Of a stretch of DNA of 64,000 bases, positions 1-64,000 are shown piece by piece (the first letter of the stretch is position 1; each line of letters starts with the position of its first letter). The position numbers and the translations under genes were made by a program. Source of the stretch: Flavivirga algicola (GTDB lineage Bacteria; Bacteroidota; Bacteroidia; Flavobacteriales; Flavobacteriaceae); contig NZ_JABBHF010000001.1 in the NCBI RefSeq assembly GCF_012910715.1, positions 131,170-195,169 on the forward strand. The letters are read 5' to 3'. The notes beneath the pieces are model-generated. The model made no database searches. It was not told the DNA's origin and saw only the letters and a program-made list of their open reading frames with translations.

Positions 1-1584
1 TCCTGAAGTTGTACTAAACGCTTGTGTTGAATGACTGGGAATATTGTTTGTACCATATTCTTTAACTTTAAAATTAGTCGTTGCATATTTATTGAAACCT
101 GTCCCTCCAATACCAATAGCCATAGGTTTGTCTCTCTTTAACCGATCTGTATAAAAGCTTCTTTCATTATCGATTTTATGTTCACCCACATATTTAAAAT
201 ATACAGGTTCATAATCTAAATTAGATGATGATTTATTCTCATTCTCATTTTTAAATGTGTTGGAGGCTCTAGTTTGCCAAACACCTGTATAACTTTTTGA
301 AGGTGCAACTACAAAATTTGCTCCTACATGCCAAGAGGGTCCTCCTTCGAATTCACCACCTAAGCTAAATCCAGAGCTTTCATCTTCCACATATTCATCA
401 TAAATTTGACCAATTTGACTACGATGTGCCCTAAACATACCATTGATACCTTGTCCATTAACACTATACAAATCATATGTATAATTTGTATACGGCAATG
501 CCAACATATTTTTACTAATAACTCTGTCGTTCTCCCTATTATAGTCTAAGACATCATTTTTTGTTGCTTGCCCTGTAAACTCATACCCATAAGCTTTTTC
601 AGTTTTTGTTTTGTCTTTTATTTTTTGAACAGAAGCTGTCGCAGATATTTCTGCTTCGCCATCTACTCCCCATAAATCTACGCCTGTTGAAAATGAAAAC
701 GTACTATTAAAGTCCTGAAAAGCATTTCGTTTTCTTGGTGTTACCGTAATATTAGAAAATGATAAACTTCCAGATGAAACCCCAAAAGATTTGGACGTGT
801 TATCTATTGCCTCATTTTTAGTACTCAACTTAGAACTAAAAGATGTTGTTGCATTTAAACCAAAAGAAGTTAATCCCTTATTGGAATTATATGACAATCC
901 TGCATTTAACCTTCCGCCAATAGACATATCATCTATATATGGAAGATTAATTTTAGCACCTAAAGATGGAGAAATTGTAGCGCCTTCGGTCGCCGATGTT
1001 TGTACATTCATACCAACTGATACATAGTCTCCTAAATCAAATGACAACCCATAGGACGGTTTAAAACTCACCCCATGATAATTGTTGTATTGTATCCCCA
1101 AACCTACTGAAGCACCAAAGCCTCCTTTGACATAGTCTTCTGTTTCCAAGCCAAAAACTTGGCTTGAATATTGTGCGCTAATCCCAACAGTCACATTAGG
1201 CTTTAAATTTTTCTCATAAATCATTTCATCTCCCTTAAAATCATCAGGAATACCACGAACCTGTCTGTTTATCTGTCCTACATTAAGGTTCCAGCCTAAA
1301 CCTACCCAAGAAGCTTCCTGATCCATTGTGATACCAGAATCGTAGGATAAATTTAACGGATACCCTCCCACATCCATAATAGGAATATTATAGTTAAAAT
1401 CACCAGTAGATAAATTCACCATATCCGATGTCCCAATAGGTGTAAACGAATTAAACTCTGGCTGTGATGGACCACTGGTTAAAGCAAATAAATTGGATGG
1501 TTGTACCGTTGTAATAAGTAACTGTATAGCCAAATAACTAGCTATGACTTTTGAAAACTTATTGGTTTTAATGGAATGAATCAT
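1..1584 (-). CDS. Rhs/SpvB-like surface protein, N-terminal part (runs off the left edge)
   Basis: An open frame runs from an ATG at 1584 to the left edge (528 codons, no stop), so only the N-terminus is here. The start reads MIHSIKTNKFSKVIASYLAIQ, a hydrophobic export signal, then a stretch with FTPIGTSDMVNLSTGDFNYNI and LNLSYDSGI, followed by WVGLGWNLNVGQINRQVRG. These are the hallmarks of the large Bacteroidota SpvB/Rhs-like proteins whose remainder carries YD repeats and often a variable C-terminal domain. The rest of the visible part is glycine/serine-rich and beta-like. It is the last visible gene of the long minus-strand run that encodes a type II secretion-like machine, 23 bp after its neighbour, so it may be cargo of that machine (inference). 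Whether it ends in a toxin or adhesin domain cannot be seen. Confidence 0.8.
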   Translation of the reverse strand, partial: MIHSIKTNKFSKVIASYLAIQLLITTVQPSNLFALTSGPSQPEFNSFTPIGTSDMVNLSTGDFNYNIPIMDVGGYPLNLSYDSGITMDQEASWVGLGWNLNVGQINRQVRGIPDDFKGDEMIYEKNLKPNVTVGISAQYSSQVFGLETEDYVKGGFGASVGLGIQYNNYHGVSFKPSYGLSFDLGDYVSVGMNVQTSATEGATISPSLGAKINLPYIDDMSIGGRLNAGLSYNSNKGLTSFGLNATTSFSSKLSTKNEAIDNTSKSFGVSSGSLSFSNITVTPRKRNAFQDFNSTFSFSTGVDLWGVDGEAEISATASVQKIKDKTKTEKAYGYEFTGQATKNDVLDYNRENDRVISKNMLALPYTNYTYDLYSVNGQGINGMFRAHRSQIGQIYDEYVEDESSGFSLGGEFEGGPSWHVGANFVVAPSKSYTGVWQTRASNTFKNENENKSSSNLDYEPVYFKYVGEHKIDNERSFYTDRLKRDKPMAIGIGGTGFNKYATTNFKVKEYGTNNIPSHSTQAFSTTSG

Positions 1585-1607
1585 AATGGCTTATTATAAT
1601 TTTATAA

Positions 1608-3104
1608 TTACTGCTTTGTTAATTTCTCTAATTCTGCTAACCTCTTTTCCTGCATTTCATTTTTATGGTCTTGCTCTTTCAATGTTTTTTGTTGCTGAAT
1701 AATATATAAGGTCAATTCTTCAATTTTTTGAAGGAGCTTGGCATTCATATCTCCTAGCAGGATGCCATGTTCTTCCACATTTTTAGCTGAAGGGATATCT
1801 TTTAAATGTCCCTTTTCTTTAATATGTTTCTCTACTTCTTTTAGCGTAGGCAGCTTGTAATCTTTTTCAAAAACAAAATCACTCCAGCCATCTAAATCTA
1901 CACGTACTTCTTTGGTATGGATAGTACCATTTACTGCTAGTTTTTCATCTGGTGTTGTGGTGCCGATCCCTACGTTACCTGTATTATAATACACATTTTG
2001 GTTGTTCAAAGTCCAGTTGCCAGAGGTACCACTACTTCCTGATGTATTATTGGTCGTTACACCCAAAACATTGCTGTATGCACTCTCATTCCCTGCCTCA
2101 TCTAAAGCGCTTACATTAAAATTATAAGCCGTAAATGCTGTAAGGCCTGTTACCTGATAGGTTAGAACATTGTTCAAGGTGGCCTCCAAAACATCATCCT
2201 TATAGACCTTATAACCTGTTACCGCCACATTATCGGTCGAGGCCGTCCAGCTTAAATCTACTGTAGTTTCTGTTTTGTCTTCATTAGGTAATAAGGTTGG
2301 TGTTGTGGGAAGTTCGGTATCCCCTCCTGATGCTGAATCAAACGTAGTGGCCATGTCTGGTAATTTATCAGACATATCACTTCCTATTATTACATATGCT
2401 ACTTCTCCATCAAACTTAGTAAAAGCATTATTCGCAGCCCCATTTCCCAGTACTTTTAGCTCTTCATTCGTAATACTACCAGAATTATGTGTTAGCGTAG
2501 TTAAGGTGGCATCAACGGAAGCTATAAATGAAGTAGCATTATTTCTCGACAAACCCAATAAACCCGTTCCTGGATATGTAAATATGGGAGCTAAGCTACT
2601 ATCAGAATTTATGGATGGTCTCTGAAATAATGTATTTAAACTAACGTTTGCCCCTCCAAATACGTTATGCTTGGTGGTATAGGCTTGCGTTACTTTTACA
2701 TAAACACCTGCATCGTTCTGAAGATAATTGAGCCCCGACGACGTAGGGTTAAAACCAGTCTTAATTAAATTTAAACCATCTCCTTTTACCCCCGTGGACG
2801 TCCATGTTAACGTCCCTCCAAAATCTTCTTCTGTGGCTTTCGTTCCCGTTGGGTTCTTCCAGTTTATTAGCTTAAAATTTTTGTCCCCACTTCCTTTAAA
2901 GTATAAAATGAGATCTGAGGTTGCCCATATACCATTAGCTTTGGCACTAACAACAATTTGGTTTTGTATACTCTGGTCGGCAGCACTTGGTAAAGTATAC
3001 CCCTGAGTGGTCGCTTCATCTAAAATTGCCTGATAATCAGAATCAAATTGAGCAAAAGTGGCACTGTAAACAAGTAGAAGGGTTATTTTTATGATTGTTT
3101 TCAT
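1608..3104 (-). CDS. Secreted Fn3 protein with tail-fibre-like C-terminal module (paralogue 1)
   Basis: 498 residues. A signal peptide covers residues 1-18, cut before QFDSD. Residues about 50-260 look like a lectin/LamG-type beta sandwich (inference). A fibronectin type III domain lies at about 265-350 (VDLSWTASTDN, YKVYKDD, YNFNVSALDEAGNES). From residue 364 it carries the widespread flavobacterial tail-fibre-like module (VGIGTTTPDEKLAVNG, WSDFVFEKDYKLPTLKEVE) and ends in a coiled coil. That module resembles the C-termini of phage tail spikes with S74-type chaperones, but I see no proof of self-cleavage. It shares this module and its signal-peptide start with the next gene upstream. It sits between that paralogue and the Rhs-like gene with gaps of 13-23 bp. 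Its exact function is unknown. Confidence 0.75.
   Translation of the reverse strand: MKTIIKITLLLVYSATFAQFDSDYQAILDEATTQGYTLPSAADQSIQNQIVVSAKANGIWATSDLILYFKGSGDKNFKLINWKNPTGTKATEEDFGGTLTWTSTGVKGDGLNLIKTGFNPTSSGLNYLQNDAGVYVKVTQAYTTKHNVFGGANVSLNTLFQRPSINSDSSLAPIFTYPGTGLLGLSRNNATSFIASVDATLTTLTHNSGSITNEELKVLGNGAANNAFTKFDGEVAYVIIGSDMSDKLPDMATTFDSASGGDTELPTTPTLLPNEDKTETTVDLSWTASTDNVAVTGYKVYKDDVLEATLNNVLTYQVTGLTAFTAYNFNVSALDEAGNESAYSNVLGVTTNNTSGSSGTSGNWTLNNQNVYYNTGNVGIGTTTPDEKLAVNGTIHTKEVRVDLDGWSDFVFEKDYKLPTLKEVEKHIKEKGHLKDIPSAKNVEEHGILLGDMNAKLLQKIEELTLYIIQQQKTLKEQDHKNEMQEKRLAELEKLTKQ
1698..2015 (-). repeat. Copy 1 of a 318-bp coding repeat (tail-fibre-like module)
   Basis: This segment encodes about 106 residues that match the segment at 3172-3489 with about ten substitutions (roughly 90% identical at protein level), and the nucleotide match is similarly close. 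The two copies lie in direct orientation 1474 bp apart, so they could recombine. Confidence 0.8.
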
Positions 3105-3117
3105 TGGTTATTGCTTT

Positions 3118-4215
3118 TTATCCTTTATTTTTCAAATTCTTTTTTAATTGCTCTATCTCTTTTTGCTGTTGCAGGATATACAATGTCAATTCCTCAATCT
3201 TTTGAAGGAGTTTGGCATTCATATCTCCTAATAAAATACCGTTCTCTTCCACTTCTTTTACTGAAGGGATATCTTTTAAATGCCCCTTTTCTTTTATATG
3301 TTTCTCTACTTCTTTTAACGTAGGCAGCTTGTAATCTTTTTCAAAAACAAAATCGCTCCAGCCAATTAAATCTACGCGTACTTCCTTGGTATGGATATTG
3401 CCGTTTACCGCCAGTTTTTCATCTGGTGTAGCTGTGCCAATCCCTACATTACCTGCATTGTAGTATACATCCTGATTGCTCAAAGTCCAGTTTCCTGTAC
3501 TTGTAGTTGGGTTTTGGTTATTATTTGACTGCGAATCTACTATATCTTGTATACTTGGTTCTTGACCATTAACTTCATATATAGTAGGTGCATATAGATA
3601 CTGCCTTTCCGATATATTTCCTGAGGAATGAAAATAAGGCTTATGCAAAATTCGAGTAGCAGTGTTAGAGAATTTATAATCTTTAACATTAATTCCTTGC
3701 TTTGTCCCACTGGTATTATATATGCCTCCTAAACTAGTAAGGGAATTGTAATCACTACCGTGAATATAGCTTACTATGAGATACCATTGATCTAATTGAG
3801 GTGGGTCACCATAAAAAGGATACGGATTTCCATTTACGGTACCATCTAAGTTTAAAGCGGTATTATTATCTAAATCGTCTTTACATAAAAATGATTGCCA
3901 CGTACTACCATCGTTGGATCCTGTTTTTTTAAACCATAATGTTAAACGATAAGTTTTTGTATGGTCTATATTTATATATTCAGTAGTCCATCCAATATTG
4001 AAAGAAGAGGCACTGGGAACAGCTTTCCACAGAAGAACAGAAGTACCATGCGGACCTATTCCCATTTCCCTTACATTTTCTTCATCAGCCCCATTGTGTA
4101 GAAAACCAGGAGCTGAACCCGTTCCAGCTGTCCACGTAGAAGTATCTAAAAGATTGGTTTGTGCTAATGATGAACTGCAAACAAATAAGATGATTATTTT
4201 TATAATTGTCTTCAT
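3118..4215 (-). CDS. Secreted protein with tail-fibre-like C-terminal module (paralogue 2)
   Basis: 365 residues. Signal peptide 1-18 (MKTIIKIIILFVCSSSLA, cut before QTNLL). Residues about 25-215 look like a carbohydrate-binding-type beta sandwich: INIDHTKTYRLTLWFKKTG and QWYLIVSYIHGS are typical of such modules, but the ligand is unknown. Residues 243-365 repeat the C-terminal module of the downstream gene and end in a short lysine-rich coil. It has no Fn3 domain, unlike paralogue 1, so the two share ends but differ in the middle, as expected for interchangeable surface fibres. It lies 3 bp after the lipoprotein gene and 13 bp before paralogue 1, in the same transcription run. Confidence 0.75.
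   Translation of the reverse strand: MKTIIKIIILFVCSSSLAQTNLLDTSTWTAGTGSAPGFLHNGADEENVREMGIGPHGTSVLLWKAVPSASSFNIGWTTEYINIDHTKTYRLTLWFKKTGSNDGSTWQSFLCKDDLDNNTALNLDGTVNGNPYPFYGDPPQLDQWYLIVSYIHGSDYNSLTSLGGIYNTSGTKQGINVKDYKFSNTATRILHKPYFHSSGNISERQYLYAPTIYEVNGQEPSIQDIVDSQSNNNQNPTTSTGNWTLSNQDVYYNAGNVGIGTATPDEKLAVNGNIHTKEVRVDLIGWSDFVFEKDYKLPTLKEVEKHIKEKGHLKDIPSVKEVEENGILLGDMNAKLLQKIEELTLYILQQQKEIEQLKKNLKNKG
3172..3489 (-). repeat. Copy 2 of the 318-bp coding repeat
   Basis: Direct-repeat partner of 1698-2015, encoding the same tail-fibre-like module with about ten residue changes. Confidence 0.8.
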
Positions 4216-4218
4216 AAC

Positions 4219-4815
4219 CTATAACTTTAGAGGGGTTTCGTTAAAATTGAATTTTATAATCCCGTTACCAAACAAATGATCCTGGTATATTAGCTTTATA
4301 TGATCGTTAGGGTTTATATTATTAAAGTAGAGTAACATCCGTTTAAAAGGTGCCACTTTGAAGTTTCGCTCAAAATTCACTCCCGAGCATGAAATTGTAT
4401 CATTAGAGGATGTAACAATAGAAAAATCCTTTTCAATAGTAAATGCCATGTATTTTACAGCATCTTTATACGTTTTATTTGTATAATCTTTTAGCAGTAA
4501 ATCTGCTTCATTGACATGTTGGAATTCTATTTCTACAATACGTTCTTTAATGTTTGTTTGATACAGCGAATCTACTACAGCTTCATTATTCTGATTATTC
4601 TTCAACAGGTAATACTGTATGGGTACTTCTGTAGCCGTATAATTTATATTGTTGACAAATTGTGTAACACGCTTAGATTTCCAACCTTGTTGCTGTAAAC
4701 TATAGATTTTGTACGCTGGTTGATTTTTTGCTTTTCCAGAATTATTGCAGGAAATCATCGCTCCCAACACCCCTATAAAAAGACTGTAATATGAAAATTT
4801 TCTAAAAGACCCCAT
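4219..4815 (-). CDS. Hypothetical lipoprotein
   Basis: The open frame extends up to 4842, but I choose the ATG at 4815. From there the product is 198 residues and begins MGSFRKFSYYSLFIGVLGAM, followed at once by a lipobox ISC, which fits a lipoprotein signal; the longer start would put nine extra residues ahead of it. The mature part has no motif I recognise: a mixed alpha/beta sequence with KDAVKYMAFTIEKDF and a C-terminal GNGIIKFNFNET. It lies 67 bp or more after the OmpH-like gene, the widest gap in this run, and 3 bp before paralogue 2. Its place between the secretion genes and the presumed cargo suggests an envelope accessory role, but nothing proves it. Confidence 0.6.
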   Translation of the reverse strand: MGSFRKFSYYSLFIGVLGAMISCNNSGKAKNQPAYKIYSLQQQGWKSKRVTQFVNNINYTATEVPIQYYLLKNNQNNEAVVDSLYQTNIKERIVEIEFQHVNEADLLLKDYTNKTYKDAVKYMAFTIEKDFSIVTSSNDTISCSGVNFERNFKVAPFKRMLLYFNNINPNDHIKLIYQDHLFGNGIIKFNFNETPLKL

Positions 4816-4909
4816 GTAAAAAATACTCGTTAAAACTTTCATTAAAATTATAGAAAGTGCTAACGCGCCTTGTAGGGATTCTCCGTTATATAGTTAAGGG
4901 AAAACCTTT

Positions 4910-5422
4910 TTAATTCCCCTCATATTCTTTATTTGCATATTCAAGAATTTGATTGGTAATATTGATGGCTTCTTTGGCATACATAACATTGCCATTACCA
5001 CTTGTTCCCAATATGATTTTATAATTATGGGTTTGTGCATATCCTTTTATATAAGTATTGAGTCTCTGCCATACATTCTGACTTAAATTATGAGTATAAT
5101 TATCTTGAAGTTCTTGTAATGCTTTACTTTTATAAGCAATTTGCTGCTGCAAATTTTTAGTCATAGTATGCTCTTTTTCTTGACTGGATAGCGATTTTAA
5201 TTTTGAATATAAACTATCTAGTTCTTTGGTCTGTTTGTTAATCTTTGTTTCTTCAATAGCCTTAATATCCTTGGTCATATTAAAACCGTTGAACAATTTG
5301 ATGTTATCTATGTAGACAATATCTTTTTGATCATTGATCTGTAAATAATTAATTATAGCGACTGTAATAATAATTGCTATTAAAATAGAATTTGTTAGAG
5401 TAAGACGATTAATATTAGTCAT
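4910..5422 (-). CDS. OmpH/Skp-like membrane-anchored chaperone
   Basis: 170 residues. One membrane segment (residues about 10-27) is followed by VYIDNIKLFNGFNMTKDI, the usual start of OmpH/Skp family proteins, then a long coiled coil (about 55-120), and an end with ILGTSGNGNVMYA and ITNQILEYANKEYEG, which is the conserved OmpH C-terminus. Skp proteins hold unfolded outer-membrane or secreted proteins in the periplasm. This one keeps an uncleaved N-terminal anchor. It overlaps the GspC-like gene by 8 bp and so is co-translated with the secretion machine, which suggests that it hands over that system's substrates or helps assemble the secretin (inference). Confidence 0.75.
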   Translation of the reverse strand: MTNINRLTLTNSILIAIIITVAIINYLQINDQKDIVYIDNIKLFNGFNMTKDIKAIEETKINKQTKELDSLYSKLKSLSSQEKEHTMTKNLQQQIAYKSKALQELQDNYTHNLSQNVWQRLNTYIKGYAQTHNYKIILGTSGNGNVMYAKEAINITNQILEYANKEYEGN

Positions 5423-5915
5423 GGATTTTTGTTATTGTTTTTTTTATATTATTAAATGATACCCATAAGGAATCGTTGTATGCTTTTATTAAAGTTAGAC
5501 CATCTACTGTCTCTTTTTCTCGCTTTCTATAAAGTTTTTTGTTTATTTTTAATAAGACAAGTCGGGTTGATTTTTTATCTCCTTTAACAAAACCATGATA
5601 GCTAATGTCTGGCCAGGTCACATTTGTTTTTTTAACATGCTTTTTAGGTATTTTCTTTACTATTGTCTTAGCTTTTTTAACTACTGTTGCCTTTTTTTTA
5701 AGGTTTTTAGAAGCTTTAAAAGGTGTTTTATTTATTATTTCGAGTAAAAAAGTGTCTTTTGTTATGTTGTATTTAGGTTGGTAATTCGTACTAGACACCT
5801 TATTTTCCACACCTACCTCTACAGTATTAGACTTTCCAAAATATTTATATATTACCGCCCCCCAAATAACAATAAGAAAGGCTATCAGAACACTATTTAC
5901 ATACTTTTTATTCAA
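5415..5915 (-). CDS. GspC/PilP-like inner-membrane protein
   Basis: 166 residues. A single membrane segment (about 8-25) is followed by a lysine-rich linker (about 70-97) and a small C-terminal domain: ISYHGFVKGDKKSTRLVLL, then KETVDGLTLIKAYNDSLWVSF. The pattern of glycine turn, bulky strand, 'G..V.G..L..I..D.V.V' matches the homology region of GspC and PilP, which links the inner-membrane platform to the secretin. This is a fold-level call from pattern and position; overall similarity to classic GspC is low. It starts 15 bp after the Fn3-like lipoprotein gene and overlaps the OmpH-like gene. Confidence 0.6.
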   Translation of the reverse strand: MNKKYVNSVLIAFLIVIWGAVIYKYFGKSNTVEVGVENKVSSTNYQPKYNITKDTFLLEIINKTPFKASKNLKKKATVVKKAKTIVKKIPKKHVKKTNVTWPDISYHGFVKGDKKSTRLVLLKINKKLYRKREKETVDGLTLIKAYNDSLWVSFNNIKKTITKIHD

Positions 5916-5930
5916 ATGACATTTTTTTTA

Positions 5931-6887
5931 TTATTCAACAACTATGGATCTTACTATACTATAATCACTTTCGTTTGTTGCAGCGTCTATAGCTTTTATT
6001 CGCCAGTAATATGTATTTGGGGAGACAAACTCATACACAGCAGAATTATTTGTAGTACTAGCTGAATGGATCAAGGTATTAAAATTAACATCTGTGGAAA
6101 TTTCCAGAGTATTGGTTATTAACGATTGAACGGTTCCTGAATCTGCTCCGTTCGCCCAATTAAAGGTCACTGACGATGGAGCCACCTTTGCTTCATTTAA
6201 TGGTGCAGATAATGTTGGCTGGTTAGGTATCACGGTATCTATAAAAAGAGAACGTTCTGAAAAAGAGGTTTCTGATATTGCGTTTTTTGCTTTTAGTTTC
6301 CAAATATATTCGGCATCTTCATCAAGTTTCATAGGATCAATATTTAAGCTGGTATTGGTTATATCTGGTTGTTCGAAAACAGTTTGTTCTCCTCCCACTT
6401 TTTTTGCTAATACAAATGTGTATGTATCTGTATTACTTAAACTTTGCCAAGTGAAAATGATACTTTTATTATTGGTGTATAAATTTTCTGAAGGTGTTTG
6501 AAGAACCACATTTTGATTTGATAGATTATCTGAAGCACGCATCTCAAAGTTTACAGGAAAAATATAACTTGTTTCATATGCAAAATTTTCTGCTTTAATA
6601 CGCCATTGATAATATCCAGGGTCTAAATTATAAGTAAAGTTTGTTAAAGTCACCAAAGAGTCCACTTCATACCTTTGGTCATCCCTAACAATTTGAACTC
6701 TATATGCATCGGCGCCTTTAACGGCTTGCCATAAAAATTGAGCCGTATTCCCTTCCACTATGGTACCCTCGGTTGGAGATATTATCTGTATAGTAACATC
6801 GGTAATATCTTCTTCTAGAATATCATCACAAGCAAACGATACAAAAAACAAGATTAGTATTAAAGTTATATTATTTAGCTTTTTCAT
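5931..6887 (-). CDS. Lipoprotein with three fibronectin-like domains
   Basis: 318 residues. Residues 1-20 form a lipoprotein signal with lipobox ending FACDD. Three Fn3-like repeats follow (about 30-117, 120-217, 220-318), each with a YxW or YYWRIKA strand: YYQWRIKAENFA, EYIWKLKAKNAIS, TYYWRIKAIDAATNES. Such proteins are usually surface or periplasmic adaptors. Its start overlaps the end of the PilO-like gene by 17 bp, so it belongs to the secretion operon, at the spot where a pilotin or secretin partner might be expected. It may alternatively bind polysaccharide on the cell surface. Confidence 0.65.
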   Translation of the reverse strand: MKKLNNITLILILFFVSFACDDILEEDITDVTIQIISPTEGTIVEGNTAQFLWQAVKGADAYRVQIVRDDQRYEVDSLVTLTNFTYNLDPGYYQWRIKAENFAYETSYIFPVNFEMRASDNLSNQNVVLQTPSENLYTNNKSIIFTWQSLSNTDTYTFVLAKKVGGEQTVFEQPDITNTSLNIDPMKLDEDAEYIWKLKAKNAISETSFSERSLFIDTVIPNQPTLSAPLNEAKVAPSSVTFNWANGADSGTVQSLITNTLEISTDVNFNTLIHSASTTNNSAVYEFVSPNTYYWRIKAIDAATNESDYSIVRSIVVE

Positions 6888-7398
6888 AATTCTGCAATAT
6901 TATTTTTAAAAAAAGGGTTTCTTTATTTGTTCTATAATTCTTTTTTGAATAAAATTCTGAGCTTACTACACGGGAATCCTTAAATTTTTTTTCTGTTTCG
7001 TAGAGTAGTTTAACGAGTGACTCATAAGCACCTTCAAGCTCTATTTGATTAGAGTAAATTAAAAACTCTTTGCCTGAAAATATGTGAACATCTTCAATAG
7101 ATACTATATTAATTGTTGGATCTGTTTTAGATATGAAATCAAGAATTTTTTGTTGAACATGCACGGGATTTAACGAGCGCCCTCCAATTAATTTATCTAA
7201 AGTTTTAATGTCGTTTTTTAAAGCATACAAGTTGTTAAATGAATTATTGGTGTTCGCCAGTTTTTGCCTCACATGATTAAGTTCCTTTTTAGCAGCTAAA
7301 GTATGTTTAAAGGTCTTTTTATATGATGCCAAAAAAAGCAATACGAAACCAATAAGAACCAGAAAAAATTTTCGTTTATATGTTAAGTTTTTAAACAC
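6871..7398 (-). CDS. GspM/PilO-like inner-membrane protein
   Basis: 175 residues: short cytoplasmic start, one membrane segment (about 11-24), coiled coil (about 32-65), then a small alpha/beta domain (about 80-175) with HIFSGKEFLIYSNQIELEG and YESLVKLLYETEKKF. This is the plan of PilO and GspM, which dimerise with PilN/GspL under the secretin. It lies 1 bp after the GspL/PilMN-like gene and overlaps the lipoprotein gene by 17 bp. Sequence alone is weak; domain plan and gene order carry the call. Confidence 0.6.
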   Translation of the reverse strand: MFKNLTYKRKFFLVLIGFVLLFLASYKKTFKHTLAAKKELNHVRQKLANTNNSFNNLYALKNDIKTLDKLIGGRSLNPVHVQQKILDFISKTDPTINIVSIEDVHIFSGKEFLIYSNQIELEGAYESLVKLLYETEKKFKDSRVVSSEFYSKKNYRTNKETLFLKIILQNYEKAK

Positions 7399-7399
7399 T

Positions 7400-8587
7400 T
7401 TATAGTTCTATTTTTAAAATAAATTTGTTCATTATTTTACTTTCTTGTGTGTAGGCCACTATATCTAATTTCTCAATCCATTTTAGTTGCTTAATTTTTT
7501 TAATCCAGCGATTAAAAGCCTCATCATCAGTAACTTTACCTGTTATATGAATCACATTAAAATTAAAAGCGATCTTCTTACCATGTTCTATTTTTTTTAG
7601 TGTCGGAATTACTTGAATTTTTTTTAATGTAATTTCAGGAAGTGTAGAGTTTCCTATGTCTGCCACATATTTTGTGATAAAACTTTTGTTACTAATATTA
7701 GTTGTTTGAAGTATTTTTTCTTTTAATGTCTTTTCTTCTTGCAGTGCATCAATCTCTGCAGCTGTTTGTTGAGACAAAGCGTAAACCGATTCTTTTTCAA
7801 CTAAAGCACTTACATAGGAACTGTGTAACAAGTGACTTGAAAAAAGTGCTATTAAAAGAAAGGAGATTGAAAAAACACATGCTATTTTAAACCATTTTTT
7901 AAACTTAAATTCGCTTGCATTATTATTTAAAAAAGCAGTATCAAATTCAATAACATTATTAGGTAGTTTATAACTTAAAAAAGCGCCAATCAATGGTATT
8001 TCATAGGAATTAAACGTATCGCCGTTAATGATGTATTGATTTTTATAATGGTTTTCTTTTTTAAAAGACTGAATTAAATTTTCACTTATTTCGATAGTAT
8101 AATTAGATGATGAAATATTTGAGTGATTTTTTATAACAGGGAGTAGATTGGCCATTACAAAAGGCCCAAAAGATAGATGGACCACAAAAACATGCAATGC
8201 TTCTATTTCTTTTATGAGTACATTAATAAGTTCTTTTCTTGCTACCGATACAAATACCGTTTCCTCTTGTTTATACTCATAAAAGTAGAAATCGTCAAGA
8301 TTGGATTTAAATATTAAGTTTTTTCGATACCCAGCTTTGTTTTCAACACTTTTATTTATGATGCTGTCTCCTTCAATATGTAGAATAACCGGATAGTTCT
8401 TATTTAAATGCCCTTTGAAATCCTCATCAATGCCCCTAGATGTATAGCGATCTTCAATTTTTAATTCATTGTCTTTAAATAGCAATGTGATTAAATAATA
8501 CTCCGATACGTCACCAGTATTTGATATACTTAGTACATAGTATCTCTTATTATCATTAAATATGTTTGTTAGCTTTTCTGGTAGCAT
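7400..8587 (-). CDS. GspL/PilMN-like inner-membrane protein
   Basis: 395 residues. The N-terminal 225 residues look like a degenerate actin-type cytoplasmic domain as in GspL or PilM. One membrane segment follows at about 230-252 (FKIACVFSISFLLIALF), then a coiled coil and a PilN-like periplasmic domain ending KWIEKLDIVAYTQESKIMNKFILKIEL. In classical systems GspL couples the ATPase to the platform; in pilus systems PilM and PilN are separate, so this looks like the fused GspL form. It lies 1 bp after the secretin gene and 1 bp before the PilO-like gene. Confidence 0.6.
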   Translation of the reverse strand: MLPEKLTNIFNDNKRYYVLSISNTGDVSEYYLITLLFKDNELKIEDRYTSRGIDEDFKGHLNKNYPVILHIEGDSIINKSVENKAGYRKNLIFKSNLDDFYFYEYKQEETVFVSVARKELINVLIKEIEALHVFVVHLSFGPFVMANLLPVIKNHSNISSSNYTIEISENLIQSFKKENHYKNQYIINGDTFNSYEIPLIGAFLSYKLPNNVIEFDTAFLNNNASEFKFKKWFKIACVFSISFLLIALFSSHLLHSSYVSALVEKESVYALSQQTAAEIDALQEEKTLKEKILQTTNISNKSFITKYVADIGNSTLPEITLKKIQVIPTLKKIEHGKKIAFNFNVIHITGKVTDDEAFNRWIKKIKQLKWIEKLDIVAYTQESKIMNKFILKIEL

Positions 8588-8588
8588 T

Positions 8589-10529
8589 TTAATAGGTAAC
8601 AGTAGGTTTTATAAAAATATGGAGCTTCGATTTTTCTTTTCTTTTTTTTCTTCCACTAAATAGCCATTTAATAACTGGAACTCTAGAAAGCAAAGGCGTA
8701 CCTGTTCCCGAATTCTCATTTTCCAACTCATCTAAACCTCCCAAAAGAATCATCTCATTATTTTTTACACTAATCATCGATTCAAATTTTTGAGTCGATT
8801 TGCCTGGAGGTGCATTCTCTCCTGCCCTTCCTAAAAATGAACTTTTCTCAACTGAAATAGTTAACGTTACATTTTCATCCTTAGAAACAAAAGGTTTAAT
8901 GTTTATACTCAAATTAGCTTCTGTGGATTTCCAGGTACCAGATTGAAGAATATTGTTGTTTACCCCGGAATTAATTAATCGGTTATTTTGTTCAAAATAA
9001 TAATTGGTCTCCCCTATTGAAGATGTGGCTTCATGGCCATTTAATGTAACCAGTTTGGGTGTTGATGATAATTTAATAAGTGAGTTGTTTTCTAAAGCTT
9101 TTAAGTTTAAATAAAATTTTTCGGAAACCTTACCTAGATTTACAATTCCTAAACCGTTAAATGCATCAATCAATCCATTTACCGATGTCGCATTAAGGTT
9201 TACGTCACTTGTTGGAAAAAGAACACCCGATGTTGTTCTTGGTTCATCACTAAGACCTGCTTGCATGCCTGTTTGTATTTCATAGGATTTCTGGTATTGT
9301 GCAATGATAACTTCTATCTGGATGACTGGTACAACCCGATCAATTTCATAGATGTAATCTTTAAATCCCTGAATATGATTTTTTGACCCGGTAACCACAA
9401 AACCATTAAGCTCTACAAACTCCTTTATTTCTAGTGTTTCCGTTACAGCTGCGGGTAGTGTGCTTAAAACAGTCTCAATAGTCCTATTTTCTAGTTGCAC
9501 CAACTCTGTCTTTCTAAGACCTTCGGTTGTATGTTCTCCTATTAAATATAGGTTACCTGATTTTTTATAAGTGTAATTTTCGCCTTTAAAAAGGTGATCC
9601 AATAAATTATCAAACGTAATACCATTGGCCACTAAGGTCGTTATAACACTTTCAGGCGTGTTATACATAAAGAAGTTGATATTCAATTTTTCAGCTGCTT
9701 CTTTAATTATAGATGAGGCATCGGCTTCAAAGGCTTTAATATCTAAAAACCCCTGAGCATTTATTTTAATTTCGAAATCGCCTGTTGCATTCTGATTCGT
9801 AGTCCGGTTATTTTTTGATTGACTAGCTCGACTTCTACTCCTGTTAGATCGTGATGTTGTTGTTTTTTTGGGAAGTTCGGGCTCAACAATATCTTTTTCA
9901 AGAAAATAGTTCTCGTTTTCATCTTTTGTTAAAATCAAACTATTCGATTTGGCCATCATTTTCAAAACTTCATCAATGGGTCTGTTTAAAATATAAGCAG
10001 ATACTTTTTGATCTTTTATATTTGGAGCCAAAACAACATTTTTCTTAGAAGCATCTGTAATGGCTTGCGCAACTCGTGGTAACGAATCGTTTTTTAATCT
10101 CACCGATAAAAATTTATTTTGTTGATTATAAGAAATATCTATTTTTTTTAATGGCGCTATTTTTTTAACAACAACGGCTTCTGGCTTTTTATTAAATATT
10201 AAAATATTGTTTGCCACGTCAACTTCTAGTTGATGTTTCTTAATTAAAAACAAGAAAACATCTTTTATATTAACATCATAAAAATTACTTGTAACCAGTT
10301 GATTTAAATTTGAATCTACACTAACATTTAATTGATGCTCTTCGGCTAAAGTGTTAATAAAATCATACAATGTTAAACCGCTTAAGTCGATTCTAACATT
10401 ATCTTGCAAGCCTTTTTTTGTCTTTGACAGTTCGTCTAATTTTTCAGTAAATGTTTTAATATGTGTTTGTGAAAAACCTATATTAAAAACAATACAAGAT
10501 ATAAAGACTATAATAGTTCTGTATGGCAT
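8589..10529 (-). CDS. gspD: Secretin of a type II secretion / type IV pilus-like system
   Basis: 646 residues. Signal peptide 1-20 (IGFSQ|THIK). An STN/N0-like domain lies at about 40-115 (LSGLTLYDFINTLAEEHQLN), short N-domains at about 130-215 and 250-390, split by a Ser/Arg/Asn-rich linker (about 220-245). The secretin barrel core fills about 400-646, with LVTLNGHEATSSIGETNYY, MILLGGLDELEN and the C-terminal VPVIKWLFSGRKK followed by LHIFIKPTV, the standard secretin end. It forms the outer-membrane pore. It starts 3 bp after the ATPase gene. The length is normal for the family. Confidence 0.9.
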   Translation of the reverse strand: MPYRTIIVFISCIVFNIGFSQTHIKTFTEKLDELSKTKKGLQDNVRIDLSGLTLYDFINTLAEEHQLNVSVDSNLNQLVTSNFYDVNIKDVFLFLIKKHQLEVDVANNILIFNKKPEAVVVKKIAPLKKIDISYNQQNKFLSVRLKNDSLPRVAQAITDASKKNVVLAPNIKDQKVSAYILNRPIDEVLKMMAKSNSLILTKDENENYFLEKDIVEPELPKKTTTSRSNRSRSRASQSKNNRTTNQNATGDFEIKINAQGFLDIKAFEADASSIIKEAAEKLNINFFMYNTPESVITTLVANGITFDNLLDHLFKGENYTYKKSGNLYLIGEHTTEGLRKTELVQLENRTIETVLSTLPAAVTETLEIKEFVELNGFVVTGSKNHIQGFKDYIYEIDRVVPVIQIEVIIAQYQKSYEIQTGMQAGLSDEPRTTSGVLFPTSDVNLNATSVNGLIDAFNGLGIVNLGKVSEKFYLNLKALENNSLIKLSSTPKLVTLNGHEATSSIGETNYYFEQNNRLINSGVNNNILQSGTWKSTEANLSINIKPFVSKDENVTLTISVEKSSFLGRAGENAPPGKSTQKFESMISVKNNEMILLGGLDELENENSGTGTPLLSRVPVIKWLFSGRKKRKEKSKLHIFIKPTVTY

Positions 10530-10532
10530 AAT

Positions 10533-11939
10533 TTAATTGATAAGTATTGGGTATATCTCATCTAACGATGTAAGTCCTTTTGAGAATAGATCAAAAGCTT
10601 TGTCAGAGAGTTTTCTGTTCTTCATAACGCCAGACTGCTCCAATGTGTTTTTCTTTATAGCATCCATGACTTCTCGAGTAATTGGCAGTATTTCATAAAT
10701 AGCCCTTCTCCCCTTATAACCTGTATGGTAGCATTCGTCACAACCTACAGCTATATGGTGTTTCGTTAATTTATGTTTTGGGTTAAAAGATAATGGCAAA
10801 TCGTCATCGTTAAATTCCTGTTCTTTCTTACAGTTTTCGCATAGTGTTCTTATTAATCTTTGTGCTACAGATATATTGATGGTTTCTGCTATTAAAAAAG
10901 AAGGCACGCCCATATCTACCAACCTGGAGATAGTACCTATTGCTGAATTGGTATGAATTGTCGACAACACCAAATGTCCTGTTAAAGAGGCTCTAATAGC
11001 CATTTGGGCTGTTTGCGCATCTCTAATCTCTCCCAACATAATAATATCTGGGTCTTGTCTTAAAAAGGATCGTAATGCAGATGTAAAAGTTAGCCCAATG
11101 TTTTCTTTTAATTGTACTTGGTTTATACCTTTCAAGGTATATTCTATAGGGTCTTCTACCGTTACAATATTTGTATTTATAGTATTTAAATGTTTTAAAG
11201 TACCATATAAAGTAGTTGTTTTACCAGAACCCGTTGGCCCACTAATTAAAATAATACCATTCGTTTTTTTTACAGCTTCCAGATAAAGTGGTAAATCATG
11301 TGTTTCAAAACCTAGTTGATAGATATCCAAATGAGAAGCATCTCTTCCCAATATACGCATGACTACCTTTTCTCCGTGATGCGTAGGTAAGATAGAAACC
11401 CTTACGTCAAAATTATCATATTCAATTCTCCCGTCTTGTGGCAATCTTTTTTCAGTAATATCTAAATTTGATTTGATTTTTATTTGATTAATCAATTCCA
11501 AATAACTCTCCTTTTTTATATTGTTTTTTTCGATTAGTTGACCATCTATTCGCAATCTAACCCTGACATCTTCTTCATAGATTTCTATATGGATATCACT
11601 CGCATTAATATGTTTCGCTTCAAAAATTAGATCTTCTAAAAAATCATTGCCATAGGAAACCATTTTGGGTTGAGAATCATGCCTTCTATAGTAAATGGAA
11701 AGGGCTTTTTTTACCACGGAAGCCTCAACGGTTTCCAAGTTTATCTGTTTATTAAAAAGCAACTTGAGTTCATCTTTAATGCTATACAGCTCTAATTCTT
11801 GTGTTTGGTCTATAAAGAATGTACATTCTGTTTCAGAAATGGATTTTGGAATGATTAAGAAGTGATTTGCCATCTCAGAACTAATGGCTTGCTGTAGGTT
11901 AACAGATAAATTTATATGGTCTATTTTTGCTGCTTCCAT
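10533..11939 (-). CDS. gspE: Secretion ATPase GspE/PilB type
   Basis: 468 residues. Walker A GPTGSGKTTTLYGTL lies at about residue 238, the Asp box and Walker B around DPDIIMLGEIRDAQTAQMA, and a His box at SLTGHLVLSTIHTNSA. A four-cysteine zinc site (LCENCKKEQ and GCDECYHTGYKGR) follows near residue 370-415, as in GspE and PilB. The N-terminal part (about 1-110) is short and lacks a clear MshEN domain. It powers assembly of the pseudopilus at the inner membrane. It overlaps the prepilin peptidase gene by one base. Confidence 0.92.
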   Translation of the reverse strand: MEAAKIDHINLSVNLQQAISSEMANHFLIIPKSISETECTFFIDQTQELELYSIKDELKLLFNKQINLETVEASVVKKALSIYYRRHDSQPKMVSYGNDFLEDLIFEAKHINASDIHIEIYEEDVRVRLRIDGQLIEKNNIKKESYLELINQIKIKSNLDITEKRLPQDGRIEYDNFDVRVSILPTHHGEKVVMRILGRDASHLDIYQLGFETHDLPLYLEAVKKTNGIILISGPTGSGKTTTLYGTLKHLNTINTNIVTVEDPIEYTLKGINQVQLKENIGLTFTSALRSFLRQDPDIIMLGEIRDAQTAQMAIRASLTGHLVLSTIHTNSAIGTISRLVDMGVPSFLIAETINISVAQRLIRTLCENCKKEQEFNDDDLPLSFNPKHKLTKHHIAVGCDECYHTGYKGRRAIYEILPITREVMDAIKKNTLEQSGVMKNRKLSDKAFDLFSKGLTSLDEIYPILIN

Positions 11940-12421
11940 TAAATAGATATATTAATATTAAATACATTTTGTATCACTATATTAATGACAAGGTACAATG
12001 CCAAATAACCTGCTAGTGGAATTGTTTTTATTTTTTTAAAAAGTAAGATAATTGCATATAATAACAATGAAAATAATAAGCCCACTATGAAAAACGGAAT
12101 AAATGTTTCAAGTTTAAAAAGCGGTGTTATAGCTATAAAAAAAACAATATCTCCTAACCCTATAAAACGGTCTATGGGATTAACAAATACTTTTTCTTTT
12201 ATTGAAAAATAAAGTGTAAGTCCCGATATATTAATAAGTAGAAAAACAAAATTGTATATTATATCCATTAACCTTAAATCAATAGAAGTGTAATTAATGA
12301 GTATCGAGAAACAGAAAATCAATACAGGCAAAATAACATGTATAGTTCGTTTTTTTGTATCAAAATACAGCACAAAAAGTAACGTTATTACTAAAAAAAC
12401 ATATCCCAAATCAAGCAACAT
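11939..12421 (-). CDS. Minimal prepilin peptidase (A24 family)
   Basis: 160 residues with five or six membrane segments. The two catalytic aspartates of A24 peptidases can be placed in YFDTKKRTIH (residue about 21) and GLGDIVFFIAI (GxGD, about 89). It lacks the N-terminal methyltransferase half and the cysteine pairs of GspO/PilD, so it is a protease-only form like TadV or archaeal enzymes. It lies between the pseudopilin and ATPase genes with gaps of 1 bp or less and most likely cleaves the four pseudopilins of this operon. Confidence 0.8.
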   Translation of the reverse strand: MLLDLGYVFLVITLLFVLYFDTKKRTIHVILPVLIFCFSILINYTSIDLRLMDIIYNFVFLLINISGLTLYFSIKEKVFVNPIDRFIGLGDIVFFIAITPLFKLETFIPFFIVGLLFSLLLYAIILLFKKIKTIPLAGYLALYLVINIVIQNVFNINISI

Positions 12422-12422
12422 A

Positions 12423-12851
12423 TCAGTCTTTTACAATTTCTCTTAACTTACGATCTTGGTCTATCTCCCAGGTATTGAAAACACCGTCGCCATCAAAATC
12501 CTGCAGCGCTGTTGCTGTTGCTTTAAAACTATTTAATGAAGCCTCTGTAACTTGAATTTTGTATACGGCTTGTCCGCCTTTATCTATGGTTAAAGTTTCC
12601 TCAAATCCTAGCTCATCAAAATCTGCTGTGTATTTAGAATGACGGTAAAAATGACTCTTTTCCAACCCATGAATCATACTCAACATATTCTGAGCTTCGA
12701 TAGATTTAGCACTCGTAACTACAGATGTTTGATTAGGTACGACCAAATAAATTAATATACCTATAATACATAGTACAATCAATATCTCAGACATAGAGTA
12801 TGCCTTTAAATGACCTTTATTTTTCTTTAATTTTAATAGTGACTTTTTCAT
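12423..12851 (-). CDS. gspG: Major pseudopilin, GspG-like
   Basis: 142 residues. A basic leader ends at LKA, with the cut predicted before YSMSEILIVLCIIGILIYL: the conserved Glu is at mature position 5 and the following hydrophobic helix is typical of pilins. Residue -1 is alanine, not the usual glycine. The C-terminus has DFDGDGVFNTWEIDQD, an aspartate-rich loop that resembles the calcium site of GspG. It lies 26 bp after gspF. The length suits a major pseudopilin. Confidence 0.82.
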   Translation of the reverse strand: MKKSLLKLKKNKGHLKAYSMSEILIVLCIIGILIYLVVPNQTSVVTSAKSIEAQNMLSMIHGLEKSHFYRHSKYTADFDELGFEETLTIDKGGQAVYKIQVTEASLNSFKATATALQDFDGDGVFNTWEIDQDRKLREIVKD

Positions 12852-12877
12852 TTTTAAATTTTTGAATTATTTGATAT

Positions 12878-14002
12878 CTAATTTTGAATGACTTTACTTA
12901 AATTAAAAATTGGAGAGTACATTGCAATCATTATAAAACCTACAATACTTCCAATAATAACAATCATTATAGGTTCTAAAATGGTGCCTATCATTTTGGT
13001 AGAATGATCGACATCATCATTATATTGATTTGCTAAACCGTCGTACATAGCATCCAACTCATTAATTTGTTCTCCAATGGCAGTTAACGATATTATTTTA
13101 GGAGTGAAAAAGGAATGCTTTTTTAAACTATTTGCTAAAGTTTCTCCTTTTAATATATCTTTTTTAGTTTGTGACAATGCATTTTTAAGCGGGTAGAACG
13201 TAATCATTTTTTCTACCAATTCTAAAGATGTAATCAATGGTGTTTTAGCAGATAATAAAAGCCCAAATGATTGACAAAATCGCGCTAAGTAAATCTTTCT
13301 AATTAGGCTTCCAAAGTAAGGAGTTTTTAGAAATATATTTGATATTATTCTTTTATAAGCATCATGTTGTTTTAATAGTTTATGTGCTGTAAACACACAT
13401 AAAATAGTCCCTAATAGCACTGAAATTATTATGTTAAAATTATTTGAAATGTTTACAACAAATTGTGTTATCCTAGGTAGTTCTTTTCCAAACTGCTGAA
13501 AAACCGATGCGAACATGGGCACCACAAAGTTTAGCATAAAATACAGTACTCCAAATGTTATAAGCAGTACAAAAACAGGATAGGCTAAAACAGAAATAAC
13601 CTGCCTTTTCATTTTTATTTTTCGCGAAAAGAATTTTTGCAACTGATCAAAAATGGCTGGCAATCGCCTTGTATCTTCTCCTATCTTTATACTATAATAT
13701 TCGTAAGGCGAGAAGTATTTATAATTTTGTATGGCTTGATGCAATGATTTTCCTTTAACTACATCATCATTAATAGTTTTATAAATAGATTTTACAAATT
13801 TAGATTTTTGTTGGCCTGTTAATATTTCCAAGGCTTGGTTAAAATCTACTCCGGACTTTATAAGGGTAGAAAATTCTCTATAAAAATCTTCTTTTTGTTT
13901 ATCCGAAAATCGCTTAAAAACAGGAGATGAAAAGCTAATCTCTCTATTGATCGTATTTGTCTTTTTAACTTTTGGGTTATATGTGCTTATTTCAATTTTC
14001 AC
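12878..14002 (-). CDS. gspF: Platform protein GspF/PilC type
   Basis: 374 residues with two T2SSF domains (about 35-160 and 240-365) and membrane segments at about 145-170, 190-212 and 345-368. Family signatures are FYREFSTLIKSGVDFNQAL, SYALAYPVF-like SVLAYPVFVLLI, and LEPIMIVIIGSIVGFIMIAMY near the end. It is the inner-membrane platform on which the ATPase acts. It lies 46 bp after a minor pseudopilin gene. Confidence 0.9.
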   Translation of the reverse strand: MKIEISTYNPKVKKTNTINREISFSSPVFKRFSDKQKEDFYREFSTLIKSGVDFNQALEILTGQQKSKFVKSIYKTINDDVVKGKSLHQAIQNYKYFSPYEYYSIKIGEDTRRLPAIFDQLQKFFSRKIKMKRQVISVLAYPVFVLLITFGVLYFMLNFVVPMFASVFQQFGKELPRITQFVVNISNNFNIIISVLLGTILCVFTAHKLLKQHDAYKRIISNIFLKTPYFGSLIRKIYLARFCQSFGLLLSAKTPLITSLELVEKMITFYPLKNALSQTKKDILKGETLANSLKKHSFFTPKIISLTAIGEQINELDAMYDGLANQYNDDVDHSTKMIGTILEPIMIVIIGSIVGFIMIAMYSPIFNLSKVIQN

Positions 14003-14048
14003 TTGATAATATTCTTCTTAATGATTAAGTATGTATCCATGAATCATT

Positions 14049-14564
14049 CTATAACGCATTTGGATTGTTGGTAACAGCCGTTTCATTAAAATAGATATTG
14101 TTAATAGTATTAGCCATATGCTTATTTAAATAATAGTTTGTATTAATAGAATCTCCTAAAACCCCAATAGTGATTTGAAGTATTTTATCAAGTGGTTTAG
14201 AATTATCGCTTTGTAAAAACTTATGGTTAAAAACACGAAACTTAAAAGTGTCCGTTTTTATATTATGATGTCTTAAAATAAAACGCTTTGATACTTGATA
14301 GTCTATGTTTGATCCATCATAATTCTTTAATAATAATCGGTTATCATTATAAATAAAATCTTCAGCATTATAAATATCATTTTTAATCGTTGTATTAAAT
14401 AAGTTGTATTGTAAAACACTCATATTTTCGTTTTTAAAAAGTGTCATTTGCCTTTCAATTAAATTAAATACTGTATAGCATAACGTGATAATAATGCCCA
14501 TAAGAACCAAGCTGATCAATGCTTCCAGAATAGTAAAAGCTTTTAAATTTGTATTGCTATTCAT
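14049..14564 (-). CDS. Minor pseudopilin, GspJ-like
   Basis: 171 residues. The leader is short, with the cut predicted in LKA|FTILEALISLVLMGIIITL; Glu is at +5 and Ala at -1. The rest has beta-strand content without a known motif (NDIYNAEDFIYNDNRLLLKNYDG). Length and placement after the GspI-like gene fit GspJ, but the assignment to J rather than H is inference. The start overlaps the GspI-like gene by 8 bp. Confidence 0.7.
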   Translation of the reverse strand: MNSNTNLKAFTILEALISLVLMGIIITLCYTVFNLIERQMTLFKNENMSVLQYNLFNTTIKNDIYNAEDFIYNDNRLLLKNYDGSNIDYQVSKRFILRHHNIKTDTFKFRVFNHKFLQSDNSKPLDKILQITIGVLGDSINTNYYLNKHMANTINNIYFNETAVTNNPNAL

Positions 14565-14907
14565 TAAATGGAATAAGCTTATTGATTTTGTATTTATTAT
14601 GCCCTGTTTTTATGAAAAACGACAGTGAAACCATTTGGTCCTCTTTATTTATAGTTACTTTTTTATTTATAGTATAACCTTTATATTCAAAGGCATTATC
14701 TTCATAATTTTGTTGTTTAATACTTTCTTGTGTTAAAAATTCAACCGTATGCTTAGCCTCATAGTAGTATACTGGTTTGTTTTGACTAATAATGTTTAGG
14801 TAAACCATAAAAACTACCAATACACAAATTGAAATAATAGATATCGCAAATACAGATTCTGTTAATGATGAAGCTTTGAAAACCTTATAATTCTTTAATA
14901 ACTGCAT
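14557..14907 (-). CDS. Minor pseudopilin, GspI-like
   Basis: The open frame could start at 14952, but the ATG at 14907 gives a normal short leader, MQLLKNYKVFKA, before the cut site and SSLTESVFAISIISICVLV, with Glu at +5 and Ala at -1. The product is then 116 residues, a usual GspI size. The first gene of the operon overlaps its start by 23 bp, and it overlaps the next pseudopilin by 8 bp. Confidence 0.68.
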   Translation of the reverse strand: MQLLKNYKVFKASSLTESVFAISIISICVLVVFMVYLNIISQNKPVYYYEAKHTVEFLTQESIKQQNYEDNAFEYKGYTINKKVTINKEDQMVSLSFFIKTGHNKYKINKLIPFNE

Positions 14908-16156
14908 ATTTTTTTTTATTAAATGAGTTATTAAATAGTGGGAGCTCCACAAAATTATCGGGAAGTTTTTCTTTGTTTATACTTCCATTTAAAATGACAT
15001 TCTCATAGTTTGAAGCCTTAGTTTTTAAAAAAAACCTATCTGTATAAATACTTCCAATTATACTACCTTTTAATTGCGTACTCCCATAGCAATAAACATT
15101 TCCAATTACACCAGCGTCTTCATCTATATATAATTTGCGTTCTAAAGAGTTGTTATAAGTATTGCCATCAATAACAACACCTCCAATCAGTGTACTATTT
15201 TTTTTTATTTCTACAGAAGCAATATCTGTATCACTTTTAATATAAATACTGGACGGATACATTAAAGATACATTGTCTTCAACAATCACTTTTTGTGTTG
15301 CTATAATTTGAATATTACCTCTAAAACCTGATGCAATTTTAACCACGGGAGCCATAATAACCACATCGTTTAGTATTGCTGAGCTATCTATTTCTAAATC
15401 GTTAATGGAATGCAAAATAAAATTGCCTTTACATTTAATTTCTTTAAGGGAAGCTATACCATTAAGATCTATAACTTTAGAAAGTTCATCAAACTTATTT
15501 ACAAGTACCTTTTCATTATTAATATCTATGGTACCAAACGACAATTGAGGTAAACCTAAAATATTCAAATCAACTGTTTTATTAATTTTCGGAAGTTTAT
15601 CTTTAGATTTTAACTGCCTGCCTTTTAAAGTTAAAGCATTGCCCTTTTTACCATTAATATAAGCTAGCTCAGAGTGTCCATTGGGTATTTTAATATCTCC
15701 AAAAACTTTTGTTTCACCTGATAATTTTAAAGGTTTATCATAATCAGTAACATACAAAGCCAAATTGTCCACAACATTACTAGTACTGCCCACTAAAGCC
15801 GTTTTGCTAACAGTATCCTTTTTAAATATCGTTTTACAAACAAGGATATCGTAAAACCCCCAATTCTTTTTTTCAATTAAGGAAAGCATATCGTTTTCAA
15901 AAACAGTAATCTCCTTAACATCATTATATGAAACAACGTCACTATTATTCAAAAAATAATTGAATACCGACTCATTTTCGCTAATTAAATCTTCCTGTAA
16001 ATAAAGTCTATCATTCAATATATTTTGATAGTGAGATATTAAAATAAAACAACCACTAAAAACAGAAATAACTGCGCACACGAAAACGGCATTTACTAAA
16101 GAAGAACTCTTTAATAAACACTTGATTTCAAGGTAGTTTTTAAAATTATTTTTCAA
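14885..16156 (-). CDS. Large GspK-like pseudopilin with a beta-helix-like body
   Basis: 423 residues. A leader ends in LKS before SSLVNAVFVCAVISVFSGCF; the usual Glu at +5 is Asn, which in classical systems is typical of GspK, the tip pseudopilin. Residues about 220-400 repeat short turns of valine/isoleucine-rich strands (ILNDVVIMAPVVKIASGF, GNIQIIATQKVIVEDNVS, GSIIGSIYTDRFFLK), as in bactofilin-like or other right-handed beta-helix proteins. GspK normally has an alpha-helical insert, so this body is unusual. It is the first gene of the run, downstream of a candidate promoter at 16299-16330. Confidence 0.6.
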   Translation of the reverse strand: MKNNFKNYLEIKCLLKSSSLVNAVFVCAVISVFSGCFILISHYQNILNDRLYLQEDLISENESVFNYFLNNSDVVSYNDVKEITVFENDMLSLIEKKNWGFYDILVCKTIFKKDTVSKTALVGSTSNVVDNLALYVTDYDKPLKLSGETKVFGDIKIPNGHSELAYINGKKGNALTLKGRQLKSKDKLPKINKTVDLNILGLPQLSFGTIDINNEKVLVNKFDELSKVIDLNGIASLKEIKCKGNFILHSINDLEIDSSAILNDVVIMAPVVKIASGFRGNIQIIATQKVIVEDNVSLMYPSSIYIKSDTDIASVEIKKNSTLIGGVVIDGNTYNNSLERKLYIDEDAGVIGNVYCYGSTQLKGSIIGSIYTDRFFLKTKASNYENVILNGSINKEKLPDNFVELPLFNNSFNKKKYAVIKEL

Positions 16157-16298
16157 TTATTAAGTAATTATATTTTTTAATCCCACTCACATGTATTAAC
16201 ATTTAAAAATAATAGACAGTGCATTAAAACAATTAGGGATTAACCCTTAAAAGAGACAGGCGATTCCTTACTTTAAAAAGATGCCGATATAATGTTTT

Positions 16299-16330
16299 CA
16301 AAAATATATTTAGCTATGCTTATTAACCAA
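16299..16330 (-). promoter_or_regulatory. Candidate promoter of the secretion operon
   Basis: On the minus strand a -7 element TATTTTTG (16299-16306) matches the Bacteroidota TAnnTTTG consensus, with TTGG (16327-16330) about 20 bp upstream as a -33 element. This would give a leader of about 135 nt before the first gene. Confidence 0.45.
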
Positions 16331-16393
16331 TAGCCTTATTCTTTTAATAAAACCAACTAATTAATTGTTCTGGGCAACAGCACTTAAAACATT

Positions 16394-16443
16394 GAAACCA
16401 GCTATTTTCAAAAACTAAGTTTTTAAGTAATTCAGCTGGTTTC
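16394..16443 (-). terminator. Hairpin, possible terminator of the response regulator gene
   Basis: Perfect 10-bp arms GAAACCAGCT (16394-16403) and AGCTGGTTTC (16434-16443) enclose a 30-base loop that contains a second small inverted repeat. Short T runs follow on either strand. On the minus strand it lies after the response regulator gene and before the secretion operon promoter. Confidence 0.45.
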
Positions 16444-16556
16444 GTTTTGTATTGAAAATTAAAATCCTGCTATTATCGTATTTATCTTACTGGTTTTAGA
16501 GAAATGGTAGTTTTAACGAAAATCCGAAACCGAGCTTCAAAGACTGTACTTTGCTA

Positions 16557-17234
16557 TCAAATAAATCCTTTTTCATGAGCCAATTGAAGCAATCCTCTGT
16601 CCCCTTTACCTTCTACATTAAAAACATCTTTTAATATTCGTTTCCTTCTTTCTAGTGCTGCAATTGAAAGTGGCAAAATTTGGGGCAACTCATTCATTTT
16701 AGTCCCATTAGACAATTCATATAAAATCTGCCTATCAATACTATCTATAACAAAATCGTTTGCCGATTGTTTCCGAAATATTTTCATCACGGTTTTACTG
16801 TAATAAGGAGGATCTGCAATTACAGCTTTAATAGTTTCATTTAACACATCTACAGTTAAATCTCCTTTTGTGACAAAAGCTTCTGGGTTGACATTTTTAA
16901 GAATACAAGAAATCATATAACTATCGTCATAACTTGTAGACACGATTATTTTGATGTTTTTAAATTGTTTTCTAATCAATACACCTAAATCTTCTCCACC
17001 TAAAATTTTATTGTCTTTAGATGCTGGCAGTCTTATATCTAAAAAAACAATATCAAAGGGATGGTTTTTAGTTGCCTCATTAATTTTTGAAATGGCTGCA
17101 TCGCAACTATGCGCAACATCAATGCTAAATTTAAAGGCCCTATTTAATTTTGTTGTTGTTTGTAAGGCTACTTTGTAAACATTTGTAATTAGTGGGTGAT
17201 CATCAATTAGTAAAACTCTGTAAGGACTGTTCAT
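16557..17234 (-). CDS. Response regulator with LuxR-like output domain
   Basis: 225 residues. The receiver domain (about 1-130) has the acidic pair in VLLIDDHP, the phospho-acceptor in DIVFLDIRLP and the later Lys in FVTKGD. The last 65 residues form a helix-turn-helix-like output (DRQILYELSNGTKMNELPQ, LPLSIAALERRKRILKDVF) that is divergent from standard LuxR domains. No histidine kinase lies nearby. It is upstream of the secretion operon on the same strand, 400 bp away, so it may control it (inference). Confidence 0.8.
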   Translation of the reverse strand: MNSPYRVLLIDDHPLITNVYKVALQTTTKLNRAFKFSIDVAHSCDAAISKINEATKNHPFDIVFLDIRLPASKDNKILGGEDLGVLIRKQFKNIKIIVSTSYDDSYMISCILKNVNPEAFVTKGDLTVDVLNETIKAVIADPPYYSKTVMKIFRKQSANDFVIDSIDRQILYELSNGTKMNELPQILPLSIAALERRKRILKDVFNVEGKGDRGLLQLAHEKGFI

Positions 17235-18247
17235 GTCAAAATATTAAATTTAAAAATGTTATTTTTACTACAATCAATATATTTTAATTTCGCCCAATCC
17301 CAAAAAATCTAAACATTAAATCACTTCTTTTATATATTCTTAAGTTTACAAGGTACATATGCCAATTATAATTGTTTTATAGATCAAATTTTACTTATTT
17401 CTATACTTTATTATTTTCAATTGAAAATATAACTTAACGTCTTCTTAAGAAGTTTACGACAATCTTTTTAAAAGATTTTAAAAGTTTGATAAAGGGCTTT
17501 AATAGCGTAATATTTATGTAAAATCAGTTTATATACTTAATTAGGTTTTTGAAAAAGAAATAGCAATAAATTTATAACCTTTTTTAAGGTATTGGCTCAC
17601 TTTATTATAAAGCATTAAAAAAATTAAATTGAACATATATTATAAAATTATATCAATTAACTTCTAAATAGTTATGGATACAACTAGCACAATTAATCTC
17701 AAAGAAACTACTAGAAACCCATTTTAAGTCTCATTCTATATTATTTTTTTGACTTTATCAGTAAGCTAATTATCCAAAATATTGTAATAAAAACAGTAAA
17801 CAATTATATTCATATCCCCATTATCGCCGTTATGGTTTTACCTTACAAAAACTAAGGTTTTTACTTAGATTTTATATCATCTTTTTTTTTGTATCGTCAT
17901 TCTGTTGAACCAAAATTTCCATAAAAGTTCTAGCAATCATTCAAATTATTTGATTATTAGCTAAATAACTTTTACTTTATTATTGTTGTAAATCTGTTTC
18001 TTGAAAGTTCCTTCTATTTGTTTTTATTTTATAACATATAATTAGATTATTCTATTAGATTAAAAAACGACAATCTTATCAAAGAATGTCATCAAATTAC
18101 AGGTGTTATTTTTATGCTTTCTGTACATAATTATTATAAAAATTAGAAATAGAATAATAGCAAAAAAACAAAAGCAAGCACGATATAACTCTATTAAAAC
18201 ATCATAAAATCTACAGATTTAATATCATTATTTTTTTTAAAATTGGC

Positions 18248-18255
18248 TATCTTTG
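18248..18255 (+). promoter_or_regulatory. Candidate -7 element for cydA
   Basis: TATCTTTG matches TAnnTTTG and lies 122 bp before the cydA start. No clear TTG -33 box is found at the usual distance, so this rests on the -7 match alone. Confidence 0.35.
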
Positions 18256-18295
18256 CAGTGTAAAATTATCGATATAAATTTTAAAAAATTCACCT

Positions 18296-18329
18296 GTGTT
18301 AAGCCTTCAATTTAATAGCTCTTTAACAC
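18296..18329 (+). promoter_or_regulatory. Inverted repeat in the cydA leader
   Basis: GTGTTAA (18296-18302) and TTAACAC (18323-18329) form 7-bp arms 20 bases apart, between the candidate -7 box and the cydA start. It could be an operator or a leader hairpin. Confidence 0.25.
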
Positions 18330-18377
18330 GTTATTTTTCATACTCAAAGTCGTTCACTTCTAAAAAAAGATACTAAA

Positions 18378-19709
18378 ATGGAAGACATGATTTTTTATGA
18401 TAGATTGCAATTTGCATTTACTATCACTTTCCATTATATATTTCCACAATTAACCATGGGCTTATCATTAATAATAGTCTATTTTAAAGGAAAATATCTA
18501 ATAAATAAAGTTGAAAAATATAATGATATTGCAAAATTCTTGATGAAGATATTTGCCGTTAATTTTACAATGGGGGTTATTACTGGAATCCCTATGGAGT
18601 TTCAATTTGGCACCAATTGGGCAAAGTTTTCAGAACTCACGGGAAGTATTATAGGGCAAACGTTAGCTATGGAAGGGATGTTTTCTTTCTTCTTAGAATC
18701 TTCATTCTTAGCGCTTTTTATTTTTGGGGAGAAGCTTATGGGGCAAAAATTACATTTCCTAACCGGTTTCTTGGTTTTTCTGGGCTCCTGGGGAAGTGGT
18801 TGGTTTATACTAGCTACCAATGCATGGATGCAACATCCTGTAGGGTATGAAATATTGGATAATGGTAAATTTGTTTTAGAAAATTTCTCGTCGCTTTTCA
18901 GTAATCCCTGGTTACTTCCTGCCTTTTTACATAATCAGTTTGCCTCTGTTGCGACTTCTTCATTTGTAATTGCCAGTATAGGTGCTTTTTACATCTTAAG
19001 AGACAAAAATTTAGACTATGGTAAATTACTTTTAAAAACAGGCGTTGTATTTGGCTTGGTGTCCAGTATACTCTTAGCCTTTCCTACCGGAGATTGGAAC
19101 GCTAAAAATGTGGCTAAATATCAACCTGCATCATTCGCTGCTATGGAAGGCATCTTTGAAACAGAAGAAGCTGGAGCCGAAATTGTTCTAATCGGTCAGC
19201 CAAACATGGTAGAGAAAAAATTAGATAATAAGATTGCCGTCCCCAACATATTAAGTTTTTTAACCTACCAAAAGTGGGACAAGCAAATTCCTGGAATGGA
19301 CAGGTTTAAAAAAGAAGAGCTGCCCGACAATATCCCTGCACTTTATTACTCATATCATATCATGGTTGGGTTGGGCACTATTTTTATTGGCGTCATGGGG
19401 TTAGCAGTATTCTTTTTATGGCGCAAAAAATTATTTAACATAAAGCCTTTGCTCTGGACCATCATGTTTTTGGTTCCATTTCCTTATATCGCAAATATAA
19501 CGGGCTGGTATGTTGCAGAATTAGGTAGACAGCCCTACTTAGTTTACGGCTTATTAAAAACAAGTGAAGGGGTTTCTCCTACAGTTTCTTCTGGGAACAC
19601 TTTATTTACTTTGTTGGGCTTTGTTGCCATATATCTACTACTTGGACTGTTATTTTTGATATTGGTTGGCAAAACCATACACCAAGGTCCTAAACCTCAA
19701 ACACATTAA
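18378..19709 (+). CDS. cydA: Cytochrome bd quinol oxidase subunit I
   Basis: 443 residues with about nine membrane segments. Heme ligand region FHYIFPQLTMGLSL (His near residue 19), the quinol/heme region with GRQPYLVYGLLKTSEGVS, and PMEFQFGTNWAKFS are all diagnostic. The Q loop is of the short type, which explains why it is shorter than the E. coli protein (about 520). It reduces oxygen to water with quinol at the inner membrane at low oxygen. cydB follows 3 bp later. Confidence 0.96.
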   Translation: MEDMIFYDRLQFAFTITFHYIFPQLTMGLSLIIVYFKGKYLINKVEKYNDIAKFLMKIFAVNFTMGVITGIPMEFQFGTNWAKFSELTGSIIGQTLAMEGMFSFFLESSFLALFIFGEKLMGQKLHFLTGFLVFLGSWGSGWFILATNAWMQHPVGYEILDNGKFVLENFSSLFSNPWLLPAFLHNQFASVATSSFVIASIGAFYILRDKNLDYGKLLLKTGVVFGLVSSILLAFPTGDWNAKNVAKYQPASFAAMEGIFETEEAGAEIVLIGQPNMVEKKLDNKIAVPNILSFLTYQKWDKQIPGMDRFKKEELPDNIPALYYSYHIMVGLGTIFIGVMGLAVFFLWRKKLFNIKPLLWTIMFLVPFPYIANITGWYVAELGRQPYLVYGLLKTSEGVSPTVSSGNTLFTLLGFVAIYLLLGLLFLILVGKTIHQGPKPQTH

Positions 19710-19712
19710 CTT

Positions 19713-20786
19713 ATGGAAATATTTTGGTTCATTATAATTGCTATCGTCTTAGTTGTATTTTTTGTATTGGACGGTTATGACTTTGGAGCTGGTATCATTC
19801 ATTTATTTTATGCCAAAACCGAAAAAGACAAAGAAGTTATTGCCAAATCTGCTGGGTTGTTTTGGGACTCCAACGAAGTTTGGTTAGTTGCCGCTGGCGG
19901 TATGCTTTTCATGGCCTTTCCAACATTTTATTCTTCTGTTTTTAGTGGTTTTTACCTGCCTTTAATTATCGTTTTATGGCTCATTATATTTAGGGCCATT
20001 GGGTTGGAGTTCAGAGGTCAGTTTGATTACCAAATGTGGAAAGATATCTGGGATAAGGCCTTTGGTATTTCTAGCTTTTTGTTAGCATTATTTTTCGGTA
20101 TTGCATTGGGTAACATTGTAAGAGGTGTTAACTTAGGAGGTGTTGAGAACGGAGTATCTATCTATGAAGGACATTATTTTTTCCTGCCTTTATGGAGTTC
20201 CAGTTTTAGTCCATTGAGCGAATCTCCAGGGGTAATCGATTGGTTCACTATTATTATTGGCCTAATAACCCTAGTTACTTTAGCTATTCATGGCGCCAAC
20301 TGGATTATTTTAAAAACCAATTCATCCATAAATAACAAACTTAAAACGGTTATTTTTAAATTAAACATAGTATTGTCTGCGTTAACTATATTTTCTTTGA
20401 TTGTTTGGCAGAACATTAACCCTAATTCTTTAGATAATTTTATAGAAACCCCTTATCTAATGGTATTTCCAATTATTTATATTTCGGGGTTAATCGGATT
20501 GTTCTTCATCAAAAAATTAGGGAAAGATATTTATGGTTTTATTTGCTCTACCCTATTGATACTTGGAGGTATCTCCTCTTCTTTGGCATCCATATTTCCA
20601 GCTATGCTACCTTCTAACAATGTGGTTAATGAATCGCTAACTATTTACAATACTGCTGCGCCAGAATATGGATTATCTGTCGCTATTAACTGGGGTATTA
20701 TTGGTTTTATTCTACTTTTCGTTTATATGATTATTCAAAAAAGACTTATGGGAGGAAAAATTGATAAAATGGATTATGGCCATTAA
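19713..20786 (+). CDS. cydB: Cytochrome bd quinol oxidase subunit II
   Basis: 357 residues, about eight membrane segments. Family signatures are LDGYDFGAGI near the start, NEVWLVAAGGMLFMAFP, and WDSNEVW. It pairs with CydA. The gene starts 3 bp after cydA and is followed 11 bp later by a small membrane protein gene, so all three are likely co-transcribed. Confidence 0.96.
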   Translation: MEIFWFIIIAIVLVVFFVLDGYDFGAGIIHLFYAKTEKDKEVIAKSAGLFWDSNEVWLVAAGGMLFMAFPTFYSSVFSGFYLPLIIVLWLIIFRAIGLEFRGQFDYQMWKDIWDKAFGISSFLLALFFGIALGNIVRGVNLGGVENGVSIYEGHYFFLPLWSSSFSPLSESPGVIDWFTIIIGLITLVTLAIHGANWIILKTNSSINNKLKTVIFKLNIVLSALTIFSLIVWQNINPNSLDNFIETPYLMVFPIIYISGLIGLFFIKKLGKDIYGFICSTLLILGGISSSLASIFPAMLPSNNVVNESLTIYNTAAPEYGLSVAINWGIIGFILLFVYMIIQKRLMGGKIDKMDYGH

Positions 20787-20797
20787 TATATAAGTCT

Positions 20798-21097
20798 ATG
20801 ACGGACACCTTAATTTCTTTGATAAGCATTGTATGTGGAATTATTGGTTCTAACATTTCTGGATATATTTTCAAGACATATACATTAGGAATTATAGGCA
20901 ATACCATCGCTGGTGTTTTTGGCGGTATTTTTTTCATAAAAGCTCTTGGAAAGTTTGGATTCGGACCTAAATCAATAATTCAATCGGGAGATGTTTATTT
21001 TAGCCTATTTGCATTAAACTTATTCATCTCTTTTGTTGGAGGCGCTATTGCCGTGATTTTAATTCACAAATTAAAAACTAAGATGGGTCATGGTTGA
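20798..21097 (+). CDS. Small membrane protein of the cydAB unit
   Basis: 99 residues with three membrane helices (about 5-25, 28-50, 68-90), glycine-rich packing motifs (IIGNTIAGVFGGIFF, FVGGAIAVILI) and a basic end KTKMGHG. The pattern resembles small GlsB/YeaQ-type membrane proteins but I do not recognise the family with certainty. It is 11 bp after cydB. A role as an oxidase accessory subunit like CydX is possible but it is much larger than CydX. Confidence 0.6.
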   Translation: MTDTLISLISIVCGIIGSNISGYIFKTYTLGIIGNTIAGVFGGIFFIKALGKFGFGPKSIIQSGDVYFSLFALNLFISFVGGAIAVILIHKLKTKMGHG

Positions 21098-21163
21098 TTT
21101 TCAATAAAATACATTTAATAAATAGCTTTCAAAGTTAAAAACAATCTATTTTACAAATTGTAA

Positions 21164-21817
21164 TTATTCGGAAAGCCCATTTTTAATTGCATATTTTACC
21201 AAGCCAGCTAAATTTTTAACATTCAGTTTAGCAAGTAGGTTTTTCCTATGTGTGTTTACAGTATGCGGACTAATAAAAAGTTTTTCTGCTATTTCCTGAG
21301 TCGTATATTCCTGAGCAATCAATTTTATGATTTCTCTTTCTCGATCTCTTAACTCTTCAATAGGTTTTTCTTTAGAATTGAAAATACTATTCATATATTC
21401 CTCTTTAACTTCTGAAGAATAATAATTAACATTTTGGTTTACTATAGAATCAATAGCATTTAACAATTCTGTTTTTCCACTATTCTTCAACAAATATCCA
21501 TTAGCATTACTTTTAGCTAGGCTAGAAATTTTATCTGGGCTAATATGCATACTCAACACTAAAGTTTTTACATTAGGGTATTCCTTCTTTATAATTTTAT
21601 TCAGCTCAATACCATCCATTTCAGGCATATTAATATCAAGAATAACCATATCTACAACATGAGTATCAAGAAGTGATAAAACTTCAAGACCATTCACAGC
21701 AGTACCAGTAATACATAAATTTTCAACACCTTCAAAAAGTGCTATAAGACCATCTAAAAAGATCTGATGGTCGTCAGCAATTATAATACTAATTTCTTTT
21801 TTGTAGATCATAAACAA
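21164..21817 (-). CDS. NarL/LuxR-family response regulator
   Basis: 217 residues. Receiver domain 1-125 with IIIADDHQ, phospho-acceptor in MVILDINMPEMDG, Thr/Ser and Lys positions conserved. LuxR helix-turn-helix at about 150-212: LRDREREIIKLIAQEYTTQ then SPHTVNTHRKNLLAKL. It is convergent with the cyd unit and has no kinase gene beside it, so it is an orphan here. Targets are not evident. Confidence 0.92.
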   Translation of the reverse strand: MFMIYKKEISIIIADDHQIFLDGLIALFEGVENLCITGTAVNGLEVLSLLDTHVVDMVILDINMPEMDGIELNKIIKKEYPNVKTLVLSMHISPDKISSLAKSNANGYLLKNSGKTELLNAIDSIVNQNVNYYSSEVKEEYMNSIFNSKEKPIEELRDREREIIKLIAQEYTTQEIAEKLFISPHTVNTHRKNLLAKLNVKNLAGLVKYAIKNGLSE

Positions 21818-22603
21818 TTTCTAGTAGGTTTTAACTGGCTTTTATATTTGACAAGAAGCTACTAATTTATTATTCAATTAGAATCTCTAATTTGATTTTA
21901 AACTCCCCCTAACAAGTACGCATTTTTCTTTTATTAATACGTTACAAAAAAAATATAAATAATTTCATTTTTTATCTATACTGTAAATATAAAGCTGGTT
22001 CATAAAAAAATACCCGTTTATAATGATTACACTGTACCTAAATATAGTGATTTGCTTGAGAGTAGGTATTTTAGACTCACTTATTTGAACAAATTAACAA
22101 ATAATATTGTTAAGTTAAAAAAATAAAAATCAGGAAAATATATCGAACGACCTCTATTAAAAAGCAATTATAAATAGGGATTCTCTATTCCCCTTTTTAT
22201 AGTGATGCATAAAACTATTTTTTTTTCTTTTTTTGCTCATCATTTAATTTTTAAAACAAGTAAAAATTAAGACCTCTAAAAAAATAGCCTTTAAGAATGA
22301 ATTTATGAAGGTCTTAAATACTAATGAATTATAATTTTAAATATGGTTAATAGCAAGCAATAAATTAAGTTTTTCTGATAAGTACTAGTTTAATAAGAAA
22401 AAACTTAGGTATACTCTCTATCCTATACACTTAATGTCATTAGAAGCTTAAATCTGTTGCACAAAAGCCGCATTTTGATAAAATGTGGCTTTCTTTTTAT
22501 TAAAATTCTTAGTTGTAAAATTTAATGTAGTTATCCATTCTACTTCAGATTATTCCCAAAACCACAAAATTAAACCTCAGGTTGTCATTATATGACTCTT
22601 CGT
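21818..22603. other. Intergenic region with several hairpins and no clear gene
   Basis: About 790 bp without a supportable ORF. It contains an imperfect GGGA/TCCCC hairpin with a T run near 22175-22200, arms TTAAGACCT and AGGTCTTAA at 22267-22317, and a strong terminator at 22464-22497. These may mark an unannotated RNA on the plus strand. Confidence 0.45.
22464..22497 (+). terminator. Intrinsic terminator without an upstream gene
   Basis: Near-perfect 13-bp stem (22464-22476 with 22480-22492, about one mismatch) with a 3-base loop and then CTTTTTAT on the plus strand. No plus-strand gene precedes it within 1.3 kb; on the minus strand it could serve the HxlR gene, but the T run there is short. 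Confidence 0.55.
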
Positions 22604-23029
22604 TTATTGTATTGACACCGATTTGAATTCCTCTTTAAGTGCTTTACTCATTTTATCCTGTAACTTTTTCCCTCCATCAACAAGTTCCATGACATGCGCT
22701 TTATCCTTATCAGAAACTTCCCTATGCTTAGTACTCCAATGGGCCAGTTGTATCATAACAGGCATTAAGTCTATGCCTTTATCTGTTAAACTATATACGT
22801 TTTTCTGCTTATGATGTGCATCTTTGGTTTTAACCAAGATTCCAAATTCCTCTAGTTTATTCAATCTATTGGTTAAAATATTACTTGCAATTTTTTCATC
22901 AGAGTTTAACATTTCTCTAAAATAACGCTTCCCATCAAACATAATATCTCTGATTATCAATAAAGTCCACTTATCTCCAAATACTTCTAAAGCCTGATTT
23001 ATTGGGCAATATGATTTACAATTTTTCAT
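22604..23029 (-). CDS. HxlR-family transcription regulator
   Basis: I choose the ATG at 23029 (141 residues) rather than the upstream one at 23068, because the protein then starts MKNCKSYCPINQALEVFGD, the family start. HxlR winged helix: GDKWTLLIIRDIMFDGKRYFRE, ILTNRLNKLEEFGILV, YSLTDKGIDLMPVM. Cys4 and Cys8 are placed as in thiol- or quinone-sensing HxlR proteins. It is divergent from the DinB/SDR/exporter genes, with two palindromes between them that are likely its operators. Confidence 0.9.
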   Translation of the reverse strand: MKNCKSYCPINQALEVFGDKWTLLIIRDIMFDGKRYFREMLNSDEKIASNILTNRLNKLEEFGILVKTKDAHHKQKNVYSLTDKGIDLMPVMIQLAHWSTKHREVSDKDKAHVMELVDGGKKLQDKMSKALKEEFKSVSIQ

Positions 23030-23051
23030 AAAAACTAATTTTAATACAAAA

Positions 23052-23072
23052 CCAGTTGTGAAAAACAATTAG
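23052..23072. promoter_or_regulatory. Operator-like palindrome 1 (HxlR candidate site)
   Basis: CCAGTTG, 7 bases, CAATTAG. The arms are imperfect inverted repeats with the same layout as the site 35 bp downstream, and it overlaps the -33 box of the plus-strand promoter. Confidence 0.55.
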
Positions 23073-23085
23073 TTTTATATATTTG
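23056..23085 (+). promoter_or_regulatory. Promoter of the DinB-SDR-exporter unit
   Basis: TTG (23056-23058), 19 bases, TATATTTG (23078-23085): a full match to the Bacteroidota TTG-N19-TAnnTTTG promoter. Transcription would begin inside palindrome 2. Confidence 0.65.
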
Positions 23086-23086
23086 T

Positions 23087-23107
23087 CTAGTTGTTTTTTG
23101 CAACTAG
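23087..23107. promoter_or_regulatory. Operator-like palindrome 2 (HxlR candidate site)
   Basis: CTAGTTG, 7 bases, CAACTAG: perfect 7-bp arms, extending to 11 of 12 matches when TTTGT and GTCAAA outside are added. It begins 2 bp after the -7 box, the classic place for a repressor. Confidence 0.65.
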
Positions 23108-23139
23108 TCAAATATACAATAATATTTAATGCCTATAAA

Positions 23140-23637
23140 ATGGAAACAGACACATCTATCACTCGGCTATTAGAACAATACCGATTCCACGACACCCTTT
23201 ACAAAAATGTATTAGAAAGTATCAAACCTAAACATACCCATATTAGGCTGAACGGGCTCACAAACCATGTGTCTTGGATAGCAGGTAACTTAGCAGCTAC
23301 TAGATTCAATCTTGGAAATAATATCGGAATAGAGTTAAAACAAGGTTTCCCTGAGTTTTTCAAAGATCATAAATCTATTATTCCAAATGTTCAATATCCC
23401 TCTTTAGAAGCCATCATAAAAGACTGGGACAGAATCACACCTGTATTAGAAAAGCGCCTTGAAGAGATGACACCCGAACAATTATCAGCGCCATCTCCCC
23501 TTTTTATTCCCAAATCAATAAAACAAAATAACATTTTAGGAACCCTCATATTTTTAATAGATAGAGAATCTTACGCCATAGGACAAATAGCATTAATTAG
23601 AAAAGCCTTTGGTTATGAAGCCATGAAATACGAATAA
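23140..23637 (+). CDS. DinB-like family protein
   Basis: The frame is open from 23083, but that would put the start inside the operator, so I choose the ATG at 23140 (165 residues, METDTSITRLLEQYR). A four-helix pattern with LNGLTNHVSWIAGNLAATRF and ESYAIGQIALIRKAFGYEAM is typical of DinB/DUF1569-type proteins, some of which are thiol-dependent transferases. The single obvious metal ligand is the His in NHVSW; the other His ligands of the superfamily are not clear, so activity is uncertain. SDR gene follows 22 bp later. Confidence 0.75.
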   Translation: METDTSITRLLEQYRFHDTLYKNVLESIKPKHTHIRLNGLTNHVSWIAGNLAATRFNLGNNIGIELKQGFPEFFKDHKSIIPNVQYPSLEAIIKDWDRITPVLEKRLEEMTPEQLSAPSPLFIPKSIKQNNILGTLIFLIDRESYAIGQIALIRKAFGYEAMKYE

Positions 23638-23659
23638 ATAAAATTAAAAAAACAGAAAA

Positions 23660-24442
23660 ATGAAAAATCAATTATTAGAAAACAAAAACGCATTAATCTT
23701 TGGAGCAAAAGGAGCATTAGGTAAACAAGTAGCCAAAACTTTTAAAGATAGTGGAGCTAATGTATATTTATCAGATATCAATGTAACTGGTATAGAACCT
23801 TCTGAATTAGGAGAAGTAAGAAAGGTAGATACGTTAAATGAAGACGAAGTCAACGGCTATTTTTCTTGGTTTGAACGTGAAAAAATCCCAGTAGACATTG
23901 TCATTAATCTAAGTGCTTCCAATCCCTCAGAATACAATCACGGAAAACCCGCGTTAGATGTTTCTTTAGAACAATTTCTAATTCCTCTTAAAACAACCAC
24001 AGCCAATCAATTTGTCACAGCAAAAGCAGCATTTCCCCTTATGTCTAAGCAAAAAAGCGGTGTTATTATTTTTATCACTTCAACTTTGGCAAAAGTCGGT
24101 TCTCCATGGAGTCCTGCCCTCACCGCTTCGCATGCAGCCACAGAAGGTTTGGTAAAAAGCCTTGCGAGTGAATGGGGACCTGATGGTATTCGCGTTATCG
24201 GCGTTCGTTCTGAAGCTATGCCAGACTCACCAACTATCGACTATACTTTTACTACCATGGGAGCTAACATGGGTATGAGCAAGGAAGAAATGCAGGGATT
24301 TATAGAACAACAAAAAACTGCCTTGAAACGCCTTCCGTCAACACATGAAACAGCGGAGGTTGTTGTTCTTGCTGCCTCAGACTTGGCAGGATACATGACA
24401 GGCACCATGCTTAACCATTCTGGGGGACATATTCTTGAATAA
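23660..24442 (+). CDS. Short-chain dehydrogenase-like protein with altered active site
   Basis: 260 residues with the SDR fold: nucleotide-binding GAKGALGKQVAKTF near the start (instead of TGxxxGxG), a Ser in IIFITSTLAKVG, and a C-terminal TGTMLNHSGGHI. Where active SDRs have YxxxK, this protein reads LTASHAATEGLVKSLA, so both Tyr and Lys are replaced (Leu and His). Normal dehydrogenase chemistry is therefore doubtful; it may be a regulatory or otherwise adapted SDR. It is in the HxlR-controlled unit, 22 bp after the DinB gene, and just upstream of the exporter gene. Confidence 0.82.
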   Translation: MKNQLLENKNALIFGAKGALGKQVAKTFKDSGANVYLSDINVTGIEPSELGEVRKVDTLNEDEVNGYFSWFEREKIPVDIVINLSASNPSEYNHGKPALDVSLEQFLIPLKTTTANQFVTAKAAFPLMSKQKSGVIIFITSTLAKVGSPWSPALTASHAATEGLVKSLASEWGPDGIRVIGVRSEAMPDSPTIDYTFTTMGANMGMSKEEMQGFIEQQKTALKRLPSTHETAEVVVLAASDLAGYMTGTMLNHSGGHILE

Positions 24443-24467
24443 ATTTTTAACTAACAAACTCATTAAT

Positions 24468-26804
24468 ATGAATACACTAAAGAAAACAGAAGAAAAGCTG
24501 AACTCATTTACTATTAAATGGGCTGAGTTTATTATAAAATATAAATGGGGAATTCTATTAGGCAGTATATTACTAACCTATGGAATAGCTTCTCAAGGCA
24601 AAATGGAATTTGACGGAGACTACCATACGTATTTTAGTGATGATAATCCTGAACTTTTAGCATTCGATGGTTTACAGGAAAAGTATACCAAAGATGACAA
24701 CGCTCTTATTGTATTGACTGCTAAAAACGGAGATATTTTCACAAAGGAAAACCTTACTGCCATTGAAGAGCTTACCGCTGAAGCTTGGAATACACCTTTT
24801 TCCAATCGTGTTGATGCTATTACCAATTTTCAGTATACCAGGGCCGACAGTGACGACCTATATGTAGAAGATCTATCCTATGAAACCAGTCTAAAATCTG
24901 AAGAAGATATTAAACAAATAAGGGAAATTGCACTTAAAGATCCCTTACTTGTCAATAGATTGATTAATGACAATGGTTCCATAACTGCTATTAATGTTAA
25001 TGTGACCTTTCCAGGACTTAAGGATGATGAAAACCCTAAGACGGTTGCCTTTGTTCGAGACATGATCGAAAAATTCAAGCAAAAGCACCCTCAGTTTGAT
25101 GTACATCTATCGGGTATTGTCATGCTACAGGATGCCATGTTCTCTACTGCACAGAAAGATATGATGTATACCATGATCATGTTCGTAATTGTTATTTTAA
25201 TGATAGTCATTCTTACTCGAAGCTTCTACAGTACCGTGGCTACTTTGTTGACCATTATCTTTTCAATAGCAGTATCCATAGGCTTTCTGGGAATAGCAGG
25301 AATTAAACTCACACCATCTTCAGCATCTTTTCCAACTATTATTCTAACATTAGCAGTTGCAGATAGTATTCACATTTTGGTTACATTTTTACATAACATT
25401 CGAGTAGAAAAATCACCAAAAAAACAAGCTATTATTGAAAGTTTACGGCTGAATTTTATACCTGTTTTCATAACAAGTATTACGACCATAATTGGGTTTC
25501 TTTCTATGAACTTTGGAGATGTACCGCCATTTGCTGATTTAGGGAATATCGTATCCATTGGTATCTTAGCAGCACTGGTGTTTTCATTGACCTTCTTGCC
25601 AGCATTTATTGCTATTATGCCCATTAAAGAACGTGTGAGCACCAAAATGGAAAAATCTCCCCGAAAAAAAGATTGGCTCATCCTTTTTGGTGAATATGTG
25701 TCGACAAACCCAAAAAAATTGGCAGGAATCTCCTTAGTAGTAATTGGAATCTTATCGGTACTATCTTTTAGGAATTTTTTCGATGATGAATTCATCAAGT
25801 ATTTTGACGAAACTGTAGATTTTAGAATTCATAGTGATTATATAAGTGATAACATTACGGGTATATATAATATTGAATATTCTATTGGGGCTGGAGAGAG
25901 TGGAGGCATAAACAACCCCAAGTATCTTAAAAAACTAGAAGAATTTGAAAAATGGTTTGAAAAACAACCAAAGGTAGTACATGTAAACGCCTTTACGGAA
26001 GTTGCCAGAAGAATCAATAAATCTATGCACGGAGATAAGTTAGCATATTATAAAATTCCAGAATCAAGACAGGAGGCAGCTCAGTACCTCCTTTTATATG
26101 AAATGTCCTTACCCTTTGGCCTTGACTTGAACAACCAAGTGAATGTCGATAAATCTGAAACCCGCTTTACGGTTACTACAAGAAACCTTCGAAGTTCCGA
26201 ATTGATAGCGCTTTCAGAAAGTGGGGAAAAATGGTTAAAAGATAACGCGTCTGAAGAAATGAAAGCCCTTGGTACCAGTAGTACTTTAATGTTTTCAAAA
26301 CTAGGTGTAAGACAGGCCGATAGTATGATGAGCGGAAACATTATAGCCTTGATTTTGATTTCAGTGATTCTAATTATCGCACTCAGGCACCTTAAAATCG
26401 GATTATTAAGTATCATACCCAATGTGGCTCCAGTTGCCATAGGGTTTGGAATATGGGCACTATATCTGGGTGAGGTAAATACAGGAATGGTTGTGGTATT
26501 TGGCATGACCCTTGGTGTTATTGTAGATGATACCGTTCACTTTGTCTCCAAATTTTTAAGAGCAAGAAGGGAATTGAGATACACTTCAACAGAAGCAGTA
26601 AAATATGCATTTGAAACTGTAGGGAAAGCACTTATCATTACTACAGTAGTACTGTTATCAGGTTTCTTGGTATTGGCGCAGTCTTCTTTTGCCATGACCA
26701 GTTATATGGCGCTAATTACAACCATGATTATTCCAGCAGCATTATTGGTTGATTTTATTCTACTACCATCTTTATTGATATTGGTAAGCAAAGACAATAA
26801 ATAA
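24468..26804 (+). CDS. MMPL/RND-type exporter
   Basis: The frame opens at 24435 within the SDR gene, but the ATG at 24468 (778 residues, MNTLKKTEEKLNSF) follows the SDR stop and is preferred. Two halves each have a membrane helix, a large periplasmic loop and a five-helix bundle. The MMPL/HAE3 signature is seen in ILTLAVADSIHILVTFLHN and VIVDDTVHFVSKFLRARRE. These proton-driven proteins export lipids or hydrophobic compounds. No membrane-fusion protein or TolC gene is adjacent, as is usual for HAE3. With the redox-type HxlR regulator this suggests a response to a toxic hydrophobic compound (inference). Confidence 0.9.
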   Translation: MNTLKKTEEKLNSFTIKWAEFIIKYKWGILLGSILLTYGIASQGKMEFDGDYHTYFSDDNPELLAFDGLQEKYTKDDNALIVLTAKNGDIFTKENLTAIEELTAEAWNTPFSNRVDAITNFQYTRADSDDLYVEDLSYETSLKSEEDIKQIREIALKDPLLVNRLINDNGSITAINVNVTFPGLKDDENPKTVAFVRDMIEKFKQKHPQFDVHLSGIVMLQDAMFSTAQKDMMYTMIMFVIVILMIVILTRSFYSTVATLLTIIFSIAVSIGFLGIAGIKLTPSSASFPTIILTLAVADSIHILVTFLHNIRVEKSPKKQAIIESLRLNFIPVFITSITTIIGFLSMNFGDVPPFADLGNIVSIGILAALVFSLTFLPAFIAIMPIKERVSTKMEKSPRKKDWLILFGEYVSTNPKKLAGISLVVIGILSVLSFRNFFDDEFIKYFDETVDFRIHSDYISDNITGIYNIEYSIGAGESGGINNPKYLKKLEEFEKWFEKQPKVVHVNAFTEVARRINKSMHGDKLAYYKIPESRQEAAQYLLLYEMSLPFGLDLNNQVNVDKSETRFTVTTRNLRSSELIALSESGEKWLKDNASEEMKALGTSSTLMFSKLGVRQADSMMSGNIIALILISVILIIALRHLKIGLLSIIPNVAPVAIGFGIWALYLGEVNTGMVVVFGMTLGVIVDDTVHFVSKFLRARRELRYTSTEAVKYAFETVGKALIITTVVLLSGFLVLAQSSFAMTSYMALITTMIIPAALLVDFILLPSLLILVSKDNK

Positions 26805-26897
26805 TGAAAAAACAATACAAACATATCTAGGAAAATACCACAAAATACTGAGTGACCAATTCAGAAGTATAGAAAAATAAATAATTCGCAAAATGAA

Positions 26898-27311
26898 ATG
26901 AGTCTTACATTTAAGAAGCTGACTAAAATTGAACAATCAAGAACTATTAAATTAATGAATAATCAGCTAGTTAAACGACAAATGCCTATATTAATAGAAT
27001 GTTTCGGTAAAGATGTTTGTGATACATTTATTACTACCAAAGAACAACCTTATACTAAATATGGTGACGGTCCGTGGGCATTAGTTATTAACGGTCAGCT
27101 AACTGGTTGGGTAGGTTTACAATCAGAAAACAAAGAAACGAACTTAATACTAGTACTACACCCAAACTATAGAGGTAAAGGCAAAAATTTATATAAAGAA
27201 CTAATAGATAGCACTTTGAGTAATATGATCAGTTTAAAATCAATGACCATACTATTTCCTTCTACAAAAACACGGATTAAAGGCTTTTTGCGACTGCAGC
27301 TAAAAAAGTAA
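26898..27311 (+). CDS. GNAT-family N-acetyltransferase
   Basis: 137 residues. The acetyl-CoA loop is seen in LHPNYRGKGKNLYKELI, after strands WALVINGQLTGWVGLQS and TNLILVL. The C-terminus (STKTRIKGFLRLQLKK) stops about where related proteins continue for another strand with their acyl-acceptor site, so it may be slightly shortened. It lies 93 bp after the exporter gene and is convergent with the GH16 gene, 13 bp away. Substrate unknown. Confidence 0.7.
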   Translation: MSLTFKKLTKIEQSRTIKLMNNQLVKRQMPILIECFGKDVCDTFITTKEQPYTKYGDGPWALVINGQLTGWVGLQSENKETNLILVLHPNYRGKGKNLYKELIDSTLSNMISLKSMTILFPSTKTRIKGFLRLQLKK

Positions 27312-27324
27312 TGGAAAATAAAAA

Positions 27325-28509
27325 TTAATCACCATTCAAGTTTACAGGTTTATATACTCTAATCCAATCGACCAGTAAGTTATTATCTTGGAAATTAGAT
27401 AACTCCTCGTCGGTTGGAGTAATATCCATTGCAGCCAACCAGCTTTGGTCTTCAATATTGATGATTATTTCAAGCTCTTTAGTCCATTTACCCTCGGTTT
27501 TCATATAGTTAAGAGGGTCTATAACACTTCTTTGAGATTTACTTTTTGCCTCTTCTAAGTTCCTAGCTGTAAGCATTCTTTGGTAACCCACTTCATTAGA
27601 ATTAGAACTTGGGTCATGAGTAATAATTTGACCATTAGCACCAGAACCAAAAGTATAATCGGGATCTGGATAGGTATAAATTCTATGATTATCAATTCTT
27701 GTTTCAATAGCCTTATCATCAACTATTCTTGCCAATTCTCCATCAATATAATATTCAACTCTAGTGGCCGATTGCCAATAAACTCCAACACGTACCCATT
27801 TTCCTCCCCATTGATTAACGCCATTTTTTGTCCACCAACTATTTCTATCTGATGGTTGATAATCTAATACACTTGAAAGCCCTTTACGAAAAGCATGGTG
27901 GCTCAAATGTATTTTATTAGCAAAAAATACATTTCTGTTATCTGCTCCTGCACCACCATAACACTCAATAATATCTATTTCCTGGTCATCTTTTTGACCA
28001 TGGACCGTAGGACTTAATAACCAAGTGTTAGAAGCCATTACTGAATTCATTACGCGTATACGTGTTTCTACAAATACAGGATATTTTACTTTCTTTAACG
28101 ACGTTACGCACCCTGCCCTTGTAGCTTTTTTAGTGAAACGCTGCCCATTATGAAAAAAAGTTTTCATTTCACCTGGGTTTCTAGAAGCCCAAATATTTAG
28201 ATAACCATCGGACACAGAAACATTTTGCTTTTGCCAAATAGTTGGTCCAGGGCCAGTCCAATTATTGTGATAAAAGTTTTTCCATTTTTTACTTTCATCG
28301 GTATTATTTCCAAAATTCATATCATTGGAAGTCGATTGAAATGTATAGTTAAAATCATCTGAAAGCTCCTCTTGAAGCTGCCAATTTTCTTGTCCCCCCA
28401 ATCTAGAAGGTAGTGGTGTATTACCAAAATCTAATTGCGCATGCATAATACATGGTACTAACAAGTACCATAATAATAGTACTAATACCTTGTTTTTAAT
28501 ATCCCCCAT
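27325..28509 (-). CDS. Secreted GH16 enzyme, beta-agarase/porphyranase type
   Basis: 394 residues. A signal peptide ends near IMHAQ (residue 25). GH16 catalytic motif DDQEIDIIECYGG (Glu-Ile-Asp-Ile-Ile-Glu) lies at about residue 177, with ASNTWLLSPT before and IHLSHHAFRKG after, and the C-terminal LVDWIRVYKPV strand. These flanks resemble GH16 agarases; porphyranase activity cannot be excluded. No carbohydrate-binding module or type IX tail is present, so it is probably periplasmic or secreted as is. It lies downstream of the GH117 gene on the same strand, separated by a strong hairpin. Confidence 0.87.
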   Translation of the reverse strand: MGDIKNKVLVLLLWYLLVPCIMHAQLDFGNTPLPSRLGGQENWQLQEELSDDFNYTFQSTSNDMNFGNNTDESKKWKNFYHNNWTGPGPTIWQKQNVSVSDGYLNIWASRNPGEMKTFFHNGQRFTKKATRAGCVTSLKKVKYPVFVETRIRVMNSVMASNTWLLSPTVHGQKDDQEIDIIECYGGAGADNRNVFFANKIHLSHHAFRKGLSSVLDYQPSDRNSWWTKNGVNQWGGKWVRVGVYWQSATRVEYYIDGELARIVDDKAIETRIDNHRIYTYPDPDYTFGSGANGQIITHDPSSNSNEVGYQRMLTARNLEEAKSKSQRSVIDPLNYMKTEGKWTKELEIIINIEDQSWLAAMDITPTDEELSNFQDNNLLVDWIRVYKPVNLNGD

Positions 28510-28543
28510 ATTATAAGTTTTTATTTTTTAAACTGATGTCAAA

Positions 28544-28619
28544 AAATAAAAACTCCAAAAATTAATTGCATTTTACTTAGAAGTAAAAAAACACAATTAA
28601 CTTTTGGAGTTTATTTTTA
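28544..28619 (-). terminator. Long hairpin between GH117 and GH16 genes
   Basis: Arms of about 22-25 bp (28546-28568 with 28594-28618; core AAACTCCAAAA and CTTTTGGAGTTT) with A and T runs outside. It lies 4 bp after the GH117 stop and 35 bp before the GH16 start, so it could end most transcripts of the anhydrogalactose operon. Confidence 0.7.
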
Positions 28620-28622
28620 GTT

Positions 28623-29741
28623 TTATTCTCCTGTTTCCCCTTTAGCCGTATGGTGCTTCATACGCCAAGTGGTAAATCGTCTGATATATTGGTAATCATC
28701 ATTCATATATTCATGAGTTAATCCCCAACGAAGCATCGCTAATGGTTCCTTTTTTGCATCTGCTGTCCTATTTAACCCAATAGCATGAGGTGCTCCTTTC
28801 ACCACAGATTTTATATCAAAATTAATCCCATCTGGCGACCATTGTACGGTATTCTTTTCGGGACCATCTGTAGTAATCAATGACGCTATACCCCCATTGT
28901 ATTTCCAAACACAAATCTCATGTCCGCTATTGGAGATAGGGTTATATTTAGATTTAACATAGGGACCTTTTGGGTTATCTGCAATGGCAACTCCGTGCCT
29001 AATTTGACGGCCACCAAAGGTAATTGCTTCTCCCATTTGCTCCCCTTTATAGTAAAGGTAAAATTTTCCGTTATAGGGAATAATGCATGGATCATGAACT
29101 TTATGACTGTCGAAATCACCTTTTTTCTCAACAAAAAAACGATTTTGTTTCTCTCCTTTCCACACGCCATTGTCAGCTGGACTTAAAATAGGTGCTTCGC
29201 TTTTTGTCCAAGGTCCATATGGAGACTTAGACCATGCTAACCCAACCTGATTTTTAACCCTAACTGTGTAAGGACATTTTACTGTTTGGTAACATAAATA
29301 ATACATCCCATCATGTTCCATGATTTCAACAGTAAAAACAGAACGGTCATCATAGGCTCCTTTTTCCCCTCTGGGAACAGCTAAGCCTTCTTCCTTCCAA
29401 GTAATCCCATCTTCCGATGTAGCATACCAGATGTCACATCGGTCCCAAGGAAAAACCTTATCGTTTTCAATATCACCAGCAAAACCATCGGTTGGCCCAA
29501 CACTTCTACTGTACCAGACAAAGTACTTCCCTTCATGCTTGATCATAGCACTCGGATCCCTCCTTACAACACCTTCTTCATAAGCCAAATCACCTTTTAA
29601 GTCTTCCACCTCATATTCAAAAAACCATTCATTGCCTATATCTGTAGGCCATTCTAAAGCTCTTTTACTAGCTGCACTTAAATAGCCCTTATTGGTGATG
29701 CCTAGGAAATCTAATTGTTCGTCGGTTATATCTTTACTCAT
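28623..29741 (-). CDS. ahgA: GH117 alpha-1,3-neoagarooligosaccharide hydrolase
   Basis: 372 residues, five-bladed propeller. Family landmarks: [19 protein letters not shown] (the catalytic Asp), [18 protein letters not shown], and [10 protein letters not shown] (the acid/base region of GH117). It removes 3,6-anhydro-L-galactose from the non-reducing end of neoagarooligosaccharides. No signal peptide is seen, so it should work in the cytoplasm on imported neoagarobiose. It starts 18 bp after the cycloisomerase gene, in the operon that uses the released sugar. Confidence 0.92.
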
Positions 29742-29759
29742 AATTTTAATACCAAACTA

Positions 29760-30851
29760 TTACTGTATATATGGTTGAAGCTTTTCCCAATCGAACTCTA
29801 CACCAACACCAGGAGTATCAGGTGCTACTGCCCTATAATTTTCTACAACCAAAGGACGTTTTGTGTACTCATCTATAGGAAAACTATGAACTTCCAACCA
29901 ACCAGCATTTTCTTGAGACGAAACCAAACTAACATGTAACTCTTGCATACCATGAGCACACACAGGGATATCATTTTCTTTTGCCAATTTAGCAGCTGCC
30001 AACCAACCCGTTATACCTCCACAATTTGAAGCATCTGGTTGAACAAAAGACAATTTAGACTGCTCCATAGCATATTCAAACTCGTGAATAGTATGCAGGT
30101 TTTCACCCATAGCCAACGGAAACCCCGTTTTATCTACAATCTCTCCATAGCCTTTATAATTATCAGGAATAATGGGTTCTTCAAACCAAGTTATATCATA
30201 TTTTTTAAATCCTTCAATAGCTTTAATGGCCTTTTCAACAGTCATTGAATAATTAGCATCTACCATAAAAGTGACATCTGGTCCAATAAATTCACGAACA
30301 GCTTTAATTCTTTCCAGATCCTCATCTAAGTTATCACGTCCTATTTTAATTTTAACGGCGTTAAATCCATTTGCTAAATAGGTTTTCATATTGCTCAACA
30401 ATTTCTCGATAGGAAATTGTAAATCAATTCCTCCACAGTAAGCCTTACAAGTATTGTTAGATCCTCCAGCTACTTTCCATAGCGGTTGACCTAGTTTTTT
30501 ACAACGAATATCCCATAAAGCAATATCTACTGTTGAAATAGCGAATGAAGCAATGCCACCACGACCAACATAATGAATATGCCACTCTAAAAAATCATAA
30601 ATTTCTTCAATTTTACTCCCGTCCATACCTATTAAAGCTTCTGCGAAATCATGTTCTATCATCGCTTTAATAGCCGTTCCTCCTTTTCCTCCAGTATAAG
30701 TATATCCTGTTCCTTGAGAACCATCTTCCAGAGTAATTGTAGTTGTAACTAATTCGAAGTGGTAGTGATCACCATGTTTTGCATCTGATAAAACCTCAGG
30801 CAATGGCACTTTAAACAATTTAACTTCTACATTAGAAATTTTTGTCGTCAT
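29760..30851 (-). CDS. 3,6-anhydro-L-galactonate cycloisomerase (enolase superfamily)
   Basis: 363 residues. Mandelate racemase/muconate lactonising fold: capping domain 1-115, barrel with [10 protein letters not shown] (Lys-x-Lys), [10 protein letters not shown] (metal Asp), [10 protein letters not shown] (metal Glu) and a later LAMGENLHT (metal Glu) and [10 protein letters not shown] (His). In the known agar route this enzyme opens anhydrogalactonate to 2-keto-3-deoxy-L-galactonate. The specific substrate is inferred from neighbours: GH117 downstream and an aldehyde dehydrogenase 4 bp upstream. Confidence 0.85.
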
Positions 30852-30855
30852 TTAA

Positions 30856-32310
30856 TTATGCTTTATATTTTACATAAAATGTTTTCTTCTCCAAGTATTG
30901 TTCGAAACCATACTTTCCATCTTCTCCTCCAGACCCAGACAATTTATAGCCATTATGAAACCCTTGGTGCTGTTCTCCATGGCCTCTATTTACATAGATT
31001 TCACCATACTCCAATTCTTCATTACACTTCATTATTTTGTTCATATCGTTTGTAAAAACCATAGCGGCTAAACCATATTCGCAATCGTTAGCATACCCAA
31101 CAACTTCATCAAATGTTTTGAATTTCAAAACAGGTAAAATAGGACCAAATGATTCTTCATGAACAATAGTCATATCTTGCTTAACATCAGTCAAAACAGT
31201 AGGCTCAAACCAGAATCCTTTTTCAAATTCCTTACCTTCAGGTCGTTTACCTCCAGTAGCTAAAGTAGCACCTTCCTCTAAACTTACCTTAACAAGGTGT
31301 TCCATGTGAGCTAGCTCAGATTTGTTAACCTTTGGCCCCATATCTGTATCTTCCAACATAGGATTACCCACTTTTAGAGCTTTTGTTTTAGCTATAAATT
31401 TCTCCATGAATACATCATAGATAGACTCATGTATATACATTCTTTCGTTACAAGTACATACTTGTCCACAATTATCAAATCTAGAGTGCAGTGCCGAATC
31501 AACAGCAGCATCAATATCAGCATCTTCAAAAACAATAAATGGTGCTTTTCCACCTAATTCCAATTGGACATGTGTTAGGTTATCTGCAGCATTTCTGGCA
31601 ATTTGTTGACCAACAGGCGTAGAACCAGTCATAGTAACCATTTTGGTAATTGGACTTTTTACCAGAGCATTCCCCATGGCTCTTCCTGGCCCGGTTAAAA
31701 TGTTTATCACTCCTTTAGGAATACCTACTTTATTAGCTAAATTCCCTAACTCTAAAGTTGCTAATGGTGTTTCTGAAGTTGGTTTAACAACAATGGTATT
31801 TCCTGCTACTAATGCTGGTCCAATTTTTCTTCCAGCTAAAGCAAAAGGAAAGTTCCAAGCAGTAATTGCCACAACCACACCTCTAGGTATTTTTTGAATC
31901 CATATTTGCTCTTCAGGATTATCAGAAGGAATGATATCTCCTTCTATTCTACGTGCTCCTTCAGCAGCATACTCAATAAATGATGCCGTTACTGCTACTT
32001 CCATTTTTGCTACCTTAAGCAACTTCCCTTGTTCATTCACTAAAAGTTCGGCTAAATAATCAGAATTAGCCTTTATTTCATTTGCCAATGCATATAAATA
32101 CTCAGCTCTTTTACGTGCTGGTAATTTTTTCCATTCTTTTTGCGCTTTTTCAGCAGCCTCTAAAGCCTCATTAGCCTCTTCAACAGTTCCGTTTTGAATT
32201 TTCGCAACCAATTCTTCATTAGATGGACTAATAACATCGATCGTTTCTCCTGAAGCTGATGCTTTCCATTCACCATTTATAAATAATTTGTATTCTTTAG
32301 TTTCTGACAT
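30856..32310 (-). CDS. Aldehyde dehydrogenase, probable 3,6-anhydro-L-galactose dehydrogenase
   Basis: 484 residues. ALDH fold with [19 protein letters not shown], catalytic Glu in [12 protein letters not shown] and catalytic Cys in NCGQVCTCNERMY; the sequence is of the lactaldehyde dehydrogenase (AldA) subgroup. It probably oxidises anhydrogalactose to anhydrogalactonate, the first intracellular step. The cycloisomerase gene follows 4 bp later. A second enzyme of the same subgroup is encoded at 37892-39337. Confidence 0.88.
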   Translation of the reverse strand: MSETKEYKLFINGEWKASASGETIDVISPSNEELVAKIQNGTVEEANEALEAAEKAQKEWKKLPARKRAEYLYALANEIKANSDYLAELLVNEQGKLLKVAKMEVAVTASFIEYAAEGARRIEGDIIPSDNPEEQIWIQKIPRGVVVAITAWNFPFALAGRKIGPALVAGNTIVVKPTSETPLATLELGNLANKVGIPKGVINILTGPGRAMGNALVKSPITKMVTMTGSTPVGQQIARNAADNLTHVQLELGGKAPFIVFEDADIDAAVDSALHSRFDNCGQVCTCNERMYIHESIYDVFMEKFIAKTKALKVGNPMLEDTDMGPKVNKSELAHMEHLVKVSLEEGATLATGGKRPEGKEFEKGFWFEPTVLTDVKQDMTIVHEESFGPILPVLKFKTFDEVVGYANDCEYGLAAMVFTNDMNKIMKCNEELEYGEIYVNRGHGEQHQGFHNGYKLSGSGGEDGKYGFEQYLEKKTFYVKYKA

Positions 32311-32355
32311 ATTATTCTTTATTAGTTTATTAGAGTTTACTTAAAATTTTACAGG

Positions 32356-33150
32356 TTACAGGTCATTCTCTCCTTTTACATAGCCAAAATTAGCTAGTAT
32401 ACCTCCATCTACATACAATACCTGACCATTAACAAAATCTGCAGCTTTTGAGGCTAGAAACAATGCAGCATTTCCAACATCTGATGGTTCTCCCCAACGA
32501 TTGGCAGGTGTACGTGTCATAACCAAATCATTAAATGGATGACCTCCTACTCTAATAGGTGCAGTTTGAGCTGTAGCAATATAACCAGGACCTATTCCAT
32601 TTACCTGAACATTGTATTTTGCCCATTCACAGGTCATGTTTTGCGTTAAAAGTTTTAAACCACCTTTAGCAGCTGCATAGGCAGAAACTGAGTTTCTTCC
32701 ATATACGCTCATCATTGAACAAATGTTTATTATTTTTCCTTCTTTTTTCTCGATCATTTTTGGAGCCACTCTTTTTGCCATAATTAGAGGCGCAACCAAA
32801 TCGATATCAATAACTTGTTTAAAATCGGAAACAGGCATATCCAAAATTGGAATACGCTTTATAATTCCCGCATTATTTACCAAAATATCAATATCTCCAA
32901 CCTCATTTTCAATTTGAGAAATTCCCTTATCTACAGCTTCTTCGTTTGTAACATCAAATAATAATGTATAAACATCGATGCCCTCTGATTGAAATTCTTT
33001 TTTACAGTTATCAAGTTTTTCTTGATCGATATCATTGATACATATTTTAGCTCCTGCACTTGCTAAGGTTCTGGCAATTGCCATTCCTATCCCATGAGTT
33101 CCTCCAGTTACCAATGCTACTTTTCCTGTTAATTCAAATAATTCTTTCAT
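32356..33150 (-). CDS. SDR oxidoreductase, candidate step from 2-keto-3-deoxy-L-galactonate to KDG
   Basis: The frame could start at 33183, inside the upstream gene, but the ATG at 33150 (264 residues, MKELFELTGKVALVTGG) gives the normal SDR start. TGGTHGIGMAIA binds the nucleotide; catalytic Ser, Tyr and Lys lie in INICSMMSV and SAYAAAKGGLK. It is close to gluconate 5-dehydrogenases. Known agar pathways convert 2-keto-3-deoxy-L-galactonate to KDG by two oxidoreductases through a 2,5-diketo intermediate; this and the next gene upstream are the natural pair. Confidence 0.82.
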   Translation of the reverse strand: MKELFELTGKVALVTGGTHGIGMAIARTLASAGAKICINDIDQEKLDNCKKEFQSEGIDVYTLLFDVTNEEAVDKGISQIENEVGDIDILVNNAGIIKRIPILDMPVSDFKQVIDIDLVAPLIMAKRVAPKMIEKKEGKIINICSMMSVYGRNSVSAYAAAKGGLKLLTQNMTCEWAKYNVQVNGIGPGYIATAQTAPIRVGGHPFNDLVMTRTPANRWGEPSDVGNAALFLASKAADFVNGQVLYVDGGILANFGYVKGENDL

Positions 33151-33170
33151 TTTTATGTTCTTTATGATTT

Positions 33171-34187
33171 TTATTGTTGGCAATCCATTAATACTTTCAT
33201 CCCATCTGGGTTACTATCTATATTTCCAAATACCTGTTGAATATTACTTAACGGTTGAACATCTGTAATCATTTTTTCAAAAGGTATTTCATTAGCAGTT
33301 ATTAATGCGATAGATTTTTCATAATCTTCTTTTTCATAAACACGGGCACCAATTAATTTTAATTCTTTCCAAAAGAATTTAAATAAATCAACAGGTTTTT
33401 TTTCTCCATGAATAGCTACCATAACTATTCTTCCCCTAATTCCTGCCACTTCAGTCATTGTATCTAATGCAGGTTGTACACCAGCTACTTCAAAAACAAC
33501 ATCAGCCAATCTGTTTTCTGTTTTGTTTCTCACATAGTCAATCAAATCAACTTTTATTGGGTTAACAGCATCTAAACCCAGCTCCTTGGCCTTTGCTATT
33601 CTTGTTTCGTTTACTTCAGAAACAATAACATCAGCTCCTGTCTCTTTGGCTACCATCGCTACTAACAACCCTATTGGGCCACCACCTAAAACAACTGCGG
33701 TTTCACCTGCTTTTAAACCACTCATTCTAACATCGTGAGTAGCTACAGATAACGGCTCTATTAAAGCTGCTAATTTCAAATCTGTTTCAGCTTTTAATTT
33801 ATGCAAAGTAAATGCTGGTACATTCCAATATTCCTGCATCGCTCCAGGACTGTCAATACCAATAAATTTTAATTTTTCGCAGACATGATTGAAGCCTTTA
33901 TCTGAAGGTTGTGCTAATCTATCATCCAAAGGACGAACAACAACCTTATCTCCTACTTCGTAACCAGTTACTCCATCTCCTAATGCATCGATAACTCCTG
34001 ACATTTCATGGCCAATAGTTTCTGGAATATTTACACGTTTGTCCATCATTCCATGATAAATATGAACATCTGTACCACATACTCCTACATATGCTACTTT
34101 TATTCTTACTTCTCCTGCAGCTGGCGCTTCAATTTCTTTTTCAAATACCGTGAAGGTTTTATTTCCTTCGTATTGGGTTGCTAACAT
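33171..34187 (-). CDS. Zinc-dependent alcohol dehydrogenase of the anhydrogalactose operon
   Basis: 338 residues, medium-chain dehydrogenase. Catalytic zinc ligands in GVCGTDVHIYHG and TIGHEMSGVID, nucleotide loop VVLGGGPIGLLVAMVAKETG. The structural-zinc cysteine cluster is absent. It resembles sorbitol/L-galactonate 5-dehydrogenases, and so suits the oxidation of C5 of 2-keto-3-deoxy-L-galactonate. It is the first gene of a five-gene operon that ends at GH117; a 19-bp regulon motif lies 158 bp upstream. Confidence 0.85.
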   Translation of the reverse strand: MLATQYEGNKTFTVFEKEIEAPAAGEVRIKVAYVGVCGTDVHIYHGMMDKRVNIPETIGHEMSGVIDALGDGVTGYEVGDKVVVRPLDDRLAQPSDKGFNHVCEKLKFIGIDSPGAMQEYWNVPAFTLHKLKAETDLKLAALIEPLSVATHDVRMSGLKAGETAVVLGGGPIGLLVAMVAKETGADVIVSEVNETRIAKAKELGLDAVNPIKVDLIDYVRNKTENRLADVVFEVAGVQPALDTMTEVAGIRGRIVMVAIHGEKKPVDLFKFFWKELKLIGARVYEKEDYEKSIALITANEIPFEKMITDVQPLSNIQQVFGNIDSNPDGMKVLMDCQQ

Positions 34188-34269
34188 TTTGCTATAATAT
34201 TTATTTAGTTTGTATAATATTTAATTTAAAAAGGCAATAACTATATTTTAATGTAAAAAAGAGATAACG

Positions 34270-34302
34270 ATCGATTAAAAAAGTATAACTTTTTTAATCG
34301 AT
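34270..34302. promoter_or_regulatory. Perfect 15-bp-arm palindrome
   Basis: ATCGATTAAAAAAGT (34270-34284), ATA, ACTTTTTTAATCGAT (34288-34302). It lies between motif A and the first gene of the operon. It may be an operator, or a leader hairpin/terminator of the regulator gene upstream; on the minus strand a six-T run follows ten bases later. Confidence 0.6.
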
Positions 34303-34344
34303 AGCTAAATTAGAACAAAACCAAAGCAAAATAGAAATATAAAG

Positions 34345-34363
34345 ACTAGACTAAAACTTTACA
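34345..34363 (-). promoter_or_regulatory. Agar regulon motif, site A
   Basis: Minus strand reads TGTAAAGTTTTAGTCTAGT, 158 bp before the alcohol dehydrogenase start. One of five copies of TGTWWAGTTWTWRTCWAGT in this locus. Confidence 0.75.
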
Positions 34364-34716
34364 ATGTGTTAAATCAACCGAACAAAAACTAAATTACTTT
34401 ATTAGGCGTAAATAATTTTAAATTATTTATGCTTTCAATTTGTTTAAACAAAAAATATTTATGGTGAATTTACTACCTAAAAGGCAAATTACAAAAGAAT
34501 TTCTGGAAGTGTTAATAAATACCTCAAAAGAACAATAATTACCTTATCAAAGTCAGATTTTACCCTTTAATTAGAACTTAAAACACCCCCTTTTTTTGTG
34601 TCGTTAAATTACAACTATAAAATATATTTAAGCTATAATAATCTGAAACTAGAACTGTCTTAAATAATGAGCAACATTTTATTATATTCTAAAGAAGAAA
34701 ATATAAATATATGCTC

Positions 34717-36360
34717 TTATAACGAACTGATATAGTCTTCTAAATTTATATTTCTGGGTAATTCCATTTTTTTTCTAATTCTATGTCTGGAAGTATGGAC
34801 AGATTCAACTGAAATACCAAGTAACCTTGCCATTTCTTTACTAGAAAAATTTAATTTTATTAAAGCACAAACTTTCTGGTCTCCTTGACTTAAATTAGGA
34901 TATTTTTCAAAGATTTTATCATAAAACCCCTTGTTTACTTCTATAAACCTAAGCCTAAATTCATCCCAGTTTTTATTATTGTTAACAGAGACAGAGCGAA
35001 GAAGTTTGTTTAATTCAGGAATTTTTAATTTATCTGCCCCAACTCGAATTTTTGATTTTAAATCCTTTAAAAACTCATCTTTTTCAATCAACTGTAAAGC
35101 AGATGCAGCGAGTTCTTTGTTCTTTAGTTCCAATAGTTCTCTCGCTTTCTGAATTTCAATTTCTTTTGTTTTATTAATCAATTCCTTTTCAGTTTTATGC
35201 TTAGCTCTTAGGTGTTTAAAAAACAGGAAACCTAATAAAAGAAGGAAAACAATAGAGCCCAAAAGAATAACCCTTTGAAGTTTATTGATCTTATCTTCTT
35301 GCTCAAGTTGCTTCAAATATTGCTCTTGCAAACGTTTTTCTTGCTCTTCTTTTACAATTCTATACTCATCTTTAATCTCCAATAGTGGTTGGTTACCCAA
35401 ACTTCTACTATCAAAAAACTTAGCATCTAGATCTTTAGCGATCTTCAAGTTAGCATAAGCTTTTTGAAAATTGTTTTCCTTTAAATATAACTCCGTTAAT
35501 CTTTCATAAATTAAAGGTGTAAAGTCAATATGGCTCTTAAATTCTTTTGATATTGTTAAGGCTTTTTCATAATATGCTTCACTTTTAGATAAATCCGATA
35601 ATTCCAAGTAGATATCTCCCCAGCTTTTATAAAAATGAACCAAATAAGAAGGCTGATTTTCTTTAAACCATGGATAAATTTCCTCCATGGTTTTTAAGGC
35701 TTCTTTTCCCTTGCCTTCTTTATACAACAAATTTGACTTTTCAAATTCCAAATAAGGTCTTGGAATTACGATCTTAGACTCACCGTAATACAAAAAACAT
35801 GTATCTAAGTATTTTTGGGCAAGCTTAGGAATGTTTAGTTCTCTGTAAGTTGAAGCAATTGAATAATAATAAGGCACCAAGTCGGCTTTAGTGATACTAC
35901 CTCCTTTTTCAATTTCCTTTTGAATTTGAAGGGCTTTAATTAGGTACTCAATGGATTTATGCTCTCTCTTATAATAACTATAAATTCTTCCTAATCTATG
36001 GTAGATAACAGACAATAGTCCGACGTCATTTAATTGGTCTCCCAATAATAACGCTTTCCATAACAAATCATACGATTTAGGATATTCAGCATTCGTTTCA
36101 AAAACATAAGCCTTTTTAAGAATGGCTCTTATAGTACTTGCCGTATCGTTGGCTTTAGTATAATTATCAATACTAGTTTGAAACAAATCAATGGCAGTTC
36201 TAGGCTCTTGATGTTTTATTTTATCAGCTTTTTCAAAAGCTTGATCTGCTATTATTTTAAATGAGTCTTTACTCTTTTCTTGTGAGAAACAAAAATTAGA
36301 GCACAAAATGATCAATAAAAACCACAAATGAAAATTTCTTTTGGTTAAAAAATTAAACAT
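34717..36360 (-). CDS. TPR-containing LuxR-type transcription regulator
   Basis: The frame is open to 36432; I choose the ATG at 36360, which gives a clean signal peptide (MFNFLTKRNFHLWFLLIILC, cut after FCFSQ) and 547 residues. TPR-like helical repeats fill about 60-350 of the long frame in the periplasm, then one membrane helix (VILLGSIVFLLLLGF), a coiled coil, and a cytoplasmic LuxR-like helix-turn-helix at the end (LSQGDQKVCALIKLNFSSK, LGISVESVHTSRHRIRKKM). Such one-protein sensors are common beside Bacteroidota sugar loci. It is in the middle of the agar locus and is the best candidate to bind the 19-bp motif. Confidence 0.85.
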   Translation of the reverse strand: MFNFLTKRNFHLWFLLIILCSNFCFSQEKSKDSFKIIADQAFEKADKIKHQEPRTAIDLFQTSIDNYTKANDTASTIRAILKKAYVFETNAEYPKSYDLLWKALLLGDQLNDVGLLSVIYHRLGRIYSYYKREHKSIEYLIKALQIQKEIEKGGSITKADLVPYYYSIASTYRELNIPKLAQKYLDTCFLYYGESKIVIPRPYLEFEKSNLLYKEGKGKEALKTMEEIYPWFKENQPSYLVHFYKSWGDIYLELSDLSKSEAYYEKALTISKEFKSHIDFTPLIYERLTELYLKENNFQKAYANLKIAKDLDAKFFDSRSLGNQPLLEIKDEYRIVKEEQEKRLQEQYLKQLEQEDKINKLQRVILLGSIVFLLLLGFLFFKHLRAKHKTEKELINKTKEIEIQKARELLELKNKELAASALQLIEKDEFLKDLKSKIRVGADKLKIPELNKLLRSVSVNNNKNWDEFRLRFIEVNKGFYDKIFEKYPNLSQGDQKVCALIKLNFSSKEMARLLGISVESVHTSRHRIRKKMELPRNINLEDYISSL

Positions 36361-37109
36361 ATATAAGTGATTTTTATAGGTAAAATTCATTGATTTGTAT
36401 GGTTGAAACGTGAAATGTAAAAATAAAAACATTATTTATATATAGATATAAAATCACGTATTTTTATTTTTAAATGCATTATTAAAGTTCTTAGTTAATC
36501 TGTCGATAACACCTCAATTTACTAACAACCAACATCTTCCAATAGATCAAATTTATTCCAACATACAATTACCGTAATAATTTGAAAGAAAAAAGCCATA
36601 GACATTACATGAATAAAATAAAAATTTGGCTTTAATATTCTTCATATTCCCTTAAAATCAAAAAGAAATGAATTACTTACGATTAAATGAAGTAATTTTC
36701 AAACATAAACGACATTGAAATTTAACCGTTCTATAAATTAAAATACAACAAATGTTATAGTGGTTCTTAAATCAATTATAAATCAGGTGATGGTCAGCTG
36801 TAATAATCTGCATGTATAGTTTTAATCAAGTAAAAAAACAATTTTTTAACATATTTAATTTGTTACTTTATTATCAAAGTTATTTTTTCAAAAAAAGCCT
36901 ATTAAAATTAATTATTATATTCTAATTTTCACATTTTTTCTTGTTTAAAAATATCAATTGATAAAGGGGGTCGATTAATTTTAGATATAATCACGGGAAT
37001 AAAAACAAAACCCAGAATTTAGATTCAAAAAAACATTAATTAATGGCTAAACAAAAGAAATATTGTAGATAAAACCGAGTTTAAAAACTAACCAAAATAA
37101 CGATCCATT
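36361..37109. other. Divergent regulatory region between regulator and crotonase genes
   Basis: About 750 bp, very AT-rich, no supportable gene. It holds regulon motif E (36813-36831), pointing at the crotonase gene, and weak AAAGCCA/TGGCTTT arms near 36588-36635. Confidence 0.6.
36813..36831 (+). promoter_or_regulatory. Agar regulon motif, site E
   Basis: Plus strand reads TGTATAGTTTTAATCAAGT, 278 bp before the crotonase start. It matches site C (GH86) in 17 of 19 positions. Confidence 0.65.
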
Positions 37110-37883
37110 ATGTCACAAATAATTCGCCTAGAAATAAAGAAAAGAATAGGTTACATCATTATCAACAAACCCAAAGCAAATGGATATGATATTCATTTTA
37201 TGAAGTTACTGGCAGAAAAAATAGAAGTCGCAGCGCTTAATGATGAAGTAAAAATTATTGCTTTAAAAAGTGCTTTACCAAGATTCTTCTGTGCTGGTGC
37301 AGATATAAAAGTATTTCAAAAAAATACAGTTGTTGAAAATAAAGAAATGGTAAACTATGCTAATTTAGTTGCAAAAAAACTTCACGAAATTCCTAAAATA
37401 ACCGTAGCCTTAATAAATGGACATGCTTTAGGAGGGGGACTTGAATTGGCTTTAGCCTGTGATATTCGTTTAGCCAGTGATGCAGACTACCAAATTGGCA
37501 TGTCTGAAATAAATCTAGGGCTAATGCCAGGTAACGGGGGCACACAACGACTCATTCGGCTTATAAATTTAAGTAGGGCATTAGAATTCTTATTAAAGGG
37601 GAACTCCATTACACCTGATCAAGCTTTTGATATAGGCTTAGTCAACCAATTCTATCCAGAATCGGAATTTGAAGCACTTAGTACAGCTTATTTAGAAAAT
37701 TTAGCTTCAGGGTCGGGATCTGCCATGAAAGCAATAAAACAAGCCGTAAATCAGGGAATTGAATTATCTTTGGAGGAAGGTTTGCTATTAGAAACCAAAT
37801 TAGCAGATTCTTTGTACGATACAGAAGATGCTAAAGAAGGGTTGAAAGCCTTTATTGAAAGAAGAAGTCCAAATTTTAAATAA
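37110..37883 (+). CDS. Enoyl-CoA hydratase/isomerase family protein (crotonase)
   Basis: 257 residues. Oxyanion-hole motifs [11 protein letters not shown] and [16 protein letters not shown], and the catalytic Glu region [17 protein letters not shown] are intact, so it should be active on an acyl-CoA. The family normally acts in fatty- or amino-acid degradation; no other acyl-CoA gene is nearby. It is followed 8 bp later by an aldehyde dehydrogenase gene and carries regulon motif E upstream, so it is tied to agar use, though its substrate there is unknown. Confidence 0.9.
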
Positions 37884-37891
37884 AACATAAC

Positions 37892-39337
37892 ATGAAGCCA
37901 AAAATATATAATTGCTACATTAATGGTGAGTGGATTAATAAATCATCAGGCGAAAAAATAGAAGTAGAAAACCCAGCTAATGGAGACATCTTTGCTGAAG
38001 TTTACTGCAGTAGTTTAGATGAAGTACAATACGCATTAGAATCGGCAGAAAAAGCACAATTTGCATGGCAAATGTTACCAGTTCAGCAACGGGCAAACTA
38101 TTTATACGCTATTTGCGAGAAGCTAAAAGAACGTAAAGAGCATTTTGCCAAATTATTGGTTATGGAACAAGGTAAAACTTTGGTGGAAGCTCGGTATGAA
38201 GTAGATGACACCATAAGATACCTCTCATATTCAGCTGAAGCTGGTCGACGTATTCAGAGCGCCATTTTCCCTTCCGATTTACCCAACGAGCAATTATCTA
38301 TTCACAAAGTGCCTTACGGGGTAACGGTTGGCTTAATGGCTTTTAATTATCCGTTGGCTTTAATTGGTCGTAAAATAGGCCCTGCTTTGATTACTGGAAA
38401 TACCATGGTCATTAAACCTTCAGAATTAACACCCGTTACTGCTTCTGAATTTTGTAAGATTATTGAAGAAGTTGGACTACCAAAAGGCGTTATAAGCATG
38501 GTTGTTGGTTATGGGCATGATGTTGGAGCCCATTTAGTATCTAACCCGCTTACAAGGCTGGTTTCCATGACAGGAAGTACACGGGCAGGACAGGCAATCT
38601 ATAAAGGGGCTGCAGACAATGTTGCTGGTTTGGTATTAGAATTAGGGGGCAAAGCTCCTTTCATCGTTCTCGATGATGCCGAAATTGACAAAGCTGTAGA
38701 AGCAGCAGCAATTTCGCGTTATGCCAACTGTGGCCAAGTATGTATTTGCAACGAAATGGTATTTGTAGACGATAAGATAGCTGATGAGTTTACTGAAAAA
38801 CTAATTAAAAGGGTAGAGAAAATTAGAGTTGGAGACCCTATGACGGATGTAGACATGGGGCCTAATTTAAGTTCTAAAGGCTTAGAACGTATCGATAGTA
38901 TTGTAAAAGAAAATGTTGCACAGGGAGCGGAATTGGTTATGGGTGGAAAACGACCAGATGGCGCTTCATTTGAAAAAGGTAATTGGTACGAACCTACTAT
39001 ACTCACCAATGTAAAGCCCAATCAGGCAGCAATACAAGAAGAGATGTTTGGTCCAGTTTTACCAATCGTTAAAATTAAAGGTTATGAGGAAGCAAAAGAT
39101 TTATTAAATAAAAGAGACGATAGTTTATCAGCTTATTTATATACCCAAAATCATAGATTAATTATGCGTTCTATACAAGAGTTTCAAATTGGTACCATTT
39201 TTATCAACAAACAAATCGTTGGTTATATTCAGGGTTACCATTCAGGTCACAAACGAAGTGGTATTGCTGGTGAGGATGGTATTTATGGCATCGAGCATTA
39301 CTTACAGAAACGAACTATCTACATGAACTATGAATAA
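37892..39337 (+). CDS. Aldehyde dehydrogenase, AldA-like (second copy in locus)
   Basis: 481 residues. [20 protein letters not shown], catalytic Glu in [13 protein letters not shown] and catalytic Cys in [13 protein letters not shown]. It is a paralogue of the enzyme at 30856-32310 but clearly diverged. It may be the actual anhydrogalactose dehydrogenase, or oxidise another aldehyde such as lactaldehyde. It forms a pair with the crotonase gene. Confidence 0.88.
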
Positions 39338-39403
39338 ATATATAACGAGATAATTTAAAACCAGTAAATATTTCGGCATTTTAATTATGTATTTGTCCAT
39401 ATA

Positions 39404-39419
39404 CACTTAGCTCTAAGTG
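39404..39419. promoter_or_regulatory. Small palindrome between ALDH and GH16 genes
   Basis: CACTTAG, CT, CTAAGTG: perfect 7-bp arms with a 2-base centre; TTTGTC and GACAAA lie further out. It could be an operator or a weak terminator of the ALDH gene. Confidence 0.3.
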
Positions 39420-39526
39420 ACAAATACTCTGATAACTATAGAAACCACTTACAAGTAGGCCTTTTCTTCTTTTATAGAGCAAGCGGTTAACCATATGTGC
39501 TTTAAAATAAAATGATCATCATGATA

Positions 39527-39545
39527 TGTTAAGTTATTGTCTAGT
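39527..39545 (+). promoter_or_regulatory. Agar regulon motif, site D
   Basis: Plus strand reads TGTTAAGTTATTGTCTAGT, 62 bp before the GH16 lipoprotein start. Confidence 0.7.
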
Positions 39546-39607
39546 TTATTACTCATGAGTACTTTACATTTTTGACTAATTTTATTCCATAAAAAAACAA
39601 TATAGCT

Positions 39608-40606
39608 ATGAAAATACCCAATATTAGTATTGCATTACTTTTTTGCGCATTAATCTTTGTTAGTTGTTCAAGATCACCTAGCATTGTTCTGCCAGAAGAC
39701 ACAAATCAAAACCAACCTCCTGTAGAAGAAGAGGAAATGGAAGAAGAAGAAGAAGAAGAAGAAGAGGAAGAGGAAGAAACATGGATCACCATTCCCGTAC
39801 CAGCGACTCCAGAAAGCGGTAAAGAATGGGAATTTCAAAGTGATGTTTCAGATAATTTCGAGTACGATGCACCTGCAGGCGACAAAGGAGCTACATTTTT
39901 AACCAAATGGGATGACTGGTACCATAATACATGGACTGGCCCAGAACCAACAGTTTGGAGAAGAGACCATTCTCTAGTTGCCGATAATCAATTACAACTC
40001 ATTGCCAGTAGACCAACTGGTACTACAATTACCAATGCTGGCGTTATTAGTTCCAAAAAAAGGGTGGTATATCCTGTTTATATTGAGGCTCGTGTAAAAA
40101 TAATGAATTCAAAATTAGCTAATGGTTTTTGGTTGCTTAGCCCAGATGACACACAAGAAATTGATATTGTTGAAGCTTACGGCAGTGATATTTGGAAAAA
40201 TGCTTGGTTTGCTCCCGATCGTGTACATTTAAGTCACCATGTATTTATCAGGGATCCTTTTCAAGATTGGCAGCCAAGTGACGAAGGTAGTTTTTATACA
40301 GATGGTACTACTATTTGGAGAGAAAATTTCCACCGCTTTGGAGTGTACTGGAAAGATCCATGGAATTTAGAATATTATGTTGACGGAAAGCTTGTAAGAA
40401 CCAGGTCTGGTGTTTCTGAAATTGACCCGCTTGATTACACAGATGGTACTGGTTTAAGTAAAGAGATGGATATACTTGTTAGTGTAGAAGATCAGACTTG
40501 GAGAGCTAATGACGGACTATCACCCACTGATGAAGAACTTGAAAATTTAAGCGATAATACTTTTAAATTAGATTGGATAAGAGTATTTAAGCTCGTAGAC
40601 AAATAA
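39608..40606 (+). CDS. GH16 beta-agarase, lipoprotein
   Basis: 332 residues. Lipoprotein signal with lipobox FVSCSRS (Cys near residue 20). A glutamate-only linker of about 20 residues at 40-58 is followed by the GH16 domain: SDVSDNFEYDAP, WLLSPDDTQEIDIVEAYGS (catalytic Glu-x-Asp-x-x-Glu), VHLSHHVFIRDPFQDWQPS, FGVYWKDPWNLEYYVDGK and KLDWIRVFK. These strings are close to characterised beta-agarases of GH16. It would sit on the cell surface and make neoagarooligosaccharides. It stands alone, with motif D upstream and a strong terminator downstream. Confidence 0.92.
   Translation: MKIPNISIALLFCALIFVSCSRSPSIVLPEDTNQNQPPVEEEEMEEEEEEEEEEEEETWITIPVPATPESGKEWEFQSDVSDNFEYDAPAGDKGATFLTKWDDWYHNTWTGPEPTVWRRDHSLVADNQLQLIASRPTGTTITNAGVISSKKRVVYPVYIEARVKIMNSKLANGFWLLSPDDTQEIDIVEAYGSDIWKNAWFAPDRVHLSHHVFIRDPFQDWQPSDEGSFYTDGTTIWRENFHRFGVYWKDPWNLEYYVDGKLVRTRSGVSEIDPLDYTDGTGLSKEMDILVSVEDQTWRANDGLSPTDEELENLSDNTFKLDWIRVFKLVDK
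39724..39779 (+). repeat. GAA/GAG triplet repeat coding a poly-Glu linker
   Basis: About 18 triplets, nearly all GAA or GAG with one ATG. The repeat is in frame, so length changes would alter the linker between lipid anchor and catalytic domain without breaking the gene. Confidence 0.85.
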
Positions 40607-40624
40607 TTTAGACTAAACTCAATT

Positions 40625-40659
40625 AAAAAAATGCCCTTTCTTGGAAAGGGCATTTTTTT
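40625..40659. terminator. Bidirectional intrinsic terminator
   Basis: Arms AAAAAATGCCCTTTC and GAAAGGGCATTTTTTT around a 3-base loop TTG. It lies between the convergent GH16 and GH2 genes and can serve both strands. Confidence 0.9.
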
Positions 40660-40676
40660 AATTGAAAAACATTAGT

Positions 40677-43151
40677 CTAAAACCCTCTAGCCGTAGGCAT
40701 TTCCTTGTCAGCTTCATTTACACTTTCTTCTGCTCCTAACCCAGGGTAATATCTAAAATAATTAGCCCATCCATATTTTTGCTTTATATTAAAAGCTTCA
40801 AGACCAATCGTTCTCAATACAGCCTTGTCTTTTACCTTATCTGCAACCAATAGCATATAATCGTTGGTAGACAATACACTTCCCTCTACATCAACAAGCT
40901 CTACTTCTACATAAAACCGATCTCCTAATTCGCCTGGCACCTTGCATGATACATCAACATACTTAGCAGAACTATCTGCTGCTATTTCAGAGAAATCAAA
41001 ATGTTCCTCTTTAACAATTGATTTATTATTATTTAAAAATTTTATAGTTGCTTTACAATTACTATACAACTCGTAATAATCATTAACCACCCATAATTCG
41101 CCTTTAAATACTTCACCTGGTAACCAACGTCTATTATAGTGTTTCATAGTAATTAGAACAGGTTGATAAGCCTTTCTTACATGATCGAAAGACAATTTCT
41201 TTTCTTGATAATAATCGACAATTCCCCATTTCATATCTGGAGCAAATGTGATGTAATGACAAATACAGATCGCACTTGTTCTTGGTTTTCTAGTTCTGAA
41301 ATGCTCCAGGGCATATTGAAAAATAACACCTTGCGCTATTTGCGTAGCCTCTACAAACTTTTCGAGACTATCTCTAGATTGGTCACCAAGCACTTCAAAA
41401 TTAAGTGTTCGTAAAGCATCAAAATCTGTCCAGTGGTGCCCCCAACTAGGTCCAGGAGGCCAGATTTCGTTTTCAGGAATAAATTTCTTGATACTTTCCA
41501 CATTTGGACACGAAGAAATTGCCAGCTCTGGAATTACAGCATAATCTAAACTAGGAAAATAATCTTCCATCACAAATTCGCCTTCACCGTAAAACAGATC
41601 ATTGGCATGATAACTTTCATTAGGTTTGAACCCAAGATTTACCCCAACCTCATCACTTAATGGCGAGGACGGGATGTAATGCAATGAAGTATAAGGTTTT
41701 ATAGCTTTCCCTAATTCATTGACAAAATTCAAATTGTGTTGTGGGTCTGAAGCTGTCATAAACAACTCTTCCGAACCTTCCAAAAGTACAATACAAGGAT
41801 GATTACGCTGTTCTTTAACAGAGGCTACAGCTTCTCCAAAAACAGCCTGTTTAAATGCCTCATCTTTAGGTAAAGACAAACTCGCTAACGGCAATACGTC
41901 TTGCCAAACGGTAATTCCCGCTTCGTTACATAATTGATAAAAATATGGTATTTCTTCTGGATGCCATCCAAAAATTCTTAGGTTATTAAAATTAGCCTCT
42001 TTAGCAAGGCGGATCAATTCTTTATACTTACTTTTATGAGCACGTCCCATAAATATATCTGGTGGTCCTCCCCAAGTTCCAGAACGCATAAAATGACGTT
42101 TTCCATTTATTAAAACTGTCCAAGGGTTTTCTACTTGGTCTTTAGTAAACCCAGGGTTATGAACCATTTTAACTTCTCTAATTCCGAATGAAGTTGTAAC
42201 CGTATCGTGATGGTTTTCCCCTTCCAACACGGTTACTTTGGCCGTATATAGATTTTGGTCACCAAGATCCCAGGGCCACCAAAGTTTGGCATCATCTACA
42301 TCTAAATTTAATGTAAAATTATTTGTCCCATTAGCGACTGAAACCATAGCTGAAACCTCATATACTTTCGATTTAAAGTTTTCGCCTTCAACCTCAACCT
42401 TAAGCTGTACATCCTTAAATGAATCGTTATGGTTTTCTAATTCAACTTCAATATCAAGCTTTGCGGAGTTTTCAGAAAGCAACGTAGATTTCACATAGGT
42501 ATCTTCTATTGTTACTGTTCCCATAGCTTCCAAATACACTGGTTTCCAAATACCTGTAGGCGGTAAGCTTACCCAATAGTCGCCATGCCAAGCTGGTTTA
42601 CGACCTGCCACTTGACTGTAACGCCTTGGAGCTGGGTGCAAACGTATCATCAATACATTTGTTCCAAAACGTAAGTTCTCAAAACGAATGGTTTTTGATA
42701 CATCAAACTTAAATTTGGAAAACATGCCCTCATGCGTGCCTAAAAATTTACCATTTAACCACACATCACAAGCAAAATCCACACCATCAAACACAAGCTG
42801 AATCCGCTTATTGAACATTTCTTTCGGGACATCAAACTGACGTTTATACCACCACTCATTTTCGGGAACCCACTTTGCCTTTAGGCTATTTCTTCCAAAA
42901 TGTGGATCTTCTAATCGACCAGCTCGCCACAAATCTGTATAAACATCTCCAGGAACTTTGGCATAAATCCAATTAAAGGAATCTCCTGTAATGTCAAAAT
43001 TTAGCTCATGAAAGCCTATCTTTACACCTTCATCAGGCCTAATACCTTCCATTTGCCAATTGTTTCCACTTAAATCAAACACAATTTTTTCGTTAGAGAC
43101 AATCCCGTCTCTACTCATAAAATCTTTTTCTTCTTGACTAATATTCTTCAT
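40677..43151 (-). CDS. GH2 glycosidase, candidate agarolytic beta-galactosidase
   Basis: 824 residues without a signal peptide. Sugar-binding domain (about 50-215; VDFACDVWLNGKFLGTHEG), Ig-like domain (about 215-325), TIM barrel (about 330-620), C-terminal beta domains. Family landmarks: NNLRIFGWHPEEIPYFYQLCNEAGI, and a nucleophile region YAVIPELAISSCP. The acid/base region reads IVLLEGSEELF, so the usual Asn before the Glu is Ser. The domain plan is that of beta-mannosidase-like GH2 enzymes. From context it probably removes galactose from agar oligosaccharides in the cytoplasm. It follows the GH50 gene by 25 bp. Confidence 0.82.
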   Translation of the reverse strand: MKNISQEEKDFMSRDGIVSNEKIVFDLSGNNWQMEGIRPDEGVKIGFHELNFDITGDSFNWIYAKVPGDVYTDLWRAGRLEDPHFGRNSLKAKWVPENEWWYKRQFDVPKEMFNKRIQLVFDGVDFACDVWLNGKFLGTHEGMFSKFKFDVSKTIRFENLRFGTNVLMIRLHPAPRRYSQVAGRKPAWHGDYWVSLPPTGIWKPVYLEAMGTVTIEDTYVKSTLLSENSAKLDIEVELENHNDSFKDVQLKVEVEGENFKSKVYEVSAMVSVANGTNNFTLNLDVDDAKLWWPWDLGDQNLYTAKVTVLEGENHHDTVTTSFGIREVKMVHNPGFTKDQVENPWTVLINGKRHFMRSGTWGGPPDIFMGRAHKSKYKELIRLAKEANFNNLRIFGWHPEEIPYFYQLCNEAGITVWQDVLPLASLSLPKDEAFKQAVFGEAVASVKEQRNHPCIVLLEGSEELFMTASDPQHNLNFVNELGKAIKPYTSLHYIPSSPLSDEVGVNLGFKPNESYHANDLFYGEGEFVMEDYFPSLDYAVIPELAISSCPNVESIKKFIPENEIWPPGPSWGHHWTDFDALRTLNFEVLGDQSRDSLEKFVEATQIAQGVIFQYALEHFRTRKPRTSAICICHYITFAPDMKWGIVDYYQEKKLSFDHVRKAYQPVLITMKHYNRRWLPGEVFKGELWVVNDYYELYSNCKATIKFLNNNKSIVKEEHFDFSEIAADSSAKYVDVSCKVPGELGDRFYVEVELVDVEGSVLSTNDYMLLVADKVKDKAVLRTIGLEAFNIKQKYGWANYFRYYPGLGAEESVNEADKEMPTARGF

Positions 43152-43176
43152 ATATTTTTAATAATAACGTATGTTC

Positions 43177-45324
43177 TTATTGTGCTCTACGAAATTCATA
43201 CATCCCATATGTTGTTTCTTTTACTTTTTCTATGAGCTCTTCATAGGGATTATCGCAAACATCTATAAATCCGACATTATAATTTTCACCATCAAAACGT
43301 CCTGTATTTGGCTCATCTATATACTGAAACCAATGTGCTCCAACAATATATGGGTTCCGTAATGCTCCCTGAATGTAATCTTGATAATGCTGCCCTCGTT
43401 CTGCTTGATCTTTCGATTTTTTTACACCTGGATGAAAACTTCCCCTATCTAGGGCGCCAAAATGAAACTCGCCTATCATAATAGGTTTATCAACTCCATC
43501 AGGAAGTGACAAGTTTTCTACACTGTATTCATATTTATTGAAACTCATAATATCTAAATACTTGCCGGCAGCAGTGAGTACGACATCATTATTTGCCCAA
43601 GCAAATCGACATCCTAAATAGTTTTGGTTAGGAGCCACACGCTTTAACTCTTCATTGATGATTTTAAAATAAGCATCCGCTATTTTTTCATAAAAAGTGA
43701 CAAGATCAACCTTGGCTTTTTCTAAATCAGGGGTTTCTATGGAAGTTAAAAGCCCTCCCCATGATTTATAACTTGTTCCCCATGTATTATTAAGAGCTTC
43801 AATTTGATTGTATTTTAATTTAAGGTCGTTAACAAACTCAATCTTAGCAGGTTGGGTTTCAGGGCTCTTTAAAGTTCCTTCAGAAAGCGACCCTAACAAT
43901 CCCCAAGACAATTCGTTATCGACAAAATAACCTAAACACCAAGGGTTATTTGCGCCTTCTTTCTGACGTTCAACCGAATTTCTCACGGCAATTCTAAAAT
44001 TTGGATCGAACACATCATGAAATTTCCCCCAAAACCCTTCAGAACCTTCGATTTTCGGAGTCCCGTTAATCCATATAGATCCAACAAATGGTGTTTTCTC
44101 CTGACGTATCGCTCCAATATCAGATACAAATCCGAAAGTATTCATTCCCCAGTCTTTAATTCGCTTATGCGTCATATCCTGAAAGGTTTTTAGCCAATCA
44201 TCTCCATATTTTCTATATAAATTACTTTGATAAAAATTATACGAATCGTACGGAAGTTTGTCTTTATAAAATCCATGGGTAGCAAATGTTCCTTTTCCAT
44301 AAAAGGATGAAAATTCGCTATCTCTTTGGGGAAGGTTTTTAAAATAGTTTTCTCGGTGTGTAATACCTGTATGCACTGAATTTGAAGACACACAATTTAA
44401 ACCTGCCGACCAAAACAGGTACCCTTCTGGATCGACTATCCACCATTTGCCATCCACCTTTTCTGTTCTAAAAAAGCCCGTCGCTTTTAATTTGGGACCA
44501 GCTTTCCAACCTCCGTATTTTCCTATGTTTTCTGGTCCTTTGCTTGTTTCTAAATATGCCAATTCACTTTCTGCTGCCTTTTTAAGCGCTTCCTCAGAGT
44601 GCATTTTATTTTTCCAATCATCATGTATAAACTGACCATATTCATCTATAAAAGGGAAAAAATCATCTGGGTTTCTTTTTTCTAAAGTTCCAACAGCCCT
44701 AACATTATCAACCGTAAATTGATTTTCTTGTGTTGCATAACGAGAACAAAATGTCAGCTCATCAATTTTACTTATATCTGTTTTTATTTTTCCAGGAACG
44801 CCCCGAAGGCCATTAACTTCTATTTGTGGATCAAAAACATATGGTGTCCAGGCTAAATCAATAGTGATAGTTTTGCTTTCGCCTGGGTTCAGATCGACAT
44901 AATCGGAACAATACCAACGTACAAGTCCATCTGGGTCGTTACCAACAAATAATTCTACTTGAATAAACTCATCCCCTATATTTGAAACATCTGCTTTTAC
45001 TTGATAATAATCTTTTAAATTCCAGGGTTTATCTTTTGAACTAAATAGTTTTATACCTGGTTCTTTTATGGTAAAACCATTATTTACTTTTATATAATTA
45101 TTGTCTTCTGTTTCGACCAGCTCAAATGTGGCATCTTGTGCTTTAATCAAAGATTTGTCAGCATTTTCAAAATCGAATAAAACCAGCGTATCTTTTTTAA
45201 CAACTATGTCTTCATTGTTTGTTTGTTGTTTACATCCTACAAAACATGGTAGGATTATGAAGCTTAATAACAGTTTAAAAAACAATACTTTTATTAATAG
45301 ACTTCCATCACCTAGACTTTTCAT
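43177..45324 (-). CDS. GH50 beta-agarase, lipoprotein
   Basis: 715 residues. The lipoprotein signal ends in PCFVGCKQQ (Cys near 31). A beta-sandwich, CBM-like domain covers about 45-215, then the GH50 barrel (about 255-710): VDPEGYLFWSAGLNCV, acid/base Glu in YFVDNELSWGLL, nucleophile Glu in MIGEFHFGALDRGSF, and HWFQYIDEPNTGRFDGENY. GH50 enzymes are mostly exo-agarases that release neoagarobiose, the likely substrate for the transporter encoded 6 bp upstream. It could be on the outer surface or in the periplasm. Confidence 0.94.
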   Translation of the reverse strand: MKSLGDGSLLIKVLFFKLLLSFIILPCFVGCKQQTNNEDIVVKKDTLVLFDFENADKSLIKAQDATFELVETEDNNYIKVNNGFTIKEPGIKLFSSKDKPWNLKDYYQVKADVSNIGDEFIQVELFVGNDPDGLVRWYCSDYVDLNPGESKTITIDLAWTPYVFDPQIEVNGLRGVPGKIKTDISKIDELTFCSRYATQENQFTVDNVRAVGTLEKRNPDDFFPFIDEYGQFIHDDWKNKMHSEEALKKAAESELAYLETSKGPENIGKYGGWKAGPKLKATGFFRTEKVDGKWWIVDPEGYLFWSAGLNCVSSNSVHTGITHRENYFKNLPQRDSEFSSFYGKGTFATHGFYKDKLPYDSYNFYQSNLYRKYGDDWLKTFQDMTHKRIKDWGMNTFGFVSDIGAIRQEKTPFVGSIWINGTPKIEGSEGFWGKFHDVFDPNFRIAVRNSVERQKEGANNPWCLGYFVDNELSWGLLGSLSEGTLKSPETQPAKIEFVNDLKLKYNQIEALNNTWGTSYKSWGGLLTSIETPDLEKAKVDLVTFYEKIADAYFKIINEELKRVAPNQNYLGCRFAWANNDVVLTAAGKYLDIMSFNKYEYSVENLSLPDGVDKPIMIGEFHFGALDRGSFHPGVKKSKDQAERGQHYQDYIQGALRNPYIVGAHWFQYIDEPNTGRFDGENYNVGFIDVCDNPYEELIEKVKETTYGMYEFRRAQ

Positions 45325-45330
45325 GTGTTC

Positions 45331-46893
45331 TTATTTATTAATTAATAATTTTTCTAATTCTTCTAATGATTTCCCTTTAGTTTCAGGAACTTTAAACCAT
45401 ATAAATGCCAAGCCTATTACTGCAAACACAGCATATACTAAGAAAGTTGTTGAATTACCTAATTTAGAAAGCTCCCATGGGAAAAGTAATTGAACCAAGA
45501 AAGCCACAGCTAAATTTATAAAACCGACAAATGATATGGCTAAGCCTCGTATCTTGTTTGGAAATAATTCTGAAAACAACACCCACATAACAGGTCCTAT
45601 AGATGCAGCAAAAGATCCTACAAACCCTAATATTCCAATTAAAATTAAAAGGGTATTCATTTTTGCTCCAGCAGTTACAATAACAGCTTCATTGGCCTTA
45701 GCAGAAGCTTCCCCTAAAGTATCGACTAAAGCAGACTTAAAAGCTAAATCATTATCGAAAGTCTTATCCTGCAATACAACAATTTGTTCTTTATTAATAG
45801 CTTCTGGAAGGCTTGCAATCGCATCGGCATCTAATGAATAAGTAGCAGAACTAAATCCGTAGGTCAGCAAGAATAAACATAAAGCAATACCAGCCATTCC
45901 AATAATCAACAATGGTTTTCTTCCAAGCTTATCTATAGTCAATATGGCTATAACCGTAAAAACCAAATTAGTGAGCCCGACCAATATCGCCTGTACAAAA
46001 GAGGCATCAGTTCCAATTCCTGTTTGTTCAAAAATCATTGGTGCATAAAACAAAACTGAGTTTATACCAACAATTTGCTGAAAAACACCAACAACCAACC
46101 CTATAATAATAACTTTTCTCATTGATTTTTTAAACAAGTCTCCCAGCTTTGACTTTTCTTTATTTCTAGCTTCAAAAATGCTCTTTTCAACTTCCTTAAT
46201 CTGATTTTGTGCGTCTTCTTCAGGCACTACTTTTTTCATGACCTCTAAAGCCTCATTTTTTCTGTTTTTAATCATTAACCACCTTGGGCTTCTAGGCACC
46301 ATATGCAAGCCTAAATAGTATAAAATAGCTGGTATAGCCTCAATGCCTAACATCCACCTCCAATTCCACTTTCCAAAACCTAACGATTGCGTCCAGGAGG
46401 CATTAGAGTCTCCCCATTGAAGTATTAAATAATTGGTAAAAAAGGCTAACGATATACCTATAACAATGTTTAATTGATTAAACGACACTAGTTGACCACG
46501 TTTATCGGGAGGTGCAACCTCTGCTATGTACATGGGCGCAATGATTAAGGCAGCACCAACAGCCAACCCTCCAATCATTCTAAAAATAATTAACCAATAA
46601 AATGTGGTAGCTAGCGCAGAACCAATAGCCGAAATTGTAAATAAGATCGCTGCATATTTTAATAACTTGCATCGTCCATATTTATCACTCATAGGGCCAG
46701 CAATAATCATCCCTAAGGCTGCTGTGAGCGTAATAGAACTTACTGCCCAACCCAATTGTATTTTTGTAAGATTAAATTCAGGTTCTATGAATTTTACCAC
46801 TCCAGAAATTACAGAAGCATCAAATCCTAATAAAAAACCACCCAATGCAACAATAGCTGCAATTCTAATTGTGTATAATTGTTTTCCAGACAT
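45331..46893 (-). CDS. Sugar-porter family MFS transporter
   Basis: 520 residues with 12 membrane helices. Sugar-porter motifs: DKYGRCKLL, RMIGGLAVGAALIIAPMYIAE, PRSPRWLMIKNRKNEAL, GINSVLFYAPMIFE and the end VPETKGKSLEELEK. A larger than usual loop (about 355-410) sits in the second half. Members take up monosaccharides with protons. In this operon (with GH50 and GH2) it may import galactose, anhydrogalactose or neoagarobiose; the family makes a monosaccharide the safer guess. Motif B lies 226 bp upstream. Confidence 0.92.
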   Translation of the reverse strand: MSGKQLYTIRIAAIVALGGFLLGFDASVISGVVKFIEPEFNLTKIQLGWAVSSITLTAALGMIIAGPMSDKYGRCKLLKYAAILFTISAIGSALATTFYWLIIFRMIGGLAVGAALIIAPMYIAEVAPPDKRGQLVSFNQLNIVIGISLAFFTNYLILQWGDSNASWTQSLGFGKWNWRWMLGIEAIPAILYYLGLHMVPRSPRWLMIKNRKNEALEVMKKVVPEEDAQNQIKEVEKSIFEARNKEKSKLGDLFKKSMRKVIIIGLVVGVFQQIVGINSVLFYAPMIFEQTGIGTDASFVQAILVGLTNLVFTVIAILTIDKLGRKPLLIIGMAGIALCLFLLTYGFSSATYSLDADAIASLPEAINKEQIVVLQDKTFDNDLAFKSALVDTLGEASAKANEAVIVTAGAKMNTLLILIGILGFVGSFAASIGPVMWVLFSELFPNKIRGLAISFVGFINLAVAFLVQLLFPWELSKLGNSTTFLVYAVFAVIGLAFIWFKVPETKGKSLEELEKLLINK

Positions 46894-47262
46894 CTACTTA
46901 TTTTTTAATTGTTGTTTTCTATTTTGAATATTTTAAGGCACTAGAAGTTTCTATTAAAGAATCTCCTCAGACTCTGTAGTTTTTATATATACAGTATATA
47001 AACCAATCTGAACTTTGATTGCTTTTCGTTTAGCTTATGGCCTCTATAGATATGTTTTGTGATTTTATAATATTAACCTGTAATATAGGCTAATTTTAAT
47101 GTCTCATACATAAATCATACTAGACAAAAACTTTACAAAATCTTAATATAACGGCGCCTATAAATTGCTAGTTCATTTATAATAAGATTATTAATAACCA
47201 AACCCTTTTAATTGCTATATCTCCCGTTTAATTAATTACTTAGAAACAAAACTGCTTTAAAA
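46894..47262. other. Regulatory region upstream of the transporter operon
   Basis: About 370 bp between the end of the GH86 gene and the transporter start. It contains motif B; no gene is seen. Confidence 0.6.
47119..47137 (-). promoter_or_regulatory. Agar regulon motif, site B
   Basis: Minus strand reads TGTAAAGTTTTTGTCTAGT, 226 bp before the MFS transporter start. It differs from site A in one position. Confidence 0.75.
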
Positions 47263-49902
47263 TTATTTTTTAATAATTAACTTAGAAAAGATATAATCGT
47301 TGTTTTCTTTATGGGTAGTAATAAAGTAAATACCGTTAGGCAAGTTTCTAACTTTAATCAGGTTATTAACTTTCAAAATCTTCTTAGACAATATTAAACT
47401 TCCTACATCACTATAAATTGAAACCGTTCCGTTAATCATTTTATCAGGTACAACAAGTAAAAACTCATTACTCGTTGGGTTGGGATAAATAAGGCTAGCT
47501 TCTTGAATAAAAACACTTTCATTATGAACACCTTGACATTCCTTATCTGTTGATATCTTTATGGTATTTTTTCCATTTCTTAATTCAAGATCAATTTCAT
47601 TAAAAGAAGTCGTTATTATTTTACCATTTAAATCGATGTGGTAAACTTTGCTTCCAGAGAGTTTTAAATTTACAGAACGAGAAAACTTATCTACTTTTGA
47701 AAATACATCTAAGGCATCTGGTTCTGTTATTTCAATATCAAATTCTATATTATAATCGGGATACCCTTCTACTGTAATAATAAGTTTATAAGTTCCAGCA
47801 CTTAAATCGCTAACTTTTAAGTTATTTGTAAAGTCGAAACTTTCATCAACCCCGTTTCCAGATATATTGAGCTTATAATTATGCCGAAATCGTGTATCTA
47901 TTTCTATTTCTCCATTACTTTTATCTGGGCAGGTTGTACTAGTCGATTTAATTTTATAATTATCAGAAGGGAATGTTGCTGGGTCAATGTCTCTTATATT
48001 ATGGCTAAAATTAAATACCTGCATGCTTACACTACTAATATGACCTCCATCATCATTAAATTGAATAGCAATGGTATTATTTGTTTGAAGTAAATCGAAA
48101 GTTACTGGAATTTCTAAAACCCCAAAAAAACGTTCCCTTTGAGCTTGGTCGTAACCACGCCAATCTGTTGGAACGGTAATATCTTGATTATTAATTTTTA
48201 CAGTAGGGTGCAGTGATTTGCCATGCTCGCGTCCAACCCCTATTCGCAACACAGCTTCTCCATAAGTTTTTTCTTTTGAAATATTATTGATATTGAATAT
48301 GATATCCTGATTGGCACTTATGGATTTTAGGTAAGATGTGGCATAATATTTTTTCTCATCGGAAGTTTTATCAACCTGAATAACATCACTAAATGTATAT
48401 TCTAGAATCATAGTTGATTCTGCCCCTAATTCCACCGACGATATGTGAGACGTCAATGTCTCTTCATCCAGAACAGGCACATTTCCAGATAGTGTTAAAT
48501 GCCTTTTAAAAATACTGTTAATATTTCTATTGGCATCATCAAATATATTTAGGTTAATAGTTGTCGGTTCAAAATTCAAATTATTCAATATAATATATCC
48601 TTTATCGCCTTTCACATAAGCATCAACCTGAATATCCAGGTCATCTGAAGTCGTATCAACCCTAGTACCTTCTACATTTTGCCATAATTGATAAAACTTA
48701 ACCATATCACTGTACACCCATTGCCCCGTATAACTTGAAGGTTCATTTTCCTTACGCATTAAACGATGGTTGTAAGGGATATCCAATGTATTATCATACC
48801 CCCACTCTGCTTTTACTATAATAAAATTTATAGCAGATGCTATAGTTTCTGGCCGTTCCAAAAAGGACATCAATTGAGAGCTTGAAGCTTTTATATGTAA
48901 CCAATCCCTAAAAGGGCTCCATGTATCTCTTGAATAATCATGCATTTGTGCACCATATTCTGAAATCACAATTGGTTTTACCACATCAAACGATAGTTTA
49001 CTGTAATGTTCCAACATATCCAAAGTAGCTTCTATATTACTTCCCGAACGCAATTCTTTCTGTCCATTCCGTATCGAAGGGAAATCATATAAATGTATGG
49101 ACCAAAAATCCATTTTATCCCCAGCTACATCCATAAACAATTTCCATCGATTATGCCACCGTTGAAAATCGCCAACTTCAAAATCAGGGAAAGCAGTAGT
49201 ATACCCTCCTACCTTTAAGTTTGGGGCCTGTACTTTAATGGCATCGGCCACTTCCACATGAAAGTCAGCTATCTCCTGAATCGAATTTGTGTAATCCAGT
49301 TTTCCACCTAAGGCTTCATAAGCAGGTTCGTTAATTATTTCAACATAGGTAGGTGTCTCTTCGCTATTTCCTCCATGAAATTCGTTTACATAACGCCCCA
49401 TGTACTCCCCTACAGCAGTAGCATTTGCCAGTTTCCATCCTTGACTTGTTGCACGTTGACTCTCTCCAGTCCAAAAAGGATGTAACTGCCCTGCAATAAC
49501 TAAATTTTTCCTATCTTCATATGGGTGCCAAGCTGTATTTGCTGCAAATAAATTGGAATAAGACAGCCCCCTAGAGGCTATTTCCACAGGATCTACATAA
49601 CCTGGCCTAGCTGGATCTTGTTGCATCTGATTTAACTGCCAAGTAATACGTCCAGTCTCTCTACCTAAATATACATTATAACCATTCAAAAAATGATCTC
49701 TCAAATCTGATGTAAAATTATTACCATTCCATTCATTTTCTCCTTGATTGGAATGGATCGTTATAAATTTTGACCTATCAAATTCAGAAAAGTTTTCTAC
49801 AGAATGTTTAACATTGAGATTCACATTTATATTTACCTGAGCAAAAGATGCACTATTAAGAATAAAAAGGGATACAAAAAAGAGTAGATATAAATTTCTC
49901 AT
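47263..49902 (-). CDS. GH86 beta-agarase/porphyranase with type IX sorting tail
   Basis: The frame is open to 49995, but the ATG at 49902 (879 residues, MRNLYLLFFVSLFILNSASF) starts a proper signal peptide, and motif C lies inside the longer frame. The GH86 barrel follows, with acid/base Glu in YVEIINEPAYEALGG and nucleophile Glu in KPIVISEYGAQMHDY, then beta domains. The last 75 residues are a type A sorting domain of the type IX system: LIYPNPTSNEFLLVV, NLPNGIYFITT and a lysine-rich end. It is thus exported to the surface. Agarase against porphyranase cannot be decided by eye. Confidence 0.9.
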   Translation of the reverse strand: MRNLYLLFFVSLFILNSASFAQVNINVNLNVKHSVENFSEFDRSKFITIHSNQGENEWNGNNFTSDLRDHFLNGYNVYLGRETGRITWQLNQMQQDPARPGYVDPVEIASRGLSYSNLFAANTAWHPYEDRKNLVIAGQLHPFWTGESQRATSQGWKLANATAVGEYMGRYVNEFHGGNSEETPTYVEIINEPAYEALGGKLDYTNSIQEIADFHVEVADAIKVQAPNLKVGGYTTAFPDFEVGDFQRWHNRWKLFMDVAGDKMDFWSIHLYDFPSIRNGQKELRSGSNIEATLDMLEHYSKLSFDVVKPIVISEYGAQMHDYSRDTWSPFRDWLHIKASSSQLMSFLERPETIASAINFIIVKAEWGYDNTLDIPYNHRLMRKENEPSSYTGQWVYSDMVKFYQLWQNVEGTRVDTTSDDLDIQVDAYVKGDKGYIILNNLNFEPTTINLNIFDDANRNINSIFKRHLTLSGNVPVLDEETLTSHISSVELGAESTMILEYTFSDVIQVDKTSDEKKYYATSYLKSISANQDIIFNINNISKEKTYGEAVLRIGVGREHGKSLHPTVKINNQDITVPTDWRGYDQAQRERFFGVLEIPVTFDLLQTNNTIAIQFNDDGGHISSVSMQVFNFSHNIRDIDPATFPSDNYKIKSTSTTCPDKSNGEIEIDTRFRHNYKLNISGNGVDESFDFTNNLKVSDLSAGTYKLIITVEGYPDYNIEFDIEITEPDALDVFSKVDKFSRSVNLKLSGSKVYHIDLNGKIITTSFNEIDLELRNGKNTIKISTDKECQGVHNESVFIQEASLIYPNPTSNEFLLVVPDKMINGTVSIYSDVGSLILSKKILKVNNLIKVRNLPNGIYFITTHKENNDYIFSKLIIKK

Positions 49903-49957
49903 ATTTAGATATTTATAAACAAATATCGCAGTATTTACAAAAGAACTAAATAAACCA

Positions 49958-49976
49958 ACTTGACTAAAACTAAACA
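49958..49976 (-). promoter_or_regulatory. Agar regulon motif, site C
   Basis: Minus strand reads TGTTTAGTTTTAGTCAAGT, 56 bp before the GH86 start. Confidence 0.7.
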
Positions 49977-50152
49977 CTGTAGGCTTTTCTTCCAAAACAC
50001 CTAAAAAATAAACAACTATAAATCAACAACTTAACCATTTATTATATAAAAAAAGTTGATTTTGATAGTGTTTTTTAGACTTAGACAATTCATAAATAAC
50101 ATTTTACTAAGTAAAATACTCGTTACTAGAAACCCCATATTGTTTGTTAAAA

Positions 50153-50186
50153 ATGTGGTCAGAATCCAAATTTTTAAATAAGTTTG
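50153..50186 (+). promoter_or_regulatory. Promoter of the thiamine operon
   Basis: TTTG at 50153-50156, 22 bases, then TAAGTTTG (50179-50186), a match to TAnnTTTG. Transcription would start just before the riboswitch. Confidence 0.55.
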
Positions 50187-50196
50187 CATTATAAAA

Positions 50197-50273
50197 CTTT
50201 AGGGGTGTTCCTTTTCAGGGACTGAGACATACCCTTTGAACCTGATTATGGTTAGTACCAGCGAAGGAAAAAG
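50197..50273 (+). ncRNA. TPP riboswitch (THI element)
   Basis: The conserved core is plain: CTGAGA at 50222-50227, ACCCTTTGAACCTGA at 50231-50245, and GTTAGTACCAGCG at 50251-50263, closed by CTTT/AAAG ends. It precedes thiS by 130 bp and should repress the operon when thiamine pyrophosphate is plentiful. Confidence 0.96.
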
Positions 50274-50402
50274 TTAAAATGCAACTTATTGCATCACATA
50301 CTTCTTATTAAAGTATCTTCTATTTTCAATAGATCTGCTTTCATTTCAAAGTATTTTGTCTCAACCTTTAGTTATAAATAAATCATTAAAAACGTATTAT
50401 TT

Positions 50403-50606
50403 ATGATTAAAATATCGGTAAACGAGACAGTATTAGAGGTTGAAGAAACGATCACTATTCCTAAATTACTTGTTAAAATCAAGTCACCGACTAAAGGCAT
50501 TGCTTTTGCTATTAACAATCAAATCATAGCAAAGGAATTATGGGATTCCCATAACATCAACTCCAATGATCAAATTTTAATTATTCAAGCAACACAAGGT
50601 GGTTAA
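50403..50606 (+). CDS. thiS: Sulfur carrier protein ThiS
   Basis: 67 residues with a ubiquitin-like pattern and the required C-terminal GlyGly (IIQATQGG), which is adenylated and turned into a thiocarboxylate that gives sulfur to the thiazole. FAINNQIIAKELWDSH is typical. It is the first gene after the riboswitch. No thiF for its activation lies in this operon. Confidence 0.93.
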   Translation: MIKISVNETVLEVEETITIPKLLVKIKSPTKGIAFAINNQIIAKELWDSHNINSNDQILIIQATQGG

Positions 50607-52496
<1,890 letters not shown>

Positions 52497-52499
52497 ACC

Positions 52500-53090
52500 A
52501 TGATTGTATTAATTGCTCCTGAAGAGGATATTCGCAATGAACTTGTAATTCTAAATCAGCTTTTCGAAGCTGGTTTAGAATACTACCACTTAAGAAAACC
52601 TAAAAAAAACTATCAGGAACATTGCGATTATTTAGATCAAGTCAACACTAAATATCATAGTCGAATTGTGGTTCATTTTTTTCATGAACTAATCAATGAA
52701 TACAATTTAAAAGGCATTCACTTTCAGGAACAAAAACGAAGAGACCACATAGATAACCCAGGACAATATTTTAAAGGATTAAATATGTATGGTAAAACTA
52801 TTAGCAGTTCATTCCATGATCCTGATGATTTAGATCATTGCGAATTTGAATTTGATTATCACTTGTTAAGTCCTGTCTTTTCTTCAATCTCAAAAGAAGG
52901 CTATAAAGGTAAAGGCTTTGATATCAATTATATTGATAAACGCATTATTGGAATGGGTGGTGTTACGACCGATAATCTCCCTGAATTTGACAAACTAGGT
53001 TTTAAAGGTGTTGGCGTTTTAGGAGGTATATGGAACCATAACAAACCTGTGAAAGCTTTCAAAAAAATGAAAAGTCATTTTGAACAATAA
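52500..53090 (+). CDS. TenI/ThiE-like thiazole tautomerase candidate
   Basis: 196 residues with the ThiE/TenI barrel, but degenerate against true ThiE: YYHLRKP instead of QLR.K, GIHFQEQKRR instead of GVHLGQ.D, and SPVFSSISKEGYKGKG in the phosphate region, followed by GMGGVTTDNL. A normal thiE gene is two genes downstream, so this one is more likely a TenI-type tautomerase or a redundant synthase. It lies 3 bp after thiC. Confidence 0.78.
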   Translation: MIVLIAPEEDIRNELVILNQLFEAGLEYYHLRKPKKNYQEHCDYLDQVNTKYHSRIVVHFFHELINEYNLKGIHFQEQKRRDHIDNPGQYFKGLNMYGKTISSSFHDPDDLDHCEFEFDYHLLSPVFSSISKEGYKGKGFDINYIDKRIIGMGGVTTDNLPEFDKLGFKGVGVLGGIWNHNKPVKAFKKMKSHFEQ

Positions 53091-53885
53091 ATGAATGAGA
53101 CCAAATACATATTGACCATAGCTGGTCATGACCCTTCAGGTGGTGCTGGCCTAACATCAGACATTAAAACCTTTGAAGCACATAGTCTTTATGGCTTATC
53201 TGTTTGTACAGCAGTTACTATACAAAATGATATTGATTTTAAACAATGTTTATGGACAGACGCCGATGTTATTATTGCTCAAATTGAAGTCCTTTTTGAA
53301 CGTTTTGATATTGATATTGTAAAAATTGGTATTGTAAAATCTTGGAAAATATTAAAACGTATATTAAACAAATTACACTTGTTAAATCCTGATATTAAAA
53401 TTGTTTTGGATCCCATTATTAAAGCCAGTGCTGGTTTTGATTTTCATGAAACCGAAAACCAAGGTTTATTAGACAACATATGGAAACAGTGTTTTATCAT
53501 CACCCCTAATTATGACGAAATTAAAAGCTTATATCCAAATTTAACTATTGAAAATACGATTGAACATATTTCTAAGCTCACCAATATTTATTTAAAAGGC
53601 GGGCACAGAACCGATAAAAAAGGTTGGGATATCTTATACCACAGTGAAATTGTTAAAGTAAACATACCTCCAAATACCAATAAGGTTTCTGAAAAACATG
53701 GAAGTGGTTGTGTGTTATCTGCCACGCTTGCAAGTAATCTCGCTTTGAAAATCGAATTAGAAGACGCTGCTAAAAATGCAAAACAGTATATAGATCTGTT
53801 TTTGAATTCAAATCATAGTTTATTAGGAACACATAACAACAACACCTTTCAACACCCTTGTGATATAAACTCAAATAACCAATAA
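53091..53885 (+). CDS. thiD: Hydroxymethylpyrimidine (phosphate) kinase ThiD
   Basis: 264 residues, ribokinase fold. N-terminal IAGHDPSGGAGLTSDIKTF and later ITPNYDEIKSL, YLKGGHRTDKKGWD and the anion hole and catalytic Asp region KHGSGCVLSATLASN are all as expected. It phosphorylates HMP-P to HMP-PP. It starts immediately after the tenI-like gene stop. Confidence 0.94.
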   Translation: MNETKYILTIAGHDPSGGAGLTSDIKTFEAHSLYGLSVCTAVTIQNDIDFKQCLWTDADVIIAQIEVLFERFDIDIVKIGIVKSWKILKRILNKLHLLNPDIKIVLDPIIKASAGFDFHETENQGLLDNIWKQCFIITPNYDEIKSLYPNLTIENTIEHISKLTNIYLKGGHRTDKKGWDILYHSEIVKVNIPPNTNKVSEKHGSGCVLSATLASNLALKIELEDAAKNAKQYIDLFLNSNHSLLGTHNNNTFQHPCDINSNNQ

Positions 53886-53893
53886 CAAATATT

Positions 53894-54544
53894 ATGATCC
53901 CTAAACTCCATTATATATCTCAAGGTAATACCACAAAAGAACATCTGGAAAACATTAAAAAAGCATGTACTTCTGGGGCAGAATTGGTACAACTGCGTTT
54001 AAAACATATATCTGAAAAAAAGATTTTAAAAGCCGCTGAAGAAGCCAGAGAAATTACTGGGCATTTTCAAACACGTTTAATCATTAATGATTATTATAAA
54101 GTTGCAAAGAAAATAAAAGCGGATGGCGTGCATTTAGGAAAAAATGATGCTTGCCCAATCATAGTAAGAAAATATTTAGAAACTTGGCAAGTTATTGGAG
54201 GTACTGCCAATACACTTGAAGATTGCGAGATACTAATCGAAAAAAAAGTGGATTATATAGGTTTGGGACCTTTTCGTTTTACCACAACCAAGGATAAATT
54301 AAGTCCTATTTTAGGTACAAACGCATACCTAACTATACTTGAAACGTTACAAACCAATACGCCTATTATTGCCATTGGAGGTATCATTATAAAAGATGTT
54401 CCTGAAATTTTAGAGACTGGAGTTCATGGTATTGCGGTTTCTGGAGACATTACTAAAGATTTTAATAAAATTAGTCAATTCAACAAACTTTTAAACACCC
54501 CTTCTGAACGAGAACAGGTTTGGCACCCCAATCAAAAATTATAA
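53894..54544 (+). CDS. thiE: Thiamine phosphate synthase ThiE
   Basis: 216 residues. All family motifs: [70 protein letters not shown]. It joins HMP-PP and thiazole phosphate to thiamine phosphate. It lies 8 bp after thiD and 1 bp before thiG. Confidence 0.94.
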
Positions 54545-54545
54545 A

Positions 54546-55328
54546 ATGAGAACAGATACACTTAAAATAGCTGATAAGACTTTTAAGTCGAGATTATTCA
54601 CAGGAACTGGTAAATTTAGTAGTGCCAATAAAATGCGTGAGGCTATCATAGCTTCAGAAAGCGAATTGGTTACAGTAGCGTTAAAACGTGTAGATTTAGA
54701 GAACGAATCCGACGACATGCTCTTTCATTTAAGAGGCAATCAAATTAATTTACTTCCAAATACCTCTGGTGTCAGAACTGCAAAAGAAGCTATATTTGCT
54801 GCCGAATTAGCAAGAGAAGCACTTCAAACCAATTGGGTAAAACTAGAAATCCACCCTGATCCCAAATACCTACTCCCCGATCCTATTGAGACCTTAAAAG
54901 CTGCCGAAGTACTGGTAAAACTTGGATTTGTTGTGATGCCCTATGTTCATGCCGATCCCGTTTTATGTAAGCGTTTAGAAGATGTAGGCACGCAGTGTGT
55001 CATGCCATTAGGCGCTCCTATTGGAAGTAACAAAGGCATCAAAACCCTTGAATTTTTAGAAATCATCATTGAACAAAGCAACGTTCCCGTAATTGTTGAC
55101 GCTGGTATTGGCGCACCGTCTCATGCCGCATTAGCTATGGAATTGGGAGCAGATGCTGTTCTCGTAAATACTGCCATTGCGGTATCCAAAAATCCAGTAG
55201 ACATGGGAATGGCTTTTAAAATAGCTGTTGAAGCAGGCAGAATGGCTTATAACGCCAAACTAGCTCCCATTAAAAATCAAGCAGAAGCTAGTAGCCCTCT
55301 CACTTCTTTTTTAAATGATCTAAATTAA
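54546..55328 (+). CDS. thiG: Thiazole synthase ThiG
   Basis: 260 residues. [11 protein letters not shown] at the start, the Schiff-base Lys region [10 protein letters not shown], then [16 protein letters not shown] and [19 protein letters not shown]. It builds the thiazole ring from deoxyxylulose phosphate, dehydroglycine and ThiS thiocarboxylate. Four bases before thiH. Confidence 0.96.
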
Positions 55329-55332
55329 TACC

Positions 55333-56451
55333 ATGTCTTTTAAAAACACATTTGAAAAATACGATTGGGACACTTTAGAAAAAGAGATTTATAAAGTAAC
55401 TAGCCAAGAGGTTGAAAAGGTACTCCATAAGGACAAAATTGAGTTGGAAGACTTTAAAAAATTAATTTCACCAGCTGCTAAACCCTTTATAGAGGAGATG
55501 GCACAACGAAGCAATGTTATTACCAAAAAGCGTTTTGGGAACATCATCCAAATGTATATCCCTATGTATCTATCCAACGAATGCCAAAATATATGTACTT
55601 ATTGCGGATTTAGTATGGATAATGGTATTAGAAGAAAAACATTAAGTGATGCGGAAATCTTAAAGGAAGTTGAGCATATTAAGAAATTAGGATACGATCA
55701 TATACTTTTGGTGACTGGTGAAGCCAATAGAACAGTTGGTGTTCCCTACATAAAACATGCTATAGACCTCATTCGATCTCGGTTTTCAAATATAAGTATA
55801 GAAGTACAGCCTTTAGGTCAAGAGGATTACGAAACTTTGATTCAATCTGGATTATATGCTGTGTTGGTATACCAAGAAACCTATCATAAAGCCACCTATA
55901 AGATGCATCACCCTAAAGGTAGAAAATCGAATTTTGACTATCGACTAGATACTCCCGATCGATTAGGAAAAGCTGGTATTCATAAAATTGGGCTGGGTGC
56001 CCTTTTCGGTCTTGAAGATTGGCGCGTGGATAGTTTTTATACCGCATTGCACTTAAAATATTTGCAAAAAACCTATTGGAAAACAAAATACTCCATCTCT
56101 TTTCCCAGGCTTAGACCACATCAAGGTGAATTAGATCCCAAAGTAGAGATGACCGACACCGATTTGGTTCAATTAATATGTGCATATCGATTATTAGATG
56201 AAGACGTAGAACTGTCATTATCCACTCGTGAAAGTGAAATCTTTAGAAATCACTGTATTCACTTAGGCATTACGTCTATTAGTGCAGAATCCAAGACAAA
56301 CCCAGGTGGTTATAGTGTGGAACCTGAATCGCTCGAGCAATTTGAGATTTCAGATGAGCGTACTACCGAGCAAATCAAACAGATGATTCAATCTCAAGGG
56401 TATGAGGTGGTATGGAAAGACTGGTCGAAATCTTATACCACGACTATTTAA
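55333..56451 (+). CDS. thiH: 2-iminoacetate synthase ThiH
   Basis: 372 residues, radical SAM. Iron-sulfur motif CQNICTYCGFSMDN (CxxxCxxC), then ILLVTGEANRTVG and STRESEIFRNHCIHLGIT. It cleaves tyrosine to give dehydroglycine for ThiG, the anaerobic-type route in place of ThiO. Last gene of the operon, convergent with the TRAP genes 19 bp away. Confidence 0.96.
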   Translation: MSFKNTFEKYDWDTLEKEIYKVTSQEVEKVLHKDKIELEDFKKLISPAAKPFIEEMAQRSNVITKKRFGNIIQMYIPMYLSNECQNICTYCGFSMDNGIRRKTLSDAEILKEVEHIKKLGYDHILLVTGEANRTVGVPYIKHAIDLIRSRFSNISIEVQPLGQEDYETLIQSGLYAVLVYQETYHKATYKMHHPKGRKSNFDYRLDTPDRLGKAGIHKIGLGALFGLEDWRVDSFYTALHLKYLQKTYWKTKYSISFPRLRPHQGELDPKVEMTDTDLVQLICAYRLLDEDVELSLSTRESEIFRNHCIHLGITSISAESKTNPGGYSVEPESLEQFEISDERTTEQIKQMIQSQGYEVVWKDWSKSYTTTI

Positions 56452-56470
56452 TCCTGGATTTTAAATCTCA

Positions 56471-57766
56471 TTACAAATCAAACAATCGTGGTAACCACAA
56501 ACTTAATTCTGGAAAATAAGTGACCAGAAATAAGGCTATAATCATGGACACAAAAAGCGGCAATAAAGGTTTCACTACTTTTTCTATAGTTGTATTGGCA
56601 ATACCTACACCAACAAACAGGACGGAGCCTACAGGCGGCGTACAGAGTCCGATGCACAAATTAAGAACCATAACAATTCCAAACTGTACAGGATCCATAC
56701 CCAGTTTGGTAATGATTGGTAAAAATATAGGTGTAAAAATTAAAACAGCTGGCGTCATATCCATAAATATACCTACAAACAACAGCAATAGGTTGATGAT
56801 TAATAAAACGACAATAGGGTTATCACTAATTCCCAAAAGTAACGTAGAAATATCTTGAGGGATATTCTCATAACTCATAATCCAGGACATACTCATAGAC
56901 GCTCCTATTAACAACATAACGATCGCTGTAGTACCACAAGAATCTAAAAATATTTGAGGCAGGCTTTTTACTGTAATTTCTTTATACCAAAATGCCAGCA
57001 CCAATGTATAAAGTACGGCTATCGCAGAAGCTTCTGTAGCAGTAAAAATTCCAGTGACTATGCCCCCAATAACAACAACTAAAAGCATTAAACTGGGAAA
57101 AGCTGCTATAAATGTTTTAACAACGTCTTTTATAGAACTACGCTTTCCTACTTTATATTTTTTCTTTTTGGCCCAAAAAGAAGCGACTATCATTAAAAAT
57201 AAACCTGTTAAGATTCCAGGTATATACCCTGCAAGAAATAATGCTGCAATAGACACCCCGCCACTAGCTAAAGAATACACAATCAATACGTTACTAGGTG
57301 GAATTACAAGTCCTATGGTAGAGGACGTAATATTTACTGCAGCTCCAAATTCTTTAGAATAGCCTTCTTTTTCCATTTCGGGACCTAAAATACTTCCCAT
57401 AGCTGAGGCCGATGCCATAGCAGAACCTGCTATAGCTCCCATAAGCATAGCCGATATAACATTTATTAAAGCCAATCCTCCAGGAAGCGCCCCTACTAAA
57501 GTTTTAGCAAAGGCTATTAAACGGTGGGCAATGCCACCTTTATTCATGAGCTGTCCCGAGAGTACAAAAAACGGAATGGCCAGGAGCGCAAAACTGTCGA
57601 GGCCTGTACCAATTCTTTGAGAAACGGTCGTTAATGCTGGTAATGTTGGGATACTTACCATCATAGTCAACAAAGACGAGATAGCTATACTCCAGGCTAC
57701 GGGAACCCCTATTAACAATAAACTAACAAAACTTAAAACTAAAATAATTACTGGTATATATTCCAT
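56471..57766 (-). CDS. dctM: TRAP transporter large permease
   Basis: 431 residues, about 12 membrane helices. DctM family signatures: FALLAIPFFVLSGQLMNKGGIA, GAIAGSAMASASAMGSILGPEM, TSSTIGLVIPPSNVLIVYSL and LCIGLCTPPVGSVLFVG. It imports an organic acid with sodium. The small permease gene overlaps its start by 1 bp. Linked to uxaC/uxuA, so the substrate is probably a hexuronate. Confidence 0.94.
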   Translation of the reverse strand: MEYIPVIILVLSFVSLLLIGVPVAWSIAISSLLTMMVSIPTLPALTTVSQRIGTGLDSFALLAIPFFVLSGQLMNKGGIAHRLIAFAKTLVGALPGGLALINVISAMLMGAIAGSAMASASAMGSILGPEMEKEGYSKEFGAAVNITSSTIGLVIPPSNVLIVYSLASGGVSIAALFLAGYIPGILTGLFLMIVASFWAKKKKYKVGKRSSIKDVVKTFIAAFPSLMLLVVVIGGIVTGIFTATEASAIAVLYTLVLAFWYKEITVKSLPQIFLDSCGTTAIVMLLIGASMSMSWIMSYENIPQDISTLLLGISDNPIVVLLIINLLLLFVGIFMDMTPAVLIFTPIFLPIITKLGMDPVQFGIVMVLNLCIGLCTPPVGSVLFVGVGIANTTIEKVVKPLLPLFVSMIIALFLVTYFPELSLWLPRLFDL

Positions 57767-58233
57767 TAGAACAATTGTTTATTAAGGATGTCTGAAATTT
57801 TATAAAAGATAATTAATAGGCCACTAATTGGAATCACTAAATACACCAATGCTAGTGGAATTTGAAGTGCGGGAGAATATTGCTCCAACACATAAGTTAT
57901 ATAGACTAATCTAAAGCCTCCTATAACCAATGCTGCTAAACAAAAAATGATGATAAGAATATTTACAAAGATTTTTAATTTGGCCTGCTTAGCCTCACTG
58001 AGTTTTCTGGGAATTAAATCTATAGCGACATGCATCCTTTTTCCTGAAATATAAGCTGCTCCCAAGACACCAACCCAGATCATTAAATACCTGGCCAACT
58101 CATCGGTAAACGAACTTGGTGTTCCTACTATAAATCTGGTAAACACTTGCCAAAGTACATTTATAACCATAACAGCCATAATGAAAGCCAATGTACTACC
58201 TAGAATTTTATCTATTTTCTTTCTTATTTCCAT
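57766..58233 (-). CDS. dctQ: TRAP transporter small permease
   Basis: 155 residues with four membrane helices. DctQ signatures WQVFTRFIVGTPSSFTDELARYLMIWVGVLGAA (in part) and HVAIDLIPRKLS. It pairs with the large subunit. It is 16 bp after the binding-protein gene. Confidence 0.92.
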   Translation of the reverse strand: MEIRKKIDKILGSTLAFIMAVMVINVLWQVFTRFIVGTPSSFTDELARYLMIWVGVLGAAYISGKRMHVAIDLIPRKLSEAKQAKLKIFVNILIIIFCLAALVIGGFRLVYITYVLEQYSPALQIPLALVYLVIPISGLLIIFYKISDILNKQLF

Positions 58234-58249
58234 TTTGTAAACGATTATA

Positions 58250-59248
58250 TTATTCTACTTTTTGAATTCTATTAATTAAATTATAAATCTCATTTTCATC
58301 TTTATAGCCTTCGTACATATTTGCTACTTTTTTCTGAAATTTAGATTTATCGGGATTAATAACCTGAACACCTGCTTTTTTAACAGCATCTAATGCCTCC
58401 TGCTCTGCTTTTGCCCACAGTTCTCTTTGGTGCGCTACAGATAAATCGACCGACGTTTGAACCCATTTTTGCTGTTGTTCGTTTAAATCGTTCCATAAAT
58501 GTGTTCCCATGATAAGCACATCTGGTACCGATGTATGTTCGTCTAAAGAATAAAACTTACAAACTTCATAATGACGCGATAAATAAAAGCTAGGTGGATT
58601 ATTCTCGGCACCATCAACAACACCTTGCTGTAAAGATGTGTACAGTTCTCCCCAAGAAATTGGCGTTGGAGAACCACCTAAGCTGTTCACCATATTCATG
58701 GCCGTGATACTTTCCATCACACGAATTTTTAATCCTTTTAAGTCTTCTGGCGATTCTACAGGTTTTTCTTTTGTATAAAAACTTCTGCTTCCAGAGTCAT
58801 AATATCCTAAACCTTTAAGCCAGTATTTTTGTCCACCATCCAAAAGCTCCTTCCCGATATCGCCATCTAAAACATTGAATATATGCGCTCTGTCTCTAAA
58901 CAAAAATGGCAACCCAAATACCTTCATATTTGGAGAGAAATTTTCCATAACGGCTGCCGAGACTTTAGTCATATCTAAACTTCCTATCTGTAACAGCTCT
59001 AATGCCTGACGTTCGGTTCCCAGTTGTTGGTTTGGATAAATTTCAACAGCCATTGTACCGTTTGAGCGTTTCTCCAGATCTTGCGCCATAAATACCATGG
59101 CTTTGTGCACTGGATGACTCATATCTAGCCCATGCGCCAGCTTTATAACTTTTTTATCCTGTAGCGTATTACACGAACTGAAAAGAAATAATACTATTAA
59201 GACAAACTGTGGTTTTGCGAACAAAAAATTTAAATATGGATTCTTCAT
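58250..59248 (-). CDS. dctP: TRAP substrate-binding lipoprotein
   Basis: 332 residues. Lipoprotein signal with FSSCNTL (Cys near 26), then DctP fold: LAHGLDMSHPVHKAMVFMA, the carboxylate-binding Arg region LKGLKIRVMESITAMNMVN and GVVDGAENNPPSFYLSRHYEV. In Bacteroidota it would be held at the periplasmic side of the inner membrane. Hexuronate is the likely ligand from the neighbouring isomerase and dehydratase. Confidence 0.93.
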   Translation of the reverse strand: MKNPYLNFLFAKPQFVLIVLFLFSSCNTLQDKKVIKLAHGLDMSHPVHKAMVFMAQDLEKRSNGTMAVEIYPNQQLGTERQALELLQIGSLDMTKVSAAVMENFSPNMKVFGLPFLFRDRAHIFNVLDGDIGKELLDGGQKYWLKGLGYYDSGSRSFYTKEKPVESPEDLKGLKIRVMESITAMNMVNSLGGSPTPISWGELYTSLQQGVVDGAENNPPSFYLSRHYEVCKFYSLDEHTSVPDVLIMGTHLWNDLNEQQQKWVQTSVDLSVAHQRELWAKAEQEALDAVKKAGVQVINPDKSKFQKKVANMYEGYKDENEIYNLINRIQKVE

Positions 59249-59257
59249 AAAGCGTCT

Positions 59258-60679
59258 TTAGTTATTATTAAATTTAAAATAATTCAAAGCATTATTGTAA
59301 CATATATCTTGTACCATACCTCCTAAAAATTCCAAATCATCGGGAACCAACCCTTTTCGAACGTCTTCTGCAATTAAATCACACAAAATTCGTCTAAAAT
59401 ACTCATGTCTTGGGAACGATAAAAAGCTGCGACTATCTGTTAACATACCAACAAAATGACTTAACAAACTTATATTTGATAAAGCATTCAATTGCTTTTC
59501 TATACCGTCTTTCTGGTCTAAATACCACCAACCCGACCCCCATTGCATCTTGCCTGGTAATTCTCCTGTATTAAAATTACCCATCATACTTGCAAACACC
59601 TCATTATGGGATGGGTTTAGGTTATAACAAATGGTTTTTGCCAATTTATTTTCATAATCTAGCTGACCAAATAATTTTGACATCGATTCTGCAAAAGAAA
59701 AATCTCCTATAGAGTCACACCCTGCATCTGCTCCGCACAACTCAACCAGTCTTTTATTATTATTTCTAATAGGCCCCAAATGAAATTGTTGCGCCCAACC
59801 TTTTTCATGATATTTACGGGATAAATAAAACAAAATGGACGTTCTGTATTTTGCTACTTCACCTTCTGTTAAGGTTACTTTATTTAAAAATTTCTTAAAA
59901 ATATCTGCAACCTCATCCTCAGCATAATCTACCACATTTAAAGGCCCCGTAATTCCAAAATCAGACAATCTACATCCATGTTCGTGGAAAAAATCAATTC
60001 TTACATCAATTGCTTTATATAAGTTTTCAATGCTATCAATAGAAAAATTAACACACGCCCCCAATTTGTTTATATAACTGGTAAATTCGGATGTGTTTTC
60101 AATAAAAAATAAAGCATCAGATCTGAATGTAGGCAATACTTTGGTATAAAAATTTTGTTCTTTTATTTGTCTATGATATTCCAAAGAATCAGTTGGATCA
60201 TCTGTGGTACAAACGATTTCTACTTTCATTTGTTTCAATAAATCAGCTGGGGTCTTTTGAGCTAAAACAGTATTTGCCTGATTATAAATATCGTCAGCTG
60301 TATGAGGCTGTAAAATTGTATCGATATCGAAATACCGTTTTAATTCTAATTGTGTCCAATGGAATAATGGATTTCTTAACGTATAAGGCACTGTTGCTGC
60401 CCATTTAGTAAACTTATCCTTAAGGGAAGCATCTCCTGTAATATACATTTCGTCAATTCCATGAGCCCGCATGCCCCGCCATTTATAATGATCTTCACTT
60501 AACCAAGCTTTAGTTATATTTTCGACTGGTTTATTTTTAGCTATTTGCTTAGCAGATAAATGATTATGATAATCAATGATAGGCATATTCTTTGCATACT
60601 CATGAAACAAAATTTCAGCTTCTTTCGATTGCAATAAAAAATTGTCTGTTATAAATATTTTTGAATTTATTAGATTCAT
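59258..60679 (-). CDS. uxaC: Glucuronate/galacturonate isomerase
   Basis: 473 residues. Amidohydrolase fold with the metal motif [14 protein letters not shown] near residue 38 and [43 protein letters not shown]. It turns D-glucuronate to D-fructuronate or D-galacturonate to D-tagaturonate. It overlaps uxuA by 4 bp. Confidence 0.95.
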
Positions 60680-61857
60680 AATTTTAAACTTTTAGAAATT
60701 CCTAATTCCAGACCTCTCAATTCTGCCAGCCCACGTAACCGTCCAATTCCTGAGTACCCTGGATTGGTTTTTTTATGTAAATCGTCCAACATCTGGTGTC
60801 CATGATCTGGGCGCATAGGAATCTGTGCGTCTCTCTGCCCTGCTATTTTTCTTTTAGCTTCTTCTGCCACAACTTCTTTTACAATAGGAAACATATCGAC
60901 ATCCCCTTCTAAATGATTGGCTTCATAAAAGTTTCCTTTTTCGTCTCTTTTTGTACTTCTTAAATGTAAAAAGTGTACGCGATTTGAAAAACGTTTAAAT
61001 ATTTGTACCAAATTGTTATCTGCTCTTACGCCTAACGATCCCGTACAAAAAGTAATACCGTTAGAAATATGGGGAACTTGCTCAAATAAATATGCATAAT
61101 CCGCTTCCGTACTTACTACTCTTGGCAATCCTAAAATGGCATAAGGCGGATCATCTGGATGAATACACATCAGCACATTGTTTTGAGCTGCTACAGGTAT
61201 GATCTCCTTTAAAAATGCTACCAGATTTTCTTTTAATTTCTGAGCATCAATATTGGTATAAGTATCTAAAATCGTTTGAAATTGTTCTAAAGTATATCCC
61301 TCTTCTGCTCCAGGTAAACCTGCGATAATATTATTTACCAATGCTTTCTTTTCTTCTTCAGACAAAGCTTCTGCATAGGCTTTTGCTTCGGCTTTTTCTT
61401 CATTAGAATACACGGTTTCGGCTCCTGGTCTTTTTAACAAGTACAATTCAAAAGCCGCAAAGGCAATGACATCAAAACGCAAAGCTCTAGAACCATCTGC
61501 TACTTCATAATCCAGAGACGTTCTCGTCCAGTCTAAAACTGGCATGAAGTTATAACAAACGATGTTGATACCACAAACAGCTAAGTTTTCTATGCTTTTT
61601 TTATAGTTGGCTATATATTTATTAAAATCTCCTGATCGGGTTTTAATATGCTCATGTACTGGAATACTTTCTACAACTGTCCATTCTAAACCAGCAGCTT
61701 CAATAATTTGTTTTCTTTCTTTAATGGCTTCAACCGTCCAAACGCTTCCATTTGGTATTTGGTGCAACGCCGAAACAATCCCTGTTGCTCCTGCTTGCTT
61801 AATATCTGATAATTTTACGGGATCATCAGGTCCATACCAACGCCATGTTTGTTTCAT
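60676..61857 (-). CDS. uxuA: Mannonate dehydratase
   Basis: 393 residues. [15 protein letters not shown] at the start, metal and substrate site [34 protein letters not shown] and [11 protein letters not shown]. It dehydrates D-mannonate to 2-keto-3-deoxygluconate, the same intermediate to which the agar route leads. It is 18 bp after the SDR gene. Confidence 0.96.
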
Positions 61858-61875
61858 ATTCTTCCTTCTTAATTA

Positions 61876-62691
61876 TTAAACACCGCTAAAAGCACTAAAT
61901 CCACCATCAATCGGGACGACTATGCCTGTTACAAATTTTGAAGCGTCTGAACATAAATAATGTACAGCACCATTTAATTCGTCCGCATTACCAAATCTTT
62001 TCATTGGTGTATTTTGTATAATAGTATTTCCCCTATCTGTATAATTTCCTGTTTCCTTATCAATTAACAAGTCTCGATTTTGATTTCCTATAAAGAAACC
62101 CGGTGCTATAGCATTTACTCTGAGACCATCACCATATTTTAGCGCTAATTCAACAGATAACCATTTTGTAAAATTATCAATAGCCGCTTTTGAAGCAGAA
62201 TACCCCACAACTCTTGTAATAGCTCTTTCGGCAGCCATAGAGGAAACATTTAAAATAACGCCTTTCTTATTTTTTGCCATTTCTTTTCCAAATACAATAG
62301 ATGGTAAAATACTTCCAAATAGATTCAGGTCCACAACTTTTTTAAAATGTTCCATGTTCACATCAAAAACAGTTTGTGTTGGTCCAATTGTAGCCCCTGG
62401 CATATTCCCTCCTGCTGCATTTATTAAAATATCTATCCGTCCATATTTTTCAACAATATCATCAGAAACCTTTTTCAAACTTTCTTCTTCTGTTACATTA
62501 CAGAAAAAGCCATCCACCTGCTCGCTAATATTTTTAAATTTAGCTACTGCTTCTGCCAAAGGCGCTTCCTTGTAATGCAATAAAATTACAGTGGCACCTT
62601 CCTTTAATAAATACTCGGCAATACCTCCACCCAATACTCCGCAACCTCCAGTTACGAGTACTACTCTGTCTTTTATGTTAAATAAATTCAT
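61876..62691 (-). CDS. SDR-type fructuronate reductase (mannonate oxidoreductase) candidate
   Basis: 271 residues. TGGCGVLGGGIAEYLL binds the nucleotide; Ser in ILNVSSMAA, Tyr and Lys in GYSASKAAIDNFTKW are intact. It fills the place of UxuB, which is a different fold in E. coli; SDR forms of this enzyme are common beside uxuA in Bacteroidota. First gene of the hexuronate operon, with a palindrome and TAAATTTG element upstream. Confidence 0.85.
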   Translation of the reverse strand: MNLFNIKDRVVLVTGGCGVLGGGIAEYLLKEGATVILLHYKEAPLAEAVAKFKNISEQVDGFFCNVTEEESLKKVSDDIVEKYGRIDILINAAGGNMPGATIGPTQTVFDVNMEHFKKVVDLNLFGSILPSIVFGKEMAKNKKGVILNVSSMAAERAITRVVGYSASKAAIDNFTKWLSVELALKYGDGLRVNAIAPGFFIGNQNRDLLIDKETGNYTDRGNTIIQNTPMKRFGNADELNGAVHYLCSDASKFVTGIVVPIDGGFSAFSGV

Positions 62692-62758
62692 ATTGTTAGT
62701 TAGATTCTCCCTATATAATTAGCCTCTTTTTTTTAAGTACAATTATATTTTTATATTA

Positions 62759-62774
62759 CGTGTGCGTACACGCA
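62759..62774. promoter_or_regulatory. Palindromic operator candidate of the hexuronate operon
   Basis: Nested palindromes: TGCGTACACGCA (TGCGT, AC, ACGCA; 62763-62774) and CGTGTGCGTACACG (62759-62772). It is a GC-rich island in AT-rich DNA between the LacI-family gene and its divergent target. Confidence 0.6.
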
Positions 62775-62780
62775 AATTTA
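62773..62780 (-). promoter_or_regulatory. Candidate -7 element of the hexuronate operon
   Basis: TAAATTTG on the minus strand matches TAnnTTTG and touches the palindrome, which would then block transcription. No clear -33 box at the usual distance. Confidence 0.4.
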
Positions 62781-62931
62781 AATGTTTTATTTGATTTCAT
62801 TAAAAAAAACAAAGAAAATATTAAAGTAAAATAGCTTAGTATTTTATATTTTCGTTTATTGTTGCTTGTACTAACTTAGGGTAAGAAGCAAATTACTGTA
62901 CTAAAAAGGGGCGTTTATCTAAAACCACGAA

Positions 62932-63969
62932 TTGAAAACAATTAAAGACATTGCTGCTTTAGCAAAAGTTTCTATTGGAACTGTAGATCGAGTGATTCAT
63001 AATAGGCCTGGTGTTTCTAAAAAGACAAAAGAGCGTATTGAAAAAATTATAAAAGAACATAACTTTCAAATTAATAAAACAGCCAGAGCACTTGCTTTAA
63101 ACAAGAAATACGATATTGCAGTTTTATTTCCTAGAATTGAATCTTCGTCCGATTTTTGGTTTCTCCCCAAAAAAGGTATTGAAAAGGCTTCTGAAGAAAT
63201 TGAAATTCATCGAACCTCGGTAAACTATTTTTACTATGATCCATTAGATTCTAATTCTTTTAAGAAAGCATTTGATAGGTTATTGGAAAATTCTTTTGAC
63301 GCCGCATTAATAGTCCCTATGTTTCTAAATGAAACCCAAGAAAGGCTTATACAACTGGATCAAAGACAGATTCCTTATATCTTTATAAATGTTGAAGTGC
63401 AAAATGCAAACAACATTTCTTATATAGGCGAACACTCTTTTGATAGCGGAACACTCGCTGCGAAACTTATGTCTTTACTTTTAAATGATGAAGGTGATAT
63501 TCTTATAGTAAAGGTTAGAAAGGATAGTAATCACCATTCTTCTATTGAAAACCGGGTTTCTGGCTTTAAATCTTATTTCAAGGCTCAAAATGCATCCATA
63601 AAAATGGATGAAATCATACTACCAAACTTTAAAGACCCAGCTTCTGTTGATCGTTTTATTTCCAAGCAACTAACCAATCACAAAATCAAAGGTTTATTTG
63701 TTCCCTCGAGTAAAGTGACCATTATTGCCAATTACATCGAAAAGCACAAATTAAAGCACCTAAAATTGATTGGCTACGATTTAAGTGAAGAAAATGCTAC
63801 TTTTATTGAAAATGAAACTATTGATTTTCTAATTGATCAGCATCCCTTTATACAAGGTTATGAAGGTACAAAAGCATTATTTAATTTTATTTTAAATGAT
63901 GTTGTTCCTGAAAAAAACAGTTATTTACCCATCAAATTACTTACAAAAGAAAACATTAAGTATTTATAG
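62932..63969 (+). CDS. LacI-family transcription regulator (TTG start)
   Basis: 345 residues. The LacI helix-turn-helix begins at once: IKDIAALAKVSIGTVDRVI, HNRPGVSKKTKERIEK, then a periplasmic-binding-like sensor domain (about 60-340; GEHSFDSGTLAAKLMSLLL, IKGLFVPSSKVTI, IGYDLSEEN). An in-frame TAA lies three codons upstream and no ATG exists near, so TTG at 62932 is the only start that keeps the DNA-binding domain. It is divergent from the hexuronate operon and probably senses a uronate or KDG. Confidence 0.9.
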   Translation: MKTIKDIAALAKVSIGTVDRVIHNRPGVSKKTKERIEKIIKEHNFQINKTARALALNKKYDIAVLFPRIESSSDFWFLPKKGIEKASEEIEIHRTSVNYFYYDPLDSNSFKKAFDRLLENSFDAALIVPMFLNETQERLIQLDQRQIPYIFINVEVQNANNISYIGEHSFDSGTLAAKLMSLLLNDEGDILIVKVRKDSNHHSSIENRVSGFKSYFKAQNASIKMDEIILPNFKDPASVDRFISKQLTNHKIKGLFVPSSKVTIIANYIEKHKLKHLKLIGYDLSEENATFIENETIDFLIDQHPFIQGYEGTKALFNFILNDVVPEKNSYLPIKLLTKENIKYL

Positions 63970-64000
63970 CTTCTATTAGTATCATAGTAGCTCTTTTATA

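Follow-up and report, generated by a model that had tools for sequence, protein, structure and literature searches.

A 19-bp candidate operator of agar-use genes in Flavivirga algicola and its linkage to a membrane-spanning TPR-LuxR protein

Results

A 19-bp motif precedes the transcription units of the agar locus

The motif TGTNWAGTTTTTRTCWAGT is very probably the agar regulon's operator, recognized by a membrane-spanning one-component activator, the TPR-LuxR protein encoded at 34717-36360, which very probably turns the agar genes on. Coordinates are those of the window, by which we mean the whole 64,000-nucleotide stretch that was analyzed (C1:131170-195169 of the 5.02-Mb genome, 37 contigs). 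The sites, the regulon, their conservation, their linkage to TPR-LuxR genes and their promoter phasing were established by computation. The preliminary description had proposed an agar-activator site with TPR-LuxR as candidate regulator; that reading is supported, and the assignment withstood a direct test against a neighboring pair of AraC-family regulators.

A pattern scan of the window confirmed five exact matches to TGTWWAGTTWTWRTCWAGT, at the coordinates and on the strands listed below. Thirteen of the 19 positions are invariant across the five copies, and the 11-bp spacing of the direct repeat GTNNAGT / RTCWAGT was likewise borne out; in its best form the motif is an 11-bp direct repeat of GTCWAGT. 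Every copy has the direction of the gene that follows it and is kept in both near relatives (G009 and G010). The operators, with their approximate distances to the start codon, and the genes around them (Pfam assignments; the regulator is discussed later) are as follows:

28623..34187, minus strand: operon encoding alcohol dehydrogenase (ADH), SDR, aldehyde dehydrogenase, MR_MLE cycloisomerase and a GH43-fold protein (GH117-like by context)
34345..34363, minus strand: 19-bp operator before the zinc alcohol dehydrogenase gene and anhydrogalactose operon; 158 bp
34717..36360, minus strand: TPR-LuxR regulator, with predicted signal peptide, periplasmic TPR domain, one transmembrane helix and cytoplasmic LuxR-type HTH
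36813..36831, plus strand: 19-bp operator before crotonase-ALDH, divergent from the TPR-LuxR gene; 279 bp
37110..39337, plus strand: unit encoding crotonase and aldehyde dehydrogenase
39527..39545, plus strand: 19-bp operator before GH16; 63 bp
39608..40606, plus strand: GH16 gene
40677..46893, minus strand: unit encoding an MFS transporter, a GH50-like agarase and GH2
47119..47137, minus strand: 19-bp operator before MFS-GH50-GH2; 226 bp
47263..49902, minus strand: GH86 agarase/porphyranase, with porphyranase domains and a T9SS sorting tail; ATG start at 49902
49958..49976, minus strand: 19-bp operator before GH86; 56 bp

The label GH50-like is that of the preliminary description, Pfam showing only an Agarase_CBM match just below the cut-off. 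A degenerate further repeat lies 11 bp upstream of the MFS-GH50-GH2 operator (47130-47148). The mechanical GH86 reading frame, 47263-49995 on the minus strand, begins with a TTG at 49995 and overlaps the fifth operator; the ATG at 49902 is the sensible start, giving 879 aa and leaving the operator upstream.

Allowing three mismatches, the window holds 10 matches against 2.97 +/- 1.55 in shuffled sequence, and none of 100 shuffles reached 10. The whole genome contains five exact matches, all in the window; the random genome-wide scatter of equally good matches that had been named as an argument against the motif was looked for among exact matches and not seen. With two mismatches allowed, the genome yielded 19 matches and the reversed pattern 15, so that matches this weak carry little information by themselves; freeing the fourth base and allowing one mismatch yielded 10 against 0 for the control. 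Twelve of the own-genome matches carry two mismatches, and we examined the surroundings of seven, of which three were kept (those before GH2, a second GH86 and a GH16-like gene) and four dropped.

For wider scans we built a position weight matrix from 18 distinct sites of G000, G009 and G010 only, the three own-genome two-mismatch sites included; a GH86-type relic of G010 (discussed later) and three other G009/G010 sites, one of which precedes a GH86-like gene (L087) and another a susC-like gene (L088), are not part of it. No other place in the window reaches a score of 13, so there is no such site in front of the thiamine, cyd or hexuronate genes, as had been stated. The title given to the motif at the outset, five promoters of the agar locus, holds in that all five are real; it is too narrow in that the motif also occurs beyond the locus, with ten sites genome-wide. 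The five further sites lie 102-135 bp before their genes:

L020: susC, 7 kb past the window edge
L021: GH16-like lipoprotein gene
L022: gene for a 247-aa secreted protein
L023: GH2
L024: second GH86

The L021 lipoprotein has no Pfam GH16 match at E 0.001; it is 26% identical to the window GH16 (E 1e-14), and 67% identical to a G223 protein, the gene of which also has a site. The 247-aa protein falls in with a group of small secreted proteins from other genera, similar in turn to the N-terminal module of the GH86 enzymes of those genera. We infer that all ten sites serve red-algal galactan breakdown. Among 74 proteins downstream of sites, Pfam recognized 19 TonB plug domains, 12 GH2, 14 T9SS tails, 4 GH86-type, 4 GH16, 4 GH43-fold and 2 ADH.

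Conservation in near relatives

The motif is conserved in front of orthologous agar genes of near relatives. Nine of the ten sites persist in G009 and G010, in which the promoters of the window genes were located via the genes, while the flanks diverge. Over nine promoters and two relatives (18 comparisons), motif identity was 95.9% (328/342 positions), a value somewhat flattered because the sites entering it had been found through their own sequence, and the 13 core positions were 99.1% identical; the flanks were 61.7% identical in the 40 bp upstream (444/720) and 80.6% in the 40 bp downstream. Gene-anchored promoter alignments, which are free of that location bias, show the same conservation of motif over flank.

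By tblastn, eight of the nine downstream genes are orthologous in G009, where the 247-aa secreted protein was not found, and seven in G010, where a match to the 247-aa protein is confined to its last 76 residues and all that remains of GH86 is a 53-residue N-terminal match. For the tenth site, that of the second GH86, no counterpart was shown in either relative. A GH86-type promoter, with site and flanks like those of the window GH86 promoter, lies between thiC and MFS in G010 (L062:2050-2292), probably a relic left after loss of the GH86 gene.

Distribution in the family

Among 397 genomes sampled from the family (Flavobacteriaceae), 15 contain the exact pattern, with 28 matches between them; the reversed control gave 3 matches in 3 genomes. 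As an agar marker we used the MR_MLE cycloisomerase of the window, chosen by context and found in 32 genomes (E up to 1e-100). TPR-LuxR was found in 27 genomes (E up to 1e-60), all within those 32, and an AraC homologue in 33 (E up to 1e-40); absences in these counts are absences of close homologues, because at most 3 to 6 of the best first-look candidates were scored per genome (3 for TPR-LuxR, 6 for AraC). The same 14 of the 15 exact-motif genomes have both the cycloisomerase and TPR-LuxR, and 10 of the 15 have AraC. The exact motif of G362 is accompanied by none of the three. Fisher tests of association with the exact motif gave p = 1e-17 for TPR-LuxR and 9e-9 for AraC over all 397 genomes, and p = 0.043 and 0.79, respectively, within the 32 marker genomes.

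When one mismatch was allowed, 30 marker genomes (the 32 minus G000 and G010) contained 84 matches, in 25 genomes, versus 8 for the control; 30 marker-negative genomes, hand-picked among those of about 3.9 Mb and more, contained 14 versus 21 for the reversed pattern. The mean number of matches was 3.28 in the 25 TPR-positive marker genomes versus 0.4 in the five TPR-negative ones (p = 0.0014), and the presence of AraC had no effect on it (p = 0.46). Four marker-positive genomes of the same genus, G001, G002, G006 and G008, showed only a modest excess (10 sites versus 3 reversed); TPR-LuxR is present in G001, G006 and G008, and single sites lie near TPR-LuxR or ADH in G008 and G001.

The motif follows TPR-LuxR genes

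In other genomes we scanned the surroundings of TPR-LuxR genes, 41 stretches of up to 20 kb each, counting as a site any score of 13 or more. Thirty-seven of the 41 loci had at least one, 78 sites altogether, and the reversed matrix found 3, at 3 loci. That the motif might be a product of chance or of promoter composition, as the AT-richness of the genome and the near-background count of two-mismatch matches could suggest, is refuted by this 3-to-78 comparison and by the reversed-pattern controls, which behave likewise; we assign it practically no probability. Most sites near a TPR-LuxR gene either lie 100-500 bp upstream of it and point away from it, or directly follow its 3' end, ahead of the next gene; both positions are also seen in the window.

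None of 11 control stretches, six around AraC genes and five around cycloisomerase genes of genomes in which TPR-LuxR was not found, had a site. This bears on the most visible competitor, an AraC-family pair beside susCD (C1:202.9-204.7 kb; L020:7816-9547), for which the 11-bp repeat would be the two-HTH site of one AraC monomer. The pair adjoins a susC promoter that carries a site, in G009 and G010 too, its homologues occur in 24 of the 32 agar-marker genomes, and it is associated with the motif over the whole sample; however, that association vanishes within the marker genomes, as given above, six genomes with TPR-LuxR in which no AraC homologue was found carry 18 sites, between one and five apiece, and three AraC-positive marker genomes in which TPR-LuxR was not found have 0, 1 and 0. 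In this double dissociation the motif follows TPR-LuxR and not the neighboring AraC pair, which is very unlikely to be the motif's regulator. The tandem pair is strongly linked to agar all the same, and may control another aspect of its use.

A second set comprised 78 named loci (those of G009 and G010 excluded), from Zobellia, Maribacter, Tamlana agarivorans, Flavobacterium flevense, Aquimarina, Agaribacillus, Flammeovirga, Fulvivirga and Saprospiraceae, among others; it overlaps in part with the genomes of the 41 loci and is not fully independent of them. Sites were present at 50 of 57 loci of Flavobacteriia and at 13 of 21 other or unplaced loci, 130 in all against 2 in the reversed control, with the latter 21 loci contributing 22 sites against 1; no site of score 13 or more was found at the remaining seven and eight loci, respectively, among them the Zobellia loci L330, L333 and L359, which have a canonical helix. 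In the full set of 80 named loci, agar-type genes were present in the scanned stretch at 60, by loose criteria. In Zobellia species other than Z. galactanivorans, TPR-LuxR stands beside the same kinds of genes, and Z. uliginosa has a site before a susC-like gene. The same predicted operator stands before functionally linked genes across species, as would be expected of a regulon.

Another agar-linked regulator encoded elsewhere (an HTCS, an OmpR/PhoB-type protein or an ECF system) might bind the motif and merely co-occur with TPR-LuxR. An 11-bp direct repeat also suits OmpR/PhoB-type regulators, and co-occurrence is not binding. Nevertheless, sites lie beside TPR-LuxR genes in many genera, also beyond Flavobacteriia, and no other regulator-like cluster is common to more than five of the 41 loci: TPR-LuxR is present in all 41 by selection, and the next such clusters, among the 32 largest and labeled by eye, occur in 5 and 4, although a diverse regulator family could be split by clustering at 35% identity. 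Together with the helix data given in the following section, these observations make another regulator distinctly unlikely.

The genome encodes two further TPR-LuxR paralogues, 50% and 38% identical to the window copy (L215:9367-11040, L216:8942-10528), at C1:19.4 kb and C32:10.9 kb. Their recognition helices are similar, one being canonical, and either might govern the sites in place of the window copy. We consider this unlikely as well, if somewhat less so than the preceding reading: the window TPR-LuxR gene has a site to either side of it, an arrangement that G009 and G010 share, and G009 lacks the 50% paralogue yet keeps the sites, though it does carry a copy of the 38% paralogue. Neither paralogue has a site of score 13 within 10 kb, which counts against a tie of the motif to TPR-LuxR proteins.

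The TPR-LuxR protein and its recognition helix

TPR_12 and TPR_8 score above the Pfam cut-off in the TPR-LuxR protein, and a PDB search returns TPR chains. The label LuxR was given by eye, both at first and here; Sigma70_r4_2 reaches 23.3 bits, below its cut-off of 25.7, and the MctR response-regulator HTH matches at E 1.9e-4, far below cut-off. Judged by eye, the protein has a signal-peptide-like beginning, with 36360 as the best start, and a C-terminal HTH, GISVESVHTSRHRIRKKM. The topology is predicted from hydropathy only: one strongly hydrophobic segment, covered by 19-residue windows that begin at residues 382-392 (571-aa reading). With this predicted layout, a sensor in the periplasm would act on DNA directly.

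The four siteless loci among the 41 (L199, L200, L219 and L224) all deviate from the common form of the recognition helix, S[VI]ESVHT[ST]R[HY]R, which argues against a different regulator, although the rule is not strict, some departing loci having sites and some canonical ones none. Further, motif position 15 is T in all 7 sites of loci with an RSR helix versus 1 of 71 elsewhere, a count in which some genomes appear under two names and from which three further loci, all C15, were dropped (helix not parsed). All seven fall into a single clade (support 1.0), and no site accompanies the independent RSR protein at L200, so that this covariation, which also speaks for TPR-LuxR over another regulator, amounts to one evolutionary event and is only suggestive.

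Operator variants with a GTAWAGT second half occur at L225:10890, L334:9628 and L214:11001, beside altered helices (SVNSVHIS, STKSVHTT); L217, with the same STKSVHTT helix, has the usual operator form.

The operator is phased with the promoter

We searched for the -7 box (TAnnTTTG, at most one mismatch) around 74 sites of score 16 or more, each counted once. The box begins 31 bp after the motif end in 31 sites and 32 bp after it in 12, that is, in 43 of 74, the other 31 having no box at either offset; the background is 1.2 per offset, and the same two-offset count upstream averages 2.3, with a maximum of 6. In a wider set of 101 sites of score 18 or more, a box was found at offsets 29-34 in 53, and an ORF start within 500 bp in 77. 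With the box set at -12 to -5, its described position in Flavobacterium psychrophilum (PMC9723704), the motif would lie at about -62 to -44. In the window, the boxes and box candidates are:

34305..34312, minus strand: -7 box TAATTTAG of the anhydrogalactose operon; offset 32, 1 mismatch
36863..36870, plus strand: weak -7 box candidate TTACTTTA of crotonase-ALDH; offset 31, 2 mismatches
39577..39584, plus strand: -7 box TAATTTTA of GH16; offset 31, 1 mismatch
47080..47087, minus strand: weak -7 box candidate TATATTAC of MFS-GH50-GH2; offset 31, 2 mismatches
49920..49927, minus strand: -7 box GATATTTG of GH86; offset 30, 1 mismatch

Some promoters of other genera carry a second copy on the same strand 41-43 bp away, or four helical turns, suggesting stacked regulators:

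L195:17232 and 17274
L227:8815 and 8856
L231:8986 and 9027
L232:10882 and 10925

Within 150 bp, second copies occur at 11, 33, 41-43 and 84 bp, with single weaker ones at 18 and 53.

Discussion

We propose that secreted GH16 and GH86 enzymes would cut agar or porphyran and that a SusCD pair would let the oligosaccharides into the periplasm, where the TPR domain may bind them or a product. The signal would then pass the single transmembrane helix, and the cytoplasmic HTH would bind one face of the DNA at the 11-bp direct repeat, in the position derived above, and recruit sigma-A RNA polymerase, with the enzymes, the importer and the anhydrogalactose pathway being switched on together. Binding by TPR-LuxR, activation as against repression, the nature of the inducer and the dimer form are put forward here as predictions, activation by a tandem dimer being suggested by the position of the sites and the 11-bp repeat. 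Counting against the proposal are the two paralogues that lack nearby sites, the modest excess in four genomes of the genus, the weaker association with TPR-LuxR within the marker genomes, the sites with no -7 box at the usual offsets and the TPR-LuxR loci that have no site.

MalT of E. coli combines a TPR-like sensor region with a LuxR-type HTH, responds to an oligosaccharide inducer and binds direct-repeat sites on one helix face; it is cytoplasmic and has an ATPase domain. Unlike MalT, TPR-LuxR has a membrane helix, and Pfam reported no ATPase domain in it. The best NCBIfam match is the BT3442 family (NF053779), which covers the TPR end, membrane helix and HTH (residues 276-544; E 3.8e-10); at 39 bits against a cut-off of 940, TPR-LuxR is a distant relative and not a member.

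Activation has indirect support from Zobellia galactanivorans, in which agar is described as inducing a cluster that encodes two regulators along with GH117, anhydrogalactose genes and a TonB receptor/SusD pair (PMC5613140), taken together with the presence of TPR-LuxR beside the same kinds of genes in other Zobellia, although three Zobellia loci have no site of score 13 or more. In Z. galactanivorans, the carrageenan locus has a positive regulator, CgrA (ZGAL_3159; PMC5698469), which is like TPR-LuxR in serving a red-algal galactan locus and unlike it in belonging to the AraC family.

The SusR-like regulators of Bacteroides (SusR, BT3705; SusR2, BT3091) are membrane proteins with a periplasmic sensor and a cytoplasmic C-terminal HTH that activate glycan-use operons with SusCD, and direct-repeat motifs have been predicted for them (PMC3878776). 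We liken TPR-LuxR to them by layout: it too is predicted to have a periplasmic sensor, a membrane anchor and a C-terminal HTH (by eye and hydropathy). The SusR DNA-binding domain is described there as having no significant similarity to other known families, whereas the HTH of TPR-LuxR looks LuxR/sigma-r4-like, below the Pfam cut-off. The SusR motif is given as two boxes 67 or 77 bp apart, in contrast to the single 19-bp box with its 11-bp repeat, and among the second operator copies within 150 bp none lies at 67 or 77 bp.

More broadly, there may be an even chance that (i) TPR-LuxR proteins are phylum-wide transmembrane one-component oligosaccharide sensors that act through one operator, at a rigid 31-32 bp from the sigma-A -7 box, and govern red-algal galactan use in marine Bacteroidota from Flavobacteriia to Cytophagia and Saprospiria, and (ii) a readable recognition code exists, replacement of H/Y by S in the HTH being accompanied by T in place of C at position 15 of the operator.

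Our search of open-licence papers found no report of the 19-bp motif or its regulator, and algal galactan sensing by marine Bacteroidota is poorly known. For an agar regulon conserved over many genera, the present analysis offers an operator that can be tested, a candidate for the sensor-regulator and a defined promoter geometry, as well as a basis for designing agar-inducible promoters for flavobacteria. It also allows regulon members to be predicted from sequence alone, including small secreted proteins of unknown function. These proteins (~210-250 aa) are recurrent regulon members in several genera, and some are like the GH86 N-terminal module; we regard them as candidate agar-binding proteins:

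L022:9838-10581
L195:14002-14634
L226:18795-19451
L259:3944-4573
L274:3907-4605
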